64,000 bases of DNA from Bacillota bacterium. Its GTDB lineage: Bacteria > Bacillota > Clostridia > Clostridiales > Clostridiaceae. This document shows, one piece after another, positions 1-64,000 of the stretch. The stretch is from positions 1-64,000 of the forward strand of contig JAJXWH010000002.1 of NCBI GenBank assembly GCA_021781745.1, in the 5' to 3' direction. Numbering within the stretch: the first letter of the stretch is position 1; the number at the start of each line of letters is the position of its first letter. Below the pieces are notes generated by a model. It ran no database searches. It was not told the origin of the DNA and saw only the letters and a program-made list of their open reading frames with translations. Position numbers and translations under genes: made by a program.

Positions 1-243
1 ATAATACTTATATTAATGATTTGTTCATTATTTGTCCATATTTAAATCTGCTTCGTAGATTGTGTGTTTCTGCTACTCTCAAAAGTTATCCACAGATTTG
101 ACTTTATTATAAATTCCTATAGAGAAATAAAACCTTTGAAAATTCAAAGGATACGTATACCTATTTTTAATTGAATAAATTTTATATTTATAAATGTATA
201 TGAGATTAAGGTTTTTATTTCATCAATAACCACTGTAATTATA
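1..243. other. Non-coding left edge
   Basis: No gene is visible. The stretch is very AT-rich and probably contains the left end of the decayed transposon that follows. A single DnaA-box-like TTATCCACA lies at 86-94. The 12-mer TATTTAAATCTG at 39-50 recurs in the same orientation at 2279-2290, just past the end of the transposon genes. It may be an end-proximal repeat of the element or chance in AT-rich DNA. I could not define inverted termini. Confidence 0.4.
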
Positions 244-1424
244 ATGAAATATATGAATTACTTAGAAAATAATCATACTTAATACAAATAGCTGTCCGTA
301 AGTCAGATACTACTCCTAATGGGGATGATACTAAATTATCGGCTCCAACTCTTGAACGTTGGTATTACAATTACAAAAATAATGGTTTTGAAGCTCTCAT
401 GCCTGTAAGGCGATGCGATACTGGCCGATCAAGAAAATTAGATTCTGACATTACAGAGCAAATTAAATATTTAAAGTAGGAATATCCAAGAATACCTGCA
501 ACACTTATTTATCAGAAGCTTATTAATAATGGAACTATAGTTAAATGTGATATTTCACTTTCAACAATTAACAGGTATGTTAATCAGCTTAAGCTTGAAC
601 ATAAATATTCTAATAACAAAGATATGAGAAGATATGAACGTGCTCATATAAATGAAGTTTGGTGTGGTAACAGCAGTGTAGGTCCATATTTAAAAGTAGA
701 AAGTAAAAAGAAACGTGTATACATAATCGCTCTTATTAATGATGCCTCAAGATACATAATAGGAATAGATGTATTTTTTAATGATAATTTCGTAAATCTT
801 ATGTCAGTTATGAAATCTGCCGTTACAAGGTTTGGAAAACCTAAAATTTTAAACTTTGATAATGGTGCTTCATATAAAAATAAACAAATAGAATTACTAG
901 CAGCTAGAATTGGTACAACCATTAGTTATTGTGCACCATACACGCCCCAATCAAAGGCCAAGATAGAAAGATGGTTTCGTACATTAAAAGACCAATGGAT
1001 GTCCCAGTTAAATATGAAAGATTTTAATAATTTAGATGAACTTAGGACTAGCCTTATTTCATATGTTGGCAGTTACAATCAACGTATACATTCTTCACTA
1101 AATGGTTTATCCCCACAAGATAGATTTTTTAGTGAATCTCATATGATTAAACGACTAAGTGATGAACAAATTGAAACTTCTTTTTTACTTGAATATGAAA
1201 GACGTGTGTCTGCCGATAACGTAGTTATGATAGATGAAATAGCCTATGAAGTTGACTACAAGTATTCAAAACAAAAAATAACATTAAGGTATGCACCTGA
1301 TTTAAGTAAAATTTACGTAGTAGATAAAAATACTGATGAACTTACCGAAATAAAGCTCTTAAATAAACATGATAATTCAGCTATAAAAAGAAAGAAAATT
1401 AAGCTTACTGGAGGAGAAGATTAA
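244..1424 (+). pseudogene. Broken DDE-type (rve) transposase
   Basis: This is a DDE integrase-fold transposase that would have cut and joined the ends of a transposon. The reading frame encodes an N-terminal helix-turn-helix-like part (LERWYYNYKNNGFEALMP around 351-404), then an rve catalytic core (INDASRYIIGIDVF, FDNGASYKN, YTPQSKAKIERWFRTLKDQW). The frame is interrupted by an amber codon at 477-479, where the flanking residues read KYLK and EYPRIPATL. A frameshift lies near 271-282: an ATG at 244 runs into a stop at 280 while the homologous frame continues from 273. The longest intact piece starts at 624. It overlaps the next gene by one base (ATTAATGG), as expected of a transposase/ATPase operon. 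The element is dead unless the stops are suppressed. Confidence 0.85.
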
Positions 1425-2227
1425 TGGATTATACAAGCAGATACGGTATTGGTTTTAACCCATTTATAAAAGATTCTAAGGAAATTGTTGTTGAAACTTC
1501 TGATTACAAAGAAGTTCTATGTAGGCTTAATTATTTACTTAATAACAAAGGGTTCGGTATCCTGACCGGAGGTCCTGGACGAGGTAAAACTACTATAATA
1601 AGAAATTGGTGTAATGGGCTCAACACATCACTTTATAAGGTTATTTATAGCTCTCTTTCTAGTCTTACTGTTGCATAATTTTATAAAAATCTAGCAGCAC
1701 AGCTTGGTCTTGAGCCAATGTGTAGAAAAATTGATAATTTTAAAATTATTCAAAATGAGATAAATAGATGTTCTGTTGAGAAACGTATAACACCGGTAAT
1801 AATTATTGATGAAGCTAATTATATAAGCAATGGTATTTTAAATGACTTAAAAATGTTTTTTAATTTTAATATGGACTCAAGAGACCGTGCAATAGTTTTT
1901 CTTGTTGGATTACCACAGCTAAATAACACTATGCGACTTGTAGCAAACGAGCCCTTAAGGCAACGTATAACAACGAACTATAATTTAGATAATCTAACCA
2001 AATCTGAGACAAGAGAATATGTACTAGCAAAACTTAATGGTGCTAAATGCAATAATGATATTTTTGATGAAACAGCACTTGAAGCAATTGCTAACGCATC
2101 GAACGGAGTTCCTAGGATTATTAATAAAATTTGTGCTTCTAGTCTTATGATAGGTAATTCAAAAAATTTAAACATAATAAATAGTGACATAATAATGCTT
2201 GCTGTTAATGAAACTGAACTTGGATAA
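1424..2227 (+). pseudogene. Broken ExeA/TniB-like AAA ATPase of the transposon
   Basis: This is an AAA+ ATPase of the ExeA/TniB/MuB type, the usual partner of an rve transposase in target selection. It has a Walker A motif (GGPGRGKTT) near residue 50 and a Walker B motif (VIIIDEAN) after the break. A single in-frame ochre codon at 1676-1678 splits it: the frame is identical on both sides (SLTVA then FYKNLAAQLGLEP), so it is one gene with one nonsense mutation and not two genes. Like the amber codon in the transposase, it sits where a Glu codon is plausible. The C-terminal part keeps the lid-like region (GVPRIINKICASSL). A strong hairpin follows the stop. Confidence 0.85.
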
Positions 2228-2231
2228 AACT

Positions 2232-2271
2232 AAAATCTACGGATATCTAAAATGATATTTGTAGATTTTTT
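2232..2271 (+). terminator. Rho-independent terminator after the transposon operon
   Basis: A 16-bp stem (2232-2247 with 2254-2269, two G-U pairs) closes a 6-nt loop and runs into a T tract. It lies 5 bp past the ATPase stop codon. Confidence 0.8.
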
Positions 2272-2501
2272 ACATAACTATTTAAATCTGTCTCATCATA
2301 AACTGTGAAGATATACCATTAATCATATTGAATATTATGAAATATTTGACCATTTCTACCATCAAATAAAGTTGAAGAATAACCATCAGATAATTTGCTA
2401 TTCAATAGTTAGGCAGACTCAACTACTTATAAGGTATCGAATATTTAATATTTATAATGGGTATTTTAATAAAAAGATGAAATATATTAGGAGTATATTA
2501 T

Positions 2502-3779
2502 ATGAAAAAAGATGAGAAAAAAACAATTTACTTACATATTGGAAGCAATAAAACAGGTAGCAGTGCATTGCAAGCATTTTTTTATGAAAATTCAATAATT
2601 TTAGAAAAGAAAGGTATTTATTATCCGCCTCAGTCAGGATATTGGAATAAAGAATTCAAAATTAGTTCTGGTAATGCTGTATATTTACTTGATGACTGTG
2701 ATCAATATCCACTTGGAGAGAAAGGTATAAATAAAATTAATAGTATATTTTCGTTAACTGAAAAATATTCTAAAATTTTGCTATCGTCAGAATGGTTGTG
2801 GTCAATTAATGATAAGACTACTTTTTTTAATAACTTTAAAAAAGAAAATATAGAAATAGTAGTAATTGTTTATTTAAGACGTCAAGATGAGTACTTAGAG
2901 TCTGCAATTAATCAAAAAGTTAAGGTGACTAAATATAATAAAACAGTCACTTATCCAGAGTGTCTTAATCAAAGTAAACAATCAGGTGCTCCACTAGAAG
3001 AATTAGACTATTATAAAGAGCTAGAAAAAATTAAGTTAGCAATAGGAGTTTCTAATATTATTGTACGGCCATATGAAAAATTACAATTTAAAAATAATAA
3101 TATATTTTCTGATTTTCTAAGCATATTTAATTTAGAATTAACAGATGATTTTATTTTACCACCCCCAATAGTTAATCCACGATTAAATCGAGATTTTATG
3201 GAAATAAAAAGAATCTGCAATAGCTTGCCTATTGATAATAATACTTTAGTTAATGTATTTCATGAGCCTTTAATGAAACTTTCAACAAATACAGAAAGTT
3301 CATTAAATGAATTTGAATATTCACTGTTTTCATATGAAGAAAAATTAGATATTATAAATAAATATGACGACTCAAATCAAAAGATAGCAAGAGAATATTT
3401 AGGTCGAATGAATGGAAAGTTATTTATAGATCCATTGCCTAAAAATAATGAAAATAGTAAACCATATTCTGGACCATCAATGGAAAATGTTGTAATGGCC
3501 TTCGGATACTTATTATGTAAGCAAATTGGAGAGATAGATGAATTAAAAAAGGATAAGAATGAACATGCTTTAAAAATATCTGAATGTATAAAAAACGTCG
3601 AAAAACTTTCATCTAAGATTGATTTGTTAGATGAAGAAAATAAAAGATTATTAGAGAAACATAGTATATTAGAAGATAAATTTGATGAGATAGTATCAGA
3701 GTATTATAGATTACTAAATTCAAAATCATGGCAAATTACCAAGCCATTGCGAATAGTTAGAAACTTTTTTAAGCAGTAA
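2502..3779 (+). CDS. Sulfotransferase-like protein with C-terminal coiled coil
   Basis: This 425-residue protein begins with the motif HIGSNKTGSSALQAFF (about residues 12-27). It resembles the 5'-phosphosulfate-binding loop of PAPS-dependent sulfotransferases (HIGxxKTGT/S-type). Residues 340-400 are a predicted coiled coil (ELKKDKNEHALKISECIKN, then LLDEENKRLLEKHSILEDKF). The protein ends in SKSWQITKPLRIVRNFF, a tail often seen on surface-polysaccharide glycosyltransferases in Firmicutes. No signal peptide is seen, so it should act in the cytoplasm or at the inner membrane face. An AGGAGT ribosome site precedes the ATG. The inferred role is modification of a surface glycan, which fits the polysaccharide locus downstream, although mobile-element debris separates the two. 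Donor and acceptor are unknown. Confidence 0.6.
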   Translation: MKKDEKKTIYLHIGSNKTGSSALQAFFYENSIILEKKGIYYPPQSGYWNKEFKISSGNAVYLLDDCDQYPLGEKGINKINSIFSLTEKYSKILLSSEWLWSINDKTTFFNNFKKENIEIVVIVYLRRQDEYLESAINQKVKVTKYNKTVTYPECLNQSKQSGAPLEELDYYKELEKIKLAIGVSNIIVRPYEKLQFKNNNIFSDFLSIFNLELTDDFILPPPIVNPRLNRDFMEIKRICNSLPIDNNTLVNVFHEPLMKLSTNTESSLNEFEYSLFSYEEKLDIINKYDDSNQKIAREYLGRMNGKLFIDPLPKNNENSKPYSGPSMENVVMAFGYLLCKQIGEIDELKKDKNEHALKISECIKNVEKLSSKIDLLDEENKRLLEKHSILEDKFDEIVSEYYRLLNSKSWQITKPLRIVRNFFKQ

Positions 3780-3984
3780 GCTAAACTATTTTCTAGTGTT
3801 AATTGCTTTTATAGAAGGGAATCATAAATTGCGATATGCATAAAATTATGGATAATAAAGAAAGTAATTAAATTATGAAGTGGAAATGGAAACTACTTCA
3901 ACATTGACGTGATAGAAAACAATATTATATTTTCATTAAAAATACTTCATAATATTTTTTGTATCTGACAAAAGGGGGGAGTTT

Positions 3985-4022
3985 GTAGAAAAAGAAAAAT
4001 ATTTGGATGGATTAAGAGGATT
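3985..4022 (+). pseudogene. 5' stub of an acyltransferase-3-type gene cut by IS66
   Basis: After a strong ribosome-site-like AGGGGGGAG (3972-3981), a frame reads VEKEKYLDGLRGL and then stops exactly where the IS66-like end GTAAGCG begins (4023). The motif KYLDGLRG is the typical N-terminal signature of integral-membrane acyltransferase family 3 (O-acetylation of glycans). No ATG is present in frame, so the start may also be mutated. The rest of the gene is not found on the far side of the remnant. Confidence 0.45.
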
Positions 4023-4147
4023 GTAAGCGTAAAAAAATTAACGGATAGATAAATTCAAACCTTTATTGTTAAAATCAGTATAGATTTTAACAATGGAGGT
4101 TTATTAGTGTGAAAGATTGTTTTTGGCTATTTATAACACAACAAAAA

Positions 4148-4170
4148 GCCCTAAAGAGGGCAAATTTTTT
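4148..4170 (+). terminator. Terminator hairpin inside the IS66 remnant
   Basis: GCCCT (4148-4152) pairs with AGGGC (4157-4161) across a 4-nt loop, and AAATTTTTT follows. It may shield the element from outside transcription. Confidence 0.65.
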
Positions 4171-4433
4171 AAATATTCGATTTGTACAGGATCAACTGTA
4201 ATCCCAAAGCTATGGCGAAAGATTGCTTTGTTGCCATAACACCTGCATATTTACAATTATCTAACCATAGCTTTAGATTTGTAAATACCGGGAGCAACAT
4301 TTTTTAACATTATAAAAGGTACAATCATAATATAATAAATTTACAAAAAATACAAGTATTTTAAAAATAAACTGGCTAAACCGGCATTCTTTCATTACTA
4401 TTTGTGCCGGCGATAGCCGGAATGGGGGTTTAT

Positions 4434-4763
4434 ATGAATAATAATGAAAATATTAATTGGAGAGAAATTGTTGCTGCCTTTTCTTCTTACGAAGGAACGT
4501 TGGGAAATTTCTGCAATGCAAATCGCATTACTAAAAGTCAATTTTATTACTATAAAAAGAAATTTAAGAGTGAGGATAATAATTTACAGTTTCATGCAAT
4601 TTCCATGAGAGAAGAAAGAGTAAGAACTGAAATCACTGTAGTTCCGGCTGATAGACACAATATAATAATAGAAATAGGAGCAGCTAAAATATATGTACCG
4701 GCTAATGAAATAGCTGTTTTAAGTAATTTACTTAAGGATCTGATTACAAATGTTCAGTCTTAA
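4434..4763 (+). CDS. IS66-type accessory protein TnpA
   Basis: This basic protein of about 109 residues resembles TnpA accessory proteins of IS66-type elements. It has a helix-turn-helix-like N-terminal half (WREIVAAFSSYEGTLGNFC, then ITKSQFYYYKKKF) and a short beta-rich tail (IIIEIGAAKIYVPANEI). I chose the ATG at 4434 because it follows GGGGG by 5-6 nt. An ATG 30 bases earlier has no ribosome site and lies in a small GC-rich hairpin (GCCGGCGATAGCCGG). The gene is intact but stands alone without tnpB/tnpC. Confidence 0.65.
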   Translation: MNNNENINWREIVAAFSSYEGTLGNFCNANRITKSQFYYYKKKFKSEDNNLQFHAISMREERVRTEITVVPADRHNIIIEIGAAKIYVPANEIAVLSNLLKDLITNVQS

Positions 4764-4919
4764 TAAAGTTAATACAGTTTATCTTGCTTACACCGAAGTT
4801 TTAATTATACTGAAATTCATATGAATCTTTGGTATTTTTAGCTTATTTATTTAAAATTTCGGTATAGTTTTCTGCAATTTGAGCATTATCTTATATAACA
4901 TTGCTGTATATTCAAAATC

Positions 4920-5153
4920 TTGCAGACAATAGTTAAGAATGCTGGTGTTGATGAATCTAATGGAAGAATTAACGGAACACGTATGATACGCCACAATGCA
5001 ACTTCTCGTATGGTACGTAAAGGTGTAGCACTTTCGGCAATATCAGGAGTTCTCGGTCATAGAGATCCTAATAGTACTATGACTTACATTTCTACAGATA
5101 GAGAAGGCTTATCTAAATGTACACTTCAACTTCCAGGAGGTAACCATGGGTAA
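4920..5153 (+). pseudogene. C-terminal fragment of a tyrosine recombinase
   Basis: The 77 residues match the C-terminal catalytic end of a lambda-integrase-type recombinase. They include an IRHNATSRMVRKG segment (box II HxxR-like), LGHRDPNSTMTYI with the second His, and the putative Tyr nucleophile in the TYIS stretch. The N-terminal DNA-binding part and box I Arg are missing, so the protein cannot be active. It ends with an 8-nt overlap with the next recombinase frame, as in the tandem recombinase operons of Tn554-like elements. Confidence 0.7.
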
Positions 5154-5580
5154 TAATAAGACTATTGATGTTTTGGTAAAACAATTCTTAGATTATAAAC
5201 GAAACATTGGTTATCAATACCTAACTTCAGAGCGGTATCTGAATGAATTTACAAAATACATGAAAGAGAAGACTCCAGAAGCAGTGTTACCTGATAAAGA
5301 TATTATTCTTGGATATCTAGACACTAAAAAAACAAGTACCAGGCTTATTATACGGAACAACAGCTGTTCTAAGGGAATTCAGCAGATATTTGATTAACCA
5401 AGGTTATAAAGAAATTTATGTAATTCCACCTAAAAGAACTCCAAAACTGCGCCCTGAACAGCCATATTTCTTTACTCAAGAGGAAATAGAACAGTTCTTT
5501 CAAGAGTGTGATCTTACAAAAGCCAACTCATCTTTTAAGGGGCGTCATCTTGTGCTTCCATCGCTGTTTAGATTATTTTT
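5146..5580 (+). pseudogene. Frameshifted, truncated second tyrosine recombinase
   Basis: The start (GNNKTIDVLVKQFLDYKRNIG) is a SAM-like core-binding domain of a phage-type integrase. A frameshift near 5340 moves the homologous frame (TAVLREFSRYLINQGYKE) out of phase. It then continues in another frame as IPPKRTPKLRPEQPYFFT up to LVLPSLFRLF at about 5575, where homology stops. The catalytic domain is absent. The break coincides with what looks like the end of an IS3-type element (GTACCTCC near 5602), so insertion probably truncated it. Confidence 0.7.
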
Positions 5581-5730
5581 GTTTCTAGTCTTATTTATAT
5601 AGTACCTCCAAAAAAACTAGTCTAGTCACTTTAAAACTTACTGTTTCTTTAAAGCTTGAATTAATTATCTCAAAAATGAAAAGTCAATGCGAGGTACTTA
5701 TGATCTACCGTTTACCTTACTAGAAAAGAA

Positions 5731-5927
5731 AATCCATACTACAATGCAATAATGGAATCTTTTTATAAAATCATAAAGAAAAAGCTTATTCAGAACACCC
5801 ATTACAAGTCATCTGAACAAGCTTAAAAAGAAATCTTTAAATACATTGAAATTTATTATAATACTAAAAGAATGCATTCCTCATTAGATATCTCTCTCCA
5901 TCTCAATTCGAAGAATTAAATTCATAA
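5731..5927 (+). pseudogene. Remnant of an IS3/IS150-type transposase (orfB C-terminus)
   Basis: The frame ENPYYNAIMESFYKIIKKKL, then QNTHYKSSEQA-stop-KEIFKYIEIYYNTKRMHSSL, is the unmistakable C-terminal rve region of IS3-group OrfB. It includes the final catalytic Glu region (AIMESF) and the YYNTKRMHSSL signature. An ochre codon near 5824 and a one-base loss just after SSL break it; the tail YLSPSQFEELNS resumes in the shifted frame to the stop at 5925-5927. The region from about 5596 probably belongs to the same element, and all of orfA is missing. Confidence 0.8.
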
Positions 5928-6068
5928 AGTTCGTTTAACTTTTTGTCTACAAAACCTTGACTAATTTTTTCATCTGTATACTTCACAGGGTGTAGTTCAA
6001 ACTCATTAATGGATACTTTTTTATTAATTTGACCATAATCTTATCCTATCTTATTTATATTGTTCTTT
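5928..6068. other. Gap before the polysaccharide locus
   Basis: AT-rich spacer that probably includes the right end of the IS3 remnant. I see no gene, and no clear terminator for the minus-strand operon that ends at 6069. Confidence 0.4.
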
Positions 6069-6992
6069 TTATTGCAAATGCTGCTTTAAACTTTCAACTG
6101 AGAGTCTAATACCCTCTCTTATTCCAATTTTAGGATGCCAGTCTGTACATTCTTTTATCCGAGATATATCTAGTACATTTCTATTTACATCACAATCTCT
6201 TTCTTTTTCATATAATACATTTACAGTCTCAATATCCAAATATTCTTTTATAAATGTCAATACTTGATTGATGCTATAACCTTTCCCAGTACCTACATTA
6301 AAAATCTTCTCTTCACCATGATATTCATCTAACGCTATGAATGCATCTACTAAATCATCAATATAAATATAATCTCTTATATTGTTCCCATCACCCCAAA
6401 TAGTTATATCTTCGCCAGAGATAACTTTATTAATTAAAATTGGAATTAATCCTTGCATTTTATTTTGCTTAATTTCACTACTATACGGATTTGCAGCTCT
6501 AATAATCTTATAATTAAGTTTATGATATATATTGTATAAATGTAAATAATGTTCCACCATAAGTTTATGCACTGCATACTTACAAATAGGCAATTTATTT
6601 GCATTTTCACTTATGACTTCATTGTTCATGTTTCCATAAACTGTTCCACCAGAAGACATAAACAATATATTTGGTATTCCCATACTAACCATACTATCTA
6701 GTAAATTAATAGTTGGAAATATATTTTCTTGTATTTCTTTATTTATATTCTCAATCCCATCCGTTGGAAGAACAGTGCTTATCAAATGAACAACTGTATC
6801 AACATCTTGTAAATATGGTTTGAAATCTGTTGTATTAACAAAATCTAATTTTTCAAAACTTATATTAGGATTAAACTTAAATTCATCACTCAGATTTAAA
6901 TCTGCAACTACAATCTTATTTTTTTCACTCAATTTCCTTACGATATTTCTGCCAATAAATCCACTACCCCCGAGAACTAAATATTTTTTCAT
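6069..6992 (-). CDS. NAD-dependent sugar epimerase/dehydratase
   Basis: This 307-residue extended short-chain dehydrogenase belongs to the GalE/WcaG group, which interconverts nucleotide sugars. The Rossmann motif GGSGFIG is at residues 8-14, the catalytic Tyr/Lys pair (YAVHK) at 139-143, and the Ser/Thr region (SSGGTVYG) just before it. The segment RAANPYS and the IWGDGNNIRDYIYIDDL motif are typical of UDP-sugar 4-epimerases. An AGGAG site precedes the ATG. It is the last gene of the minus-strand polysaccharide operon, 26 bp after the large glycosyltransferase. It probably supplies an activated sugar (for example UDP-Gal) for that glycan. The exact substrate cannot be read from sequence. Confidence 0.85.
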   Translation of the reverse strand: MKKYLVLGGSGFIGRNIVRKLSEKNKIVVADLNLSDEFKFNPNISFEKLDFVNTTDFKPYLQDVDTVVHLISTVLPTDGIENINKEIQENIFPTINLLDSMVSMGIPNILFMSSGGTVYGNMNNEVISENANKLPICKYAVHKLMVEHYLHLYNIYHKLNYKIIRAANPYSSEIKQNKMQGLIPILINKVISGEDITIWGDGNNIRDYIYIDDLVDAFIALDEYHGEEKIFNVGTGKGYSINQVLTFIKEYLDIETVNVLYEKERDCDVNRNVLDISRIKECTDWHPKIGIREGIRLSVESLKQHLQ

Positions 6993-7018
6993 AGCATTCT
7001 CCTAAACTACAATTAAAT

Positions 7019-9970
7019 TTATTTACTTAATACTAATTGCTCTATAATTTCTTTTGTCCTATTTCTAAAACATTCCATAGTAAAGTTCTTTTCGTAAATT
7101 TTTCTGCTTTCTTTCCTTATATTATCAAGCTTATCATTATTCTCTATAATATAAGCAATTTTTTCTGCAAGTTTATTTGGATTTTCATTTTCAAAGATAA
7201 ACCCATTTTCACTATCCGTTATATAGCTTGCTGTGCCAGTATGATCAGAACAAATACAAATCTTTGACATCATCATGGCTTCTGTCATAACCACCGGCAT
7301 TGGATCATCTCTTGATGGCGAAACTACACATGTAACTTTTTTATAAATCTTAAACAGTTCATCTCTTGTAACTGTTTCAAAAATCTTCACGTCTTGGTTA
7401 ATCTCAGCAAGCATTTTTACTTCATCATAAATTTCCTGTTCCAAAACATTACCAATAAATATATATTCTGCTTTACCTTTGTATTTTTGTTCTGACATCT
7501 TTATAGCCTTTACAAATATGTCTTGACCTTTCCTCTTTTCATAAGTACCAGCTAATAAAAATGTTATCTTATCATTATTTATTGATTCTAAAATCGAATT
7601 CGCTGTGTCAGCTACACCATAATTCAAAATGCTTGCTTCACATTTTAATCCAAGTTTTTTAAAATGATGTAATGCGTATGCTCCACCACAGAATACTTTT
7701 ATATTCGCTCCCAATTTACTTGGTATGTTACTTCTTAAACTATTGATTGCATAACTACCTTCATGGATCCACCATAATACTGGTGGCAATGAGTTTTCCA
7801 GAAGTTCGATTGCTTTAGAACACGCCAATGTATTTGCCACTACTAAATCAAAATTTCTCGCAAAATGCTCAAACATCCAATGACTATTTAAATATGATTC
7901 ATCAATAATAACAGTAACGCCCATATCTAAATACTCCTGCTTTAATGGTCCATCCACTGGACAAAGTACTACGGGAAAATCACCATTATCTAATGCTACT
8001 TTAACCATTTCTTTTAAAACAACTGGGGCACCTGTTCTTGTTAATTCATGACTTATAAATAAAATATCTCTACTATTCTCATCAGTTGGCACTATTATAT
8101 CTTCTGGAAAATACATACGATATTTATAACCAAAATCGCCATAAAACATAGTCTTCATAGAATCAGTAAAGTACATATCTCTTCCTAAATACTTGCTCCA
8201 TCTTTTCATGCAGTAAATATCTGCCTTATCAGCTTTTTTCTTTTCTGACCAAGAGTGGTTCCCAATATGATTCAAAATAGCATATGGAGTATAAACGCAT
8301 CTATAATTTTTCTCTAATAACTTTAAACTTAAATCTAAGTCTGAATGTCCATTTGGCGTATTTATTGCATCAAAGCCACCAATTTCAAAAAATACATCTT
8401 TTTTCATCACTGTTACAGCACCACATAAAATACTTACATCACGCAATAGCAAATGATTAAAAGGATTATAAACAGGATTTAGATAATTTCTACCATTAAA
8501 TGAGGTTCCTATCATTCCTGGTGTTCCAGTAATAAGTCCTGCATATTGAATTGTATTATCTTCATGGAGTAATAATGGAGATACTCCCCCAACATGAGGA
8601 TATTCTAATATTTCTACTTGTCTTTCTATCCAATCTCTGGTAAATGGTATAACATCATCATTATAAAAAATTACTACACTTCCTGTTGCTAATTTCGCAC
8701 CTTCATTACATTTATCAGAAAAGTTGTATATCCTATTATAGTGGCAAACTTTTAAACAATCTAAATAAGGATATTCAGCTTCAATTTCTTCTGCCACTTT
8801 AGAATTAGTTACAGGAATAATCTCAATATTAGCATAACTAGTTTTAGTTATTAACCCTTGTATGCTTAACTTTAAATTTTCAACTGAATCTGTTGGTATA
8901 ATAATACTCACCTTTGGATAAGAGTCTAACTTTATTCTTCCATAATTAGCTCTATCCCCCTTTTCCATCACCACATCAAAATCTTGACGTTTATACCAAT
9001 CATGTAATGAACCCATATTAGTGATTCTTGCATAATCTTTACCACCAGCTGCACCAGATGTTGGCAATGTTCTCCAATAATACAACACTCTCTCTATATG
9101 TATAACTTTATTAGCAATATCATCAATTCTTAATGCCAAATCATAGTCTTGCGAAAAATCAAATTCACTCCTAAATCCTCCAACCTTTCTAATTAGTTCT
9201 GTTTTGTATATGGTTAAATGTCCGGTATACATATAATTTATAAGTAAACTTGGCGACCAATCTGGTTTAAAAAAGAAGTCACTTCTATTATAATTATTAC
9301 TTGCATCTATTTTACATTCATCTGTATATATAAACTCAACATCTTGATTTTCATTAATTGTCTTTGCTACCCAGAAAAATGCATCAGGAGTAATTTCATC
9401 ATCTTGATCTATTAGGGCAGTATATTCTCCTTGACACATTTCAAGTGAAATATTTGAAGCTGAAGAAATCCCCCCGTTTATTTCTGATTTTACAATTCTA
9501 ATTCTAGGATCACTTTCTGACATCGCCTTTAATAAAGAGAAACCTCTTCCATCTTTTGATCCATCATCAACAGCACAAAGTTCCCAATTATCATAATATT
9601 GTTCTTGTAACGATTCAATGGCTTTAGTAAGCCATTTTATTGGTGGTTGGTATATTGGCATAATTACTGAAATTAATGGTTTTTTCTCAAACCCACTAAT
9701 AATTTTTAAAATTTCTTCTTTCGTATATTCTTTTTGTTGTTTTAGAAATATATCATTTCCAATATCATCATAATTGATAACGTCTATAGATTGTATATCT
9801 TGATTATTATCATACACATTCATTAACAGAGGTCTTTTGTTTAATTTATTAGAAACAGCGGTTTTTAATCCTCTAAGTCCAAATTGCTTATACACAGCAT
9901 AAATAGTTTTTAATAAAAATTTCTTATTAGAGTTTTTGTAAATCGCTATAGCTTTTTTAATTTTATTCAT
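7019..9970 (-). CDS. Three-domain glycosyltransferase (GT2-GT2-GT4)
   Basis: This 983-residue protein fuses three glycosyltransferase modules. The first is GT2 (about 98-300: PLISVIMPIYQPP, VDDGSKDG, DQDDEI). The second is GT2-like (about 354-600: KVSIIIPT, then FYNDDVIP as the DXD-like motif and GGFDAINTPNGHSDLDLSLK). The C-terminal module is GT4 (about 640-983: ISHELTRTGAPVVLKEM, AGTYEKRKGQDIF, SPSRDDPMPVVMTEAMM). No membrane segment is obvious. Such fusions build repeats of rhamnose-rich or other surface polysaccharides in the cytoplasm by adding several sugars in sequence. It lies 4 bp downstream of the coiled-coil methyltransferase, suggesting translational coupling, and close to the Wzm/Wzt-type exporter that would carry its product. 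Confidence 0.88.
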   Translation of the reverse strand: MNKIKKAIAIYKNSNKKFLLKTIYAVYKQFGLRGLKTAVSNKLNKRPLLMNVYDNNQDIQSIDVINYDDIGNDIFLKQQKEYTKEEILKIISGFEKKPLISVIMPIYQPPIKWLTKAIESLQEQYYDNWELCAVDDGSKDGRGFSLLKAMSESDPRIRIVKSEINGGISSASNISLEMCQGEYTALIDQDDEITPDAFFWVAKTINENQDVEFIYTDECKIDASNNYNRSDFFFKPDWSPSLLINYMYTGHLTIYKTELIRKVGGFRSEFDFSQDYDLALRIDDIANKVIHIERVLYYWRTLPTSGAAGGKDYARITNMGSLHDWYKRQDFDVVMEKGDRANYGRIKLDSYPKVSIIIPTDSVENLKLSIQGLITKTSYANIEIIPVTNSKVAEEIEAEYPYLDCLKVCHYNRIYNFSDKCNEGAKLATGSVVIFYNDDVIPFTRDWIERQVEILEYPHVGGVSPLLLHEDNTIQYAGLITGTPGMIGTSFNGRNYLNPVYNPFNHLLLRDVSILCGAVTVMKKDVFFEIGGFDAINTPNGHSDLDLSLKLLEKNYRCVYTPYAILNHIGNHSWSEKKKADKADIYCMKRWSKYLGRDMYFTDSMKTMFYGDFGYKYRMYFPEDIIVPTDENSRDILFISHELTRTGAPVVLKEMVKVALDNGDFPVVLCPVDGPLKQEYLDMGVTVIIDESYLNSHWMFEHFARNFDLVVANTLACSKAIELLENSLPPVLWWIHEGSYAINSLRSNIPSKLGANIKVFCGGAYALHHFKKLGLKCEASILNYGVADTANSILESINNDKITFLLAGTYEKRKGQDIFVKAIKMSEQKYKGKAEYIFIGNVLEQEIYDEVKMLAEINQDVKIFETVTRDELFKIYKKVTCVVSPSRDDPMPVVMTEAMMMSKICICSDHTGTASYITDSENGFIFENENPNKLAEKIAYIIENNDKLDNIRKESRKIYEKNFTMECFRNRTKEIIEQLVLSK

Positions 9971-9974
9971 TCCA

Positions 9975-11096
9975 TTATTTCCCCTTTATTTTGTTACAGA
10001 TAAATCGTATTGGCTTCGTTCCTCTCCAAAATATTGACTGAACAACTTCCTGATATTGTTTTTCTTTATCTGAGATATAATTTTTTAAATTTTGAATTTC
10101 CTTAGCTTGGCTATCCATTATTTCCTGTGCCTTTTTTCTATCTTCTTTTATTATCTCTATATTTTCATTTAAACAAAATAATTCTCGTGCTTGGTTATCC
10201 ATTATTTCCTGTGCCTTTTTTCTATCTTCTTTTATTATCTTCATATTTTCTTCTAAACAGAGTAATTCTCGTGCTTGATTATCCATTATTTCTTGTGCCT
10301 TTTTTCTATCTTCTTTTATTATCTTCATATTTTCTTCTAAACAGAGTAATTCTCGTGCTTGATTATCCATTATTTCTTGTGCCTTTTTTCTATCTTCTTT
10401 TATTAATGTAATCTCTTCTCTATGATTTTCATTTAACTTTTCAAAGGCTAATTCATAATCACCAATTACCTCTTCAATATTAGATGTTTTACGAAAATAT
10501 AAACATTGTGGCGAAATATAAAATGGTCTTCTATTGTAATCATTAAAGAAACCATTTTTCAAAAATCTCTTTACCCAATATTGAGCTGGTTGAACATTAA
10601 AATGAGTTTCTTCAGCCTCATCATCTGGAGATGATGAGAAAATAATATTATCTGAAAGCTTACAAATATTCCTTATAGCAATATCACCATCTTCTGGATA
10701 TAAATGTTCTATCATTTCAATAGTAGCTATTAAATCATATTTTTGTGGAAATTCTTTTGGTATCTCTTCTGTTGCAGAACATACTTTACAATAAGGTTTA
10801 ATATCTTCTCTCACTTTGCTTATTGCATATTCTGATACATCCATACCATATGCTTCTACTCCTCTATCTCTCAATGCAGCAACCAAATAACCGAATGCAC
10901 ATCCTACATCTAGAAATGTTTTCGGCTTAAATTGTTGTACTATCTGATCTGCAATATTTTCAAATCCTTTTCTCCAAAATTGATCACCATACGGAAGGTC
11001 TCCTAAATGACTTTCATAATAATTACTGTCATATAAATTTCCATAAGTATCATAATATGATCCATTATGCTCTGAATTATTTGTTTTATTATCCAT
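9975..11096 (-). CDS. SAM-dependent methyltransferase with repeated coiled coil
   Basis: Residues 1-200 form a class I methyltransferase with the SAM-binding motif FLDVGCAFGYL (61-71), a following acidic residue region (AYGMDVSEYA) and IATIEMIEHL. From about 215 to 350 the protein is a coiled coil made of near-identical 28-residue units (IKEDRKKAQEIMDNQAREL plus a short linker), encoded by 84-bp DNA repeats. It ends IFWRGTKPIRFICNKIKGK, a basic tail like those of surface-glycan transferases. In ABC-exported O-antigens, a methyltransferase with a coiled-coil ruler (WbdD type) caps the chain and sets its length. By analogy this could be the chain terminator, although it has no kinase domain. 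A GGGAGG site precedes the ATG. Confidence 0.8.
   Translation of the reverse strand: MDNKTNNSEHNGSYYDTYGNLYDSNYYESHLGDLPYGDQFWRKGFENIADQIVQQFKPKTFLDVGCAFGYLVAALRDRGVEAYGMDVSEYAISKVREDIKPYCKVCSATEEIPKEFPQKYDLIATIEMIEHLYPEDGDIAIRNICKLSDNIIFSSSPDDEAEETHFNVQPAQYWVKRFLKNGFFNDYNRRPFYISPQCLYFRKTSNIEEVIGDYELAFEKLNENHREEITLIKEDRKKAQEIMDNQARELLCLEENMKIIKEDRKKAQEIMDNQARELLCLEENMKIIKEDRKKAQEIMDNQARELFCLNENIEIIKEDRKKAQEIMDSQAKEIQNLKNYISDKEKQYQEVVQSIFWRGTKPIRFICNKIKGK
10105..10405 (-). repeat. 84-bp tandem repeats inside the methyltransferase gene
   Basis: The segment GCCTTTTTTCTATCTTCTTT begins at 10129, 10213, 10297 and 10381, exactly 84 bp apart. The middle units are nearly identical. Each unit keeps frame and adds 28 residues, four heptads, to the coiled coil. 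Copy number could change by recombination or slippage without breaking the gene. Confidence 0.95.
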
Positions 11097-11109
11097 ACCT
11101 TACTCCTCC

Positions 11110-11826
11110 CTATAACTTGTAAGCATCACAAACCTTCTTTGTATCTCCTATCATTTTAACTTTCCCTCCGTCTAACCATATAACACGATTACACATTTCT
11201 CTTATTTGACTTAAGCTATGCGATACAAATAAAACTGTTGTTCCCCCACTCATTAGCTCTAACATTCTAGCCTTACTTTTTTGTTGGAAATTTTCATCGC
11301 CTACTGCTAAAATTTCATCAACAATTAGTATCTCTGGATTTACTACAGTTGCAATAGAAAAGGCTAACCTCATAAGCATTCCTGATGAATAATTTCTAAT
11401 TGGAACATCAATGAATTTTCCAAGTTCAGAAAATTCTACTATTTCATCATATTTTTCTAGTAAAAATTTTTTAGAATACCCTAATATCGCTCCGTTTAGA
11501 AAAATATTCTCCCTACCTGTTAAATCACTGTCAAATCCTGATCCCAATTCTAACATCGGTACAATATTTCCACTTACTGTAACTCTGCCCTTGGTTGGTT
11601 TTAATATTCCAGATATAATTTTCAACATTGTACTTTTTCCTGCTCCATTACGTCCTATTAGTCCGATTACTTCACCTTTCTTAACTTCAAAACTAACATC
11701 ACTTATGGCATTGAATTCTTCATATTTTAAATTCCCTTTTACAAAAGTCATAATATATTCTTTTATGCTTTTTATTTTATCGTATGTCATTTTATACGTC
11801 ATAGAAACATTTTCAATTTTTATCAT
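11110..11826 (-). CDS. ABC transporter ATPase for polysaccharide export (Wzt/TagH type)
   Basis: This 238-residue ATPase powers export of an undecaprenyl-linked glycan. It has Walker A GRNGAGKS, signature YSSGMLMRLAFS, Walker B ILIVDEILAVGD and the H-loop VSHS. The insertion before Walker A (KSIKEYIMTFVKGNLKYEEF) is typical of the TagH/Wzt/RfbE subfamily. It ends right after the nucleotide-binding domain, so it lacks the C-terminal carbohydrate-binding domain that many Wzt proteins use to recognise the chain end. The gene is 12 bp downstream of its permease and has a GAGGTAG site. Confidence 0.9.
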   Translation of the reverse strand: MIKIENVSMTYKMTYDKIKSIKEYIMTFVKGNLKYEEFNAISDVSFEVKKGEVIGLIGRNGAGKSTMLKIISGILKPTKGRVTVSGNIVPMLELGSGFDSDLTGRENIFLNGAILGYSKKFLLEKYDEIVEFSELGKFIDVPIRNYSSGMLMRLAFSIATVVNPEILIVDEILAVGDENFQQKSKARMLELMSGGTTVLFVSHSLSQIREMCNRVIWLDGGKVKMIGDTKKVCDAYKL

Positions 11827-11838
11827 TTTACTACCTCA

Positions 11839-13269
11839 TTATATATTTAAAACAAATTTGTCTTGGGTTTTCTTAAATATTATTGCTCCAATTACAAGTA
11901 TTCCAAACGAGAAAACTATACAATATAAATATGCTATTGGCTCAGGTGATACACCATTTAAAATACACGTCCTTATAAATCGAATAAAATGATATAAAGG
12001 ATTTAACTTTAAAACAAAACTGAACTTATCTGGAATAATATTTTCGGGATAAAATACAGGTGTTGCATACATCCATAGCAAACTCAAGACACTCCATAAA
12101 AATTGAGTATCTCTAAAGAAAACCATAGCGGAAGATAAAATAAAAGCCATACCTATACAAAATACTATTACACATATTAATCCAAATGGTACAAGGAACA
12201 TTGAATGAGTTATATGTACATTTGTAAGAAGCATTACAATAATTAAAGGTATTAAAGATAAACACAAATTAATTACTGAAGATAACACTTTTGATACAGG
12301 ATATATATATTTAGGCATATATACCTTAGTTATTAGTGATGCATTGCCCACTATGGACATCAAGCCCATTCCACAAGCTTCTGTAAAAAAATTAAATACA
12401 ACTATACCTGATAATAAATATACAGGAAAATTAGCTATATCCGATTTAAAAATCGTTGAAAACACTATATACTGTACAAGCATTGTAAGAAGCGGATTTA
12501 AGAAGCTCCACAATATACCTAATATTGAACGTTTATATTTAGTTTTAAAATCTCTTTCTATTAATTGACTTAACAAGAAATTGTATTTAATAAAAGCTGA
12601 TATTACTCTAAGGCCTAGACTTTGTTCGCCTTTTCTTTGCTTAATTTGTAAATTCCACAAAAACAATAATAGTAGCGCCAATACAGTTGTAAATATACGC
12701 CAATAATATTCTCCAAAAAGTAATACTTTATCACATTCTACAGCAAATGTTAAAGTATTCTCACTTAATTGTCCATTTATATATAGTGGTGAATTTGCAT
12801 CACTTTTTGCACTCCACAATGTAACTGCATTATCTTTATTTTTTGTATCAGATGTAATAACTAAAGATAATTTCTTATTCATGACTCCTTTGATTCTATC
12901 TTTCGGAGTAATTGAAAAATTACTACCATCTTTTAAACTAGAAACATCGACTGTTTGATTAAAAAGAACTTCTCCGTTGTCTTTATCTATCAATTTAATA
13001 AATAAATTACCTGTATTGCTTCTTCCATATGTAGCTACTTTAACACTAATTTGCTCAATAATATCGGCTTTTACAGAAAAGTCTTGTTCTACTATAGTAT
13101 CATTAGTTATCTCTCCAATAGGCGTTTGTGCCATATTATATGATAAGCTATCATCACTTCTACCAATATGAAGTTGTTCTCCTCCTATGAAATAAAACGA
13201 TATACCTAATACTAAATAAACTATAATTAATAAAAAACTTATTTTTTTTATATTTATTTCTTTATTCAT
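11839..13269 (-). CDS. ABC-2 polysaccharide permease with fused extracytoplasmic domain
   Basis: The C-terminal part (about 225-476) is a Wzm/TagG-type ABC-2 permease with six hydrophobic segments and the typical SLLWMYATPVFYPENIIP and NPLYHFIRFIR motifs. Unusually it is preceded by about 200 extra residues: a membrane anchor (about 12-29), a beta-rich soluble domain (about 30-190, with IEQISVKVATYGR and LFIKLIDKDNGEVLF) and a second hydrophobic segment. Topology suggests this domain lies outside the cell. It may contact the exported glycan or the wall. The ATPase partner lacks its own glycan-binding domain, so the fused domain could stand in for it, which is inference only. Confidence 0.82.
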   Translation of the reverse strand: MNKEINIKKISFLLIIVYLVLGISFYFIGGEQLHIGRSDDSLSYNMAQTPIGEITNDTIVEQDFSVKADIIEQISVKVATYGRSNTGNLFIKLIDKDNGEVLFNQTVDVSSLKDGSNFSITPKDRIKGVMNKKLSLVITSDTKNKDNAVTLWSAKSDANSPLYINGQLSENTLTFAVECDKVLLFGEYYWRIFTTVLALLLLFLWNLQIKQRKGEQSLGLRVISAFIKYNFLLSQLIERDFKTKYKRSILGILWSFLNPLLTMLVQYIVFSTIFKSDIANFPVYLLSGIVVFNFFTEACGMGLMSIVGNASLITKVYMPKYIYPVSKVLSSVINLCLSLIPLIIVMLLTNVHITHSMFLVPFGLICVIVFCIGMAFILSSAMVFFRDTQFLWSVLSLLWMYATPVFYPENIIPDKFSFVLKLNPLYHFIRFIRTCILNGVSPEPIAYLYCIVFSFGILVIGAIIFKKTQDKFVLNI

Positions 13270-13281
13270 TTTCTTATCCTC

Positions 13282-14121
13282 TTACTTCAATTCTATTAAA
13301 TATCTATTCAAAGCATCTTGCCAACTAGGCAATAGCTTAAATCCGTTATCGATAAGACTTTTTTTAGAAAGCTTAGAATTAAAAGGTCTAACGGCCTTTG
13401 TTGGATACTCACTTGTAGGAATAGCATTTATTTTACAATTTAAATTTGCCTTTTTCATAATTTCGCTTGCAAACTCTGCCCATGAGCAAAATTCCTCATT
13501 TGTTGCATGATACACTCCATATTTTTCAGACACAGCCATATCACATAAGAGCGGTGCCAAATCAGCAGTATATGTAGGGCTTCCTATTTGGTCACATACA
13601 ACATTTAGACTTTCCTTCTCTTCTCCTAATCTAAGCATTGTTTTAATAAAGTTATTTCCATTAAGCCCAAATACCCAAGAAATTCTAACTATGAAATATT
13701 TATTTAAAATTTCTTTTACCTTTAATTCACCTTCATATTTTGTTTTTCCATAAACTGATGCTGGCTTAATATTTCCATCAATTTCAAAAGGAATATTTCC
13801 TTTTCCGTCAAATACATAATCTGTAGATATGTAAATCATCTTAGCGTCTATTTTTTTGCAAACTTCAGCTATATTTTCTGTACCTAATACATTTACCTTA
13901 TAACACATTTCCTCTTCGTCCTCTGCTTTGTCGACAGCTGTGTATGCTGCACAATGTATTATACATTCAGGCTTTAACTTTGCAATATATTCATAGGTAG
14001 CTTTTTTGTCCGTTATATCAAGTTCTGCCTTATCTATTCCTAAACATTCAATATTTCTTCTTTTTAATTCTTTTACAACATCAAAGCCTAATTGACCGTT
14101 TACTCCGGTAACTAAAATCAT
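13282..14121 (-). CDS. rmlD: dTDP-4-dehydrorhamnose reductase
   Basis: This 279-residue enzyme catalyses the last step of dTDP-L-rhamnose synthesis, reducing dTDP-4-dehydro-L-rhamnose with NAD(P)H. Visible are the Rossmann motif VTGVNGQLG at the N-terminus, STDYVFDG, and the catalytic YGKTKYEGE (Tyr and Lys). The substrate region includes RISWVFG and VVCDQIGSPTY. Length is normal for RmlD. An AAGGAG site precedes the ATG. rmlB, rmlC and rmlA lie further upstream on the same strand, so the locus can make dTDP-rhamnose from glucose-1-phosphate. Confidence 0.93.
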   Translation of the reverse strand: MILVTGVNGQLGFDVVKELKRRNIECLGIDKAELDITDKKATYEYIAKLKPECIIHCAAYTAVDKAEDEEEMCYKVNVLGTENIAEVCKKIDAKMIYISTDYVFDGKGNIPFEIDGNIKPASVYGKTKYEGELKVKEILNKYFIVRISWVFGLNGNNFIKTMLRLGEEKESLNVVCDQIGSPTYTADLAPLLCDMAVSEKYGVYHATNEEFCSWAEFASEIMKKANLNCKINAIPTSEYPTKAVRPFNSKLSKKSLIDNGFKLLPSWQDALNRYLIELK

Positions 14122-14135
14122 TATTTTCTCTCCTT

Positions 14136-15158
14136 CTACAACATTCCTTTTTTAGTCAAAGTAATAATGTATTTGAATATGCGCTCTGGTAGAAAAGGTA
14201 ATATAAATTCCACCAAAATTGAAATCTTATGAAATCTTCTATATTTTATCATAATATTTAAATTTGCAATCGATGGATTATTAAAATAATTTTTTCTAGC
14301 TGTTATCCATAATATAAAATTATCTATCTCTTCCTTAACTTCTTGTTCATTTCCTAAGCGTTTTTTCAATGATATAAATCGCTTAAGAAAATCTTCTATT
14401 CTCATATTATAATATGTTTTTTTATTATATATTCCAGTTAAAATTCCTGTTTGATTAAAACTGTGTTGTCTATATCTTACTAGACTTTTGTTTAAAAAAT
14501 CTATTTTGCCATTTAATGCTGCTATTATAGCAATCCATTGATCATGAACTAATGTTTTTTCAAAAGGTATAGCCTTATATGCTATATCACGTCTAACCAT
14601 CATTGCACAGCCTGTAACAAAATTAGTTAATAATAATTCTTTAGCTAAGTTATATCCTTCTTTAAATTTATGCCTTTTCCTTATTTCTGTTAAACTATTT
14701 GCTACTTTTCTACCTTCTTCATCAATTATAGAAAGATCACTGCATACAAGGGTCACATTTCTGTCTAAAAACCTTTCTACCATTACAGATATCTTTTCCT
14801 TTTCCCAAATATCATCTTGATCACAATATGCAAAGAAATCTCCACTTGCAATTTTAGTAAGTTCCTCAAAAGCTTTATTAGAACCTTGATTCTCTTCTCC
14901 TTTTATTAAGGTATACTTAAACTTCGTTATATATTTCTTAAAGTATTGCTCGTCAACTTGGAATTCAGGGCAATCATCATAAACTAATAATTCTATATTT
15001 TCATATGTCTGTTCATTTAATGATTTCAACTGTTCTGTAAGCCAAATGTAATTAGGTTTATACACAGCTAATAATATAGACACTATTGGGAAGCAAGCTT
15101 TGCCATTAGTTTTATCTAAATTGTAATTATCTTCTTCAAACATTTTTTCAATTGACAA
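14136..15158 (-). CDS. GT2 glycosyltransferase, rhamnosyltransferase-like
   Basis: This 340-residue family 2 transferase has IVSILLAVYKPNYIWL, VYDDCP and the metal-binding DQDD motif (YCDQDDIW). It also has the segment TGCAMMVRRDIA followed by VHDQWIA, typical of rhamnosyl- or related transferases of rfb loci. The start is a TTG at 15158, 9 nt after AAAGGAG; an in-frame ATG 15 nt further in has no ribosome site. It lies next to rmlD, which supports rhamnose as a possible donor sugar, but the specificity is inferred. Confidence 0.82.
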   Translation of the reverse strand: MSIEKMFEEDNYNLDKTNGKACFPIVSILLAVYKPNYIWLTEQLKSLNEQTYENIELLVYDDCPEFQVDEQYFKKYITKFKYTLIKGEENQGSNKAFEELTKIASGDFFAYCDQDDIWEKEKISVMVERFLDRNVTLVCSDLSIIDEEGRKVANSLTEIRKRHKFKEGYNLAKELLLTNFVTGCAMMVRRDIAYKAIPFEKTLVHDQWIAIIAALNGKIDFLNKSLVRYRQHSFNQTGILTGIYNKKTYYNMRIEDFLKRFISLKKRLGNEQEVKEEIDNFILWITARKNYFNNPSIANLNIMIKYRRFHKISILVEFILPFLPERIFKYIITLTKKGML

Positions 15159-15191
15159 TTGGCTATTCTCCTTTATCTATACATAATAATT

Positions 15192-15749
15192 TCAAAGTGC
15201 AAACACTGAATTTAATTCTATCTTCAGCTCTGGAAATATTGCAGATTCATAAGTCTCTTCTTTATGAAATGATTTATTTACAATATTCTTGTCATCTTGT
15301 AAAATATATTGAATTATATTTCCATATTGATTTACAATATTGTATTCCAGAACGCCAAATTTCTCATATGTCCTTAACTTTATAAAATAATCTTAATGTT
15401 CATAATTCTCAGATACTACCTCAAAAATTATTCTAGGTACTCCCATAATACTTTCGCCTTGCTCCTCAAAATCATCACATATCACAAAAATATCTGGCTT
15501 GTATTCATAAATTTCATTTTCATTTTTAAATATAACTTCAATTTGTTCATTATAATAATCAGATTTAGTATTATGAAAAAAAGTTCCTATTCCTTGAATA
15601 ATTTTTCTTATTATCTTATTGTGTTTTCTTGAAATATTAGAACTTAATAGTATTTAACCATTGTTATATTCAACCTTGTATTCTGGATTATCAAGTTGTA
15701 TTTTTTCAAATTCCTCTAAAGATATAAAATGATCAAATTCTAGATTCAT
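15192..15749 (-). pseudogene. Uma2-family endonuclease-like gene with two nonsense codons
   Basis: Reading the minus strand from the ATG at 15749, the frame gives a 185-residue Uma2 (DUF820)-type protein: FDHFISLEEFEKIQLDNP, then VEYNNG-stop-ILLSSNISRKHNKI. It continues with YKPDIFVICDDFEEQG and FEVVSENYEH-stop-DYFIKLRTYEKFGVLEY. The two ochre codons are at 15654-15656 and 15393-15395; otherwise the frame is open to the stop at 15192. PDIFVICD matches the family's nuclease-like core (PD-(D/E)XK fold). Uma2 genes are abundant in clostridia and cyanobacteria, with poorly known function. This copy is dead unless read through. Confidence 0.85.
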
Positions 15750-15770
15750 TACTTTCACCTGACTTTTAAG

Positions 15771-16679
15771 TTATCTTAACTCTTCAATTTCTTCTTCTGA
15801 TAATCCTGTTTTTAATGCTATTGTTTTATTATCCAAAACATCTAATAAATTTTTAGCTATTACTATCTTTTGTTCCTTCCTACCTTGTTGTATTCCTTGT
15901 TGTATTCCTTGTTCTATTCCTTGTTCTATTCCTTGTTCTATTCCTTGTTCTATTCCTTCTTTTCTTCCTTTGTTTAATGCAGTTTCAATTTGCTCTACCC
16001 TATCTATAGTTTCTTTTAATCTCTGCTCATAAAGTTCTCGTTCTTCAGCTCCAAGCGACATATTATCTAATACTTCTATTGCTTTCTTTATATTTTTATC
16101 TTCCTCTAATTCTTTTGGTATTTTATTTTTATTATATTCATATGCTTTATTTAAAAATGTCACCCATCTATCTAGCGAAGTTTTTAAACTATCCAAATCC
16201 TTATTAAATTTTTGAAGTTCAATAAAATGCAATTCCAAAAGATCTGAATACTCTTTTTTACTCTTTGAATTATATATTTTGTACATATTGTGATAATCTT
16301 CTTCATCAAGGTAATTAAAATCTAATACATTTATTCCTATAACCTTATTTATTGTTCCATATCTTCCCTTTTCTAATAGCTGATCTGCATAAACTCTTGC
16401 CCAATAATATAATGCTCTTTTATCATAATAGCTTTGTGGCGCAACTTGTATCTCAACATCATACCAAGTTCCATTTTCATCTCTTGCTTTTACATCTAAT
16501 ATAGACATTTTATCATTTAAAAAGTTAGCTATGTTATATGGATTCCTTAATTCTATATAATTAATTTGCTCATCTTCAGGTAAAACAGAATTAATAAATG
16601 CTGTTAGCAAATCTTTATTTTCTTCACTGCCAAATAACTTTTTAAATGCAAAGTCCACTTTTGGATTAATTCTGCACAA
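15771..16679 (-). CDS. Rpn-family (PD-(D/E)XK) nuclease / PDDEXK transposase-like protein
   Basis: This protein of about 302 residues belongs to the recombination-promoting nuclease (Rpn/YhgA-like, formerly transposase_31) family. Signatures are NPKVDFAFKKLFG at the N-terminus, LDVKARDENGTWYDVEIQV (the D-x-n-E-x-Q nuclease core) and KRALYYWARVYADQL. Near the C-terminus it has a run of EQGI/QQGI units encoded by 12-bp repeats, then a helical tail ending in LSEEEIEEL. I prefer the TTG at 16679 as start because AAGGTG lies 6 nt before it; a GTG nine bases upstream abuts its ribosome site. The gene sits between rmlB and the Uma2 remnant, and its host role is unclear. Confidence 0.85.
   Translation of the reverse strand: MCRINPKVDFAFKKLFGSEENKDLLTAFINSVLPEDEQINYIELRNPYNIANFLNDKMSILDVKARDENGTWYDVEIQVAPQSYYDKRALYYWARVYADQLLEKGRYGTINKVIGINVLDFNYLDEEDYHNMYKIYNSKSKKEYSDLLELHFIELQKFNKDLDSLKTSLDRWVTFLNKAYEYNKNKIPKELEEDKNIKKAIEVLDNMSLGAEERELYEQRLKETIDRVEQIETALNKGRKEGIEQGIEQGIEQGIEQGIQQGIQQGRKEQKIVIAKNLLDVLDNKTIALKTGLSEEEIEELR
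15885..15956 (-). repeat. Six 12-bp tandem repeats in the Rpn gene
   Basis: TTGTTCTATTCC-type units follow one another six times (15885-15956), encoding EQGI or QQGI. This is a common feature of Rpn proteins and a possible site for in-frame copy-number change. Confidence 0.95.
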
Positions 16680-16694
16680 CTTATTCACCTTCTT

Positions 16695-17714
16695 CTATCT
16701 ATTTGTATACATCTTCTCATAATAATTTTTATATTCCCCACTAATTATATTTCCCCACCAAGCTTTATTATCTAAATACCACTTAATAGTCTTCTTAATG
16801 CCTTCATCAAAGGTTGTAGTTGGAAGCCAGCCAAGTTCATTATGAATCTTTGTAGGATCTATAGCATAACGCATATCGTGCCCTTTACGATCTGTTACAT
16901 ATTTAATTAATTTTTCTGATTTTCCAAGTTCATTAAGTATAGTTTTAACTACTTCTAAATTTGTACGCTCATTATGCCCGCCAATATTATAAACTTCACC
17001 GATCTTCCCATTATGAATAATTAAATCAATAGCGCTGCAATGATCTTCCACATAAAGCCAATCACGTACATTTTCCCCGGTTCCATATACAGGTAATTCT
17101 TTATCATTTAATGCATTAGCTATCATAAGAGGAATTAATTTTTCAGGGAAATGATATGGTCCATAATTATTAGAACAACGTGAAATTGTAGCTGGGACAT
17201 TGAAAGTTCTATAATATGCTCCAACTAAAAGATCCGCTGATGCCTTACTTGCTGAATATGGACTTGACGTATGTAATGGAGTTTCCTCTGTAAAGAACAA
17301 ATCAGGTCTGTCTAAAGGTAAATCTCCATAAACTTCATCAGTAGATACTTGGTGATATCTCTTTATTCCATATTTTCTACAAGCATCCATTAGAACTTGC
17401 GTGCCCAAAATATTAGTCTTTAAAAATATTTCTGGATTTTCAATAGATCTATCTACATGACTTTCGGCTGCAAAGTTTACTATAATATCTGGAGACTCCT
17501 TTTCAAACATTTCAAAAACTGCTTTTCTATCAGCTATATCTATCTTATAAAAACTAAAATTAGGATTATCCTTAACAGAAGCCAAAGTCTCCATATTTCC
17601 GGCATAAGTTAAAGCATCCACGCAAATTATTTTATACTCACTGTATTTATTAAGCATATAATGAACAAAGTTACCACCAATAAAACCTGCTCCGCCTGTC
17701 ACTACAATTTTCAT
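16695..17714 (-). CDS. rmlB: dTDP-glucose 4,6-dehydratase
   Basis: This 339-residue enzyme converts dTDP-glucose to dTDP-4-keto-6-deoxyglucose, the second step to dTDP-rhamnose. The NAD-binding GGAGFIG motif is at residues 7-13, the catalytic TDE triad of the dehydratase group (STDEVYGD) at 124-131, and YSASK at 153-157. Length is normal. The ATG at 17714 is chosen because it follows GGAGTGGGG; an upstream GTG would begin inside that site. It belongs with rmlA, rmlC and rmlD of this locus, although two nuclease-type genes are wedged among them. Confidence 0.95.
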   Translation of the reverse strand: MKIVVTGGAGFIGGNFVHYMLNKYSEYKIICVDALTYAGNMETLASVKDNPNFSFYKIDIADRKAVFEMFEKESPDIIVNFAAESHVDRSIENPEIFLKTNILGTQVLMDACRKYGIKRYHQVSTDEVYGDLPLDRPDLFFTEETPLHTSSPYSASKASADLLVGAYYRTFNVPATISRCSNNYGPYHFPEKLIPLMIANALNDKELPVYGTGENVRDWLYVEDHCSAIDLIIHNGKIGEVYNIGGHNERTNLEVVKTILNELGKSEKLIKYVTDRKGHDMRYAIDPTKIHNELGWLPTTTFDEGIKKTIKWYLDNKAWWGNIISGEYKNYYEKMYTNR

Positions 17715-17743
17715 TTTCCCCACTCCATTTCAATTATAATTAA

Positions 17744-19081
17744 TTATTGTCGATTCCCTACATTTATTTTTTCAATTTTACAACTATGCTCTTTTGTTTT
17801 AGAATTATAACATATTGCTACTGTCAGTAGATTATTTTCATGCTCTTGTATGAATTTCTGAGTTATGAATATCATGCAGTATATTTACTACTGTTTCAGT
17901 ATCACAATTTACTGTAGCCTTAAGCATTTTATTTGACTGCTTTGCTATTTCTGAAACATAGCCAAAAGATTCATCTTTTAATGCTTTTTCAAATTCCCTC
18001 ATTAATTCCTTATTAGGAATTCTTAAATATCCATCAAAGTAAGATAAAAAACCAAGTATAATCATAGCCGAATATATTTCTTCTTTACTCTTAGGTGCTT
18101 CCTGTCCTGCCCTGAATTCGTCCTCAATTGTAATATCTATTTTTCTTTAGCTACCATTCTTATCACATCTTCTCGGACTTCAAGTGTATTATATTTAAGA
18201 TATTCTTTCACCTCATCCATAGCACCTGTATTGGTCCAATAGCTTATACATACACCATTTTGAAGCGCCTTAATAACTGAACGTGGATTATAAATTTTAT
18301 TTCCATTTTCATTTATATATCCATTATACCAGTCACTTATTTCTTCAAAAGATATTTTAGTCTGCTTTACACATAACCCCTTAACCTCATTTTCAGTAAA
18401 TCCAAAATACTTTCCATAAACAAAATCTTTAAGTATTGTATACTCATCAAACATATTAAGCGCTGATGTACTTGAATGCTTCTTTATTGGCATTACTCCT
18501 GTCATATATGCTAAAGCAACATAAGGCTGATCTTTTAAAATATTCCTTAGAAATTCAAGAAAATCATCTTGATATTCCTCAAAAAGATCATTATTAAAAA
18601 TGTAATCCCATTCATCGAATATAAATATAAATTTTTCATTTGTTTTCTGCAAAATTCTTTTTATACTATCATTTTGTTCAAATTCTATATCTTTAAATGT
18701 ATCTACCAGTTCTTTTCTAACTTGTTCCATTATATTTCTAATGTAGTCATTATAAGTCCTTGTATATTCCGGAATATCACTAAATGATATAGTTATTACA
18801 TTATATTTGTTTAAATTGTCCAAATAACTTTTATGCCTACTTATATTAAGTTTATCAAAAATTTCTTTGCTATCATATCCCTTAACATAATAAGCTCCAA
18901 GCATATCAGCTACTGACGATTTTCCAAATCTTCTTGGTCTAGTTATACATACATATTTTCCTTTGGTTGATATTTTATCGTTTAATATACTTATTAATTC
19001 CGATTTGTCCACAAAGTAAGTATCATCATATAATTCTTTAAAATTTTCTAAAGGTCTGTTAGTATTTAAATATATAGACAA
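17744..19081 (-). pseudogene. Broken AAA-ATPase-like / PD-(D/E)XK nuclease gene
   Basis: The 5' part (to 18137) encodes the AAA-ATPase-like domain: FVDKSELISILND, Walker A-like RPRRFGKSS, FIFDEWDY, YMTGVMPIKKHSS, and NPRSVIKAL. A frameshift in an A run near 18145 ends it at VAKEK. The homologous frame continues (KIDITIEDEFRAGQEAPKSK, then MIILGFLSYFDGYLRIPNKE) to about 17838. There a second break follows IHN, and a third frame resumes with LLTVAICYNSKTKEHSCKIEK, stopping at 17744. The nuclease core that normally lies between these last pieces appears deleted. The start is a TTG at 19081 after GAGGGTGG. Intact relatives pair a P-loop domain with a C-terminal nuclease domain; their role is not established. 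Confidence 0.8.
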
Positions 19082-19235
19082 TTTAACACCACCCTCTACA
19101 ATATTTATGCTTAATTATATTATAACCTACATACTTAGTTTTTAGTGCTAAGCTATCAATAACTATGTAATAAGAACTAATGCACAATTAACAATGTACA
19201 ATTTCGAATGAAATTTATTAAATAAATTTTTGATG

Positions 19236-19787
19236 TTAATTGTTATATATAAATGTACAATCACTATCCTTAAGTAATGGTGCTTTTTTATCTTTTTCTG
19301 AAAGAATTGGATTTTCTATTCCCCATTCAACTCCTATTTCTGGATCACAGTAACTTACACTTCTATCGCTTTCATAATTATAATAGTTATCAGTTTTATA
19401 GACAAATTCTACATCGCTTGTTAATGTTAAAAAACCATGCCCAAAGCCTCTGGGAATGAAAAGTTGTCTTTTGTTTTCTGCCGAAAGTTCTACAGATACC
19501 CATTCCTTATATGTAGGTGAACCCTTTCTTAAATCTACTGCTACATCAAGAACTGCTCCTCTAACACAACGTACTAACTTTGTTTGAGCATGCTCTCCAT
19601 TTTGAAAGTGAATACCTCTAAGTATCCCCTTTTCTTTGGAATATGATTGATTATCTTGCACAAAATCACAAGCTATTTCTGGCGTCTTAATTCTAGAGTA
19701 TGTTTCCATAAACCATCCTCTTTCATCTCCAAAAACTTGGGGTTCTACTATATAAACACCCTTTAATTTAGTTTCTATCAACTTCAT
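19236..19787 (-). CDS. rmlC: dTDP-4-dehydrorhamnose 3,5-epimerase
   Basis: This 183-residue cupin epimerises carbons 3 and 5 of dTDP-4-keto-6-deoxyglucose. Family signatures are VFGDERGWFMETY, DNQSYSKEKGILRGIHFQ (with the catalytic His), AVLDVAVDLRKGSPTY and FIPRGFGHGFL. The ATG at 19787 follows AGAGG by about 7 nt; an in-frame ATG 18 bases upstream lacks a site. It is 33 bp downstream of rmlA, almost certainly cotranscribed. The gene is intact and of normal length. Confidence 0.95.
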   Translation of the reverse strand: MKLIETKLKGVYIVEPQVFGDERGWFMETYSRIKTPEIACDFVQDNQSYSKEKGILRGIHFQNGEHAQTKLVRCVRGAVLDVAVDLRKGSPTYKEWVSVELSAENKRQLFIPRGFGHGFLTLTSDVEFVYKTDNYYNYESDRSVSYCDPEIGVEWGIENPILSEKDKKAPLLKDSDCTFIYNN

Positions 19788-19820
19788 ATATAAACCTCTT
19801 TTCAATGTATAATTGTCAAT

Positions 19821-20708
19821 TTAATAAATAACTTTCCCTTCCGCAACATTTTTTAAATGCTGCCCATATGGACTCTTCCCATATTTCTCTGCACTTTCTA
19901 GTAAAGTTTTCCTATCTATCCATCCATTTTTATAAGAAATTTCTTCTAAACATGCTATTTTAAGTCCTTGCCTTGTCTCAATAACTTTCACATACTCAGA
20001 TGCCTCTGTTAAGCTATCCACTGTACCTGTATCAAGCCAGCCATATCCACGGCCTAAAGTTATTACATCTAACATACCATTTTCAAGATAAATTTTATTT
20101 AAATCTGTAATTTCCAATTCTCCTCTTGGCGAAGGTTTTAAATTTTTTGCATATTCACAGACCTTATTGTCATAGAAATAAAGTCCTGTAACTGCATAAT
20201 TTGATTTAGGAACTTTTGGCTTCTCTTCTAAAGATATAGCCTTCCCATTTTCATCAAATTCTACTACACCAAATCGTTCTGGATCATCTACATAATAACC
20301 GAAAACTGTTGCACGGCCTTCATTACTTACTGCTCTTTTTAAATGATCTGTTAATCCATTTCCATGGAATATGTTATCTCCAAGTATCATTGCACAACTA
20401 TCATTCCCAACAAATTCTTCACCTAATATAAATGCTTGAGCTAGTCCATCTGGCGATGGCTGTTCCTTGTAATATAACTTTATTCCGTATCTTGAACCAT
20501 CGCCTAATAATTTTTCAAAATTAGGTAGATCTTTTGGTGTTGAAATTATTAAGATTTCTCTAATTCCTGCTAACATTAATGTTGATAGAGGGTAATAAAT
20601 CATCGGCTTATCATATACTGGTAAAAGTTGCTTAGAAGTTACCATTGTTAAGGGATAAAGCCTTGTCCCACTTCCACCTGCCAATATTATACCTTTTGTC
20701 AAATTCAT
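19821..20708 (-). CDS. rmlA: Glucose-1-phosphate thymidylyltransferase
   Basis: This enzyme of about 295 residues activates glucose-1-phosphate with dTTP, the entry step to dTDP-rhamnose. It has the nucleotidyltransferase signature [16 protein letters not shown] at the N-terminus, then [29 protein letters not shown] and [12 protein letters not shown] chose the ATG at 20708 (NLTKGIIL), 12 bases inside the longest frame, because it has AGAAGTG just upstream. As the first minus-strand gene after a divergent intergenic region, it likely heads the operon that runs to 6069. Confidence 0.95.
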
Positions 20709-21098
20709 CACTTCTTTCAATAAAATTAAAATTTATCACATTGTTTACCATAAGGCCTATATTCTCTCTTAATCTAGTCAAACATTTTATTTAGTATATA
20801 TTCTTAAAATCATTTTAAAATTTCAAATAGATTTTATCAACTATCACAATTTGTCAATAGTATATTTAATTTGAAATATATGCATTATTTTCGCATTCTA
20901 TTCACAATTCTATCACATTCTATAACATAAATAAATGAATTTTATAACAAATTATATATTGGTACTTATTTCACTTAGTACATAATTTTGATTACATCCT
21001 ACATGAACTTGCTAATGCTTTATTGCAAAATTATGTATATAATGATATTATACAGCTAATCAAAAATATTAATATTTATAGTATAAAGGATGATATAA
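20709..21098. promoter_or_regulatory. Divergent promoter region between rmlA and the sugar transferase
   Basis: The 390-bp gap has no gene. On the minus strand a TTGACA (20852-20857) is followed by TAAAAT (20831-20836) with a short 15-bp spacer, a weak candidate for the rmlA promoter. The plus-strand promoter is listed separately. No riboswitch-like or antiterminator fold was recognised by eye. Confidence 0.4.
21023..21051 (+). promoter_or_regulatory. Sigma-A-type promoter for the plus-strand polysaccharide genes
   Basis: TTGCAA (21023-21028), 17 bp, TATTAT (21046-21051). The start codon at 21099 is about 40 bp beyond the expected transcription start, with AAAGGATG as ribosome site. Confidence 0.55.
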
Positions 21099-22523
21099 AT
21101 GATAAAAGAAAATCAAAATTTATTAAATAAAATCAATGCCTTTACAGATATAATAATCTTATTTATATCAATGACTTTAGCATATTTAATCCGTTTCTAT
21201 GTTTTTTCTACTGATGATGATTACATAAAATTAGCTACATATATTCAATTTACAATTTTAATAATTCCAATAAATCTTATTATTTATAACTTTTTTAATT
21301 TATACCATTCATTTAGGACAAGCATTTTTCTTAAAGAGTGTAATCAGATAATAAAATCAAATACAATACTTACTGCCATATTATTATCATTACTATTCGT
21401 TTTTAGGTTAGTGGATATATCCAGATTTGTTATTGTAATTTTTTATTTTGTAAATATTATATTAATTATTGCAAAGAGATTTATTTTAAGAAAAACCTTA
21501 TCGAGATTTCGTACTAAAGGTATAAATTTAAAGCATGTGTTAATTGTAGGTGCTGGAGAAGTTGCAAGAGATTATTTACAAGTTGTTAATGATAACAAAA
21601 GTTTTGGTTATAATTACTCCGGATATGTAGCGAATATATCAAATTTTGAAGGCGAAAAACTCGGAAATTATGCTGATTTATATGAAGTGCTAAATAAATT
21701 TAAACCTGATGAAGTGGTTTGTGCGCTAGATATATCTGATGCAAAATATTTAGAAAATATAGTTTCAGACTGCGAGAAAAGCGGAACAAAAATTTCTATA
21801 ATACCTTTCTGTTATAAGTATATTCCAAGTCAGCCATACTTCGATCAGATTGGAAACATACCACTAATTAATATTAGAAGAATACCATTGGATAATTTTG
21901 GTAATGCATTCTTAAAAAGGTCTTTAGATATATTAGGCTCACTTTTTTTAATACTGTGTACGAGTCCTATTATGTTTATTGCAGCTTTAATTATAAAATT
22001 AACTTCTAAAGGTCCTATAATCTTTAAACAAAAACGCGTAGGCTTAAATAAAAAATTATTTATAATGTATAAATTTAGATCTATGAAGGTTAATTCTCAA
22101 GAAGAAACTGGCTGGAGTACAAATAATGATCCTCGAAAAACTAAATTTGGTTCCTTTATTCGTAAATTTTCTATAGATGAATTACCTCAATTCTTTAATG
22201 TATTAAAAGGAGATATGAGTTTAGTAGGCCCTAGACCAGAACTGCCCCACTTTGTTGAAAACTTTAAAGATGAAATTCCTCTTTATATGGTAAAACATCA
22301 AGTAAAGCCAGGAATTACTGGGCTTGCTCAAATAAATGGCTACAGAGGTGATACTTCTATTAAGAAGAGAATTGAATTTGATATATATTATATTGAGAAT
22401 TGGAACATACTTATGGATATAACTATATTGTTTAAAACTGTTTTTAAAGGTCTAAAAAACAATGAACAGATAATAAAAAATAATAAAAATGAAGTTATTA
22501 AAAACGACGGAGTGCAATTATGA
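21099..22523 (+). CDS. Polyprenyl-phosphate sugar-1-phosphate transferase (WbaP/WcaJ type)
   Basis: This 474-residue initiating enzyme transfers a sugar-1-phosphate from a nucleotide sugar to undecaprenyl phosphate at the membrane. The N-terminal half has four to five hydrophobic segments (about 13-125), followed by a Rossmann-like CoA-binding-type domain (HVLIVGAGEVARDYL). The C-terminal catalytic domain starts with KRSLDILGSLFLILCTSPI. It has the family motifs KQKRVGLNKK, MYKFRSMKVN, FSIDELPQFFNVLKGDMSLV and GPRPELP. It overlaps the next gene by 4 bp (ATGA). It is the likely priming enzyme for the glycan built by the divergent operon. Confidence 0.92.
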   Translation: MIKENQNLLNKINAFTDIIILFISMTLAYLIRFYVFSTDDDYIKLATYIQFTILIIPINLIIYNFFNLYHSFRTSIFLKECNQIIKSNTILTAILLSLLFVFRLVDISRFVIVIFYFVNIILIIAKRFILRKTLSRFRTKGINLKHVLIVGAGEVARDYLQVVNDNKSFGYNYSGYVANISNFEGEKLGNYADLYEVLNKFKPDEVVCALDISDAKYLENIVSDCEKSGTKISIIPFCYKYIPSQPYFDQIGNIPLINIRRIPLDNFGNAFLKRSLDILGSLFLILCTSPIMFIAALIIKLTSKGPIIFKQKRVGLNKKLFIMYKFRSMKVNSQEETGWSTNNDPRKTKFGSFIRKFSIDELPQFFNVLKGDMSLVGPRPELPHFVENFKDEIPLYMVKHQVKPGITGLAQINGYRGDTSIKKRIEFDIYYIENWNILMDITILFKTVFKGLKNNEQIIKNNKNEVIKNDGVQL

Positions 22524-23656
22524 AAAAAATACTTTTCGCAGCTTCAACTTTATCACATATAGAAAATTTTCATATTCCATATTTAGAGGCTTTTAAAAAA
22601 GAAGGCTATTCTGTTCATGTTATGGGAAAACCTAATAATAAATCGCAAATACCGTATGTTGATAATATTATACCTATGCCTTTTGAAAAAAATATGTTTT
22701 CCTTTAAGAACTTTGCTATTGCTTTTGAAATATCAAAAATAGTTAAGGCTGAGGAGTATGATATTGTAAGTATTCATACATCGCTAGCTGCCTTCTTTGT
22801 AAGACTTGGCATAATGCTATCCTCTAAAAAACCTAAATTAGTAGTAAATACTGTTCATGGATATTTATTTGATGCTAATACTTCCTTCATAAAGAGGAAT
22901 ATTATGCTTTTAGCTGAGAAAATTACTAAATATATTACTGATATTGTAATTGTGATGAATTCAGAAGATTATAACATTGCAAAAAAACATAAATTATATA
23001 AAAATAATCTATACTTAATAAATGGAATGGGCATAGATTTAAAAAGATTTCCTTCTATTTCATATGAAAATAAAATTTCACTAAGAAAAGAGCTCGGTTT
23101 TTCAAAAGATGATTTTCTACTGGTTTATGTTGCTGAATTTTCCAAAAGGAAAAATCAAAGATTTCTATTAAATTCTATAGAGGAATTAGTTAAAAATAAT
23201 CTTAAAAATATTAAATTGCTTTTATTAGGCGACGGCCAATTTTTAGATGAATTAAAGTTATATGCCGAAACTTTAGGCATTAATGATTATGTATATTTTG
23301 CCGGCTATAGTAAAGATACTAAAAAATATTACCAAATATCAGATATATGTGTTTCTTCAAGCAGAATTGAAGGACTCCCTTTTAATATTATGGAAGCAAT
23401 GTCCATAGGTCTTCCTGTAGTGGCTTCAAAGGTAAAAGGTCATGTTGACTTAGTTATTACAAAGGAAAATGGATTTTTATTTAATCATGACAATAAAGAT
23501 GAATTTTGCAGCTATATTAAAACTATATATAAAGACAAAAAACTTCAAAGCAACATGAGTATTAAAAGTAAACAGTTAGCTAAAAATTATTCCTTGGATA
23601 CCGTTTTGATGAATACAGTGAACATTATCCTGAATGAATATGGAAAAACCATATAA
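22520..23656 (+). CDS. GT4 glycosyltransferase
   Basis: This 378-residue GT-B transferase resembles EpsD/CapM-type enzymes. It begins KKILFAASTLSHIENFHIPYL, has HTSLAAFFVRLG and NTVHGYLFDAN in the acceptor domain, and in the C-terminal domain VYVAEFSKRKNQRFL and SSSRIEGLPFNIMEAMSIGLPVV (the E-x7-E region). No transmembrane segment is seen. Translation is coupled to the preceding sugar transferase through the 4-bp overlap, so it probably adds the second sugar to the lipid-linked primer. Donor sugar unknown. Confidence 0.88.
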   Translation: MKKILFAASTLSHIENFHIPYLEAFKKEGYSVHVMGKPNNKSQIPYVDNIIPMPFEKNMFSFKNFAIAFEISKIVKAEEYDIVSIHTSLAAFFVRLGIMLSSKKPKLVVNTVHGYLFDANTSFIKRNIMLLAEKITKYITDIVIVMNSEDYNIAKKHKLYKNNLYLINGMGIDLKRFPSISYENKISLRKELGFSKDDFLLVYVAEFSKRKNQRFLLNSIEELVKNNLKNIKLLLLGDGQFLDELKLYAETLGINDYVYFAGYSKDTKKYYQISDICVSSSRIEGLPFNIMEAMSIGLPVVASKVKGHVDLVITKENGFLFNHDNKDEFCSYIKTIYKDKKLQSNMSIKSKQLAKNYSLDTVLMNTVNIILNEYGKTI

Positions 23657-23781
23657 TTATATACCTTCCTATCAAAGATTAATAAAATTGCAATATTTTA
23701 TAAAATTGCAATAGCTTATGCAGAATGTTATAATATTAAATAATTTGTAGCGATGAATTACAAAAATAAATATATTAGGAT

Positions 23782-25650
23782 GTGTGGAAATTGGAAAATA
23801 TTAAAACTTTTTTCAAGAAAAAAAACATTGATTTTTTCTTTCCTATTGCATTTGTACTCACTATAGTGCCTTTAATTGTTCGTATGAATGCTAATGATGT
23901 GGATGAAAATACATTAAATATTTTTGGAGATGCTGCTAGAACTGATTTATTTTCTCAAAAAAAAGCTTTCTTTTTAATGATTTTTTGTATAATATTAATT
24001 GCTATTAGTATTATATTTTTTAAGAGAATATTTGAAAAAAAAGATAAGATCCTCAACTCTATTTTAATTGCGGGGGGCATATTTTTAGTTTTCACTTTCC
24101 TTTCTGCAATATTTTCAAACTATAAACAAGTAGCTTTTCAAGGAATTTATGATAGAGCTGAAGGTTGTATTACAATTGCTTGCTATATTATTTTGTTTAT
24201 TTATTCAGTTTATACCTTTAAATCAACAAATGATTATAAGTATGTGCTTACTCCTATTTTCATCTTAGTTGGTATAAATTCATTTTTAGGTTTGTTCCAA
24301 TATGTTGGACAAGACTTAATAAAAAGTAAATTAGGAACTGCCATTGTTCTCCCTAGCGAATACCAAAATGGTTCTTCATTGAATTTACTTTATGAAAAAG
24401 GAAAACTGTATGGAACCTTATTTCATTATGATTATGTTGGCAGCTTTGTTGCAATAGTTTTACCTATATTATTTTCTTTAACCTTATTTGAAGATGAAGA
24501 CCTTTTTCATAAATTAAGTCTAGGATTCTTTTCACTGCTCTCTGTATGGCTAATGTTTGGAAGTACTTCTCGTGCCGGAATAATAGGTGTTGTAGTTGCA
24601 GCTATTTTTGCCGTAATAATATTTTGGAAGCTAGTTATAGAAAAATGGAAGCCTCTTTTAATAATTTTTGCTTCTTTAATTGTTATTGCTATCGGTCTTA
24701 ACTTTGCTACTAAGGGATCCATCTTTGCAAGAATCCCTACTCTAATTAGTGATTCTCTTAGTGTATTTAAAGATACTAGTGATTTTGATTATAGAGACCA
24801 TGTGCCAATAAGAGATGTAAAACAGACCGGTAAAGATACCGAAGTAGTATTACAAAATGATACTTTAAAAATATCTTATGAGAATAATGACTATGTATTT
24901 AAAAACTCAAAGGATCAAGTTATTAACTATGTTAAAGGAAGTTTAAACGGAGAAAAAGTTTATACAACTACTGATGATGCTTTTAAAAATATCACTTTTA
25001 AGTATGGAAAGTTTTATGCAAATTCAAGTAGGGATGATGGTCTTCTTTTAAGAATTGATAATAAGCCAATATTTATGTTTAATTTAAAGAATGATAACAG
25101 TATCCATTTAATAAATATAAACAGTAAAAAAGATATGACTATAGAGTTTCCTCCAACCTTTGGCTTTAAAGGTAAGGAACAGCTAGGCTCAATGAGAGGA
25201 TATATTTGGTCAAGATCTATTCCTTTACTTAAGGATAATTTAATATTAGGAAGCGGTCCTGATACCTTTGTTTTTAGATTCCCTCAAAATGATTCAATAG
25301 GAATTTATTATGCATATGGTACTCCAAATACTATTGTAGATAAGCCACATGACCTCTATTTACAAATTGCTTTGAATGATGGTGTTATTGCACTATTAGC
25401 TTTCTTAGCTGTTATGATTATTTACATAGTTGACAGTATTAAGCTTTATTCCTTTAAAAAGTATTATAATAGATCTCAAAAACTTGGTTCTGCAACTTGT
25501 TTAGGAGTTATTGGATATTTATTTGCAGGAATCTTTAATGATTCGGTTGTAAGTGTTGCTCCAGTATTCTGGATAGTTTTAGGTGCTGGTGTTGCTCTTA
25601 ACTATATGAATAGAAAAGAACTTAGCAAAAAATCTAATAAAGCAGCATAA
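23782..25650 (+). CDS. O-antigen ligase/polymerase-like membrane protein
   Basis: This protein of about 620 residues has many hydrophobic segments (about 20-300 and 525-610) and a large hydrophilic loop (about 310-500). The periplasm-type motif LLKDNLILGSGPDTFVFRFPQ, then DKPHDLYLQIALNDGVIALLAF, is typical of WaaL/O-antigen ligase-family proteins (PF04932) in Firmicutes. It probably polymerises the glycan or attaches it to a wall acceptor. The start is uncertain: the ATG at 23782 abuts AGG, while an in-frame TTG at 23791 has better spacing from GGATGTG. It is the last gene of the plus-strand group, and a terminator follows. Confidence 0.82.
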   Translation: MWKLENIKTFFKKKNIDFFFPIAFVLTIVPLIVRMNANDVDENTLNIFGDAARTDLFSQKKAFFLMIFCIILIAISIIFFKRIFEKKDKILNSILIAGGIFLVFTFLSAIFSNYKQVAFQGIYDRAEGCITIACYIILFIYSVYTFKSTNDYKYVLTPIFILVGINSFLGLFQYVGQDLIKSKLGTAIVLPSEYQNGSSLNLLYEKGKLYGTLFHYDYVGSFVAIVLPILFSLTLFEDEDLFHKLSLGFFSLLSVWLMFGSTSRAGIIGVVVAAIFAVIIFWKLVIEKWKPLLIIFASLIVIAIGLNFATKGSIFARIPTLISDSLSVFKDTSDFDYRDHVPIRDVKQTGKDTEVVLQNDTLKISYENNDYVFKNSKDQVINYVKGSLNGEKVYTTTDDAFKNITFKYGKFYANSSRDDGLLLRIDNKPIFMFNLKNDNSIHLININSKKDMTIEFPPTFGFKGKEQLGSMRGYIWSRSIPLLKDNLILGSGPDTFVFRFPQNDSIGIYYAYGTPNTIVDKPHDLYLQIALNDGVIALLAFLAVMIIYIVDSIKLYSFKKYYNRSQKLGSATCLGVIGYLFAGIFNDSVVSVAPVFWIVLGAGVALNYMNRKELSKKSNKAA

Positions 25651-25656
25651 ATTAAA

Positions 25657-25690
25657 GGGGCTATCTTAATCGATAGTCCCTTATCTTTTA
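25657..25690 (+). terminator. Terminator after the ligase gene
   Basis: GGGGCTATC (25657-25665) pairs with GATAGTCCC (25672-25680, one G-U) and is followed by TTATCTTTT. Confidence 0.75.
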
Positions 25691-25724
25691 AAAATCATTT
25701 CAACTTACAATTAACAATTCATTA

Positions 25725-27212
25725 TTATCTAACCCAAGCTCCATCAGCTCCAATTTTGTATCCGTTAATTGTGGTATTTGTAGCCATAGCACCAGAAGAA
25801 TATAGGTAATACCAGTTTGCTCCAAGTTGTATCCAGCCTGTTATCATTGCACCACTGTTATCTAAGTAATACCATTTTCCATCGTTTAATACCCATCCTG
25901 TAACCATGTTTCCATCTTGATTAAAATAATAATTTTTTCCATAATTCTTATCATAGTACCAAGTATTTTTTAATGGGTTTCCTGTTGAATCATTATATTG
26001 CCATTTTCCATTTAAATTTAGCCATTGATTAGGTTTGCCAGTATTTGTGTTTGTAGCTGTTGTACTAGTATTTTGAGTATTGTTAGCATTTGCTGTCGCA
26101 CTAGTTCCTTCACTTGTTCCTCTATATACGGTTAAAGTATATATTCTCTTTTCATAATCTTTATCGGTTGTGTCAGTATCCGTATTAACCTGTATTTGAA
26201 TTACATTCTTCCCCTCAGTTAAAGACACTCTTTTTCTGTTTTTATCATCTGATGGCGCTGTAGTCCCATTAATTTTTACTATATATGAATCATATTCGGG
26301 CTCACCTTTAACTATAATATCTTCTTTTGAATCTGGAACATCCGCACTATATGCAGTTACTTTTTTATTAAAATTTGGAGTAAACTTAACATCTCCATCA
26401 TCTAAAACTAGGTCATTTAAGTAAATAGGATCTTGATCGTTATCAAACTTTACATTAGTGTTAGTACTATCAGTATTTGATGGATTATTCCCTCTATATA
26501 CATCTAGAGTATATGTTTTTGTATTGCTATCATCTTGATCATCTTCAACATCTATTACTATTTCGTTCTCTCCTTTTGAAAGATTTACTTCTCTTCTAAA
26601 TTTCTCTCCGTCATCAACTGTAATTCCATCAATTTTAACTATATAGTTATCATTTTCTGGATTTGCCTGAACTCTCAATTGATCAACATTTTCAGGAACA
26701 TTCAAATCATATGATGTAGTCAATTTTGAGAAATCTATATTTCCATAATCCACATTAATATTATCTAAAAAAACTGAATCTGAATCACTTGATTGCTTTC
26801 CGCCTCTATCAATTTTTAATGTATATTCTCTTTCTTTATCTCCATCAGAACTTTCAACTACTATATCGAATGTATTAACTCCTTTATCCAATGATACTGT
26901 TTTTTTAAATTTTGTATCACTTTGTTTTTCTAAACTGCTATCTCCATCAATTGTAACCTTGTCGTCACTATCATTAGTTGTAACTCTTATTACAACCTCT
27001 GTATCCGTATTTGGCACATTAGTTTTATAAGTTTTTGCAGCACTATTTAGAGTTATTTCATCCCCATCTGTTACACTTATACCTCTCAGATATATGTTGT
27101 CATCTGCATATGCATTCTCTGTCATTACATTGCTATATCTTGCTGGCTCTAATATTGCAAATGCACTAATTGTAAGTAAAACAGCTATTATACGTCTAAT
27201 ATTTTTATTCAC
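25725..27212 (-). CDS. Secreted protein: three cadherin-like domains plus wall-binding repeats
   Basis: This 495-residue protein has a signal peptide (basic start, hydrophobic 8-20, likely cleavage after ENAYA near residue 36). Three cadherin-like beta-sandwich domains (PF12733 type) follow at about 38-141, 146-243 and 258-367, each opening with IYL/VFL and closing YTLxxxRG. A Thr/Asn-rich linker (about 368-394) leads to four or five choline-binding-like repeats (GKWYYLDNSGAMITGW pattern) and the tail TTINGYKIGADGAWV. It should be exported and held on the wall through the repeats. The start lies 45 bp after the stop of the paralogue at 27258, so the two probably share a transcript. Ligand unknown. 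Confidence 0.88.
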   Translation of the reverse strand: MNKNIRRIIAVLLTISAFAILEPARYSNVMTENAYADDNIYLRGISVTDGDEITLNSAAKTYKTNVPNTDTEVVIRVTTNDSDDKVTIDGDSSLEKQSDTKFKKTVSLDKGVNTFDIVVESSDGDKEREYTLKIDRGGKQSSDSDSVFLDNINVDYGNIDFSKLTTSYDLNVPENVDQLRVQANPENDNYIVKIDGITVDDGEKFRREVNLSKGENEIVIDVEDDQDDSNTKTYTLDVYRGNNPSNTDSTNTNVKFDNDQDPIYLNDLVLDDGDVKFTPNFNKKVTAYSADVPDSKEDIIVKGEPEYDSYIVKINGTTAPSDDKNRKRVSLTEGKNVIQIQVNTDTDTTDKDYEKRIYTLTVYRGTSEGTSATANANNTQNTSTTATNTNTGKPNQWLNLNGKWQYNDSTGNPLKNTWYYDKNYGKNYYFNQDGNMVTGWVLNDGKWYYLDNSGAMITGWIQLGANWYYLYSSGAMATNTTINGYKIGADGAWVR

Positions 27213-27257
27213 TTTTTTTCCTCCTTGTTATTACTTCATAATATTATCTATACCAAT

Positions 27258-28562
27258 CTATTTAACCCATGCCCCATTACTTCCTAATTTATATCCATTA
27301 ATAATTGTATCATGGGCCATGGCTCCACTTGCTTCATATAAATAATAATATTTTCCATCACTATCTTTAAACCATCCAGTTTTCATTTTTCCATCATAAT
27401 CTAAGTAATACCAGTTATAACCTATCTGCTTCCATCCTGTTTCCATAGCACCATTGCTATTTAAGTAGTACCAGTTATTATTTAAATTCAACCATCCTGT
27501 AAGCATATTGCCATCATTATCAAAGTAATAGGTTTTTCCATATGAACTATCATAGTACCAGGTATTTTTTATTGGATTTCCAAAGCCATCATTATATCTC
27601 CACTTGTCACCTACCTTAACCCATTTATTAGGGATCTTAGCATTAACATCATTATTTTCATCATTATTAGAAGCTTGAGTACTATTAACACCTACACTAC
27701 TCGTTGTATTTCCATTGGCAGCAGTTGCTGCAGCAGATTCTCCGCTATTAGAAGAACTTCCTGTTGTTGTAGTTGTTCCTCCTCTATTTATATTTACTGT
27801 ATATGTTCTTTTTTCTTCATCATCTTGAGAAAGAGTTATCTCAATTTTATTATCACCATCATTTAAATTTACCATCTTTTTATAATCATCATTTTCATCT
27901 ACAGTTATATTATTAATCTTAACCGTAGTAGCACCATCTTCTGGTTCAGCCTTAATTGCTATCGAATTAACATTAGCATCTACTTTCGTGTTATAAGTAG
28001 ATATTTCTTTATCAAAACTTAAAGGAACATTTCCATAATCTAGTTGAATAGTTTTTAAATATATATTGTCTTGATTATCATTACTTATGGCTTGCTCTTC
28101 CTCACTAGTATATTTTTTTATAACAACTTTATATTCACTTTTACAGTAATTTGTTTTCCCCTCGTCATATGTATCATAAATTCTTATATAAAAGTTTGTT
28201 TTTCCTGCTAAAACTGGAATATCATTTCCTTCATCATACACTTTTGAACTGCGATCTTTAAAAATTTTAACAATACCATCAGCGCCGCTTGTCCTAAAAA
28301 CCACCTTTGGTGTATCAGACGATAATTTTGCATAATAAGTTGATTTAATCCCATTACTATTGTCTAATTCTCTAGTATAATTATCGTTTTCATACAGATT
28401 TATATCATTTCCATTAGAGTCCTGCATTTGTAAATCAGTTAATGCATAAGATGCTGCATATGCTTCTGTTATTCCTAAATTAAATGGATTTAAAGGCTCA
28501 ACTACAGAAAAAATAGTAATTGCCATTGCTATTGATATTATACATTTAATTTTATTATTCAT
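27258..28562 (-). CDS. Secreted protein: cadherin-like domain plus wall-binding repeats
   Basis: This 434-residue protein begins with a signal peptide ending near EAYAAS (about 35). A diverged N-terminal beta domain (about 38-155, LTDLQMQDSNGNDINLYEN to YKVVIKK) precedes one cadherin-like domain (about 168-265, IYLKTIQLDYGNVPLSFDK to YTVNINRGG). A Ser/Thr/Asn linker and five wall-binding repeats (YYFDNDGNMLTGW type) follow, with the shared tail INGYKLGSNGAWV. AGGAAGG precedes the ATG. The same three-part layout recurs in the paralogues at 32866, 34276 and 35826. The function is likely adhesion or wall organisation, inferred only from domains. Confidence 0.87.
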   Translation of the reverse strand: MNNKIKCIISIAMAITIFSVVEPLNPFNLGITEAYAASYALTDLQMQDSNGNDINLYENDNYTRELDNSNGIKSTYYAKLSSDTPKVVFRTSGADGIVKIFKDRSSKVYDEGNDIPVLAGKTNFYIRIYDTYDEGKTNYCKSEYKVVIKKYTSEEEQAISNDNQDNIYLKTIQLDYGNVPLSFDKEISTYNTKVDANVNSIAIKAEPEDGATTVKINNITVDENDDYKKMVNLNDGDNKIEITLSQDDEEKRTYTVNINRGGTTTTTGSSSNSGESAAATAANGNTTSSVGVNSTQASNNDENNDVNAKIPNKWVKVGDKWRYNDGFGNPIKNTWYYDSSYGKTYYFDNDGNMLTGWLNLNNNWYYLNSNGAMETGWKQIGYNWYYLDYDGKMKTGWFKDSDGKYYYLYEASGAMAHDTIINGYKLGSNGAWVK

Positions 28563-28591
28563 AATACTTCCTTCCTTTCTGTATATTAATT

Positions 28592-28620
28592 ATTTTACCA
28601 TTATACTTACTAATTTACAA
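28592..28620 (-). promoter_or_regulatory. Promoter candidate for the 28562/27212 surface-protein pair
   Basis: On the minus strand TTGTAA (28615-28620), 17 bp, TAAAAT (28592-28597), between the upstream terminator and the gene start at 28562. Confidence 0.5.
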
Positions 28621-28647
28621 TTCTCATTACATTTTTGTAAAAAAAGA

Positions 28648-28666
28648 GACGAGGCAAAACCTCGTC
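28648..28666 (-). terminator. Terminator of the major surface-protein gene
   Basis: A perfect 7-bp stem (GACGAGG/CCTCGTC, 28648-28654 with 28660-28666) and, on the minus strand, a run of seven T residues follow the stop at 28687. Confidence 0.85.
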
Positions 28667-28686
28667 CCATTTTAACTTTTCAATAA

Positions 28687-30579
28687 TTATTGAATCCAAG
28701 CTCCTGATGCACCTAATACATATCCATCAACAGTTGTGTTAGCTAACATAGCTCCTGATGCATTTAAGTAGTACCAAGTTCCGTTGTCATTTAACCAACC
28801 AGTCTTCATAGCTCCTGATGATTGTAAGTAGTACCAAGTACCATTATCATTCACCCAACCAGTAGCCATAGCTCCTGAAGGTTGTAAGAAGTACCAAGCA
28901 CCATTAACTTGTTGCCATCCTGTAGCCATTACACCGTCAGCTTTTAAGAAGTACCATACTCCACCAACGTTAACCCAGTTATTAGCAACTTTAGCTCCAG
29001 TTGCATCGTAGAAGTTCCAAGTTCCATCAGCTTGCTTGTCCCAACCAACTTTAGCTGGAGTTGGGTTAACTATTGCAGAAGCATCAGCTGCTGATTGTGC
29101 AGTTCCTTCAGAAACAGTTGTATAAGCGTTTCCGCCATCTTCCCAAGCAATTAAGTCGCTATCGTCATAAACGTCAATTTTATCAAATGATCTATCACAA
29201 GTATAAACTGTTGTGAAGTCACCTAATTTTACTGATTTTAAGATTTCACCATCGTGAATAGCCCATACAGCACCGTTAGTATCTACTGTCCATGAAGAAC
29301 TTCTAGCATCTTTACCTGATACGTCAGCTATATCTTGATCCTTATCTCCATTTTTAACTGCAACGTGTCCATCAACTTTAGAACCTAACTTAGTTTCACT
29401 TGTCTTTGTATTATCAAATCTATCTAATTTTACACTAGTCTTTAAATCTACTCTTTCAGTCTTAACTTTATCACTAGATTCATTATAAGTTATATAAATT
29501 GAACCATCAACAATTGTTGATACAGCATTATCTGTACCATCGATAATTCTCTTAACTACATTATATGCATCTTTTGAATCTCCATCACCTGTAGCTCCTG
29601 AAATTTCATAAGAGTCTGTAGTTTTTGGTAAGTAAGCATCTTTTTCTGTATCACCTTGAGCTTTAGCAATCTTTTGAACATAGTATAAAGTATCTCCAGA
29701 TTGGTTATAGTCACCATTTGCTAAGTAATCTGAGCTGCTTGCACCACTTGAATCTTTAACATGATGGAATCCAGCTCCAGTACCATCTGAACTAAGGTTT
29801 GCTGCAACTACTCTATATATATAGTTAGCATCTTGTCCTAATGTTGCAAGAGGAGTTATGCTGTTTAATGTTACATCATTTACTTTATCTCCAACATTCT
29901 TAATTTTTTGCATAGTAGTACCATCATAGAAATAGATGTTAGCATTATAAGAAGCATCAACATAAGTTCCTGATTCATTTGCATATCCATAAAGAATTGC
30001 TTGTGGTGTAGTTGCTAATCCAGCTATAGCAGTTTTTGCTGCATCTACAGATACTCCTGCTTGTGTAGTTGCTGAATATTCATACCATACATCACCAAAC
30101 TTATTATAACCAATCTTCTTACCAAGAATTGCGCTACTACCATCTTTATCGTATCTGTCACATTTCTTTAATTTATTAGCTAATTTAGTTTGTGCAGTAT
30201 CTTTTAAATCTGTTGCAATATCACTATCTGATACAGTACCAGCTGATAAATCTACTATATATTCATCGCTTCCGTCATATGCTGTAGCATATTTATCGTC
30301 AAATTTTACACCGTCTGTTCCGTTACTTGAAGTACTTGCAGTAAATGCAGTAACAGTATCTAACTTCTTGTCTTTATCTCCAGCATTGTAATATAATCCA
30401 GTGTCATCATCAGATGTTCTGTATCCTTCATATACATACTTTCCGTCTTTAAATGCTATCGCATCTTCAATTGTACCATCTTTAGTTCCTAATTTTGTTG
30501 CAGCCATTGCTGGTACTACTGACATAATAGAAGCAGCTGCTACTAATAAAGCTGTAATTTTGTTTGCTCTTTTAAACAT
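28687..30579 (-). CDS. Probably abundant secreted wall-binding protein of unknown N-terminal type
   Basis: This 630-residue protein has a classic signal peptide (MFKRANKITALLVAAASI, cleavage after AMA near 26). The next 480 or so residues are a polar Asp/Ser/Thr-rich region that I do not recognise, unlike the cadherin-like paralogues around it. It may form beta-propeller-like repeats (YIYRVVAANLS, SIYITYNES, AVWAIHDGEILKSV). The last 120 residues are regular wall-binding repeats (GTWYYLQSSGAMKTGWLN) and the tail TTVDGYVLGASGAWIQ. A consensus promoter and a near-perfect AGGAGGG site point to strong expression. Its codon usage looks less AT-biased than its neighbours. It could be a main surface protein. 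Confidence 0.8.
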   Translation of the reverse strand: MFKRANKITALLVAAASIMSVVPAMAATKLGTKDGTIEDAIAFKDGKYVYEGYRTSDDDTGLYYNAGDKDKKLDTVTAFTASTSSNGTDGVKFDDKYATAYDGSDEYIVDLSAGTVSDSDIATDLKDTAQTKLANKLKKCDRYDKDGSSAILGKKIGYNKFGDVWYEYSATTQAGVSVDAAKTAIAGLATTPQAILYGYANESGTYVDASYNANIYFYDGTTMQKIKNVGDKVNDVTLNSITPLATLGQDANYIYRVVAANLSSDGTGAGFHHVKDSSGASSSDYLANGDYNQSGDTLYYVQKIAKAQGDTEKDAYLPKTTDSYEISGATGDGDSKDAYNVVKRIIDGTDNAVSTIVDGSIYITYNESSDKVKTERVDLKTSVKLDRFDNTKTSETKLGSKVDGHVAVKNGDKDQDIADVSGKDARSSSWTVDTNGAVWAIHDGEILKSVKLGDFTTVYTCDRSFDKIDVYDDSDLIAWEDGGNAYTTVSEGTAQSAADASAIVNPTPAKVGWDKQADGTWNFYDATGAKVANNWVNVGGVWYFLKADGVMATGWQQVNGAWYFLQPSGAMATGWVNDNGTWYYLQSSGAMKTGWLNDNGTWYYLNASGAMLANTTVDGYVLGASGAWIQ

Positions 30580-30617
30580 AATTTTTCTTTCCCTCCTAAA
30601 TTTACGAATTCAGATAA

Positions 30618-30646
30618 ATTATAGCACTATTGTACAACCATGTAAA
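30618..30646 (-). promoter_or_regulatory. Strong sigma-A promoter for the 28687-30579 gene
   Basis: TTTACA (30641-30646), 17-bp spacer, TATAAT (30618-30623) on the minus strand. A short leader follows, then TAGGAGGGAAAG before the ATG at 30579. Confidence 0.8.
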
Positions 30647-30780
30647 GTTAATAGTACTTATAATGTATATTTTTGTATAAATAATATTATTAACAATTAA
30701 TAATATATGTAATTTATTACAAAAAACACATTAGTTATTACATGATACCACATTATATAATGCCTGTACATAAAATACTA

Positions 30781-31085
30781 TTATTTTTTTAATTTCTTTT
30801 TATACCTAGTATTTCCTCTGTTGTCATTAAATAATACAAGCTTAAATTTTATTTTTGGTACCTTTTTTAAAAAATATTTATATTTTTTTAAATAATTTAC
30901 TTAATTCCTTGTATGATTTTTCATACATTATATAATACAATATAGTAATTAATATTTTGGTACCCTTTTAAGTATTTTGGAAATTAAATATTTTCTATTC
31001 CCATAATTCCTGTTATATCCTCAAATGTCATTATATTATACAGTGATAAAAATTAATTTTGGTACCTTTTTCTTATAAAAATAAT
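30781..31085 (-). repeat. Three diverged 102-bp-period repeats in the intergenic region
   Basis: GGTACC occurs at 30857, 30959 and 31061, exactly 102 bp apart. Around each, other positions are shared. On the minus strand the order is GGTACCAAAA, a 20-21 bp AT-rich gap, TGTAT(A/T)AT followed by A/T-TAATG, and later a GGAAxTA element. The TATAAT/TATTAT core resembles an extended -10 hexamer. The repeats lie 280-490 bp upstream of the start of the major surface-protein gene and have no open frame. They could be duplicated promoters, regulator sites or an old tandem duplication. Confidence 0.7.
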
Positions 31086-31213
31086 TTTTCTTACTAAATC
31101 TTATTACATTTTATATTTTATTGATATACTTTCATATATATGATTAGCTTATTAGCCCGTTTGGCCTCAAAATATTCTAATTTATTCTTATGAAAATATT
31201 TACTTTTCAAATT

Positions 31214-31282
31214 AGCTTTAATTTTCTTTCTTGTTAAAAAAGAAAATTAAAGCTACTCAAAAGTAATAATTTACTTTTGAGT
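31214..31282 (-). terminator. Tandem hairpins downstream of the 31294 gene
   Basis: Two perfect stems lie back to back: ACTCAAAAGTA/TACTTTTGAGT (31255-31265 with 31272-31282) and a 16-bp stem (31214-31229 with 31239-31254). On the minus strand they come right after the stop at 31294 and are T-rich. They are a probable double terminator. Confidence 0.75.
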
Positions 31283-31293
31283 AACTTTATTAT

Positions 31294-32715
31294 TTATTTT
31301 ATCCAAGCTCCATCATTTCCAAGTTTATATCCATTAATTTGTGTGTTTTTCGCCATAATACCGTTAACTTGTAAGTAATAATATTTTCCTGTTGCATCTT
31401 TAATCCATCCTGTTTGCATTATGCCTTCTGAATCTAGATAATACCATTCTCCATTATTATTTATCCATCCACTTTGCCTTGCTCCGCTGATATCCAAGTA
31501 ATACCAGTGTCCATTATTTAAAAGCCATCCTGTAGCCATAGTTCCATCAGCTTGTAAATAATAAGTTTTATTTAAATTTTTATCATAAAACCATATATTG
31601 CTTAGAGGATTACCGGTTGAATCATTATATTTCCATTTATTATTTTCTAATACCCATTGATTATATTTAACTGTTGAATCTGTACTTAGTGCTGTATTAG
31701 CTACTGACCCTACATTTATATTTAATGTATAGACTCTCTGCTTGTCGTTTGCTTCATCTTGAAGTTTTATAATAACTTGATTTCTTCCTGGCTTTAAGGT
31801 AACTGTATCCTTATAGTCATCCATATCTTCTACAATTTTATTATTTATTTTAACCTTATATTCTGACTTTTCTGGCGCTGCAGTTACATACACTTGGGAG
31901 GTGTCTTCACTAAGATTTAAATCGTATACAGTTTTGCTTTCATCAACATTAATTCTTGTATTATCTACCTTAATATAATTTAGAAAAATATCATCTTGTG
32001 TTTCTTTTGTATCTAGTGAATTTTCTCTATTTATATTTAATGTATATGTTCTTTGTTTATCATCTCTATTTTTTACCTTAATTACTAATGGGTTTTCACC
32101 CCTATTTAAGTCTACAATTCGTTTGTAGTCATCCTCTTTATTTGCCTTTGCTCCATCAATTGTGACATCATACAAATCTGACTCTGGAACAGCACCTATT
32201 GCTATTTTATCAACAGCTTCTTTAACATTAATATTATAGTCAGCAGTTTCTTTTGAGAAATTAATACTACCTGCACTTAAATTAATATTATTTAGATAAA
32301 TATCATCTTGGTCAGCTTCTCCTCTTACAATGTTTAATGTATAAACTTTATACTCTTCATCGTTAGTAACTTTTATTCTAATTGTATTACTGCCTGTTTC
32401 TAAACTTACTACCTTCTTATAATTATCGCTTGAATCTACAAAATCATCATTAATTGATACTGATGCATCATCACTTTTAGGTTTTGCTGTAATTTTTATT
32501 TCATTCACATCTTTATCTACTTTTACATTGTAATAATAGATGTCCTGATCAAAATTAATATCACTTTTATTCAAAGATAAATCTTTCAGGTAAACACTAG
32601 TAGTTTCCGATGCATATGCTATGGCGGAAAAATTCAAAATACTTACTGGCAAAATATTAGACAGCAGACTTACAGACATAGTAACAGCTATTGAGAGTTT
32701 AATACTTTTATTCAT
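31294..32715 (-). CDS. Secreted protein: three cadherin-like domains plus wall-binding repeats
   Basis: This 473-residue protein has a signal peptide ending near IAYASE (about 36). Three cadherin-like domains sit at about 39-132, 136-231 and 240-335 (VYLKDLSLNKSDINFDQD, IYLNNINLSAGSINFSKE, IFLNYIKVDNTRINVDES), each ending YTLNI. A short linker leads to about five wall-binding repeats (NNGHWYYLDISGARQSGW type) and the tail TQINGYKLGNDGAWIK. The domain layout matches the 25725 paralogue but no diverged N-terminal domain is present. GGAGGT precedes the ATG. Terminators on both sides indicate a single-gene unit. Confidence 0.88.
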   Translation of the reverse strand: MNKSIKLSIAVTMSVSLLSNILPVSILNFSAIAYASETTSVYLKDLSLNKSDINFDQDIYYYNVKVDKDVNEIKITAKPKSDDASVSINDDFVDSSDNYKKVVSLETGSNTIRIKVTNDEEYKVYTLNIVRGEADQDDIYLNNINLSAGSINFSKETADYNINVKEAVDKIAIGAVPESDLYDVTIDGAKANKEDDYKRIVDLNRGENPLVIKVKNRDDKQRTYTLNINRENSLDTKETQDDIFLNYIKVDNTRINVDESKTVYDLNLSEDTSQVYVTAAPEKSEYKVKINNKIVEDMDDYKDTVTLKPGRNQVIIKLQDEANDKQRVYTLNINVGSVANTALSTDSTVKYNQWVLENNKWKYNDSTGNPLSNIWFYDKNLNKTYYLQADGTMATGWLLNNGHWYYLDISGARQSGWINNNGEWYYLDSEGIMQTGWIKDATGKYYYLQVNGIMAKNTQINGYKLGNDGAWIK

Positions 32716-32825
32716 CTTTATACCTCCACTTCATTTATGTTCCTCAATATATAACAATTTTATCATATTTTCTACATGATACAATCAAAATGTTATATTA
32801 CGATAATATTCTTTATTTCAAAGAA

Positions 32826-32855
32826 AAAGAACGTCCAATTTAATGAACGTCCTTT
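32826..32855 (-). terminator. Terminator of the 32866 gene
   Basis: On the minus strand a 9-bp stem AAAGGACGT/ACGTTCTTT with one G-U pair (32847-32855 with 32826-32834) is followed by TTCTTTG. Confidence 0.6.
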
Positions 32856-32865
32856 CAATTTTATT

Positions 32866-34137
32866 TTAGCCGACCCATGCTCCATCAGCACCTAATTTAT
32901 ATCCACCTATTGTAGTATTAGAAGCCATTGTACCATTACTATTTAAGAAATAATACTTTCCATTTGTCAAATCTCTCATCCATCCGGTTTGCATTCTTCC
33001 TTCGCCATCTAAATAATACCAGGCTCCATTAGCTAATTGCCATCCTGTTTTTTTAGCTCCATCATTTCCCAAGTAGTACCAGCTTCCATTAAAATTTATC
33101 CAGCCAGTAGCCATATTTCCATTAGCATCCACATAATAATTTTGTACCCATGCATTTTTTAGTGGATTTCCGGTAGAATCATTATATTGCCATTTTCCGT
33201 TAGCTTGTACCCATTGATTAGGTTTAGCTGTTGATACAGTAGTTGCAGTATCTGGCGTTGAAGAGGCTGTTGTTGTAGTGCCTGTACTAGTTGAGTCTGT
33301 AGTTGAAGAAGTACCACCTCTAGTTATCTTCAAAGTATAAACCCTATCATCACTGCTATCATCTTGAATTTCTACTTTAAAGTCATTTTCACCTTTATTT
33401 AAATCTACTGTCTTCCTATAGTTATCAGAATCATCTACTGTTGTTCCATCAATTGTAACTGTATATGAACTATCTTCTGGTACTGCTCTAATTGGTACTG
33501 AATCTACATCACTAGTAACATTATAAGTGTATGTAGTTTTTGAATCTGATAAAGAAAGACTGTCACCATTTATGCTAAGCTTACTTAAATAAATAGGATC
33601 ATAATTATCACTGCTAGCACTACTACTGCTATCGCTTGCAGTACATTTTACTTTAATTGTATATTCACTTAATATGTTACCATCGTCGTTAGAATCGTCA
33701 TATCTTATGCTTGAATCTGGTGCTTCACTATATACTCTTACTGTAAGAGTATTTGTACCTGAAGATAAGCTAATGTCACTGCTTATACTTTTACCTTTAG
33801 TTGAACTAGAAGTTCCTTTAAATACTTTAACATATTTTGAACTAGGTCCGTCTATGTGTATATTAATAGTACTAGCTGAAGTTTTAGCATAATATGTGTC
33901 ACCATCAGTCACATCACTACTATCTACCTTATTACCACTAGCATAATCACTATCACTGTAAAGCTTTATGGTACTACCATCTGAAGTTTCTAATTTCAAA
34001 CTGCTTAGTGTATCTGTACCATTACTTGCTGCATAAGCCTTAGTAGTTAATAAATTAACATTTGTTACAGGTGCTACAGCTGAAATTGTACCTATTGCTA
34101 ATGCTATGGCAATTATTTTTTTTAGATTTTTATTCAT
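32866..34137 (-). CDS. Secreted protein: cadherin-like domain plus wall-binding repeats
   Basis: This 423-residue protein has a signal peptide ending near KAYAAS (about 37). A Ser/Asp-rich diverged N-terminal domain (about 42-168, LSSLKLETSDGSTIKLYSD to YTIKVKC) precedes one cadherin-like domain (about 180-275, IYLSKLSINGDSLSLSDSK to YTLKITRGG) and a Thr/Ser linker. Wall-binding repeats (GSWYYLGNDGAKKTGW type) and the tail TTIGGYKLGADGAWV follow. One repeat unit is shortened compared with paralogues (NAWVQNYYVDANGNM). TGGAGG precedes the ATG. It is probably a wall-bound adhesin or structural protein. Confidence 0.87.
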   Translation of the reverse strand: MNKNLKKIIAIALAIGTISAVAPVTNVNLLTTKAYAASNGTDTLSSLKLETSDGSTIKLYSDSDYASGNKVDSSDVTDGDTYYAKTSASTINIHIDGPSSKYVKVFKGTSSSTKGKSISSDISLSSGTNTLTVRVYSEAPDSSIRYDDSNDDGNILSEYTIKVKCTASDSSSSASSDNYDPIYLSKLSINGDSLSLSDSKTTYTYNVTSDVDSVPIRAVPEDSSYTVTIDGTTVDDSDNYRKTVDLNKGENDFKVEIQDDSSDDRVYTLKITRGGTSSTTDSTSTGTTTTASSTPDTATTVSTAKPNQWVQANGKWQYNDSTGNPLKNAWVQNYYVDANGNMATGWINFNGSWYYLGNDGAKKTGWQLANGAWYYLDGEGRMQTGWMRDLTNGKYYFLNSNGTMASNTTIGGYKLGADGAWVG

Positions 34138-34275
34138 AATTTATTCCTCCATTTTTATAATCTTCATAGTATCCTCTTTAATATATTAATTTTACCACTC
34201 TAATCATAGTTGTCCATATTTATATCCTTAATTTTCCCTTAATTTACAGGTGCAGCTAATTATTTTTAGAGATTT

Positions 34276-35595
34276 TTAATTAACTAGTACCCCATTTGCA
34301 TCAATTTGATATCCATTAATCACTGTATTTTTAATCATTTTTCCTGTTGAATCTAGGTAATACCACTTTCCATCTGAATTTTCAAGCCAGCCTGTTTTCA
34401 TAGCTCCACTATTATCAAGATAATACCAGTTTCCTGTTGAATCCTCTAACCATCCCATTTGCATTACTCCACTTTTATTTAGATAATACCAATTTTTATC
34501 CAAGCATATCCAGCCTGTTTGCATCTCTCCACTTGTACTAAAATAATACCAGTTATTATTGTTGTTAAGCCAGCCCGTAGCCATGGTTCCATCTTCTCTT
34601 AAGTAATAATTCTTTCCAGTATTTTTATCGAACCACCATTGATTTTTTAAAGGTTCTCCAGTACCATCTATATATTTCCACTTTCCATCAATTCTCTGCC
34701 ATGAGTTAAATGTGCCTACACTGCTTGCAGCTGTACTAGAAGACTGGCTTGTACTTGTTTGACTTGAAGAGTTAGTTGATGTTTCTGCATTTCCTCTATA
34801 TACATTTAATGTATATGTCTTTTTCTCATCATCACTTTCAACGTCTATTTTTATTGTATTATTTCCTTTGTCTAGCTTTATAGTTTGTTCATAGTTATTG
34901 TCTTCATCCACAGAATAATCATTAATTGATACTGAGTAATCCTTATCTTCTGGAGTTGCCCTAACAAGTAATTCTTCAACATTATCATTAACATTTACAT
35001 TATAAGACATTTGTTCCTTTGAAAAATCGATACTGCCATTACTCAAATAAATACTTGATAAATATGCATGCTGTGCAAATGCTTCCTCATCTGAAATAAC
35101 AACTGGCTTTTTTACGTGAAGAATATAAGTTGCTTCACAATCAGTTACATCTCCATTGCCATAAGCCTCTTCATATGCTGCTTCACTTTTATAAGTTCTT
35201 AAATAAATATCTGCGTAAGTCGAATCAACTTTAATGTACGTTCCAACATCTTGACCTTGTTCAGTTTTACTGCCTGAAGTAAATTGTTTAACAACATATC
35301 CATTTCCTTGTACACCGGCAGATATTTGAAGTCCATCCGCCCCTGTAAGATCAACATAATAATCTTTGTTTTCTGTCAGTGAACTTTGATCACTACCATA
35401 GGTATCACCAAATTGAATTTCACTTCCAGTACTTCTTGTTAAGGTTAATGAATTTAATTCTCCATTGCTTGCACTATTATACGTTGCTGCATGGGCTTCA
35501 ATACTTCCTAATATGAAATTATTTTCTGGTAAAAATCCTGAAACTGTTCCAATTACAAGAGTTGCCGCAATTATATATTTGATTTTTTTATGCAT
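34276..35595 (-). CDS. Secreted protein: cadherin-like domain plus wall-binding repeats
   Basis: This 439-residue protein has a signal peptide ending near EAHAAT (about 37). The diverged N-terminal domain (about 43-168, LNSLTLTRSTGSEIQFGD to YILHVKK) is followed by one cadherin-like domain (about 178-270, AYLSSIYLSNGSIDFSKE to YTLNVYRG) and a Ser/Thr/Gln linker. About six wall-binding repeats follow (NNWYYFSTSGEMQTGW, KWYYLDSTGKMIKN), with the tail INGYQIDANGVLVN. The tail is altered where paralogues have GADGAWV. The site AGGAGG precedes the ATG. Confidence 0.87.
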   Translation of the reverse strand: MHKKIKYIIAATLVIGTVSGFLPENNFILGSIEAHAATYNSASNGELNSLTLTRSTGSEIQFGDTYGSDQSSLTENKDYYVDLTGADGLQISAGVQGNGYVVKQFTSGSKTEQGQDVGTYIKVDSTYADIYLRTYKSEAAYEEAYGNGDVTDCEATYILHVKKPVVISDEEAFAQHAYLSSIYLSNGSIDFSKEQMSYNVNVNDNVEELLVRATPEDKDYSVSINDYSVDEDNNYEQTIKLDKGNNTIKIDVESDDEKKTYTLNVYRGNAETSTNSSSQTSTSQSSSTAASSVGTFNSWQRIDGKWKYIDGTGEPLKNQWWFDKNTGKNYYLREDGTMATGWLNNNNNWYYFSTSGEMQTGWICLDKNWYYLNKSGVMQMGWLEDSTGNWYYLDNSGAMKTGWLENSDGKWYYLDSTGKMIKNTVINGYQIDANGVLVN

Positions 35596-35825
35596 AATCT
35601 TCCTCCTAGAATATTATTTAAATTATATAACTTTTTTCCAATTTCCTATATATGATTTATATAGATAGTCATAATTAACGATTATTTATATAGTTATAAT
35701 ATCATAATATAAATTAATTATAAATATATAACTATATTTCTATATAAACCTAATGATACTACATAGTTCTAAACTTTTTGTTATATAATTATTAATTTTT
35801 TATAAATCTTTATATTCTAGAAAAT

Positions 35826-37508
35826 TTATACTATCAAAGCCCCACTATCTGTGAATTTGTAGGTTTTTCCATCAATAATTTTAGTACCAGTTACCATAGT
35901 TCCATCTGAGTTAAAGAAATACCATTTTTCATTATCCTGCAGCCATCCGGTTTTCATGGAGCCATCGGTATTAAGGTAATACCATTTTTCAGCTTGCACA
36001 GTATTGCTAGTATTAGATACCGCTGCATTTGCTTCTGCAGAAGTATTTTCTTTATACCAGCCAAGCTTCATTGCTCCATCTGTACCTAACATATACCACT
36101 TTTCATCTGCATATTGCCAGCCTGTAAGCATTACTCCACCTTTATCCATAAGATACCATTTATTATTATTTTTAAACCAACCAGTAACCCTAAATCCATC
36201 ACTATTTAAATAGAAGTATTGTTTTTGATTTTTATCAAAATACCAAGAACCTTTTAGTATATTTCCATTTTCATCGTAATATTTCCAACCTTCAGAAGAT
36301 TGAACCCATTGGGATTTTGGATTTGTTACAGCTGTTGTGCTATCTGTTGAATTTGAATTTTGAGCATCCTGATTATCTTGAGCTTGTCCTCTATTTACAG
36401 TTAAAGTGTAAGTTCTTTTCTTATTATTTATTTCATCTTTAATTATTATTTCAATAGTATTTTTGCCCTTATTTAACGCTATTTCACGTTCATAATCATC
36501 ATCTGAATTTACTGCTTTCCCATTAATAGTAACTAAATATCCTTCATCTTCCGGTGATGCACCAATTGTTACACTATCTACAGATTCATCAACATCAACA
36601 TCATATGAAGCTTCATCTTTTGAAAACTCAATATCTCCTTCACTTATAGTAAGATCATCTAAATATATATCATCCTGACTATCTGAAGAATCACCTCGTG
36701 TTACATTTAACGTATACGTCCTTTGATTGTCTTCACTGTCTGTAACTTTTACTTTAATTTCATTTTTTCCATTGTTTAAAGAGACAGTTTTCTTATAATC
36801 ATCATTTGCATCTACCAAATCTCCATTTATTCTAACCCTATCATTATCATCTTCCGGTTTGGCAGTAATTTTTATTTCACTAACTGATGAATCCACATTT
36901 ATATCATAACTTGTTTTTTGCTTTACAAAAGTTATGTCACCTTGGCTAAGTTTAATATTCTCTAAATATATAGGATCTTGAGTGTTGTCTTCGTAAGAAC
37001 TTTCTGTTGTTTTTCTTACATTTAAAGTATATTCTTCTGCACATACTCGTACATCATTTTCTTCATTCTTTGCCTTCCTATACGCTGATAAGGATTCATA
37101 AGTTCTTACATAAATAGTTGTGTCCCCTTTTCCAAGTAAAATCTCATCCCCTGATTTATAAGCTGTTGCATCAGCTTTATTAGAGGTAAATATTCTTACA
37201 ATATAATCTCCACCATTTACAGCAGCATTTATGTTAATCCCTTCGCTATCATCCGTAAGTTTTGCATAATACTCTTTATCATCACTTAATTTCACTGTAT
37301 TTCCATTATATCCATCACGCAAATCAAGTATATCTCCATTTGAAGATTTAATTTTTAGCGATTTTAGCTCTCCTGTACTTGGGGAATATGTAGATGCATA
37401 AGCAAGTTTTGTTTCCAGAAAATACGTTCCTAATGCAACGGGTGAAACTGTAGAAATAACATTAACAGCAAGGATTACTGCTATTATTTTTTTAATATTT
37501 TTATTCAT
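35826..37508 (-). CDS. Secreted protein: two cadherin-like domains plus wall-binding repeats
   Basis: This 560-residue protein starts at the ATG at 37508, 5-6 nt after ATGGAGGA; an upstream in-frame start lacks a site. A signal peptide ends near LAYAST (about 39). The diverged N-terminal domain (about 45-165, LKSLKIKSSNGDILDLRDG to YTLNVRK) is followed by two cadherin-like domains (about 177-272 and 278-375), a linker, and about seven wall-binding repeats. One of these is interrupted by an Ala/Asn/Ser-rich insert (TSAEANAAVSNTSNTV). The tail DGKTYKFTDSGALIV differs from the other paralogues. It is the largest of the cadherin-like set. Confidence 0.87.
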   Translation of the reverse strand: MNKNIKKIIAVILAVNVISTVSPVALGTYFLETKLAYASTYSPSTGELKSLKIKSSNGDILDLRDGYNGNTVKLSDDKEYYAKLTDDSEGININAAVNGGDYIVRIFTSNKADATAYKSGDEILLGKGDTTIYVRTYESLSAYRKAKNEENDVRVCAEEYTLNVRKTTESSYEDNTQDPIYLENIKLSQGDITFVKQKTSYDINVDSSVSEIKITAKPEDDNDRVRINGDLVDANDDYKKTVSLNNGKNEIKVKVTDSEDNQRTYTLNVTRGDSSDSQDDIYLDDLTISEGDIEFSKDEASYDVDVDESVDSVTIGASPEDEGYLVTINGKAVNSDDDYEREIALNKGKNTIEIIIKDEINNKKRTYTLTVNRGQAQDNQDAQNSNSTDSTTAVTNPKSQWVQSSEGWKYYDENGNILKGSWYFDKNQKQYFYLNSDGFRVTGWFKNNNKWYLMDKGGVMLTGWQYADEKWYMLGTDGAMKLGWYKENTSAEANAAVSNTSNTVQAEKWYYLNTDGSMKTGWLQDNEKWYFFNSDGTMVTGTKIIDGKTYKFTDSGALIV

Positions 37509-37714
37509 AAAATTCCTCCATATCCAATACGATATATAACCCAAATATAGTTAAAACATTATATAAACAATTTTACCACTATTTTTATATTAAATCCAAA
37601 TAATTCATGTATTAATAAGGCTATTTTTTCAAATAATAAAATGTAACTAATCTTTTGCTTATTTTGTATAGAACTACAGATTAATTTTAAAATTATTATT
37701 TTAGGAGTGATGCT

Positions 37715-37987
37715 ATGAGTAAGGAAAACAGATACTCTAATCCAGAACCTGAGGATTACACCATAGAAAATATCACCACTACAACAACTGAAAATCCAAA
37801 TACCCATAAGGCAAATTTAAATAATCAGCCACACTCTAAAATTTATTTGCGTCCATCTGAAGGTGAAGGAGAAGGGAAAAATAATTTAAATTCTTCTAAA
37901 CCACATCCAATAATAGGGTCTGCCGATATGATAAATAATGATCCATTTGAGGATAAAGACTCATTTAGATACGATCAAAGAAGTTAG
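37715..37987 (+). CDS. Small hydrophilic protein, unknown family (1 of 4)
   Basis: This 90-residue protein is rich in Asn, Glu, Pro and Ser. It has no Cys, no signal peptide and no hydrophobic segment, so it is probably disordered. It starts MSKENRYSNPEPEDYT and contains NNLNSSKPHPIIGSADM, which resembles GLNSSKPDTLM of the second protein. TTAGGAGTGAT precedes the ATG. It heads four same-strand genes with matching starts (MSKE or MNEE, then a P-Y/F dipeptide), so they look like diverged duplicates in one operon. I do not recognise the family. Confidence 0.7.
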   Translation: MSKENRYSNPEPEDYTIENITTTTTENPNTHKANLNNQPHSKIYLRPSEGEGEGKNNLNSSKPHPIIGSADMINNDPFEDKDSFRYDQRS

Positions 37988-37998
37988 GAGGAATCAAT

Positions 37999-38211
37999 AT
38001 GAGTAAAGAAGAAAATCCATATGGTCAAGCACAAAACCTTACCCCACAAGAACAAATCCCAGAAGTTCATTCATCAGAACCTAGTGCTTCTGATATTGAA
38101 AAATTAAAGAAACTTTATCTTCCAAGCTCAAAGGCTGACAACCGTCCAAGTGAAGAAAGTATTGAAAAAGCAAATGGTTTAAATTCTTCCAAGCCTGATA
38201 CTTTAATGTAA
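37999..38211 (+). CDS. Small hydrophilic protein, unknown family (2 of 4)
   Basis: This 70-residue protein starts 11 bp after the first one stops, with TTAGGAGGAAT as ribosome site. The N-terminus MSKEENPYGQAQ and the C-terminus NGLNSSKPDTLM link it to its neighbours. The middle holds SDIEKLKKLYLPSSKADNRP; the YLP...RPS order also occurs in proteins 1 and 4 (YLRPSEG; YLPKMRTNYHPSDE). It is charged, Cys-free and without an export signal. No function can be given. Confidence 0.7.
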   Translation: MSKEENPYGQAQNLTPQEQIPEVHSSEPSASDIEKLKKLYLPSSKADNRPSEESIEKANGLNSSKPDTLM

Positions 38212-38267
38212 GAATTATTCATATATAAATTTAAAATAAATATTGACTATAACTAGGAGTGATTATT

Positions 38268-38498
38268 ATGAATGAAGAAAATAAACCGTATATTCCTGCG
38301 CCAACAGATGTTTCTGATGAAAAATTGTCTGAAGAAATTTCTAGCAATGAAAATATGGGAAAGACTACTGATTTAGGTGAAAGAAATGCTAGCAGCAAAA
38401 ATAATGCAAATATTTCTAGAACAAACTTAGATACAGAACTTATTGATGTAAACGCTGATGGCGATAATGATGAATCAAAGTACAGTGATTTAATGTAA
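38268..38498 (+). CDS. Small acidic protein, unknown family (3 of 4)
   Basis: This 76-residue, strongly acidic protein starts at the ATG at 38268 after CTAGGAGTGATTATT; the upstream GTG lies in the ribosome site and is not the start. It begins MNEENKPYIPAPTDVSDEKL and ends DGDNDESKYSDLM, sharing the final LM with protein 2. It is rich in Asn, Asp, Glu and Ser and has no Cys or hydrophobic core. The leader before the ATG is almost identical to that of protein 4 (TTAGGAGTGATTATT), as expected of a recent duplication of gene plus ribosome site. Confidence 0.7.
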   Translation: MNEENKPYIPAPTDVSDEKLSEEISSNENMGKTTDLGERNASSKNNANISRTNLDTELIDVNADGDNDESKYSDLM

Positions 38499-38522
38499 AA
38501 AATGAAATTAGGAGTGATTATT

Positions 38523-38783
38523 ATGAGTAAAGAAAAAGTACCTTTTACTTCTGATGTAAGAGATGATGATAATGATGCCTTTGTTAATCCTTATCTACCA
38601 AAGATGAGAACTAATTATCACCCAAGTGATGAAGACGTAGAAAGTGGAACTGGCGTAAATTTCCCAATAAACATACCAAATCCAGCAGTAGACTCAATTG
38701 TTGTAAATAACATATCTAATGCAGAATTTGATTATACACAAGATATGCTTTCTCCTGACAATAATGATGTAGATGAAGATTAA
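38523..38783 (+). CDS. Small acidic protein, unknown family (4 of 4)
   Basis: This 86-residue protein starts at the ATG at 38523 (TTAGGAGTGATTATT before it), 24 bp after protein 3 stops. It begins MSKEKVPFTSDVRDDDNDAF, has NPYLPKMRTNYHPSDEDVES and VNFPINIPNPAVDSIVVNN, and ends in an acidic tail. It has slightly more hydrophobic residues than its three neighbours but no membrane segment. Two hairpin terminators follow the gene, closing the group. Function unknown. Confidence 0.7.
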   Translation: MSKEKVPFTSDVRDDDNDAFVNPYLPKMRTNYHPSDEDVESGTGVNFPINIPNPAVDSIVVNNISNAEFDYTQDMLSPDNNDVDED

Positions 38784-38870
38784 TTTAAAAATAAACAAAA
38801 AAATCACTTAAACTTCTGAATAATTTTATCATTGCTGGATAGAATAATATCTGTACCCCATAATACTCAG

Positions 38871-38950
38871 GCACTAAAGTTTATCATTTTAATTTAGTGC
38901 TTATTTCCAAAAGAAACTCCCAATAAACGTAAGAGGTTTATTGGGAGTTT
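38871..38950 (+). terminator. Two successive terminators after the small-protein group
   Basis: GCACTAAA/TTTAGTGC (38871-38878 with 38893-38900) is followed by a perfect 15-bp stem (38914-38928 with 38936-38950) and a long T tract (38948-38954 and beyond). The second is among the strongest terminators in the window. Confidence 0.85.
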
Positions 38951-39150
38951 TTTTATTTTTAATTACTTTAATAATTCATAATCAACAAATCCATATTTCA
39001 AACCTTTTTTCCTTCATTTTTCTAACATCTAATTAAACAGAAATACTAATTAATATTAACAATAAATAAATTTATCTATATATTTATTGACATATTTATC
39101 TACAATCCATATAATAAAGTAAAGGAAATACTAAAAATGGAGTGATAATC

Positions 39151-39480
39151 ATGATAAATGATATTTCTATTAATAATGTACTAAACTCACTTGTACCAAT
39201 TTCTAGATTCAATAAAGGTGAAGCCAATAAAATTTTTGATGAAGTTAAAGAAACTGGCTGCAAAATAGTTCTAAAAAATAATGTTCCCACATGTATTTTG
39301 ATTACACCTGAAAAGTATAACGAAATGATGGAAACTATAGAGAATTACAATCTACTTGTTGAAGCAGAAATGCGAATAAAAAATTCAAAAGATGAAGAAT
39401 TAATTTCACAAAGCGATATGCTTTCTAAGCTTAACATTAATCCTAGTGAACTTGATAATATTGAGGTAGAAATAGAATAA
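39151..39480 (+). CDS. Phd/YefM-type antitoxin
   Basis: This 109-residue protein starts at the ATG at 39151 (ATGGAGTGATAATC before it). The N-terminal part (LVPISRFNKGEANKIFDEVK, then GCKIVLKNNVPTCILITPEKYNEMM) is the Phd/YefM fold that binds DNA and represses its own operon. The acidic C-terminal tail should wrap the toxin. The stop and the toxin start overlap (TAATG), so the two are translationally coupled, as usual for such modules. The partner is the RelE/ParE-like protein next to it. Confidence 0.85.
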   Translation: MINDISINNVLNSLVPISRFNKGEANKIFDEVKETGCKIVLKNNVPTCILITPEKYNEMMETIENYNLLVEAEMRIKNSKDEELISQSDMLSKLNINPSELDNIEVEIE

Positions 39481-39800
39481 TGGAATGGGAAGTAAAGTAT
39501 CTTAAAGAAGCAGAAAAAGATTTAATGTCTTTAGATCACTCTCAGCAATTGCAAGTACTAAAAGCAATTTATAAAGTTTCAAAGAATCCATTATCTTCTA
39601 TAGAAGGAGGTTATGGTAAGGCTCTTGGAAATAAGAACAATGTTAATTTAACTGGTTACTATAAGATTAAGTTAAAAGCTCTGGGACTGAGAGTAGTATA
39701 TGGATTAATTCGCGAAAAAGGTATCATGAAAATTATAGTAATATCCATACGCGATGACGAAATGGTTTATAAAATAGCAACCGATAGAATAAGGCATTAA
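39480..39800 (+). CDS. RelE/ParE-type toxin
   Basis: This 106-residue basic protein has the RelE fold signatures EVKYLKEAEKDLMSLD, KALGNKNNVNLTGYYKIKLKALGLRVVYGL and KIIVISIRDDEMVY. RelE proteins cleave mRNA in the ribosomal A site and ParE proteins poison gyrase; the sequence by eye fits RelE slightly better (KLKALGLRVVY, then IRDDEMVYKIA). Translation is coupled to the upstream antitoxin by a 1-nt overlap. It appears intact. Confidence 0.85.
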   Translation: MEWEVKYLKEAEKDLMSLDHSQQLQVLKAIYKVSKNPLSSIEGGYGKALGNKNNVNLTGYYKIKLKALGLRVVYGLIREKGIMKIIVISIRDDEMVYKIATDRIRH

Positions 39801-39846
39801 ATACTTATACTTGCTCCAAATTAAATTTGGAGCAAGTATAAGTATT
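39800..39846. terminator. Long perfect hairpin between convergent genes
   Basis: A 22-bp perfect stem (39800-39821 with 39825-39846) with a 3-nt loop sits between the toxin stop and the convergent 39958 gene. T tracts on both sides are poor, so it may end transcription from either side or block read-through. Confidence 0.65.
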
Positions 39847-39957
39847 GCAACTTGACATTTAGAACTTTCCAGTGAAATTTTCATAGTCTGACGAAACAAT
39901 AATGTTTCTAATTTCGGTTGATTGCACATAAGTCTAGTTGACATGTTGTATACCTTA

Positions 39958-41682
39958 TTACTTTCCAACTGTCCAATTTTCTTGGGTTGCATATATTGAA
40001 ACTCCATCTTTTTCACTTGTTTCGTAAATGCTTACTCCATTTGCAATTAGATTATTATAAGCTGAATTTTTTTCAATACTTTTCTTATCTCTGCTTATTA
40101 TTCCTATGCTTGGACTTAGATATTGAATAAAATCCGAAGTCGATGATGTATCATGTCCGTGATGTGGAACCTTTAATACATCAACTTTTTTCCCATCCAA
40201 CAAATCATTTGTCCAAAAGTCTTTCTCTGAATTCCATTCCATATCTGCTGCAAATAATTCTTTTAAATCTCCATAGTTCAGATATATAATAGCTGAGTTT
40301 TCGTTAACTCCCCAGTAATTCGCTGTATCTTTATCGGACCCTATGGGTCCAAAATCCTTATCTGATTGTACAAATTGCAAAATTTTATTATTATCTATAA
40401 ACTCACCCTTTTTTGTGTTGGTGAATTTTATCTTTTTACTTTTCATAGCACTAACTGCATCTTGATAAACTTTGTAATCTGTTTTCATCATTTTAATATT
40501 TGAAGAATTATCTGCTGTAACTTTCACGTATGAGTACCAATCTTTCATCATTGCGTTATCAGGCATATATACTTTTTTAACATTAAAATTATCCAAAATT
40601 GCAGCTAGTCCCCCAATATGATCTGAATGAGCATGAGTAATTATTATATAATCAATTACCTTTTTACCGCCCTCTTCTTTAAGATTTTGTCCATCTAGAA
40701 AACTTATTACTTTTTGTGCTGTTTCAGGGGTACCAGTATCAATTAATGCTGTTTCACCGCTTGGAAGCTTGATAAATGCACAATCTGCCTCTCCAACGCT
40801 TAGCTGATTAATATATAAATGAGCTTCCATTTCTGCTGGACCTATATATCTGCCATTTGAATCAAACTTTTCTGCTTCATTATCTATAATTGCATAACCA
40901 GTCGCAAGACTGCTATCTGCTTTAACATAATATTGGTCATTTTTTGTTTTTATCCATTGATTTGCTACCATGATTCCATTGTTATCTGAGTAATAACTTT
41001 TCCCTTTGTACTCATAAAATCCCTTTTGGAGAATTCCCGCACTTCCAAAAAAGTACCAATTATTATCTATGAATTTCTTTCCCAAGTCCATTATACCCTC
41101 GTTATTTAAATAATATGTATATCCATCATCTTTAATCCAACCAGTTGCCATTATTCCATCTTTCCCGAAATAGTACCAGTTATAATTAATTAACTTCCAT
41201 CCAGTTTGTTCAATTCCAGCTTCGTCAAAGTAATACCATGCTCCATTAATTTTTTTCCATCCAATTGTTGCTGCAAAATCCTTATCCAGATAATATACAT
41301 TATCATCATTTGCATTAGGATTTTCATCTTTTTCCTTAAACCAGCCTGTTTTTTCTACTATTCCATCTTTAGTAACATAGTGAAGTTTTCCATCTATTTT
41401 CTTCCATTCAGACAATACATTTGTTTCTTGATCTGTTTTATTTGTGGTAGATATTGAATTTTGATTGTCTTTAGTATTGCTTACACTCTTACTTGATCCT
41501 GAAGTTTCTAAAATAGAACTTGTTTTGCTTGTCTGATTTTCTGTACCAGTTGAGTTAGTATAATCTTGACTTTGATTACTAGTCACCTTATCTTCTGCTT
41601 TTGCAATAGTTCCCATAAAAGATATACATAAAAATAGAATCATTGGAACTATTAAAAATACCTTTTTAAAATTATTTTGCAT
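39958..41682 (-). CDS. Secreted metallo-beta-lactamase-fold hydrolase with wall-binding repeats
   Basis: This 574-residue protein has a signal peptide (LIVPMILFLCISFMGTIAKA, cleavage near 29), a Ser/Thr/Gln-rich linker, then about eight wall-binding repeats (about 92-275). The C-terminal domain (about 288-574) is a metallo-beta-lactamase fold of the ComEC-like type, with metal ligands HAHSDH at 350-355 and later LKVPHHGHDTSS. Such domains cleave phosphodiesters or similar bonds. In ComEC the domain is thought to act on DNA, so a wall-bound nuclease or phosphodiesterase is possible, but the substrate is not known. AAGGAGGCAGC precedes the ATG. The order (wall repeats first, enzyme last) is the reverse of the other surface proteins here. 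Confidence 0.85.
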   Translation of the reverse strand: MQNNFKKVFLIVPMILFLCISFMGTIAKAEDKVTSNQSQDYTNSTGTENQTSKTSSILETSGSSKSVSNTKDNQNSISTTNKTDQETNVLSEWKKIDGKLHYVTKDGIVEKTGWFKEKDENPNANDDNVYYLDKDFAATIGWKKINGAWYYFDEAGIEQTGWKLINYNWYYFGKDGIMATGWIKDDGYTYYLNNEGIMDLGKKFIDNNWYFFGSAGILQKGFYEYKGKSYYSDNNGIMVANQWIKTKNDQYYVKADSSLATGYAIIDNEAEKFDSNGRYIGPAEMEAHLYINQLSVGEADCAFIKLPSGETALIDTGTPETAQKVISFLDGQNLKEEGGKKVIDYIIITHAHSDHIGGLAAILDNFNVKKVYMPDNAMMKDWYSYVKVTADNSSNIKMMKTDYKVYQDAVSAMKSKKIKFTNTKKGEFIDNNKILQFVQSDKDFGPIGSDKDTANYWGVNENSAIIYLNYGDLKELFAADMEWNSEKDFWTNDLLDGKKVDVLKVPHHGHDTSSTSDFIQYLSPSIGIISRDKKSIEKNSAYNNLIANGVSIYETSEKDGVSIYATQENWTVGK

Positions 41683-41865
41683 AACCTTGCTGCCTCCTTA
41701 GGCACATTATACCTTATTACAAATATTGTTTCAATTTTCCAGCAATGTGTGTTATTCCAGTTTTCTATATTTAAATTCCCTATTATCAGTTTTAATAAGT
41801 TTTTCTTCCTAGTTCAATACATACTTAATTCAAATTCTGCCTTTTTTATAAGGCATATGAAAAAA

Positions 41866-42729
41866 TTAAATATTTAAAAATCCTTTTCCTCTGACTTCTG
41901 ATATATCAATTATTGTTATAAATGCATTTGGGTCAATTCCATGCACAGCCGTCTTTAGTTCAACCATTTGATGTGAACTTACAATACAATAAAGCATTTT
42001 CTTTTTATCATGAGTGTACTCACCTTCTGCAAATAATGAGGTTATTCCACGGTTAAGATCCTTTATTACATATTCAATAATTTCTTCTTCTTTTCTAGTT
42101 ACAATAAGAAGAAGCTTTCTACTATTAAATCCCTTTAATACTTTATCAAGAACCATACTTTGAATAAACAGTGAAATAATTGTATACAATGCTTGTTGAA
42201 GTCCAAAAATTATTGCTCCTAGCGTAACAATAACTAGATTAAGTGAAAATCCTAAAGCACCTATATTAAAATTTGAGTATTTTTTTCTTATTAACATAAT
42301 AACAATATCAAGTCCACCTGTTGACCCATGTCTCAAAAATACTATTCCCAAACCAATACCTAATAGAACTCCTCCATATATACAAAAAATAAGCAAGTCA
42401 TTTTCCATGTTAATTAGATATACTAAAGGTTTTGTTATAATGAGTGAAACTGAGAAACATAACATTCCTATTGTTGTATATAAAGTAAAACATCTATCAA
42501 ATTTTTTATAGCTTAATATGATTAATGGTATATTAATTATAAATACACCAACACCAGCTGGAATCCTAAGAGTATACTCCAAAATCAAAGCTATACCTGT
42601 AGCACCACCACTTAGGAGCTTTGCATGTACTAAAAATAAATTTACTCCCATTGATGCTATCATACAACCTAAAAATATAAAAAATACATCAACTATATTG
42701 CCTTTATACTTATAATAATACGCTCCCAT
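41866..42729 (-). CDS. YitT-family membrane protein
   Basis: This 287-residue integral membrane protein has five to six hydrophobic helices in the first 200 residues: FFIFLGCMIASMGVNLFLV, then LLSGGATGIALILEY and GSTGGLDIVIMLIRKKYS. It also has a C-terminal soluble DUF2179-like domain (LLLIVTRKEEEIIEYVIKDL to FITIIDISEVRGKGF). YitT proteins are common in Firmicutes and their transport role is unproven. The start at 42729 follows AAGGAG. It is divergent from the lanI gene. Confidence 0.9.
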   Translation of the reverse strand: MGAYYYKYKGNIVDVFFIFLGCMIASMGVNLFLVHAKLLSGGATGIALILEYTLRIPAGVGVFIINIPLIILSYKKFDRCFTLYTTIGMLCFSVSLIITKPLVYLINMENDLLIFCIYGGVLLGIGLGIVFLRHGSTGGLDIVIMLIRKKYSNFNIGALGFSLNLVIVTLGAIIFGLQQALYTIISLFIQSMVLDKVLKGFNSRKLLLIVTRKEEEIIEYVIKDLNRGITSLFAEGEYTHDKKKMLYCIVSSHQMVELKTAVHGIDPNAFITIIDISEVRGKGFLNI

Positions 42730-42888
42730 TTAAATACTCCTTACAGTTTGAATATAATTACAAAATATAATTGTATATTCAATCAGCCGTATTTTCAACA
42801 ATACATCTTTTCTTTCTACAAATAGTCTTTGTGATTTTGCAAACAATTATTAATAATTTTAACTTTATATCAAAATTTAATTGAATGA

Positions 42889-42920
42889 ATTATAAAATAA
42901 TTATAATTCAGTAGTATTAT
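42889..42920 (+). promoter_or_regulatory. Putative LanR operator and promoter of lanI
   Basis: ATTATAA (42889-42895), 4 bp, ATTATAA (42900-42906), 8 bp, TATTAT (-10, 42915-42920). The two half-sites are 11 bp apart. The same arrangement occurs upstream of lanA, lanF and lanP. The start codon is about 30 bp after the -10. Confidence 0.6.
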
Positions 42921-42949
42921 TTATAAAAAAGAAATAAGGATGGTTTTAA

Positions 42950-43408
42950 ATGAAAAGAAAAAATTTTATATTATGCGTAACCCCAGTATTTTTAGTGACC
43001 TTCTCTATATTATTTAGCGGTTGTTCTAGAGTAAATCAACTAATTATTAATGGTAAGAAAAATTTAGAAATCAGTAAGAATTTACCTAACTATACCCTAA
43101 ATGAAACAAATCTTAAAGAAATTACGTTTGATAATAAAACTTATATTATTCAAGAATCTTCTGTTTCACAAAATGAATTAGATAAGCCAATTGGAAAAGT
43201 ATCTAAACAAGTTACCATAGATGAAAATAATAAAGTATTAAACAAAGATGAATTAAGGAAAATATATATTCTTCCTAATGATAAAATTGAAGAAAAGCGG
43301 ATTTATTTGAGCTTTGGCTGGATTTATAGTGTGAAAAATACTTACCAAAATGAAACAATTGCTGTCAATGTAAACAACCAATATAAATTAGCCAAGCTTA
43401 AAAAATAA
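42950..43408 (+). CDS. lanI: NisI/SpaI-like lantibiotic immunity lipoprotein (LanI)
   Basis: This 152-residue lipoprotein has a lipid-attachment box (LFSGC, Cys at about 25) after a hydrophobic signal. The mature part (ITFDNKTYIIQESSVSQNEL, then FGWIYSVKN and IAVNVNNQYKLAKL) resembles, from memory, the C-terminal domain of the nisin immunity protein NisI. That domain has a YxI...VSxEEL start and a GxIxSIxxxxxxEAFAVEINDDFKLA end. Its length is close to the single-domain SpaI. It would sit on the outer membrane face and bind the lantibiotic before it reaches lipid II. It lies 2.3 kb from lanK, with an alpha-amylase gene between, but shares the putative LanR box with lanA, lanF and lanP. Confidence 0.72.
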   Translation: MKRKNFILCVTPVFLVTFSILFSGCSRVNQLIINGKKNLEISKNLPNYTLNETNLKEITFDNKTYIIQESSVSQNELDKPIGKVSKQVTIDENNKVLNKDELRKIYILPNDKIEEKRIYLSFGWIYSVKNTYQNETIAVNVNNQYKLAKLKK

Positions 43409-43583
43409 CCCTAATTTTACAAAATATCCCCAAAACATTAGAAATATTTTATATTTGTCCTATACAATAACATTGTAATCATTCAATAAAAAAACCTTAA
43501 GGTTATTTTATAAATCAAATAATTCATTAAAGAAAGGATGGTGAAATGCTATTATTTAAATATATATGCTTATCACGCATTTG

Positions 43584-43597
43584 TGCAATCGCTTGCG
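43584..43597 (+). promoter_or_regulatory. Weak cre-like site before the amylase gene
   Basis: TGCAATCGCTTGCG resembles a CcpA catabolite-response element, with a CG centre and partial dyad, but has three mismatches to the usual consensus. Its place just upstream of an amylase start fits carbon repression. Confidence 0.25.
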
Positions 43598-43638
43598 AAA
43601 AAGTGAGCAAAAATTTATTTATTAGGAGTGATATCAAA

Positions 43639-45630
43639 ATGAGAAAAAAATTATTATCCAGGTTAATTGCTTCAGGTTTATTCTTAAGCCTAAACTTTCT
43701 CCCCGCACCTTTTATAGATTTTAGTACGGGAAAAATTTCAACAGCAGCGTATGCTGCAACCAGTGCTGCTCTGCCATCCAATACTAAAGATGGAACTATT
43801 CTTCATGCCTTTGACTGGTCTTTTACAACTATAAAGAATGAGCTTCCAAACATAGCAGCAGCAGGATATAAATCAGTTCAGGTATCTCCTGTACAGGGAA
43901 CAAAAAGTACAAGCAAAGATCCAAGTCAATGGTGGTTATTATATCAACCAACAAATCAGTCAGTTGGTAATGCTCAACTTGGAACCTATGATGACTTCAA
44001 GGCACTTTGTAGTGAAGCTGATAAGTATGGTATTTCAATTGTTGTAGATGTAGTAATGAACCATATGGCTAATAACGGAAATCCAGATCAATTAGATTCC
44101 AGTGTAGATCATAGCTTTCAAGATTCCAGCCTATATCATAACCAAGGACAATGCAGTAATTGGACCAATAGATATGATATAACACAAAAAGGCATAGGTA
44201 TGCCGGACTTAAACACTCAAAGTTCTGCTGTTCAAAATAAAGCAATTACTTTTTTAAATCAATGTGTAGATGCAGGAGCTGATGGCTTCCGTTTTGACGC
44301 TGCTAAGCATATTGAAACTAATATTGGAATCGATTCTAATCAATCTTGGGCAGGAAATTACTGGACCAACGTTTTAGGTAATCTGCACAATAAATCAAAT
44401 TTATTTATATATGGTGAAATCTTACAAGATGGATCAGTAGATAATATTGGAGCTTATGAATCATTTATGAATGTTACCGCAAGCAATTTTGGCGGCTCGG
44501 TTAGAAATGCAGTAACTTCAACAAATCTAAGTTCACTTGGCACTACTTTAGGAGGAGTTGATTCAACTAAAGCAGTTGACTTTGTGGAGACTCATGATAC
44601 TTATGAAGATGGAACAAGTAAGTCTTTAACAGATACTCAAAGAAAACTTGGCTGGGCTATAGTTGCTGCTCGTGCAAATACTACACCATTATTCTTTGAC
44701 AGACCTACTGGCAGCATAGGATCTGAAGGTGATGGTCTTTGGAAAGATCCTGATATAGCAGCAATTAACAAATTCCATAATGCAATGATAGGACAAGGTG
44801 AATACTTAAGATGGACGAACAATAATACAACAATGCTGATAGATAGAGGAGCTAAAGGTACTGTAATAGTAAATGATGGAGGAAGCACATATGTTAACTC
44901 TCCTACAAATTTAGTAAATGGTACTTATACTAATAAAGGTAGTGCAAATTGTACTTTAACTGTTTCGAATGGAACTATAACTGGAAACATTCCTGCTAAT
45001 TCAGTAGTTGTTCTTTATGATGGATCAACACCTCCACCACCTGTTGATTATGCACCTCATTCAGGTTATAAAGTTGACTATGATAGCAGTACTCTAGTTC
45101 AAGGTAACAGTTTCACAATATACTATAACGGTTCTTTAGCAAATTCAAGTTCAGTGAAATTACATTGGGGATATAATGGATTTACAAATCCAACAGATGT
45201 TACAATGACTAAACGTTCAGATGGATTCTGGTCAGCAACTATTACAATCCCTTCATCAGCTACAAAACTAGATTTTGATTTTACTAATGGCTCTAGTTGG
45301 GATAATAACTCCAGCAAAGATTGGCACTTACAAGTATGGTCATCATCAGTTCCAGTTCAAGTTAACCCTGCTCCAACAGCAGGTAAAGCAACTACTGTAT
45401 ACTATAATGGAAGCTTAGCAGCTGGTTCCTCTTCAATAACTTTACATTGGGGATATAACGGATTCACAAATCCAGCAGATGTTACTATGACTAAACAATC
45501 TGATGGAAGATGGGCAGCAACAATAAACCTTCCATCAGGAAGCTCTGATTTAAATATGGCATTCAAGAGTAATTCAGGAGCTTGGGATAGCAACAACTCA
45601 GCTAACTATAACTATTCTGTAGCACAATAA
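43639..45630 (+). CDS. Secreted GH13 alpha-amylase with two starch-binding modules
   Basis: The ATG at 43639 (TTAGGAGTGATATCAAA before it) starts a signal peptide; the longer upstream frame has none. The 663-residue protein has a GH13 barrel with VVDVVMNH (136-142), GFRFDAAKH with the nucleophile Asp at 220, the acid Glu at 260 (IYGE) and HD at 319-320. Two tandem CBM25-like modules follow (about 465-560 and 570-663), each with HWGYNGFTNP and TMTKxSDGxW. It would hydrolyse starch outside the cell. The two modules are near-copies, evidence of duplication. It separates lanI from the rest of the lantibiotic locus and has no obvious part in lantibiotic production. Confidence 0.93.
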   Translation: MRKKLLSRLIASGLFLSLNFLPAPFIDFSTGKISTAAYAATSAALPSNTKDGTILHAFDWSFTTIKNELPNIAAAGYKSVQVSPVQGTKSTSKDPSQWWLLYQPTNQSVGNAQLGTYDDFKALCSEADKYGISIVVDVVMNHMANNGNPDQLDSSVDHSFQDSSLYHNQGQCSNWTNRYDITQKGIGMPDLNTQSSAVQNKAITFLNQCVDAGADGFRFDAAKHIETNIGIDSNQSWAGNYWTNVLGNLHNKSNLFIYGEILQDGSVDNIGAYESFMNVTASNFGGSVRNAVTSTNLSSLGTTLGGVDSTKAVDFVETHDTYEDGTSKSLTDTQRKLGWAIVAARANTTPLFFDRPTGSIGSEGDGLWKDPDIAAINKFHNAMIGQGEYLRWTNNNTTMLIDRGAKGTVIVNDGGSTYVNSPTNLVNGTYTNKGSANCTLTVSNGTITGNIPANSVVVLYDGSTPPPPVDYAPHSGYKVDYDSSTLVQGNSFTIYYNGSLANSSSVKLHWGYNGFTNPTDVTMTKRSDGFWSATITIPSSATKLDFDFTNGSSWDNNSSKDWHLQVWSSSVPVQVNPAPTAGKATTVYYNGSLAAGSSSITLHWGYNGFTNPADVTMTKQSDGRWAATINLPSGSSDLNMAFKSNSGAWDSNNSANYNYSVAQ

Positions 45631-45666
45631 TTTTCATATAAACTTAATTTACTCCTCTAAAATTAT

Positions 45667-45719
45667 GAATCACACATTAAGGTAATTATATAATCAACTT
45701 AATGTGTGATTCTTTTTTT
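45667..45719. terminator. Terminator between the convergent amylase and lanK genes
   Basis: Perfect 15-bp stem GAATCACACATTAAG/CTTAATGTGTGATTC (45667-45681 with 45698-45712) followed by seven T residues on the plus strand. Confidence 0.85.
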
Positions 45720-45731
45720 AATATTATTCAA

Positions 45732-47138
45732 TTAATCCATCAATTCTACTATAAAAAATTCGATTGTAGCGCCATTATATTCGTTATTATATGCTGAAAT
45801 TTCTCCTTGATAGTTTTGAACAATTTTTTTAGCTATATATAAGCCTAAACCAAAATGGTTTTTGTATGACTCACTTTGATAAAATGCAGAGAATAATTTG
45901 TGTGTATCTTTTTCTTTAAAGCCTGTTCCGGTATCTATGCACTTAAAATAAATTTTGCCTTCAGTATTTTCATCAGATACAATCAGCTTTATCCTGCCAC
46001 TGTTTGTGAATCTAAGGCTATTGTGAAGTATGTTATCTAATACACGATTTAGCATTGATTCATCCAACATATAGTATTTTTTACTTAAGTTAACATAAAA
46101 TTGAAATTCTATATTTTTCTTATTTGCTAAGGATAATAACTCCCTCTTTTTTTCTATGAGTAATTTATTTAAGTCAACTTTTTGTATCCTAAATAAAAAA
46201 TTCAAATTATCTACTTTATATATTAGAGATAGGTTATCTGTAAGCTTGACCATTTTATCACAATTTCTTTTAATTGTTTCTATGTAATCATCCATAGAAA
46301 AATTCTCTTCATCTCTTAATTCGCTTATGAGTTCGAGCTCTCCATTTATTACTGTTATTGGAGTTCTTATATCATGTGCTATTGATGATGTAATCATCTT
46401 TCTTTCATTTTCTAATTTGGATAAGCCTTCAATTGTTTCTTTCAATGCGTTTATCATCTTATTGAATGAATCTTGTATAGTCTTAAATTCCATTCCTTGA
46501 AGTCCCTTAATTTCAAATAAGTAATTCCCTTCTGATATTTCTCCTGCTGCATTAAGCAATATTTGAATATTCTTTGATATAGATTTATATAACTTTTTAG
46601 TAAATAGAAATAAATACATGATAAAAAAAATAATAGGAGATGCAATTAAAGTAATATATATAGCTACAATATCTGGCCTTTCATGAATATTATTTGTTAT
46701 GTATCCAAAGGGAGCTCTTAAGACATAAATATATCTTATGCAATTGTCTTGTACTAATGGTATGCACCTATATACATAATTATCTCTAACTGTATTTATT
46801 TCCATAGATTTTAATACATCTATATTTTTATTTACAATATCAGCATCACCAAATAAATGATTCCCATTAATATCTACAACTTCCCCTTTGATTTTATCTG
46901 AATATGAATTCAAATCTATCAAACGCCCTTGAAGTACCGAATCTATATTTCTTATAATTTCATCTTCTATTTCATTTAAATATTTCTCATAATAATCTGC
47001 TGTTTTCATATAATTAGTAGATATAAATAAAAATATAACCAAAAGTGCATATGCAACTATCGTTGATATAAAAGTATACGAAAATATTTTTATAACCAAT
47101 AAATAAAAATCACTTTTAATGGTTTTGTTACTTAGCAT
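45732..47138 (-). CDS. lanK: Lantibiotic sensor histidine kinase (LanK)
   Basis: This 468-residue membrane kinase has one hydrophobic segment at about 11-40, an extracellular domain (about 41-156), a second segment (157-180), a HAMP-like linker, the H box SSIAHDIRTPIT (phosphorylated His255) and an ATP-binding domain. The latter carries DNILHNSLRFTNSG (N box), IDTGTGF and FGLGLYIAKKIV. The chosen start (MLSNKTIKS) follows GGGAGG by about 6 nt and overlaps the end of lanR by 11 bp, so it is coupled to lanR. By analogy with NisK/SpaK it senses the mature lantibiotic. Confidence 0.88.
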   Translation of the reverse strand: MLSNKTIKSDFYLLVIKIFSYTFISTIVAYALLVIFLFISTNYMKTADYYEKYLNEIEDEIIRNIDSVLQGRLIDLNSYSDKIKGEVVDINGNHLFGDADIVNKNIDVLKSMEINTVRDNYVYRCIPLVQDNCIRYIYVLRAPFGYITNNIHERPDIVAIYITLIASPIIFFIMYLFLFTKKLYKSISKNIQILLNAAGEISEGNYLFEIKGLQGMEFKTIQDSFNKMINALKETIEGLSKLENERKMITSSIAHDIRTPITVINGELELISELRDEENFSMDDYIETIKRNCDKMVKLTDNLSLIYKVDNLNFLFRIQKVDLNKLLIEKKRELLSLANKKNIEFQFYVNLSKKYYMLDESMLNRVLDNILHNSLRFTNSGRIKLIVSDENTEGKIYFKCIDTGTGFKEKDTHKLFSAFYQSESYKNHFGLGLYIAKKIVQNYQGEISAYNNEYNGATIEFFIVELMD

Positions 47139-47826
47139 CCGTAACCTCCCATTTATAACCAAAGCCGTAAACTGTCGTTATATATGAAGTATTAGGATCT
47201 GCTTCTTTAATTTTTCTTCTTATATTCTTTATACTTTCTGTAACAGTTTCTAAATAGCTCTCTGAATCAATTCCCCATACTTTATTAAATATCTGCTCTT
47301 TAGAAAACATTATATTTTTGTTTAACATAAAGAACTCAATTATCTCATATTCTTTCTTTCTGAGCTTTAGTTTCGTTCCAGAGCAAAAGACTTCCTTAGT
47401 TAAAATGTCAATAATCATATTTTTAGAGCTCAAAATATAATTTTTGTTTTGTGAAATTCTTTCCTCTCGTCTTAAATGACATTCAATTCTTGCCATTAAT
47501 TCCTTTAATCCAAATGGTTTTGTAATATAGTCGTCACCGCCAACTGCAAGAGCACTAACCTTATCTTCCTCTAAGTTTTTTGCACTTAAAAATATTATAG
47601 GACAATTAATTTTATCCCGAATTATACTGCAAATCTCTATACCATCTACGTTATTCATCATTATATCAAGTATGATTAAGTCAAATTTATTCTCAAGGAT
47701 AATTTTTAAAGCTTCAACACCATCTTCATATGTTTCAACATAATAATTATGTACCTCGAGATACCTTTTTATCATACTGCAAATATCATCATTATCATCT
47801 ACTACTAATATTCTTTTTTGTTCCAT
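47128..47826 (-). CDS. lanR: Lantibiotic response regulator (LanR)
   Basis: This 232-residue OmpR-family regulator has a receiver domain (acidic DDNDD at 10-14, phospho-acceptor Asp54 in IILDIMM, Lys in YITKPFG) and a C-terminal winged helix ending in ITTVYGFGYKWEV. Proteins of this family bind direct repeats about 11 bp apart, which matches the ATTATAA pairs found upstream of lanI, lanA, lanF and lanP. It is 48 bp downstream of lanC, so it may be read from the lanB-T-C transcript or from a promoter inside lanC. It and LanK form the two-component pair of the locus. Confidence 0.9.
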   Translation of the reverse strand: MEQKRILVVDDNDDICSMIKRYLEVHNYYVETYEDGVEALKIILENKFDLIILDIMMNNVDGIEICSIIRDKINCPIIFLSAKNLEEDKVSALAVGGDDYITKPFGLKELMARIECHLRREERISQNKNYILSSKNMIIDILTKEVFCSGTKLKLRKKEYEIIEFFMLNKNIMFSKEQIFNKVWGIDSESYLETVTESIKNIRRKIKEADPNTSYITTVYGFGYKWEVTDAK

Positions 47827-47874
47827 AATACTTCACCTTATTTTTTTATTTAATCATTCCAAGTCTTACGAAAT

Positions 47875-49191
47875 TTAAACTTCTTGTAAAGAAAATGCAC
47901 AGTCCCATGGAGTCTTCTTTCCATTTTCAATTGCCAGCAATGTTAATATAATTCCTGCTACTCCATCAATAATGCCAATATAATCAAGGTAGTCCACGCC
48001 CACTTCACTCTTCTCCATATTATAAAATCCAAAGGCTGCCTTTTCATCATATAACTCTAATATTTTATCTGTTAAATCTATGGCCGCTTCTCTAAAATCT
48101 TGAAGCCTAGTCACCTCATAGAACCTATTAGCTATATAAGCAATCCCGGAAAAACCATGGCAAAATGTTGGAGAATAGATATCTGTAAGTCTATTTATTG
48201 CACCCTTCATTGCATTAACTGCTTCATCTATATATTCCATGTTATTTAAATATTCTCCTGCTATAAGTACAGAATAGGCTGCGCCAGGAGCTCCATAACA
48301 CCAGGCATCTCTGCTATTTATACTATTAACCTTACCTTCTCTATATTCCTCTAGAGATATGTGTGTCCCCCAGTAACTTTCCTTATCGTTACTTATATGA
48401 AACTTTATAAGAAAGTCTACTAATTTATTGATACTATCATCTTGATCTTCTAAATGAATACCACATTTTGCAGAATTACATAAAACAAGGAGCATGCCAG
48501 GTACCCCATGAGATAGGCCTATATTAAAGCAGCCTTCTGGCCAAAGCTTTTGATCCACCTTTGAAAATTGATTTTCAGCCGAAATATACCATCCTGGAAG
48601 CACTAATCCATTAACACTTTTATCTTTACATAATTCAATTATATATCCGACAATCAATCTTAGAGCTTGTTTCATTTCTTCATTGTTAGGAAATAACATA
48701 CAGTAATTAGCTATTCCACATACCCCTTCAATGACATCATAATCAGACATGTTGAGAGATTCCTTATTTCTTAATATTTCTATAAACCCCGGTATATTTT
48801 CCTCGATAAAAGAATTCATGCTGGAAATAAAATTTCCATATCTGCTCCTATTATTTGATAGACATACGGCAGAAAGCCCTATTCCCGAAACACCGCTAAA
48901 CATGGAAAGTGATGTAATCCCCTTTTCTTCTATATACTCTCCCATTCTCTTCATGTATTCATGTCCTATTACATCCCATCCTTGTTCTGGGTACTGCTCA
49001 TTCAATTCCCCATACAATACACAAAGTGCAGGTATTCCGTGACTTAAACTTAATTCATTAAAAGGATTTATCCTATTTCCCTCAAAGTTTATATAATTCT
49101 TCTCATTATTAACTATTTCTTTTACTTTTTCATAATCCGATAGCTTTTCTGCTATATTCCAAACAGTATCTCTTATACTTCTATTTCTCAT
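47875..49191 (-). CDS. lanC: Lanthionine synthetase C-family cyclase (LanC)
   Basis: This 438-residue protein is a LanC cyclase, which joins Cys thiols to dehydrated Ser/Thr to form lanthionine rings. The zinc ligands are present: Cys298 (WCYGAPG), Cys344 and His345 (FCHGFSG). His228 (LSHGVPG) matches the catalytic His of NisC. The repeated G-x-x-G half-barrel segments are visible (MFSGVSGIGLS, GVCGIANY, DGVAGI). It follows lanT by 30 bp with a GGGGGAG site. It should act in the cytoplasm with LanB and LanT on the LanA precursor. Confidence 0.95.
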   Translation of the reverse strand: MRNRSIRDTVWNIAEKLSDYEKVKEIVNNEKNYINFEGNRINPFNELSLSHGIPALCVLYGELNEQYPEQGWDVIGHEYMKRMGEYIEEKGITSLSMFSGVSGIGLSAVCLSNNRSRYGNFISSMNSFIEENIPGFIEILRNKESLNMSDYDVIEGVCGIANYCMLFPNNEEMKQALRLIVGYIIELCKDKSVNGLVLPGWYISAENQFSKVDQKLWPEGCFNIGLSHGVPGMLLVLCNSAKCGIHLEDQDDSINKLVDFLIKFHISNDKESYWGTHISLEEYREGKVNSINSRDAWCYGAPGAAYSVLIAGEYLNNMEYIDEAVNAMKGAINRLTDIYSPTFCHGFSGIAYIANRFYEVTRLQDFREAAIDLTDKILELYDEKAAFGFYNMEKSEVGVDYLDYIGIIDGVAGIILTLLAIENGKKTPWDCAFSLQEV

Positions 49192-49221
49192 TTTTCTCCC
49201 CCATAAATATAAATTGATTCG

Positions 49222-51054
49222 TTATATAACTGAATCCAGCTTTATTTTATTTTGTAAATCTTCTTTATGCTGTAAGCTCTCCATTTCATACATACGTCTA
49301 TATACTTCATTGTTTAGTAATAATTCTTTATGTGTTCCAATTCCAATTATCTCTCCTGCATTCATTACAATTATTTTGTCAGCCAACATAGCTGTAGATA
49401 GTCTATGGGAAATAAAGATTCCAATCTTGTCCTTAGTCATCTTTATAAACATATCAATAACCTCTTTTTCAGCTATAGGATCTAATGCGGAGCTTGGCTC
49501 ATCAAGTATATATAAGGAAGCATCTCTAAAGAAAGTTCTAGCTATAGCAATTTTCTGCCATTGCCCACCTGAAAGCTGTACTCCATTTTGAAACCATAAT
49601 CCAAGCTGTTCATCCATATTATTAATAAATTTAGCACTAGCTTTATCTAGAGCTGTCCTCATATTATGATCATCATTAATATTATCAATATTTCCAAAGC
49701 CTACATTTTCTCTTACTGTTAGTTCGTATTTAGTGAAATCCTGAAATAAAATTGCAATACAGCTTCTGAGCGCAGCTTCGTCATAATCATTTATTGAATG
49801 CCCATTATATAAAATACTATCATCCTCTAAATCATATAATTTTGATATAAGTTTTACTAATGTACTTTTCCCTGATCCATTAGGTCCAACTATGGCAATT
49901 CTCTCTCCTTTTGCAATTTCAAGATTTATATTACTTAACACTGTATTATAGGAATTAGGATATTTGAAGGTCAGATTTTTTATTTTTAAGCTTTTAATAT
50001 TACTAATTTTCATTAATTTCTTATTTTCATCAATAAAGTTTTCTTCATTAATATCTAAGAATTCAAACAACTGACTAATATATAAATTATTTTCATATAA
50101 CGTATATATAGTATTAAGTACACTTTTACAATTACTTTGTATTAAATTAAGTGCATTTATAAATCCAACAACATTTCCAATTAAAATTTCTCCAATGATT
50201 GCTGAATATACAATAATAAGAAGTATTACAGCAGTACATACTTGTTGCACAAACTCAAAGATAAATGTGAAAATTGATCTTCTTTTAAATAGCTTAATAT
50301 CTTGTTTAACAAATACTTTATTAATACTTTTAAACTTATTTAAAATGTATTCTCCTATGCCATAGGATTTTATTTCTTTAAAAGTATTATCTCTAGTTAG
50401 TAAATACGATAGATACCATGACTTTCTTCTATCCGTAGCCCTTTCCCAACTAACGTTAAATTCTCTTTGACCTATTTTAAAGAAATATAACGAAAAAGTT
50501 AGCGGAATCAATACTAAAATAAGCAGTACCCAAGGTTTCCAATTTATTATTATAGTAACTGATGATACTAATGTGACAATTGATGTAATTAAGCTTAATA
50601 TTGATAAAAATACTTGGTATGGTTTATACGAAGTTTCATTTTGCACCCGCTGCAATCTATCGTAAATTTCAGAGTCCTCGAAATGTTTTAGTGATAATTT
50701 CGTACATTTTTTCATCACTTTATAGTTAAGCTTATAATTAATTAAAGTTTGAAATTTATTTTGATAAAACTCCACAATAGATCCTACAATTTCACTGAAC
50801 AAATTTGCAGCAATATAAAATCCAAATGCATATATAACTTTTTCGAAATCTTTTGTTGTAATCATGTTTAGAAGATGCTGAGACCCGAATAAAGTTATTA
50901 TAGGGCATAAACCTATGATTAAGCTAAATATGAGAATAGTATAAAAGCTTCTTTTATCTATTTCTTTTATCAAACTAATTGTCTTAGGTATTAATTTCAG
51001 TGCTTTTACTATATCTTTTAAAGAGACGTGATCATCATAATTTTCTACATTCAA
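49222..51054 (-). CDS. lanT: Lantibiotic ABC exporter (LanT)
   Basis: This 610-residue half-transporter has an N-terminal membrane domain (five to six helices, about 35-310) and a C-terminal ATPase: Walker A GPNGSGKS, signature QLSGGQWQKIAIAR, Walker B LYILDEPSSALDP, H-loop ISHR. It lacks the N-terminal C39 peptidase domain found in class II LanT, so it exports the modified precursor with its leader still on. This fits a separate LanP protease. It lies 28 bp downstream of lanB. Confidence 0.93.
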   Translation of the reverse strand: MNVENYDDHVSLKDIVKALKLIPKTISLIKEIDKRSFYTILIFSLIIGLCPIITLFGSQHLLNMITTKDFEKVIYAFGFYIAANLFSEIVGSIVEFYQNKFQTLINYKLNYKVMKKCTKLSLKHFEDSEIYDRLQRVQNETSYKPYQVFLSILSLITSIVTLVSSVTIIINWKPWVLLILVLIPLTFSLYFFKIGQREFNVSWERATDRRKSWYLSYLLTRDNTFKEIKSYGIGEYILNKFKSINKVFVKQDIKLFKRRSIFTFIFEFVQQVCTAVILLIIVYSAIIGEILIGNVVGFINALNLIQSNCKSVLNTIYTLYENNLYISQLFEFLDINEENFIDENKKLMKISNIKSLKIKNLTFKYPNSYNTVLSNINLEIAKGERIAIVGPNGSGKSTLVKLISKLYDLEDDSILYNGHSINDYDEAALRSCIAILFQDFTKYELTVRENVGFGNIDNINDDHNMRTALDKASAKFINNMDEQLGLWFQNGVQLSGGQWQKIAIARTFFRDASLYILDEPSSALDPIAEKEVIDMFIKMTKDKIGIFISHRLSTAMLADKIIVMNAGEIIGIGTHKELLLNNEVYRRMYEMESLQHKEDLQNKIKLDSVI

Positions 51055-51082
51055 ATTTTACCCCCCTTAATTTAAGATATTA

Positions 51083-54000
51083 CTATGATTTAAAATGCTT
51101 TAATGCGTATAAAGCATGAGATGCTAAAGCCCTAACCTTTTTTTCGAACTCTCTGTCAATGCCAAACATTCTATTACAGTTTAAATGAATTATACTATCT
51201 AAAATTGATAAATCTGTTGATACTTCTTCATTTTCTCTTACTTTATTTCCATAGTATTCAACTATTTTTCTTCGCTTGTTTAATATTTCTATTAATATAT
51301 TTCCTTCTTCACTTTCCCTTAAGCCTTCCCAATCCTTATTACAGTTGCATAATTTCATATATTCAGTACGTTTTTGCTTAAAGTCTTCTCTATACTCAGA
51401 AGAATTAACTTGTGAGCGTAAAAACTCTACTTGTTTATCATATGGCAAGCCAAAGCTCTCCATATAGTGTATTACAGAAATCATTCCTATTATTTCATCG
51501 CTAAAATTAAGGCTTCCTTCTCTTTTTGCTCTTAATATATCTTCTGTTACAATGCTATCAAAGAAGAAGACTTTTTCGGCAATATTAATTAATTCTATAC
51601 CTCCATAACGTTCAATTTCTCTATCATAGGAATCTATTGAGAAGTATGTCATCAAGCCTTTTTTTCTAACCATAGATAGCCATTCCCTTATCTTTGGATA
51701 TATCATTAATAGTTTTTCTTGGCTTGAATTAAGTCTTAATCTTATATGCTGCTCTGGATCAACATATCTCATAAAAAAGTACTTACTTATAATTTCTTCC
51801 TCTACTAGCTCATTACAAAACTCCGAGATATAATAGGCTATTAAATCATCAACATTTGAGCTTATTCCATATAATTTAATATAAAGCCATTCATCAAAAG
51901 GATCTTTTACACGCTCTTTTGATAAACTGCTTATATCACTGCTTAACATCCTAGCTGAAACTTTATCGCTTATAGTTTCCTGCTTAATTTTTATCAGTGG
52001 AATTACTAGTTCACATATATAATCCTTATAGCTTTCCTTTACAATATTTACTCCTTCATTTTCATAGGAATTTAAGATTATCTCATTAAAGCTATTCTTA
52101 CATTCGTGGTATAATATTTTAACGCATTGCTCATCATCGAGATTTAAAAGTATTCTATTATCTGCAAAAGTTATATATACATATTGTGGGACACCATATT
52201 TTATGCAATAATCATTAAACTGATTTTTAAATTCATTAAATTCTGTCTTCTTATTAATTTTCATGTTAATTTTATTCATTTTCCAAGTCTCAGGCATTAT
52301 TACGAAATTCTTATATTTAATTTCTGGTATATATGAAAAATCTTTGTACACATCACTCCAAGCAAACTTATACCAGAGTTTCTTCTCATCTAAGCTTATA
52401 TCATTTAAAAACCTTATAGGATTAGGTGCAGTTTGAGGATTGAGCATATTATTTATTGTAAGTAATAGTTTTTTATTTAGGGCTTTGCTTTTAGCATAAA
52501 ATGTATTGTTTTCTAATCCAATATAAATGTCATTAAGCTTTATTCTATATAAATTATCTTTGCTGCCGTTTGTAAATAGTGACATTTCATACTCACTGCT
52601 ATGAATATTTCTAGTAACATTTGCATTCCTAACTTCACTAGGTAAATATGAGATTTCGCAAGTAACGTATTCCTCACTATCAATTATCTCAATATTTCTT
52701 TCATCTAATTCTTCAAAGAATTTATTAGGTTCGCTCATCATATGCGAAAACCTTCCAAAACTTTTCCCTGCACTAGTCGAACCTAAATTAGGACCAATAT
52801 AGTATTGAAACTCATCACTTGAGTTATCTTCAGATTTATTTTTTACAAGCAAATTAATTTCTAATGAATCTGGAATATTCTCGTAATCAATCTTTTGCAA
52901 TTCTAAATTCTTTATTTCATCGTCTCTTATAACTATATTTCTGCTATTGGTCTTAAGAGCCTGAAAATACTTTTCCATAAAGTAATCTCGTACATTATTA
53001 TCTAATAATTCATTTACAGAAACATCTAAAGATCTATTATTTCTAGGTCTTTCATAATTCATTGGCGGACCTATACCTATATCATTATCTAACATTTCTA
53101 ATAATGATATTTCTCTATCTTGTCCATACTTTTCAATGAATTCTTGCTTATATTTTGATAAAAATGGTTCTGGATTTTCTATGGACATTGATAGGTCTAA
53201 TAATATATTCATAAGATCATTTACATCTGATATTATTTTCTTATTAATTTTCTTATCTCTTAAATTTAACTTCATATCAACTTGCAAAATATTTTTCACA
53301 TTTGCAATACTTTCCATTTTCTTATATAGCTCTAAATATGTTTTTTCTTCGGCACCTACTGGAGTTTCATTATATATCTTAAGCTTTTCCTTAATTTCTG
53401 TTAATTCATCTACTAACGGTATTTCAATTTCAGCTTTCTTAACTTCATTAATAAGATAATCAAATTGATCTAATACTGTTAATGGAGGTCTTAAATTTGA
53501 TATTAAAAATTCTCGTTCTATTAATTGTTTTAAAAAGTTATCGATCTTACTTTCGTCTTCAATAGAATACTCATCTATTAATATATACTTTAACTTGTTA
53601 TATTCAATTCCATCTTTAGCTAAATCATATGTTCTCATAAATGGTTTAGTAGCTCTAATACTAATTTCACCAATTCTATTATTATCTTCTTTATCTGTAG
53701 AGTGTATTAATAATGCTCTTTCCCCTTTAATAAAGATGCTGTCATTTATCTTAAAATCTAAATTTTTATAATGATTATCTTCTAACTCTTTTACAATCTT
53801 AATAATCCATTCCAAATCAGGCCTAGCGAATTTCTTGAAATTATCATTCTCATAACTTATAGCTGTTTCTTCTGCGTATTCTCCAAAATCCACTCCTGAA
53901 AAAAGCCCAAAAGGTGTAGGTCTCATACTCATCCTAATCAGGTATTTATATATTGATTGAAGGAAATAATCAAATTTTTTGATTTCTTTTCCATCACAAA

Positions 54001-54199
54001 AATCTATTATTGTGCTATATAAACTCTTGCTGGATACTAATATAGCTTCTCTAAAAACTGAATTATTGCAGATTTCCAGCAATCTATCTTTAATTTTGTC
54101 TGATTCCCCGTCTTTTCTGAAAAACTCATAGTAATTATCTGTTGAAAATATGGGTGTCCTAATCATAAAAGTATTTGTATTTCTATATAAATCTCTCAT
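51083..54199 (-). CDS. lanB: Class I lantibiotic dehydratase (LanB)
   Basis: This 1038-residue protein is a full-length, tRNA-dependent LanB. The large N-terminal glutamylation domain carries RMSMRPTPFGLFSGVDFG and IGPNLGSTSAGKSFGRFSHM. The C-terminal elimination domain carries EWLYIKLYG, KYFFMRYVDPEQHIRLRL and SIDSYDREIERYGG. It activates Ser/Thr of the LanA core with glutamate and removes it to leave Dha/Dhb. It is unsplit and of the same size as NisB/SpaB. A hairpin separates it from lanA. It probably heads the lanB-T-C-R-K transcript by read-through from lanA. Confidence 0.95.
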   Translation of the reverse strand: MRDLYRNTNTFMIRTPIFSTDNYYEFFRKDGESDKIKDRLLEICNNSVFREAILVSSKSLYSTIIDFCDGKEIKKFDYFLQSIYKYLIRMSMRPTPFGLFSGVDFGEYAEETAISYENDNFKKFARPDLEWIIKIVKELEDNHYKNLDFKINDSIFIKGERALLIHSTDKEDNNRIGEISIRATKPFMRTYDLAKDGIEYNKLKYILIDEYSIEDESKIDNFLKQLIEREFLISNLRPPLTVLDQFDYLINEVKKAEIEIPLVDELTEIKEKLKIYNETPVGAEEKTYLELYKKMESIANVKNILQVDMKLNLRDKKINKKIISDVNDLMNILLDLSMSIENPEPFLSKYKQEFIEKYGQDREISLLEMLDNDIGIGPPMNYERPRNNRSLDVSVNELLDNNVRDYFMEKYFQALKTNSRNIVIRDDEIKNLELQKIDYENIPDSLEINLLVKNKSEDNSSDEFQYYIGPNLGSTSAGKSFGRFSHMMSEPNKFFEELDERNIEIIDSEEYVTCEISYLPSEVRNANVTRNIHSSEYEMSLFTNGSKDNLYRIKLNDIYIGLENNTFYAKSKALNKKLLLTINNMLNPQTAPNPIRFLNDISLDEKKLWYKFAWSDVYKDFSYIPEIKYKNFVIMPETWKMNKINMKINKKTEFNEFKNQFNDYCIKYGVPQYVYITFADNRILLNLDDEQCVKILYHECKNSFNEIILNSYENEGVNIVKESYKDYICELVIPLIKIKQETISDKVSARMLSSDISSLSKERVKDPFDEWLYIKLYGISSNVDDLIAYYISEFCNELVEEEIISKYFFMRYVDPEQHIRLRLNSSQEKLLMIYPKIREWLSMVRKKGLMTYFSIDSYDREIERYGGIELINIAEKVFFFDSIVTEDILRAKREGSLNFSDEIIGMISVIHYMESFGLPYDKQVEFLRSQVNSSEYREDFKQKRTEYMKLCNCNKDWEGLRESEEGNILIEILNKRRKIVEYYGNKVRENEEVSTDLSILDSIIHLNCNRMFGIDREFEKKVRALASHALYALKHFKS

Positions 54200-54374
54200 C
54201 TAAATTATCCCCTTATTTTAAATATGTTTAATATTATATCCATGATATAAAAGTATTATCTATAATAATACATTATTTAACATATATCTCATATTTTATC
54301 ACAACTTTATAACTAATTGTATATTATATTAAATTTTAATAAAAGTCTCCTAAAAGATGGCTTGTACAATAAAA

Positions 54375-54406
54375 GGCAGTAAAAAATATATTAATTCTTT
54401 ACTGCC
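54375..54406 (-). terminator. Hairpin between lanA and lanB (partial terminator)
   Basis: GGCAGTAAA/TTTACTGCC (54398-54406 with 54375-54383), followed on the minus strand by TTTTATT. It lies right after lanA. Such leaky terminators let the precursor be made in excess over the enzymes. Confidence 0.75.
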
Positions 54407-54426
54407 CTCTTTGTGTTAAAAATGAA

Positions 54427-54597
54427 TTAACACTTTATACAAGACTTACATGATACACAAGAGTTTTGTGTAATACACATTAACACGCCTGTGATACAAC
54501 CAGGAGTACATAGAGACTTACTAGTTATAGCTGGTCCTACTTTTGTTGTGTCTGCCTTTACTTTTACGTCTAAATCAAAATCATCTAATTTTCCCAT
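54427..54597 (-). CDS. lanA: Nisin/geobacillin-type lantibiotic precursor (LanA)
   Basis: This 56-residue precursor has a leader with the FDLD box (residues 7-10; the FNLD-type LanB/LanC recognition motif) and a likely cleavage after GPA (residue 23), with Pro at -2. The 33-residue core starts ITSKSLCTPGC, the nisin A/B ring region, then ITGVLMC. It ends in a tail with Thr20/Cys24, Ser23/Cys27, Ser26/Cys30 and Ser29/Cys33, each an i to i+4 pair. Seven Cys and nine Ser/Thr allow seven rings. From memory this is the pattern of geobacillin I, with a few conservative changes. The ATG at 54597 is chosen because GGGAGAAG precedes it; an ATG 15 bases upstream would put five odd residues before the leader. 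Confidence 0.95.
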   Translation of the reverse strand: MGKLDDFDLDVKVKADTTKVGPAITSKSLCTPGCITGVLMCITQNSCVSCKSCIKC

Positions 54598-54746
54598 ATT
54601 CTTCTCCCTCATCTCTCTCTTTTTATTTTTAATAATTTATTTTAATATTAAACTCATTAAATCAGCATATTTCAAATTTCCGGAACATAAGATATATACT
54701 ATATTCAACTTGTCTAATAATAAAATCTAATTTACTTTACATATTT

Positions 54747-54778
54747 ATATTAATACCAAATTATAATATTTTTATAAT
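54747..54778 (-). promoter_or_regulatory. Putative LanR operator and promoter of lanA
   Basis: On the minus strand: ATTATAA (54772-54778), 4 bp, ATTATAA (54761-54767), 8 bp, TAATAT (-10, 54747-54752). It has the same half-sites and spacing as at lanI, lanF and lanP. Confidence 0.6.
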
Positions 54779-54865
54779 GTTTTTACCAAAAGTAAATTTT
54801 ATCACCAAACTCTTTAAAGTTTTTATCTTTTTACCCATATAATGTAATTTGTTATAAAAATAAGA

Positions 54866-54899
54866 TGCATCAAAACGACTCTTAAATCATTTTGATGCA
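54866..54899 (-). terminator. Terminator of the lanF-E-G transcript
   Basis: TGCATCAAAA/TTTTGATGCA, a perfect 10-bp stem (54890-54899 with 54866-54875), followed on the minus strand by TCTTATTTTT. Confidence 0.8.
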
Positions 54900-54920
54900 A
54901 CTAATTTTAAAGATTATCAA

Positions 54921-55697
54921 TTAATCATAACTTTTCTTTCCTTCCCATTTTTCAAACCAGATCATTCCCAAAATTGTTATTAAAATAAAAAATATGCTGA
55001 TGCTTAACATCCCCTTCTGAAGTTGAACATTAAAATATTCAACGGAATTAGTGTTTACTGGAATATAAGCTCCATTTATAAAGGTCCCTGGAAGTAATCC
55101 CCATCTGGCTGGATATGTCCATGGAATAAACATCCATATGCTATCTCCAACTGGAGTTGCTCCCAAAATAGCAGCAATCAAAACTCCCATTGCTCCAATT
55201 CCGATAGATGCCCCCATACCAAACATAAAACTTATTAATAAATCTAAAGAACAAATAGCTATAGATGCAAGGCTCATAAATAAAGCTCCTTGCATAAATA
55301 CTTTAGAATCTATGCTTTCCATATGAATTATAAATTTTAATCCCCAAATCATTATAATTGTTGAAACTATAATATCTATAATTATAATTAAGATTAATAT
55401 AATTAATTTGCTAATATATATTTTAATTCTTGATGCAGGTATGCTTAATAACCCATTAAAGTTTCCTGCATTTTCTTCTTGTTCACATATAAGTGCTGAT
55501 ATTAAAGCTATTCCAATAGGAAGAATAATAGCCATTGCATTGAAAAATGTATCATAATTTTGAATCTGAAATTTATTATGCTTATTATACATTATCATGC
55601 ATATTGAGTAAACTATTGGTGTTATATATGCAATTAACCTTATAGGCGTACGCTTTGTCTTCATCCAATCTGCACATAGCATTTTAATCAATCTCAT
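54921..55697 (-). CDS. lanG: Lantibiotic immunity ABC permease (LanG)
   Basis: This 258-residue permease has six hydrophobic segments and belongs to the ABC-2 type used in LanFEG immunity transporters. It contains ALICEQEENAGNFNGLLSIP (the conserved cytoplasmic EexxG loop) and GVLIAAILGATPVGDSIW. It starts 2 bp after the lanE stop (GAGAGGTGC as ribosome site). With LanE it forms the channel that LanF drives to expel the lantibiotic from the membrane of the producer. Confidence 0.88.
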   Translation of the reverse strand: MRLIKMLCADWMKTKRTPIRLIAYITPIVYSICMIMYNKHNKFQIQNYDTFFNAMAIILPIGIALISALICEQEENAGNFNGLLSIPASRIKIYISKLIILILIIIIDIIVSTIIMIWGLKFIIHMESIDSKVFMQGALFMSLASIAICSLDLLISFMFGMGASIGIGAMGVLIAAILGATPVGDSIWMFIPWTYPARWGLLPGTFINGAYIPVNTNSVEYFNVQLQKGMLSISIFFILITILGMIWFEKWEGKKSYD

Positions 55698-55699
55698 TA

Positions 55700-56446
55700 C
55701 TAATGCACCTCTCGCTTATTAAACCAAATTGATGTAATAAATGATACTGCTGCAAAAAATACTAAAGAAATAACTATACCTTTTACTATTGGATCCGGTG
55801 ATAATAGTGGACTTCCCTCTGGTAATATTGTTCCATTTGGATGTACACCAATAATAGGACACATGAGTCTCAATCCAAAACTCCAAGGAATTAATATCCA
55901 AAAAGATTCGGTAGATGCTATGACCCCTGCTATAATTCCAACTATACTAGTTATAATTGAAATAGCAGTTCCAAATAGCGATGATATAAATAAATGTATA
56001 GGAATTAATACTAAAGATGCAATCCAGCAAACAATAGCTGCTTCAAATATATTTGTAATAGAAATACTCCTATCTCTGACTAATATATTTGATAATATTA
56101 CTACTGTGAATAGCTCTATTGTTGAAATAAAAGTATATGAAGCTATGACACTTATCTTGCTAAACCAAACTGCAGTTTTGCTAATGTTATATAAATATGA
56201 ACTTTTATAATTACCTGACTTTTTTTCTCTCATATGAGCTAAGGAACATAACAAAGCTGTCCCAAGAGGCATAAAAATTAATGGCCACCAATTAAAAACC
56301 ATGCTTATATAATATTTTGATCCATCGGCAATAAAAAACATTATGCAAATTGCGTACATTGCAAAAAATAAGGGTGCTAAAACCATAAGTTTTCTTGAAA
56401 AGGTTCTTTTGCATTTTAAATTCTCAGCTTGAATTATATTAATCAT
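55700..56446 (-). CDS. lanE: Lantibiotic immunity ABC permease (LanE)
   Basis: This 248-residue protein has six hydrophobic segments and the loop SLAHMREKKSGNYKSSYLYN, the counterpart of the loop in LanG. It begins INIIQAENLKCKRTFSRKL, typical of LanE/BcrB-type permeases. It is 3 bp downstream of lanF with an AGGAGG site inside the lanF end, so it is coupled. It is the partner of LanG and LanF in producer self-protection. Confidence 0.88.
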   Translation of the reverse strand: MINIIQAENLKCKRTFSRKLMVLAPLFFAMYAICIMFFIADGSKYYISMVFNWWPLIFMPLGTALLCSLAHMREKKSGNYKSSYLYNISKTAVWFSKISVIASYTFISTIELFTVVILSNILVRDRSISITNIFEAAIVCWIASLVLIPIHLFISSLFGTAISIITSIVGIIAGVIASTESFWILIPWSFGLRLMCPIIGVHPNGTILPEGSPLLSPDPIVKGIVISLVFFAAVSFITSIWFNKREVH

Positions 56447-56449
56447 TTT

Positions 56450-57160
56450 TTAGACTTCCTCCTTTGAATTACATTCTTTCACAACTTCCATAAATAGCTT
56501 CTCTAAGTCCTGATCTTTTTCAATTTTATCTTGATATCCTAACTTTCCGTCACTAATAATTCCAATATAGTCAGCGACTTGTTCCACTTCAGATAATATA
56601 TGGCTTGATAAAATTACTGTTATCCCCCTCCTAGGAAAGCTCTTTATTAAATTACGTAATTCCTGAATTCCTATAGGATCTAATCCATTTGTAGGTTCGT
56701 CTAAGATTAATAATTTAGGATGATTCAAAAGTGCAATTGCAATTCCAAGCCTTTGTTTCATCCCAAGAGAAAATTGAGATGCCTTTTTTTTGTTGGTATT
56801 TTTTAAATCTACAATTTCTAAAACCTCGTCTATACGAGATTTAGGCAAGTTTAATAATTTAATATAAACTTCAAGATTTTCTTTAGCCGTAAGATTTCCA
56901 TATAAAGCTGGAGTTTCAATAAGTGCTCCTATATCCTCAAGCTTTTTTCTACTCCACTTTTCTCCATTAAAGATTATTTGGCCTGATGTTGGATGTAAAA
57001 GACCTGTTATTAACTTTAGGGTAGTCGATTTACCTGCTCCATTCGGTCCAAGCAGCCCATAGATAACATTTTGTTTTACTTTTAATGAAATGTTATTTAC
57101 TGCTATTTGTTTTCCAAAACGCTTAGTTAATTTATCTGTTTCTATAATATATTTTTCCAT
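56450..57160 (-). CDS. lanF: Lantibiotic immunity ABC ATPase (LanF)
   Basis: This 236-residue ATPase has Walker A GPNGAGKST, signature FSLGMKQRLG and Walker B LLILDEPTNGLDP. The Q-loop position reads ALIETPALYGN with Glu instead of Gln, the E-loop described for lantibiotic immunity ATPases. It drives LanEG. GCAAGGAGC precedes the ATG. A putative LanR box lies just upstream (57193-57224), so lanFEG probably has its own inducible promoter. Confidence 0.93.
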   Translation of the reverse strand: MEKYIIETDKLTKRFGKQIAVNNISLKVKQNVIYGLLGPNGAGKSTTLKLITGLLHPTSGQIIFNGEKWSRKKLEDIGALIETPALYGNLTAKENLEVYIKLLNLPKSRIDEVLEIVDLKNTNKKKASQFSLGMKQRLGIAIALLNHPKLLILDEPTNGLDPIGIQELRNLIKSFPRRGITVILSSHILSEVEQVADYIGIISDGKLGYQDKIEKDQDLEKLFMEVVKECNSKEEV

Positions 57161-57192
57161 AAAATAAGCTCCTTGCTTCGTAATTTCAGTTT

Positions 57193-57224
57193 ATTTTAGC
57201 AAGGAACTATAATATATTTATAAT
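57193..57224 (-). promoter_or_regulatory. Putative LanR operator and promoter of lanFEG
   Basis: On the minus strand: ATTATAA (57218-57224), 4 bp, ATTATAG (57207-57213), 8 bp, TAAAAT (-10, 57193-57198). The lanF ATG is about 33 bp further on. Confidence 0.6.
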
Positions 57225-57232
57225 GTAGTAAA

Positions 57233-58699
57233 TTATTTTTTAGTATTTAAAGCATTATAGGCATTAACCAATCCTGAACCATAATATTCTTTTGATTTAT
57301 TACCATCTAATTTTTCAGATGTTTTATAAATTAATTTAGCTACTTCTTTTGGCTTTAGATGACTATCTTTACATAAAATAAGCCCTGCTACCGCTGAAAC
57401 TTTTGGAGCTGCTATTGATGTTCCTTCCACAAACCAATAGTCACCAACTGATGTGCTTAAGCACATATCAAAAATAGAACCAGTTTCAGATGAATCCCCT
57501 CCTGGTGCTGTTATATCTATAAAATTCTTACCATAATTCGAGTACTTTGCAATCTCATCAGTCTTTCCTGTAGCTGAAACATTTATAACACCATCTATAC
57601 TACCTGGAACTTCATAAGTTAACCCTTCATATTTAAAGCCTTTGCTCCCATTTTGATCATTAAGATATTGGGTTAATTTTTTTGTATTTCCACAATCAAT
57701 ACCATCATTTCCTGCTGCTGTGACTATCGTAACATTATGTTTTATTGCATATTTAATTGCTCGTTTATACAATTCATACTCTGCCATATCATCACCTAAT
57801 TTATATTTGACACCAGTCTTTGGATCAGTCCAATAACACTTTCCTTTTAAATCGTATCCTGACATACTCAAATTAATTACTTTTGCTCCATCATCGGTGG
57901 CTTTAATTATTGCTGATGATGCTATGGTTGCATTTGTATTTCCTTCAGAATCAAAAATTCTATAACTCCTAAATCCAATATTAGGTGCTACTCCTTTGGT
58001 TCTCCCATTCGCAGCTATAATTCCCGCTACATATGTGCCATGACCTAATCTATCACCTATATCATTAGGATCTCCAGTTTCTGTTTCATCATTATTAAAC
58101 CCCTTAGGGATGAGATTCTCTCCGCCCATAAAATTTTCTTCTAAATCTGGGTGATCAGCTTTTACTCCTGAGTCCACAATAGCTACCACCACATTGTGAT
58201 TTCCAGTACTTAAATCATAACTCTTTCCATTGTTTGTTACTCTTTTTATGTCCCATTGGTACAAGTTATATAAATCACTACTGCCACTTTCAGAACTATC
58301 CTCATTGTCAGCTTTACTTATAGATTTATTTAGACTCTTATTTAAATTTTTATTGTCTTTAAACTTTATTATTTTTTCTTCTGGTGCTTTAATATTGTGA
58401 TTTGGAGCCAATGAATTTACTGTATTATAATTTTGAATTTCTGGTATTAAATCTGCTTTACATTGAACCTCCAGTCCTCCAACTTCTGAAAATGTATTTA
58501 CTACCTTTCCTCCTGATTTGCTTATAAAATCTTTAACCTGAGTATCAACCTTCTCGTCATTAAATAACACCACTAAATCAATGTTATCTTCTGAATCCTT
58601 TGTCACAGCTTGTACACCAATTCCTGCAAGCGTAGTGCTGGCAAATAAAATCGTAATTAAAATAGAATAAAATTTTTTTAAAAATAGCCTCTTTTTCAT
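57233..58699 (-). CDS. lanP: Subtilisin-like leader peptidase (LanP)
   Basis: This 488-residue serine protease has a signal peptide (about 1-31), a prodomain (about 35-140) and a subtilase domain with catalytic Asp176 (VAIVDSG), His220 (GHGTYVAG), Ser428 (GTSIAAP) and oxyanion Asn331. No sorting signal or membrane anchor follows the domain (it ends in VNAYNALNTKK), so it should be secreted freely. It would remove the leader from exported precursor. The likely -1 residue in LanA is Ala where nisin has Arg, so its pocket should differ from NisP. I chose the ATG at 58699 after GAGGGGAATT; two upstream in-frame ATGs lack a comparable site. Confidence 0.88.
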   Translation of the reverse strand: MKKRLFLKKFYSILITILFASTTLAGIGVQAVTKDSEDNIDLVVLFNDEKVDTQVKDFISKSGGKVVNTFSEVGGLEVQCKADLIPEIQNYNTVNSLAPNHNIKAPEEKIIKFKDNKNLNKSLNKSISKADNEDSSESGSSDLYNLYQWDIKRVTNNGKSYDLSTGNHNVVVAIVDSGVKADHPDLEENFMGGENLIPKGFNNDETETGDPNDIGDRLGHGTYVAGIIAANGRTKGVAPNIGFRSYRIFDSEGNTNATIASSAIIKATDDGAKVINLSMSGYDLKGKCYWTDPKTGVKYKLGDDMAEYELYKRAIKYAIKHNVTIVTAAGNDGIDCGNTKKLTQYLNDQNGSKGFKYEGLTYEVPGSIDGVINVSATGKTDEIAKYSNYGKNFIDITAPGGDSSETGSIFDMCLSTSVGDYWFVEGTSIAAPKVSAVAGLILCKDSHLKPKEVAKLIYKTSEKLDGNKSKEYYGSGLVNAYNALNTKK

Positions 58700-58748
58700 A
58701 ATTCCCCTCTTTTCCTTATTCATTTGACACAATAATCATTATATAACA

Positions 58749-58780
58749 TAAATACCATAATATCCTAATATTTTTATAAT
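58749..58780 (-). promoter_or_regulatory. Putative LanR operator and promoter of lanP
   Basis: On the minus strand: ATTATAA (58774-58780), 4 bp, ATTAGGA (58763-58769, weaker half-site), 8 bp, TATTTA (-10, 58749-58754). The first 15 bp equal the lanA box. An alternative -10 TATAAT lies at 58738-58743. Confidence 0.45.
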
Positions 58781-58851
58781 TTTTGATGGTAATTTGCTAT
58801 TTTATTTTACAAAATACATTACGACAGAATTATGAGGGGATTTATACTAAA

Positions 58852-58897
58852 AAAACTACACATATAAGAAAAATAAATTCCTTATATGCGTAGTTTT
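58852..58897 (-). terminator. Terminator of the NdvB-like gene
   Basis: A 17-bp stem with one mismatch (58852-58868 with 58881-58897), followed on the minus strand by a T tract. Confidence 0.75.
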
Positions 58898-58924
58898 AAT
58901 TTATAAAAGTGTATAAGTTTGATT

Positions 58925-61900
58925 TTATTTAAAATGTACCAGAATATCTAATTTACCTGCGTTTCTTGGAATTAAATTACCTTTGATTGGCTCCCCATTA
59001 ATAATAACTTCTACACTGTTATCTGCATTACTCTGTTCCATATTTGTTGATATGTTTGGTGATCCTTGCATTTTGTTATTATCTTTATTACTTTGTTCCT
59101 TTGATCTTAAGACCTTTATAGTATAGTCTTCTTTTTCATTTGTGATCTTTATCTCAAATTCATTCCAACCACTTGGCACGCAAGGTTTTATACTATAACC
59201 CTTGTCTTCAACTCTTTTAAGTCCTAAAATATTTTCAACTCCAACTCTGTACATCCATCCTGAAGCTCCTGTATACCAACTCCAGCCGCCTCTTCCTGCA
59301 TGAGGTTCTTTTATGTACACGTCTGCTGCCATTACATAAGGTTCAACTTTATAGGTCATGCACTCTAATTCAGTCTTTGAATGATTAATTGGATTTATCA
59401 TATTATAGTACTTTAATGCTTTATCTCCCATATTAAGCTTAGTTAAAGCTAAGATTACCCAAACTGCGGCATGAGTATACTGCCCTCCATTTTCTCTTAC
59501 TCCTGGAACATATCCTTTAATATAACCTGGCTCTAGCTTTGAATTATAAAATGGTGGCGCAAGTAGCAGTATCATTCCCTTGTCTTTTTTAACAAGGTTT
59601 CTATCAACTGCTTCCATTGCTTCAATTCCACGCTCTTTTTGTGCTGCACCTGAAATTATTGCCCAGCTTTGAGCTAAAGAGTCTATTTGACATTCTGGAT
59701 TTTCCCTTGATCCAAGTGGAGTACCATCATCAAAATACGCTCTTCGATACCAGCCTCCGTCCCAGGCATTTTTCTCTAGGTTTTCTCTTATAAATTCTTT
59801 TCTCTCTTCATAATGCTTTTCTGTTTCCATGTCATTTTTCTTTCCAGCAATTTCAATGAAGCTATTTAAAATAGAATATAAGAACCATCCAAGCCATACA
59901 CTTTCTCCTTTTCCTTCGTTTCCAACAGTACTCATTCCATCATTCCAATCTCCACTACCCATTAAAGGAATATTATGAATACCAAATTTCAATCCTTTTT
60001 CAATAGCTTTTAAGCAGTGTTCATATATAGTTCCCTCTTTTGAAGATTGGTTTACTATTGTATATCTTTCATCTTCACCTTCCCTAAGTGGTTCGTCTTC
60101 AAGATAAGGAGCAGTTGCATCTAAGATGTCATAATCTCCTGTAGAACTAATGTATTCAGCCGTTACATAAGGCAGCCATAATAAGTCATCACTAAATCTA
60201 GTTCTTATACCGGAATTAACAACTGGATGCCACCAGTGCTGTACATCACCTTCTACATATTGTCTTGAAGCACTTCGTAAAATTTGAGCTTTTGGTATTT
60301 CAGGTTCTGCTACTCCAAGAGACATGGAATCTTGAAGCTGATCTCTAAACCCATAAGCTCCACCACTTTGATAAAATGCACTTCTACTTAAATATCTACA
60401 GCTTAAGGTTTGATATAGAAGCCATCCATTTAATAAATAATCTAAGGATTTATCTGGTGTCTTAACTTGTATATTTCCGAGGAAATGTCTCCAATATTGT
60501 TTTACCTTATCTAATTCATTTTGTACATTTCCAAAAAACTTATATTTGTCGATAATATTTTCAATATTTTTGACTTCATCCTGCCCAAATAAAATTACCA
60601 GTACCTTCTTTTCACCGGGTCTTATTCTAATTTCAGTACTAGCAGCTAAGCAAGGATCATAAGCTCCTCCACATTTATTACTTAGATTATTATGCTTTAA
60701 AGCTTCAGGGGCAGAAGTTTCCCCGCCTATGCCTATAAATTCTTTGTTATCTCCAGTAAAGCTTATATTCTCTCCACCTAAAATAGTTAGATATGCATTT
60801 AATTTACCAAAATATTCACTATAAGGATTATGGGCTCCTATAAATTTATTAACATTAAGGGAATTTGTCCTTGGACTAGGATTATTATCACCGCTTACTG
60901 CTAATTTGTCCTTTGGTATTTCTCCATTTATATACGTTGAAACATATCTTGAGCTTTCATATTCGTAAACCCCTAAAACAAGTTTAGCATAATAATATAC
61001 AGAAATATCTCTGTCTATATTACTTAAATTTTCTAAAGTTACTCTTTGAATTTTTACTCTTTCATTTTTCGGCGCAAAAATTTCAAGTTTTCCTTTTAAA
61101 TCATAAGCTGTATGTTTAAACACAGAATATCCAAAGCTATGTTTAATTAAATATTCTCCTCCATCCCTAATTGGTTTTGGAGTTATTGAGAAGCAATCTT
61201 TGCTATTATTATCTTTGATATAAAGCGCTTCAGTAATAGGATCTTTAATATAATCATTACTCCAAGGAGTTATTTTATTTTCTCTAGAATTTCCACACCA
61301 AGTATACCCTGAGCCTACTTCTGATATATGGAATCCAAAGTCATCATTAGAAATAACATTTATCCAAGGTGCTGGAGTATTTCTATAATTAGATAATTTA
61401 ATTATGTAGCTATTATCATTTTTATTAAAGCCGCCATATCCATTAAAGAAATCTAGATTATCTGCATTAAAGTCCTCATTTGATGCATGAATATTTTGAG
61501 ATATGTCTAAATCAGCATCAGCTAGGATAGAAATTTCTGAATTATACACCAATTCTCTTTCCTTTTTACTTAGACTCGCTTTCTTTTCTACATCACTAGG
61601 ATTAACTTCACTTTCTGGCTCATCTAGATTTCTAATTATATCATAATTACTTATTACTTCTTCATCATGATCATATACTTCGTAAGGTATATCCATAGCA
61701 TCCACGCTATCATCTTGGAATTTATCTGTAAAACGTGCTTTATTCCTTAATGCTATACGCGAGTTTAATCCTTCTTCATTTAAGTCCATATATGTATTTA
61801 AATTTTTCTCAGAATACACATATGAATTCAAGCTATTCTTGCTATTTACATATATTCTACAAACACCTATGAGCAGCTTAACAATTTCAATATTTATTGT

Positions 61901-64000
61901 TGCTTTGTTATGAACAAAAATTCCACCTGGCTTATTTAAATAATTATTCTCATTAGATGATCTTATTGCTTCCCTTATATTTTTTTGAAGAGGTTCATCA
62001 TAAGAAATTTCTTCATTATTATATATAACTAAATCTAATTTAACTCCTTTAAGTCTTAAATAACTATGGAATTTTATCATAGTAAACACTAAATTTATAT
62101 CTTCTTCTTTTTCAATTACTACCATAACAATTGGTAAATCTCCAGAAATTCCATAAGCCCATAGGTCTTTTTGGTGTTTTGAAATATTCATAATATAATC
62201 TTCCCTGTTTCTTCTATTATTACTTAAGAAGAATACAGCACTGGCCGCACTTTGGAATACATTGGCTATAGCACTCCTTATTCCAAGATTCTTTAATTCA
62301 AGCTGTGTGCTTATGCTATAGTTTTTGAATATTTTTTCAAGTCTGCTACTATCGTTATTTTCTTTACATATTTCTAAAAGCTTCTCTTTAGAGTCTCCTA
62401 TTCCTGTTAAGAAGTAAATTTCTCTTTTTGAATTAGGTTCTAATCTAATCCTTGTTCTTATGCTCATTATAGGATCTAAAACAGTTCCTACAGTATTGTC
62501 TAATGCCTTATCATTGTCCATAGCCCTAGGTTTCTTTAAATCTCTATTCCTACCAATAAAATTAATTCTTGAAGTTTCATAAGTAATATTACCTTCTAAT
62601 TCTCCATTAACAACGGCTTTATGGAATATATATGGAACTTTTGCATTCTTAACTCTGCCTCTTCTGCTTCCTATTAAAATATCTTCTTTCTCATCATACT
62701 CAGTTTGAACAAAGAGGTTTGAGAAGGTTGGATGCACTACATCAGCGCTAAAAGCTGCTAATGTGACTTCCATATAACTTGTTATCTCAATGCTTCTACC
62801 TTTATCACCTAAGTTTTTTAAAGTTAATTTTCTGACTTCAAAGTTTTCTTCAGATGAAATTGCAACTTCCATTTTAGTTTCAATATTTCCATCTTTTCTA
62901 CTGAATTTAGCCTTATCCAAATTAAATTCAGCTTGATAATTTTCTCCTAAGCTTTTACACGGTTCAAAGGTTGAACTCCAGTAATCATTGGAATTTAAAT
63001 TCTTTATGTAGAAGAACATTCCGCTATCATCACTTGTGGAAGCGCCCTTCCATCTATAAAGCATTGTGTCACCTTTTTTAGAGTATCCGCTTCCGTTTAC
63101 TGTTATCATAGATGAATACTCACCATTAGATAATAATAAGAGCTGCGGATTATCCTGTCTAACATTTTCAAATATTCTTGGAATTAAAGTTTCACCTTCA
63201 AAATATCTGTTCTTTATAAAGAAATCTTCATTTCTTTCAAAGACTACATTTTGTGGGATTCTTTCTTTTAACAAAAGTTCTGTTGCTTTAATTTCTGGCA
63301 ATTCATGAAATCTATTAATTAAAATATTATTTTGTAATACATTATCCAATGCCATAAGGGACATTCCTAAATGATGCACCATATAAGTCGCTACTTTGTT
63401 AACCTTTTGTGGATAACTTTTATCTCCAGAAGCTTTATAATTAGCGTTATTTGTGTATAATTCTTCGTTATCCTCAAAATTATCCACATTATCAACATCA
63501 TTCACACTATATTTGTTAGCTAAATATCTTTTTTTATCCCTTACGTTATCCACGCCTTTTTTATAGTTATCCACATTATTGTCATACTTATCCACATTTT
63601 GTGTATAACCTTTCTTAGCTGTTGATAGGTTTTGTTCATTATCACCATTTTCAAGAAGCTCTGCTTTACTTTGAATTCCACTGCCAGGAAGAGTCATTAC
63701 ATACTTATCTCCAGCAGCTTTAGTATAGTCTATAGCCTCAATAAATCCATATCTTCCTACTGTTCCTAATTCTTCAAGCCTCTTAAGATTTTTTATACCA
63801 GTATTTTTTGCGAAAGGCAGTGTCATTAACGTTGAGTATGGGGATATTACAAGATCATTTTCAAGTCCTCTTTTAAGTCCAAGTCCCGGTACTCCAAATG
63901 CTTTGTATTGATAGTTTTCTGAAGTATCAAATTCATAAAATGCAGATTCTGATATTCCCCATGGAATCTTTTTTTGCTTTGCAAAACTTATTTGTGCCTT
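58925..64000 (-). CDS. Large NdvB/GH94-type glycoside phosphorylase-synthase, 5' end outside window
   Basis: The frame is open to the right edge, so at least 1,691 residues of a larger protein are seen and the true start is missing. The order is the end of a glucoamylase-like domain (PWGISESAFYEFD, GVPGLGLKRG, MVHHLGMSLMALDN), two GH94 beta-sandwich domains and the GH94 (alpha/alpha)6 catalytic domain. The last includes YQSGGAYGFRDQLQDSM, MGSGDWNDGMSTVG with the catalytic Asp, and EPHAGRGGWSWYTGASGWMYR. This matches the C-terminal half of cyclic beta-1,2-glucan synthase NdvB. Whether the protein synthesises or phosphorolyses beta-glucans depends on the unseen N-terminal part. Two Asp/Asn/Glu-rich inserts (near 61,500-61,780 and 63,400-63,690) and a Gln/Asn/Ser-rich one near the C-terminus look foreign to the fold. 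Confidence 0.85.
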   Translation of the reverse strand, partial: KAQISFAKQKKIPWGISESAFYEFDTSENYQYKAFGVPGLGLKRGLENDLVISPYSTLMTLPFAKNTGIKNLKRLEELGTVGRYGFIEAIDYTKAAGDKYVMTLPGSGIQSKAELLENGDNEQNLSTAKKGYTQNVDKYDNNVDNYKKGVDNVRDKKRYLANKYSVNDVDNVDNFEDNEELYTNNANYKASGDKSYPQKVNKVATYMVHHLGMSLMALDNVLQNNILINRFHELPEIKATELLLKERIPQNVVFERNEDFFIKNRYFEGETLIPRIFENVRQDNPQLLLLSNGEYSSMITVNGSGYSKKGDTMLYRWKGASTSDDSGMFFYIKNLNSNDYWSSTFEPCKSLGENYQAEFNLDKAKFSRKDGNIETKMEVAISSEENFEVRKLTLKNLGDKGRSIEITSYMEVTLAAFSADVVHPTFSNLFVQTEYDEKEDILIGSRRGRVKNAKVPYIFHKAVVNGELEGNITYETSRINFIGRNRDLKKPRAMDNDKALDNTVGTVLDPIMSIRTRIRLEPNSKREIYFLTGIGDSKEKLLEICKENNDSSRLEKIFKNYSISTQLELKNLGIRSAIANVFQSAASAVFFLSNNRRNREDYIMNISKHQKDLWAYGISGDLPIVMVVIEKEEDINLVFTMIKFHSYLRLKGVKLDLVIYNNEEISYDEPLQKNIREAIRSSNENNYLNKPGGIFVHNKATINIEIVKLLIGVCRIYVNSKNSLNSYVYSEKNLNTYMDLNEEGLNSRIALRNKARFTDKFQDDSVDAMDIPYEVYDHDEEVISNYDIIRNLDEPESEVNPSDVEKKASLSKKERELVYNSEISILADADLDISQNIHASNEDFNADNLDFFNGYGGFNKNDNSYIIKLSNYRNTPAPWINVISNDDFGFHISEVGSGYTWCGNSRENKITPWSNDYIKDPITEALYIKDNNSKDCFSITPKPIRDGGEYLIKHSFGYSVFKHTAYDLKGKLEIFAPKNERVKIQRVTLENLSNIDRDISVYYYAKLVLGVYEYESSRYVSTYINGEIPKDKLAVSGDNNPSPRTNSLNVNKFIGAHNPYSEYFGKLNAYLTILGGENISFTGDNKEFIGIGGETSAPEALKHNNLSNKCGGAYDPCLAASTEIRIRPGEKKVLVILFGQDEVKNIENIIDKYKFFGNVQNELDKVKQYWRHFLGNIQVKTPDKSLDYLLNGWLLYQTLSCRYLSRSAFYQSGGAYGFRDQLQDSMSLGVAEPEIPKAQILRSASRQYVEGDVQHWWHPVVNSGIRTRFSDDLLWLPYVTAEYISSTGDYDILDATAPYLEDEPLREGEDERYTIVNQSSKEGTIYEHCLKAIEKGLKFGIHNIPLMGSGDWNDGMSTVGNEGKGESVWLGWFLYSILNSFIEIAGKKNDMETEKHYEERKEFIRENLEKNAWDGGWYRRAYFDDGTPLGSRENPECQIDSLAQSWAIISGAAQKERGIEAMEAVDRNLVKKDKGMILLLAPPFYNSKLEPGYIKGYVPGVRENGGQYTHAAVWVILALTKLNMGDKALKYYNMINPINHSKTELECMTYKVEPYVMAADVYIKEPHAGRGGWSWYTGASGWMYRVGVENILGLKRVEDKGYSIKPCVPSGWNEFEIKITNEKEDYTIKVLRSKEQSNKDNNKMQGSPNISTNMEQSNADNSVEVIINGEPIKGNLIPRNAGKLDILVHFK
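63408..63609. repeat. Cluster of seven DnaA-box-like 9-mers inside the NdvB-like gene
   Basis: TTATCCACA or its complement occurs at 63408, 63480, 63567 and 63588. TTATACACA (complement strand) occurs at 63452 and 63601, and TTATCCACG at 63546. All lie within 202 bp. In the gene they encode repeated VDN-type residues in a low-complexity insert. Related proteins, as I recall them, go almost directly from the preceding YTKA-like segment to YMVHHxGMS. Confidence 0.8.

Follow-up and report, generated by a model that had tools for sequence, protein, structure and literature searches.

Maddinglicin of Clostridium sp. Maddingley is the closest described system to the locus studied here. The peptide goes back to genome mining by van Heel et al. 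2016, who took it from a Clostridium, as given in PMC9889658 and PMC12241602, and structures of MadC (crystal, 8BYK) and MadB (cryo-EM, 9G04 and 9G05) are in print. According to the accessible parts of these papers, maddinglicin is 73.2% identical to geobacillin I (PMC9889658), and its precursor MadA was among five active lantibiotics produced with the nisin machinery; contacts of the MadA leader involve F-17, L-15, V-13, and V-11 (PMC12241602). The maddinglicin cluster was described in PMC9889658 as holding all components but LanI. The absence of LanI led its authors to assume that the peptide does not form pores, and the lack of a hinge region served as their second argument. Other clostridial nisin relatives, as far as the accessible text goes, are cesin of C. 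estertheticum (PMC10581189) and Clos2/4/5 of C. beijerinckii HUN142 (PMC6768957).

The locus analysed here lies in a 64,000-nucleotide stretch of DNA (the window) within contig C59 of a 5.73-Mb clostridial genome (G000). The genes lanP, lanF, lanE, lanG, lanA, lanB, lanT, lanC, lanR, and lanK follow one another on the minus strand, and an alpha-amylase gene and lanI lie past lanK on the plus strand. The bounds given for the locus coincide with two promoter boxes recovered in this work, one beginning at 42889 and the other reaching 58780. The features are as follows.

42889..42908, plus strand: predicted LanR box of lanI, ATTATAAAATAATTATAATT, an 11-bp direct repeat; second-best window position with matrices from lanA promoters outside the window
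42950..43408, plus strand: lanI, a 152-residue single-domain immunity lipoprotein of the SpaI/NisI family (by family), with a signal peptide ending FSGC
43437..43456, plus strand: weak candidate LanR box upstream of the amylase gene; fourth- to fifth-best window site, 0.775 expected per 64 kb
43636..45630, plus strand: alpha-amylase with CBM53 modules (Pfam), between lanI and lanK; probable start MRKKLLSRL at 43636
45732..47162, minus strand: lanK, histidine kinase (HisKA, HATPase_c); likely start ATG 47138
47128..47826, minus strand: lanR, OmpR-family response regulator (Response_reg, Trans_reg_C)
47875..49191, minus strand: lanC, cyclase and MadC ortholog (LANC_like; match to 8byk_A over 438 residues, E 1.5e-288)
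49222..51054, minus strand: lanT, exporter (ABC_tran, ABC_membrane)
51083..54199, minus strand: lanB, dehydratase and MadB ortholog (Lant_dehydr_N and _C; match to 9g04_A over 1038 residues)
54427..54597, minus strand: lanA (56/56 residues of 9g05_C, MadA; TIGR03731, 1.4e-15)
54759..54778, minus strand: predicted LanR box of lanA, 161 bp before the lanA start; best window position
54921..55697, minus strand: lanG, permease (TIGR03733, 8.8e-69)
55700..56446, minus strand: lanE, permease (TIGR03732, 7.8e-75)
56450..57160, minus strand: lanF, ATPase (Walker A/B, E-loop, homologues)
57205..57224, minus strand: weak candidate LanR box upstream of lanF; fourth- to sixth-best window site, 0.775 expected per 64 kb
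57233..58732, minus strand: lanP, subtilase (Peptidase_S8, 2.3e-47, and triad); probable start ATG 58699, 488 residues
58761..58780, minus strand: predicted LanR box of lanP(FEG); third-best window position, 0.275 expected per 64 kb

A sequence-only reading of this DNA had proposed a complete class I locus of the nisin/geobacillin-I type with a detached lanI, and this description stands. All eleven lan genes (lanI, K, R, C, T, B, A, G, E, F, and P) are open frames, and the gene content and motifs were observed directly. In Pfam and NCBIfam scans of ten proteins, curated cut-offs were passed by LanI (PF18218, NF033433), LanC (PF05147), LanB (PF04738, PF14028), LanA (PF02052, TIGR03731, NF038155), LanE (TIGR03732), and LanG (TIGR03733), as well as by LanR, LanK, LanT, and the LanP subtilase. 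LanF, the protein outside these scans, was assigned by its position, Walker A/B motifs, and homologues. No peptidase domain was found in LanT with the domain profiles. The locus shows the features of class I: a separate LanB with both of its domains, a LanC with zinc ligands, and a precursor with an FxLx leader and a core of Cys, Ser, and Thr residues. The catalytic residues named earlier were recovered: C298, C344, and H345 of LanC, accompanied by H228 and R294; D54 of LanR; and, in LanF, the glutamate of IETPALY at the place where other ABC ATPases have Q. This place is called the E-loop. The numbering of the LanP triad and the LanK histidine fits because other start codons had been chosen. 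D176/H220/S428 of LanP count from ATG 58699 and correspond to D187/H231/S439 in the 499-residue frame, and H255 of LanK counts from ATG 47138 and corresponds to H263 in the 476-residue frame.

The LanA precursor is identical in all 56 residues to chain C of 9g05, which is MadA in its complex with MadB; this identity is a direct observation. It consists of a 23-residue leader with an FDLD motif, ending GPA, and a 33-residue core with seven Cys and nine Ser/Thr residues. The leader length fits the MadA leader contacts given in the accessible part of PMC12241602. The computed neutral monoisotopic mass of the 33-residue peptide ranges from 3297.5 (seven water losses) to 3261.5 (nine losses). LanC and LanB are approximately 94% (94.3%) and 97% (97.2%) identical to the maddinglicin enzymes, as measured against Clostridium sp. 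LS (G027), whose LanC equals MadC. LanA, LanB, and LanC, which had been proposed as search queries for a check, match the known maddinglicin proteins 9g05_C, 9g04_A, and 8byk_A among structure chains. From the MadA identity and the full-length matches to MadC and MadB, it follows that the peptide and its enzymes were already known. By sequence, the locus is the maddinglicin locus, that is, a class I lantibiotic locus of the geobacillin I type in a Clostridium. The expectation of novelty for a nisin relative with seven rings in a Clostridium therefore lapses, since the precursor is MadA and structures of MadC and MadB exist. A new lantibiotic was considered and ruled out by the same identity.

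The locus shares with the maddinglicin cluster a 56-residue precursor, the class I organization, the regulation, and LanFEG, but it differs in having an intact lanI past the amylase gene. In comparison with geobacillin I, 29 of 33 core residues, the seven Cys residues, the lanABTCRK order, and a lanI facing lanK are the same. The precursor is 73% identical to that of Geobacillus thermodenitrificans DSM 465 (L013), whose leader ends QPN instead of GPA. A further difference from that locus is that lanPFEG precedes lanA here and shares its strand. Nisin A shares the region of rings A-C, the FxLx leader, a NisI-family lipoprotein, and a subtilase LanP, but it has five Cys residues against seven and a two-domain NisI against a single-domain LanI; its gene order also differs. 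SpaI of the subtilin system is likewise a single-domain lantibiotic immunity lipoprotein, although it is distant (E 1.2e-5) and serves another lantibiotic. Cesin and Clos2/4/5 are also nisin-like class I clostridial peptides, but they have other C-termini that are not geobacillin-like (Clos4 in locus L023; cesin as printed in the accessible text).

LanI scored 96.9 bits with NF033433 (cut-off 35; 8.8e-28) and 94.8 bits with PF18218 (cut-off 26.4; 4.6e-27), and among structures it matched SpaI (2lvl, E 1.2e-5) and NisI (5xhb, E 2.5e-4). It is 46-47% identical to the LanI proteins of three geobacillin-type loci, where L015 and L018 contribute the same sequence to the alignment. The lipobox candidate FSGC was picked out by eye, and its G and C, together with the S that follows, are invariant in all four aligned sequences. 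The gene is located 2.3 kb from lanK, behind the amylase gene. The published absence of LanI is thus not matched here, since lanI is intact at 42950-43408. Among the papers naming maddinglicin that were searched for LanI, only PMC9889658 mentions LanI of the maddinglicin cluster, as far as their accessible text goes. The term is absent from the main text of PMC12241602, PMC10459688, or PMC12328550, and PMC5786555 uses it in a general sense, within the portions available. No title on maddinglicin lanI was found in literature searches, which mostly covered work outside subscription journals.

Two relatives clarify the position of lanI. Clostridium sp. LS (G027) encodes a LanA 100% identical to that of the window, a LanC identical to MadC at 438 of 438 residues, and a LanB identical to MadB over the approximately 957 residues displayed in the alignment. 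On either side of a gap, this part of its genome is collinear with the window at 95-96%; at the gap, between the lanI box and the lanI tail, it is 409 bases shorter. Most of lanI is gone; its ribosome-binding site and last codons are retained, and no LanI family match was found elsewhere in the genome. In the slot of the chromosome that corresponds to the lan island, the second relative (G042) carries open lanR, lanK, lanF, lanE, and lanG genes (82-94% identical), two lanP fragments, and two short lanC fragments. No match to lanA or lanB was found in this slot at E up to 0.01, and the sole lanT match is the lanF gene. Its lanI remnant consists of the first two and last 14 codons, is 407 bases shorter, and directly faces lanK with no amylase gene between them. 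The lanI box is unchanged at 20 of 20 bases upstream of both remnants. An 8-bp repeat, AAATGAAA, flanks the lost stretch in the window (42948 and 43348). The two deletions have different breakpoints and a near-equal net size (409 and 407 bases). The published statement on LanI agrees with G027, but as a loss; the published cluster is judged here through the paper and G027. A gain of lanI in the G000 genome alone was ruled out by the remnants in G027 and G042.

A common operator-like box is predicted upstream of lanA and lanI. It was first noticed by eye among promoters that included those of the window, and a matrix was then built without the window sites. Because discovery by eye risked circularity, an unsupervised Gibbs sampler was run on the 250 bp upstream of lanA in seven loci outside the window. 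This run left out L011 and L018 (near-copies of L010 and L015), L014 (same contig as L012), L016, L017, L021, L022, and L024-L027. The motif MTTAKAARWWHMTTAKAWTT was found in all seven lanA promoters, 129-151 bp before the start. When both strands of the window were scanned with it, the five best positions were those of lanA, lanI, lanP, amylase, and lanF, in that order, all within the lan island. A matrix from six unique sites gave the order lanA, lanI, lanP, lanF, and amylase, and without the sole clostridial site the order was lanA, lanP, lanI, amylase, a site at 30774 outside the locus, and lanF. Chance sites at or above these scores were counted in 120 synthetic 64-kb sequences with third-order composition, and their mean numbers were 0.008 (lanA), 0.042 (lanI), 0.275 (lanP), 0.775 (lanF), and 0.775 (amylase). 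By these counts, only the first two or three boxes (lanA, lanI, and perhaps lanP) stand out by score. The exact pattern with N4 spacing occurred three times genome-wide, as did a reversed control; two of the three occurrences are at lanA and lanI, and only these positions are telling. We infer that LanR binds at the boxes. The amylase box has an ortholog in G027 scoring 15.53, against best scores of 6.0-12.3 in seven other amylase upstream stretches. LanR control of the amylase gene is a weak suggestion, as the score of its site does not exceed chance expectation for 64 kb. A sigma-70 scan was uninformative (110 found, 107 expected), and no literature on direct repeats of SpaR or NisR was found.

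The lan island lies between yitT and GH94 genes, which are close neighbours in seven relatives; of these seven, only G042 has lan orthologs in this slot, and a different cluster occupies it in G052. This synteny was observed directly, as were the remnants. In Parageobacillus thermantarcticus (L012 and L014, on one contig), an FEGI operon ends with lanI, which faces lanK. The gene also faces lanK in L013, which is cut at its end. In L015 and L018, FEGI precedes lanA on the same strand. The position of lanI, the remnants, and these outgroup loci together indicate that lanI is ancestral and that the amylase gene is a later neighbour. Most likely, lanI is an ancestral, LanR-controlled part of the system that was lost in relatives. 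Carriage on known plasmids was not indicated: the 77 plasmid records with a LanB match all have less than 60% identity, and LanI has no match among plasmid records.

Between G000 and G027, dN/dS is 0.015-0.32 in the ten genes with differences (lan genes and the amylase gene), and lanA has no difference. One stop in the G027 amylase copy was taken to lie ahead of the probable start. The dS values are 0.05-0.08 for lanB, lanG, lanE, and lanF and 0.11-0.19 for the amylase gene, the other lan genes, and the flanks; this unevenness would be in line with recombination of a block around lanA. In the comparison of G000 with G042, lanRK and lanFEG have a dS of 0.44-0.61 with dN/dS of 0.04-0.19, while yitT and GH94 have a dS of 0.92-0.96, and the lan genes may have moved between the two lineages after the species split. 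The low dN/dS beside the decayed lanC and lanP fits retained immunity in a non-producer. For gallidermin, a mutant without gdmA that kept immunity outcompeted its parent, according to the accessible text of PMC5945643.

We consider it quite probable that this is a maddinglicin locus with an ancestral, LanR-controlled lanI, lost in two relatives, and with double self-protection. The chemistry is modeled on MadB, MadC, and geobacillin: LanB would dehydrate LanA, and LanC would close approximately seven thioether rings. LanT would then export the peptide and LanP would remove the leader. The signal sensed by LanK and LanR would most likely be the peptide, and LanR would act at the 11-bp direct-repeat boxes before lanA, lanP(FEG), and lanI. 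Such autoinduction, like the function of LanI, is inferred by us. Self-protection would combine the LanFEG pump with the LanI lipoprotein. lanI would once have faced lanK directly, where the amylase gene now lies between them, and its loss in two relatives would be explained most simply by two deletions. That lanI is missing in two relatives, and is hence dispensable there, counts against this explanation.

The lan genes could belong to maddinglicin while lanI was acquired independently as a lipoprotein giving resistance to the lantibiotics of other producers. The distribution of LanI in the family bears on this reading. LanA relatives occur in five of 206 family genomes (E up to 0.001), LanB in 15 (1e-40), and LanI in eight (1e-5). 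With three LanB candidates scored per genome, six of the eight LanI genomes have no LanB match at E up to 1e-40; the other two are G000 and G189, and in G189 LanB is on another contig. Three stand-alone LanI homologues (in G214, G213, and G055) adjoin ABC_tran/FtsX transporters, which we take to be of the BceAB type; they include the best match outside the genome itself (G214, 51%) and are the main argument for a role in general resistance. However, lanI has the same position and orientation as in two geobacillin-type loci of Bacillales, has left remnants in two relatives, and shares a box with lanA, so that independent acquisition seems improbable.

Two deletions of lanI are favoured because each remnant keeps bases that are missing from the other. 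The near-equal net losses and the 8-bp repeat at both ends nevertheless raise the alternative of a single older loss by recombination at AAATGAAA, followed by trimming and by exchange between lineages, of which the uneven synonymous divergence along the locus is suggestive. Against it, the amylase gene is common to G027 and G000 but is not in G042, and we regard a single loss as rather unlikely; the repeat prompting the same deletion twice would also fit. It is very unlikely that the G027 deletion is an assembly error and that the published cluster has a lanI overlooked past the amylase gene. G027 is a draft of approximately 260 contigs, and an annotation bounded by the cluster could miss a gene 2.3 kb from lanK, but the junction lies inside a 128-kb contig with collinear flanks, no other LanI family match exists in that genome, and G042 also has a remnant. 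The locus might be intact but silent or non-functional in the G000 strain, considering that G042 decayed at the same place. We judge this quite improbable, as all frames are open, dN/dS against G027 is below 0.33 for every differing gene, and the precursor is unchanged.

Under the preferred reading of an ancestral, LanR-controlled lanI, the absence of LanI, which is one printed argument on the mode of action of maddinglicin, looks like a derived loss. Three things are new relative to what is in print, namely the presence of lanI, its likely co-regulation, and its disappearance from relatives, and these would weaken one published inference; the hinge-region argument against pores is unaffected by the present data. 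A further-reaching interpretation can be offered tentatively. The published system may be a derivative lacking half of its self-protection, whose full form has a co-controlled LanI; the argument from no LanI to no pores would fall, and maddinglicin may act on the membrane. The locus may also decay stepwise to an immune non-producer that keeps sensor and pump, as in G042. G000 with lanI and G027 without it, both encoding the identical peptide, form a natural set for the role of LanI beside LanFEG, to which G042 adds a relative with sensor and pump retained and no production gene intact. Although the sequence-only reading did not single out lanI, this gene is what the locus adds to the published account.

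In the comparison with G027, a close relative whose lan locus has lost most of lanI, dS is 0–0.08 for lanB, lanA, lanG, lanE, and lanF (51083–57160) and 0.11–0.19 for the remaining locus and its flanks. Such a pattern would fit an exchange of this block between the G027 lineage and that of the present genome (G000). A weak candidate LanR-type box lies ahead of an alpha-amylase gene at 43437–43456, and the box scores in seven other amylase upstream stretches that were read are below that of this site. Starch degradation may possibly have been recruited into the lantibiotic regulon via this candidate box.

The relative G042 has a maddinglicin locus in decay (L058:3388–9256), in which lanRK and lanFEG are open frames, lanABTC are fragmentary or lost, and lanP and lanI are broken. 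By appearance, G042 is an immune non-producer. One further gene lies between the decayed locus and yitT:

L058:2271–3086 (G042), BacA/UppP-family gene

In G052, the yitT-GH94 slot (L059:5230–11712) encodes a radical-SAM protein and an ABC exporter resembling LanT (30% to LanT), together with ABC-2/ABC genes. This is perhaps another modified-peptide cluster, at the insertion site that the lan genes occupy in the window.

Genes for an ATPase of the ABC_tran family and a permease of the FtsX family directly adjoin LanI-family lipoprotein genes in G214 (L049), G213 (L050), and G055 (L051), and a LanB search of these three genomes gave no match. Such sets are possible stand-alone lantibiotic-resistance modules. 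In G189, lanR, lanK, lanF, lanE, and lanG are found with a LanI relative (L052:9991–15524), and a strong LanR-type box (score 20.66) is predicted 5′ of lanF. The lanABTC genes were not found within the 20 kb read, and a LanB match of this genome sits on a different contig.

Elsewhere in the window, a cell-surface polysaccharide gene cluster (7019–25650) encodes glycosyltransferases, a GDP-mannose-dehydratase family member, an ABC-2 transporter, a sugar transferase, and a Wzy_C protein. A row of mutually related genes occupies the reverse strand at 25725–41682 and cross-matches in G027. Choline-binding repeats are present in all three genes tested (28687–30579, 35826–37544, and 39958–41682); one gene has Cadherin-like domains, and one has Lactamase_B domains.
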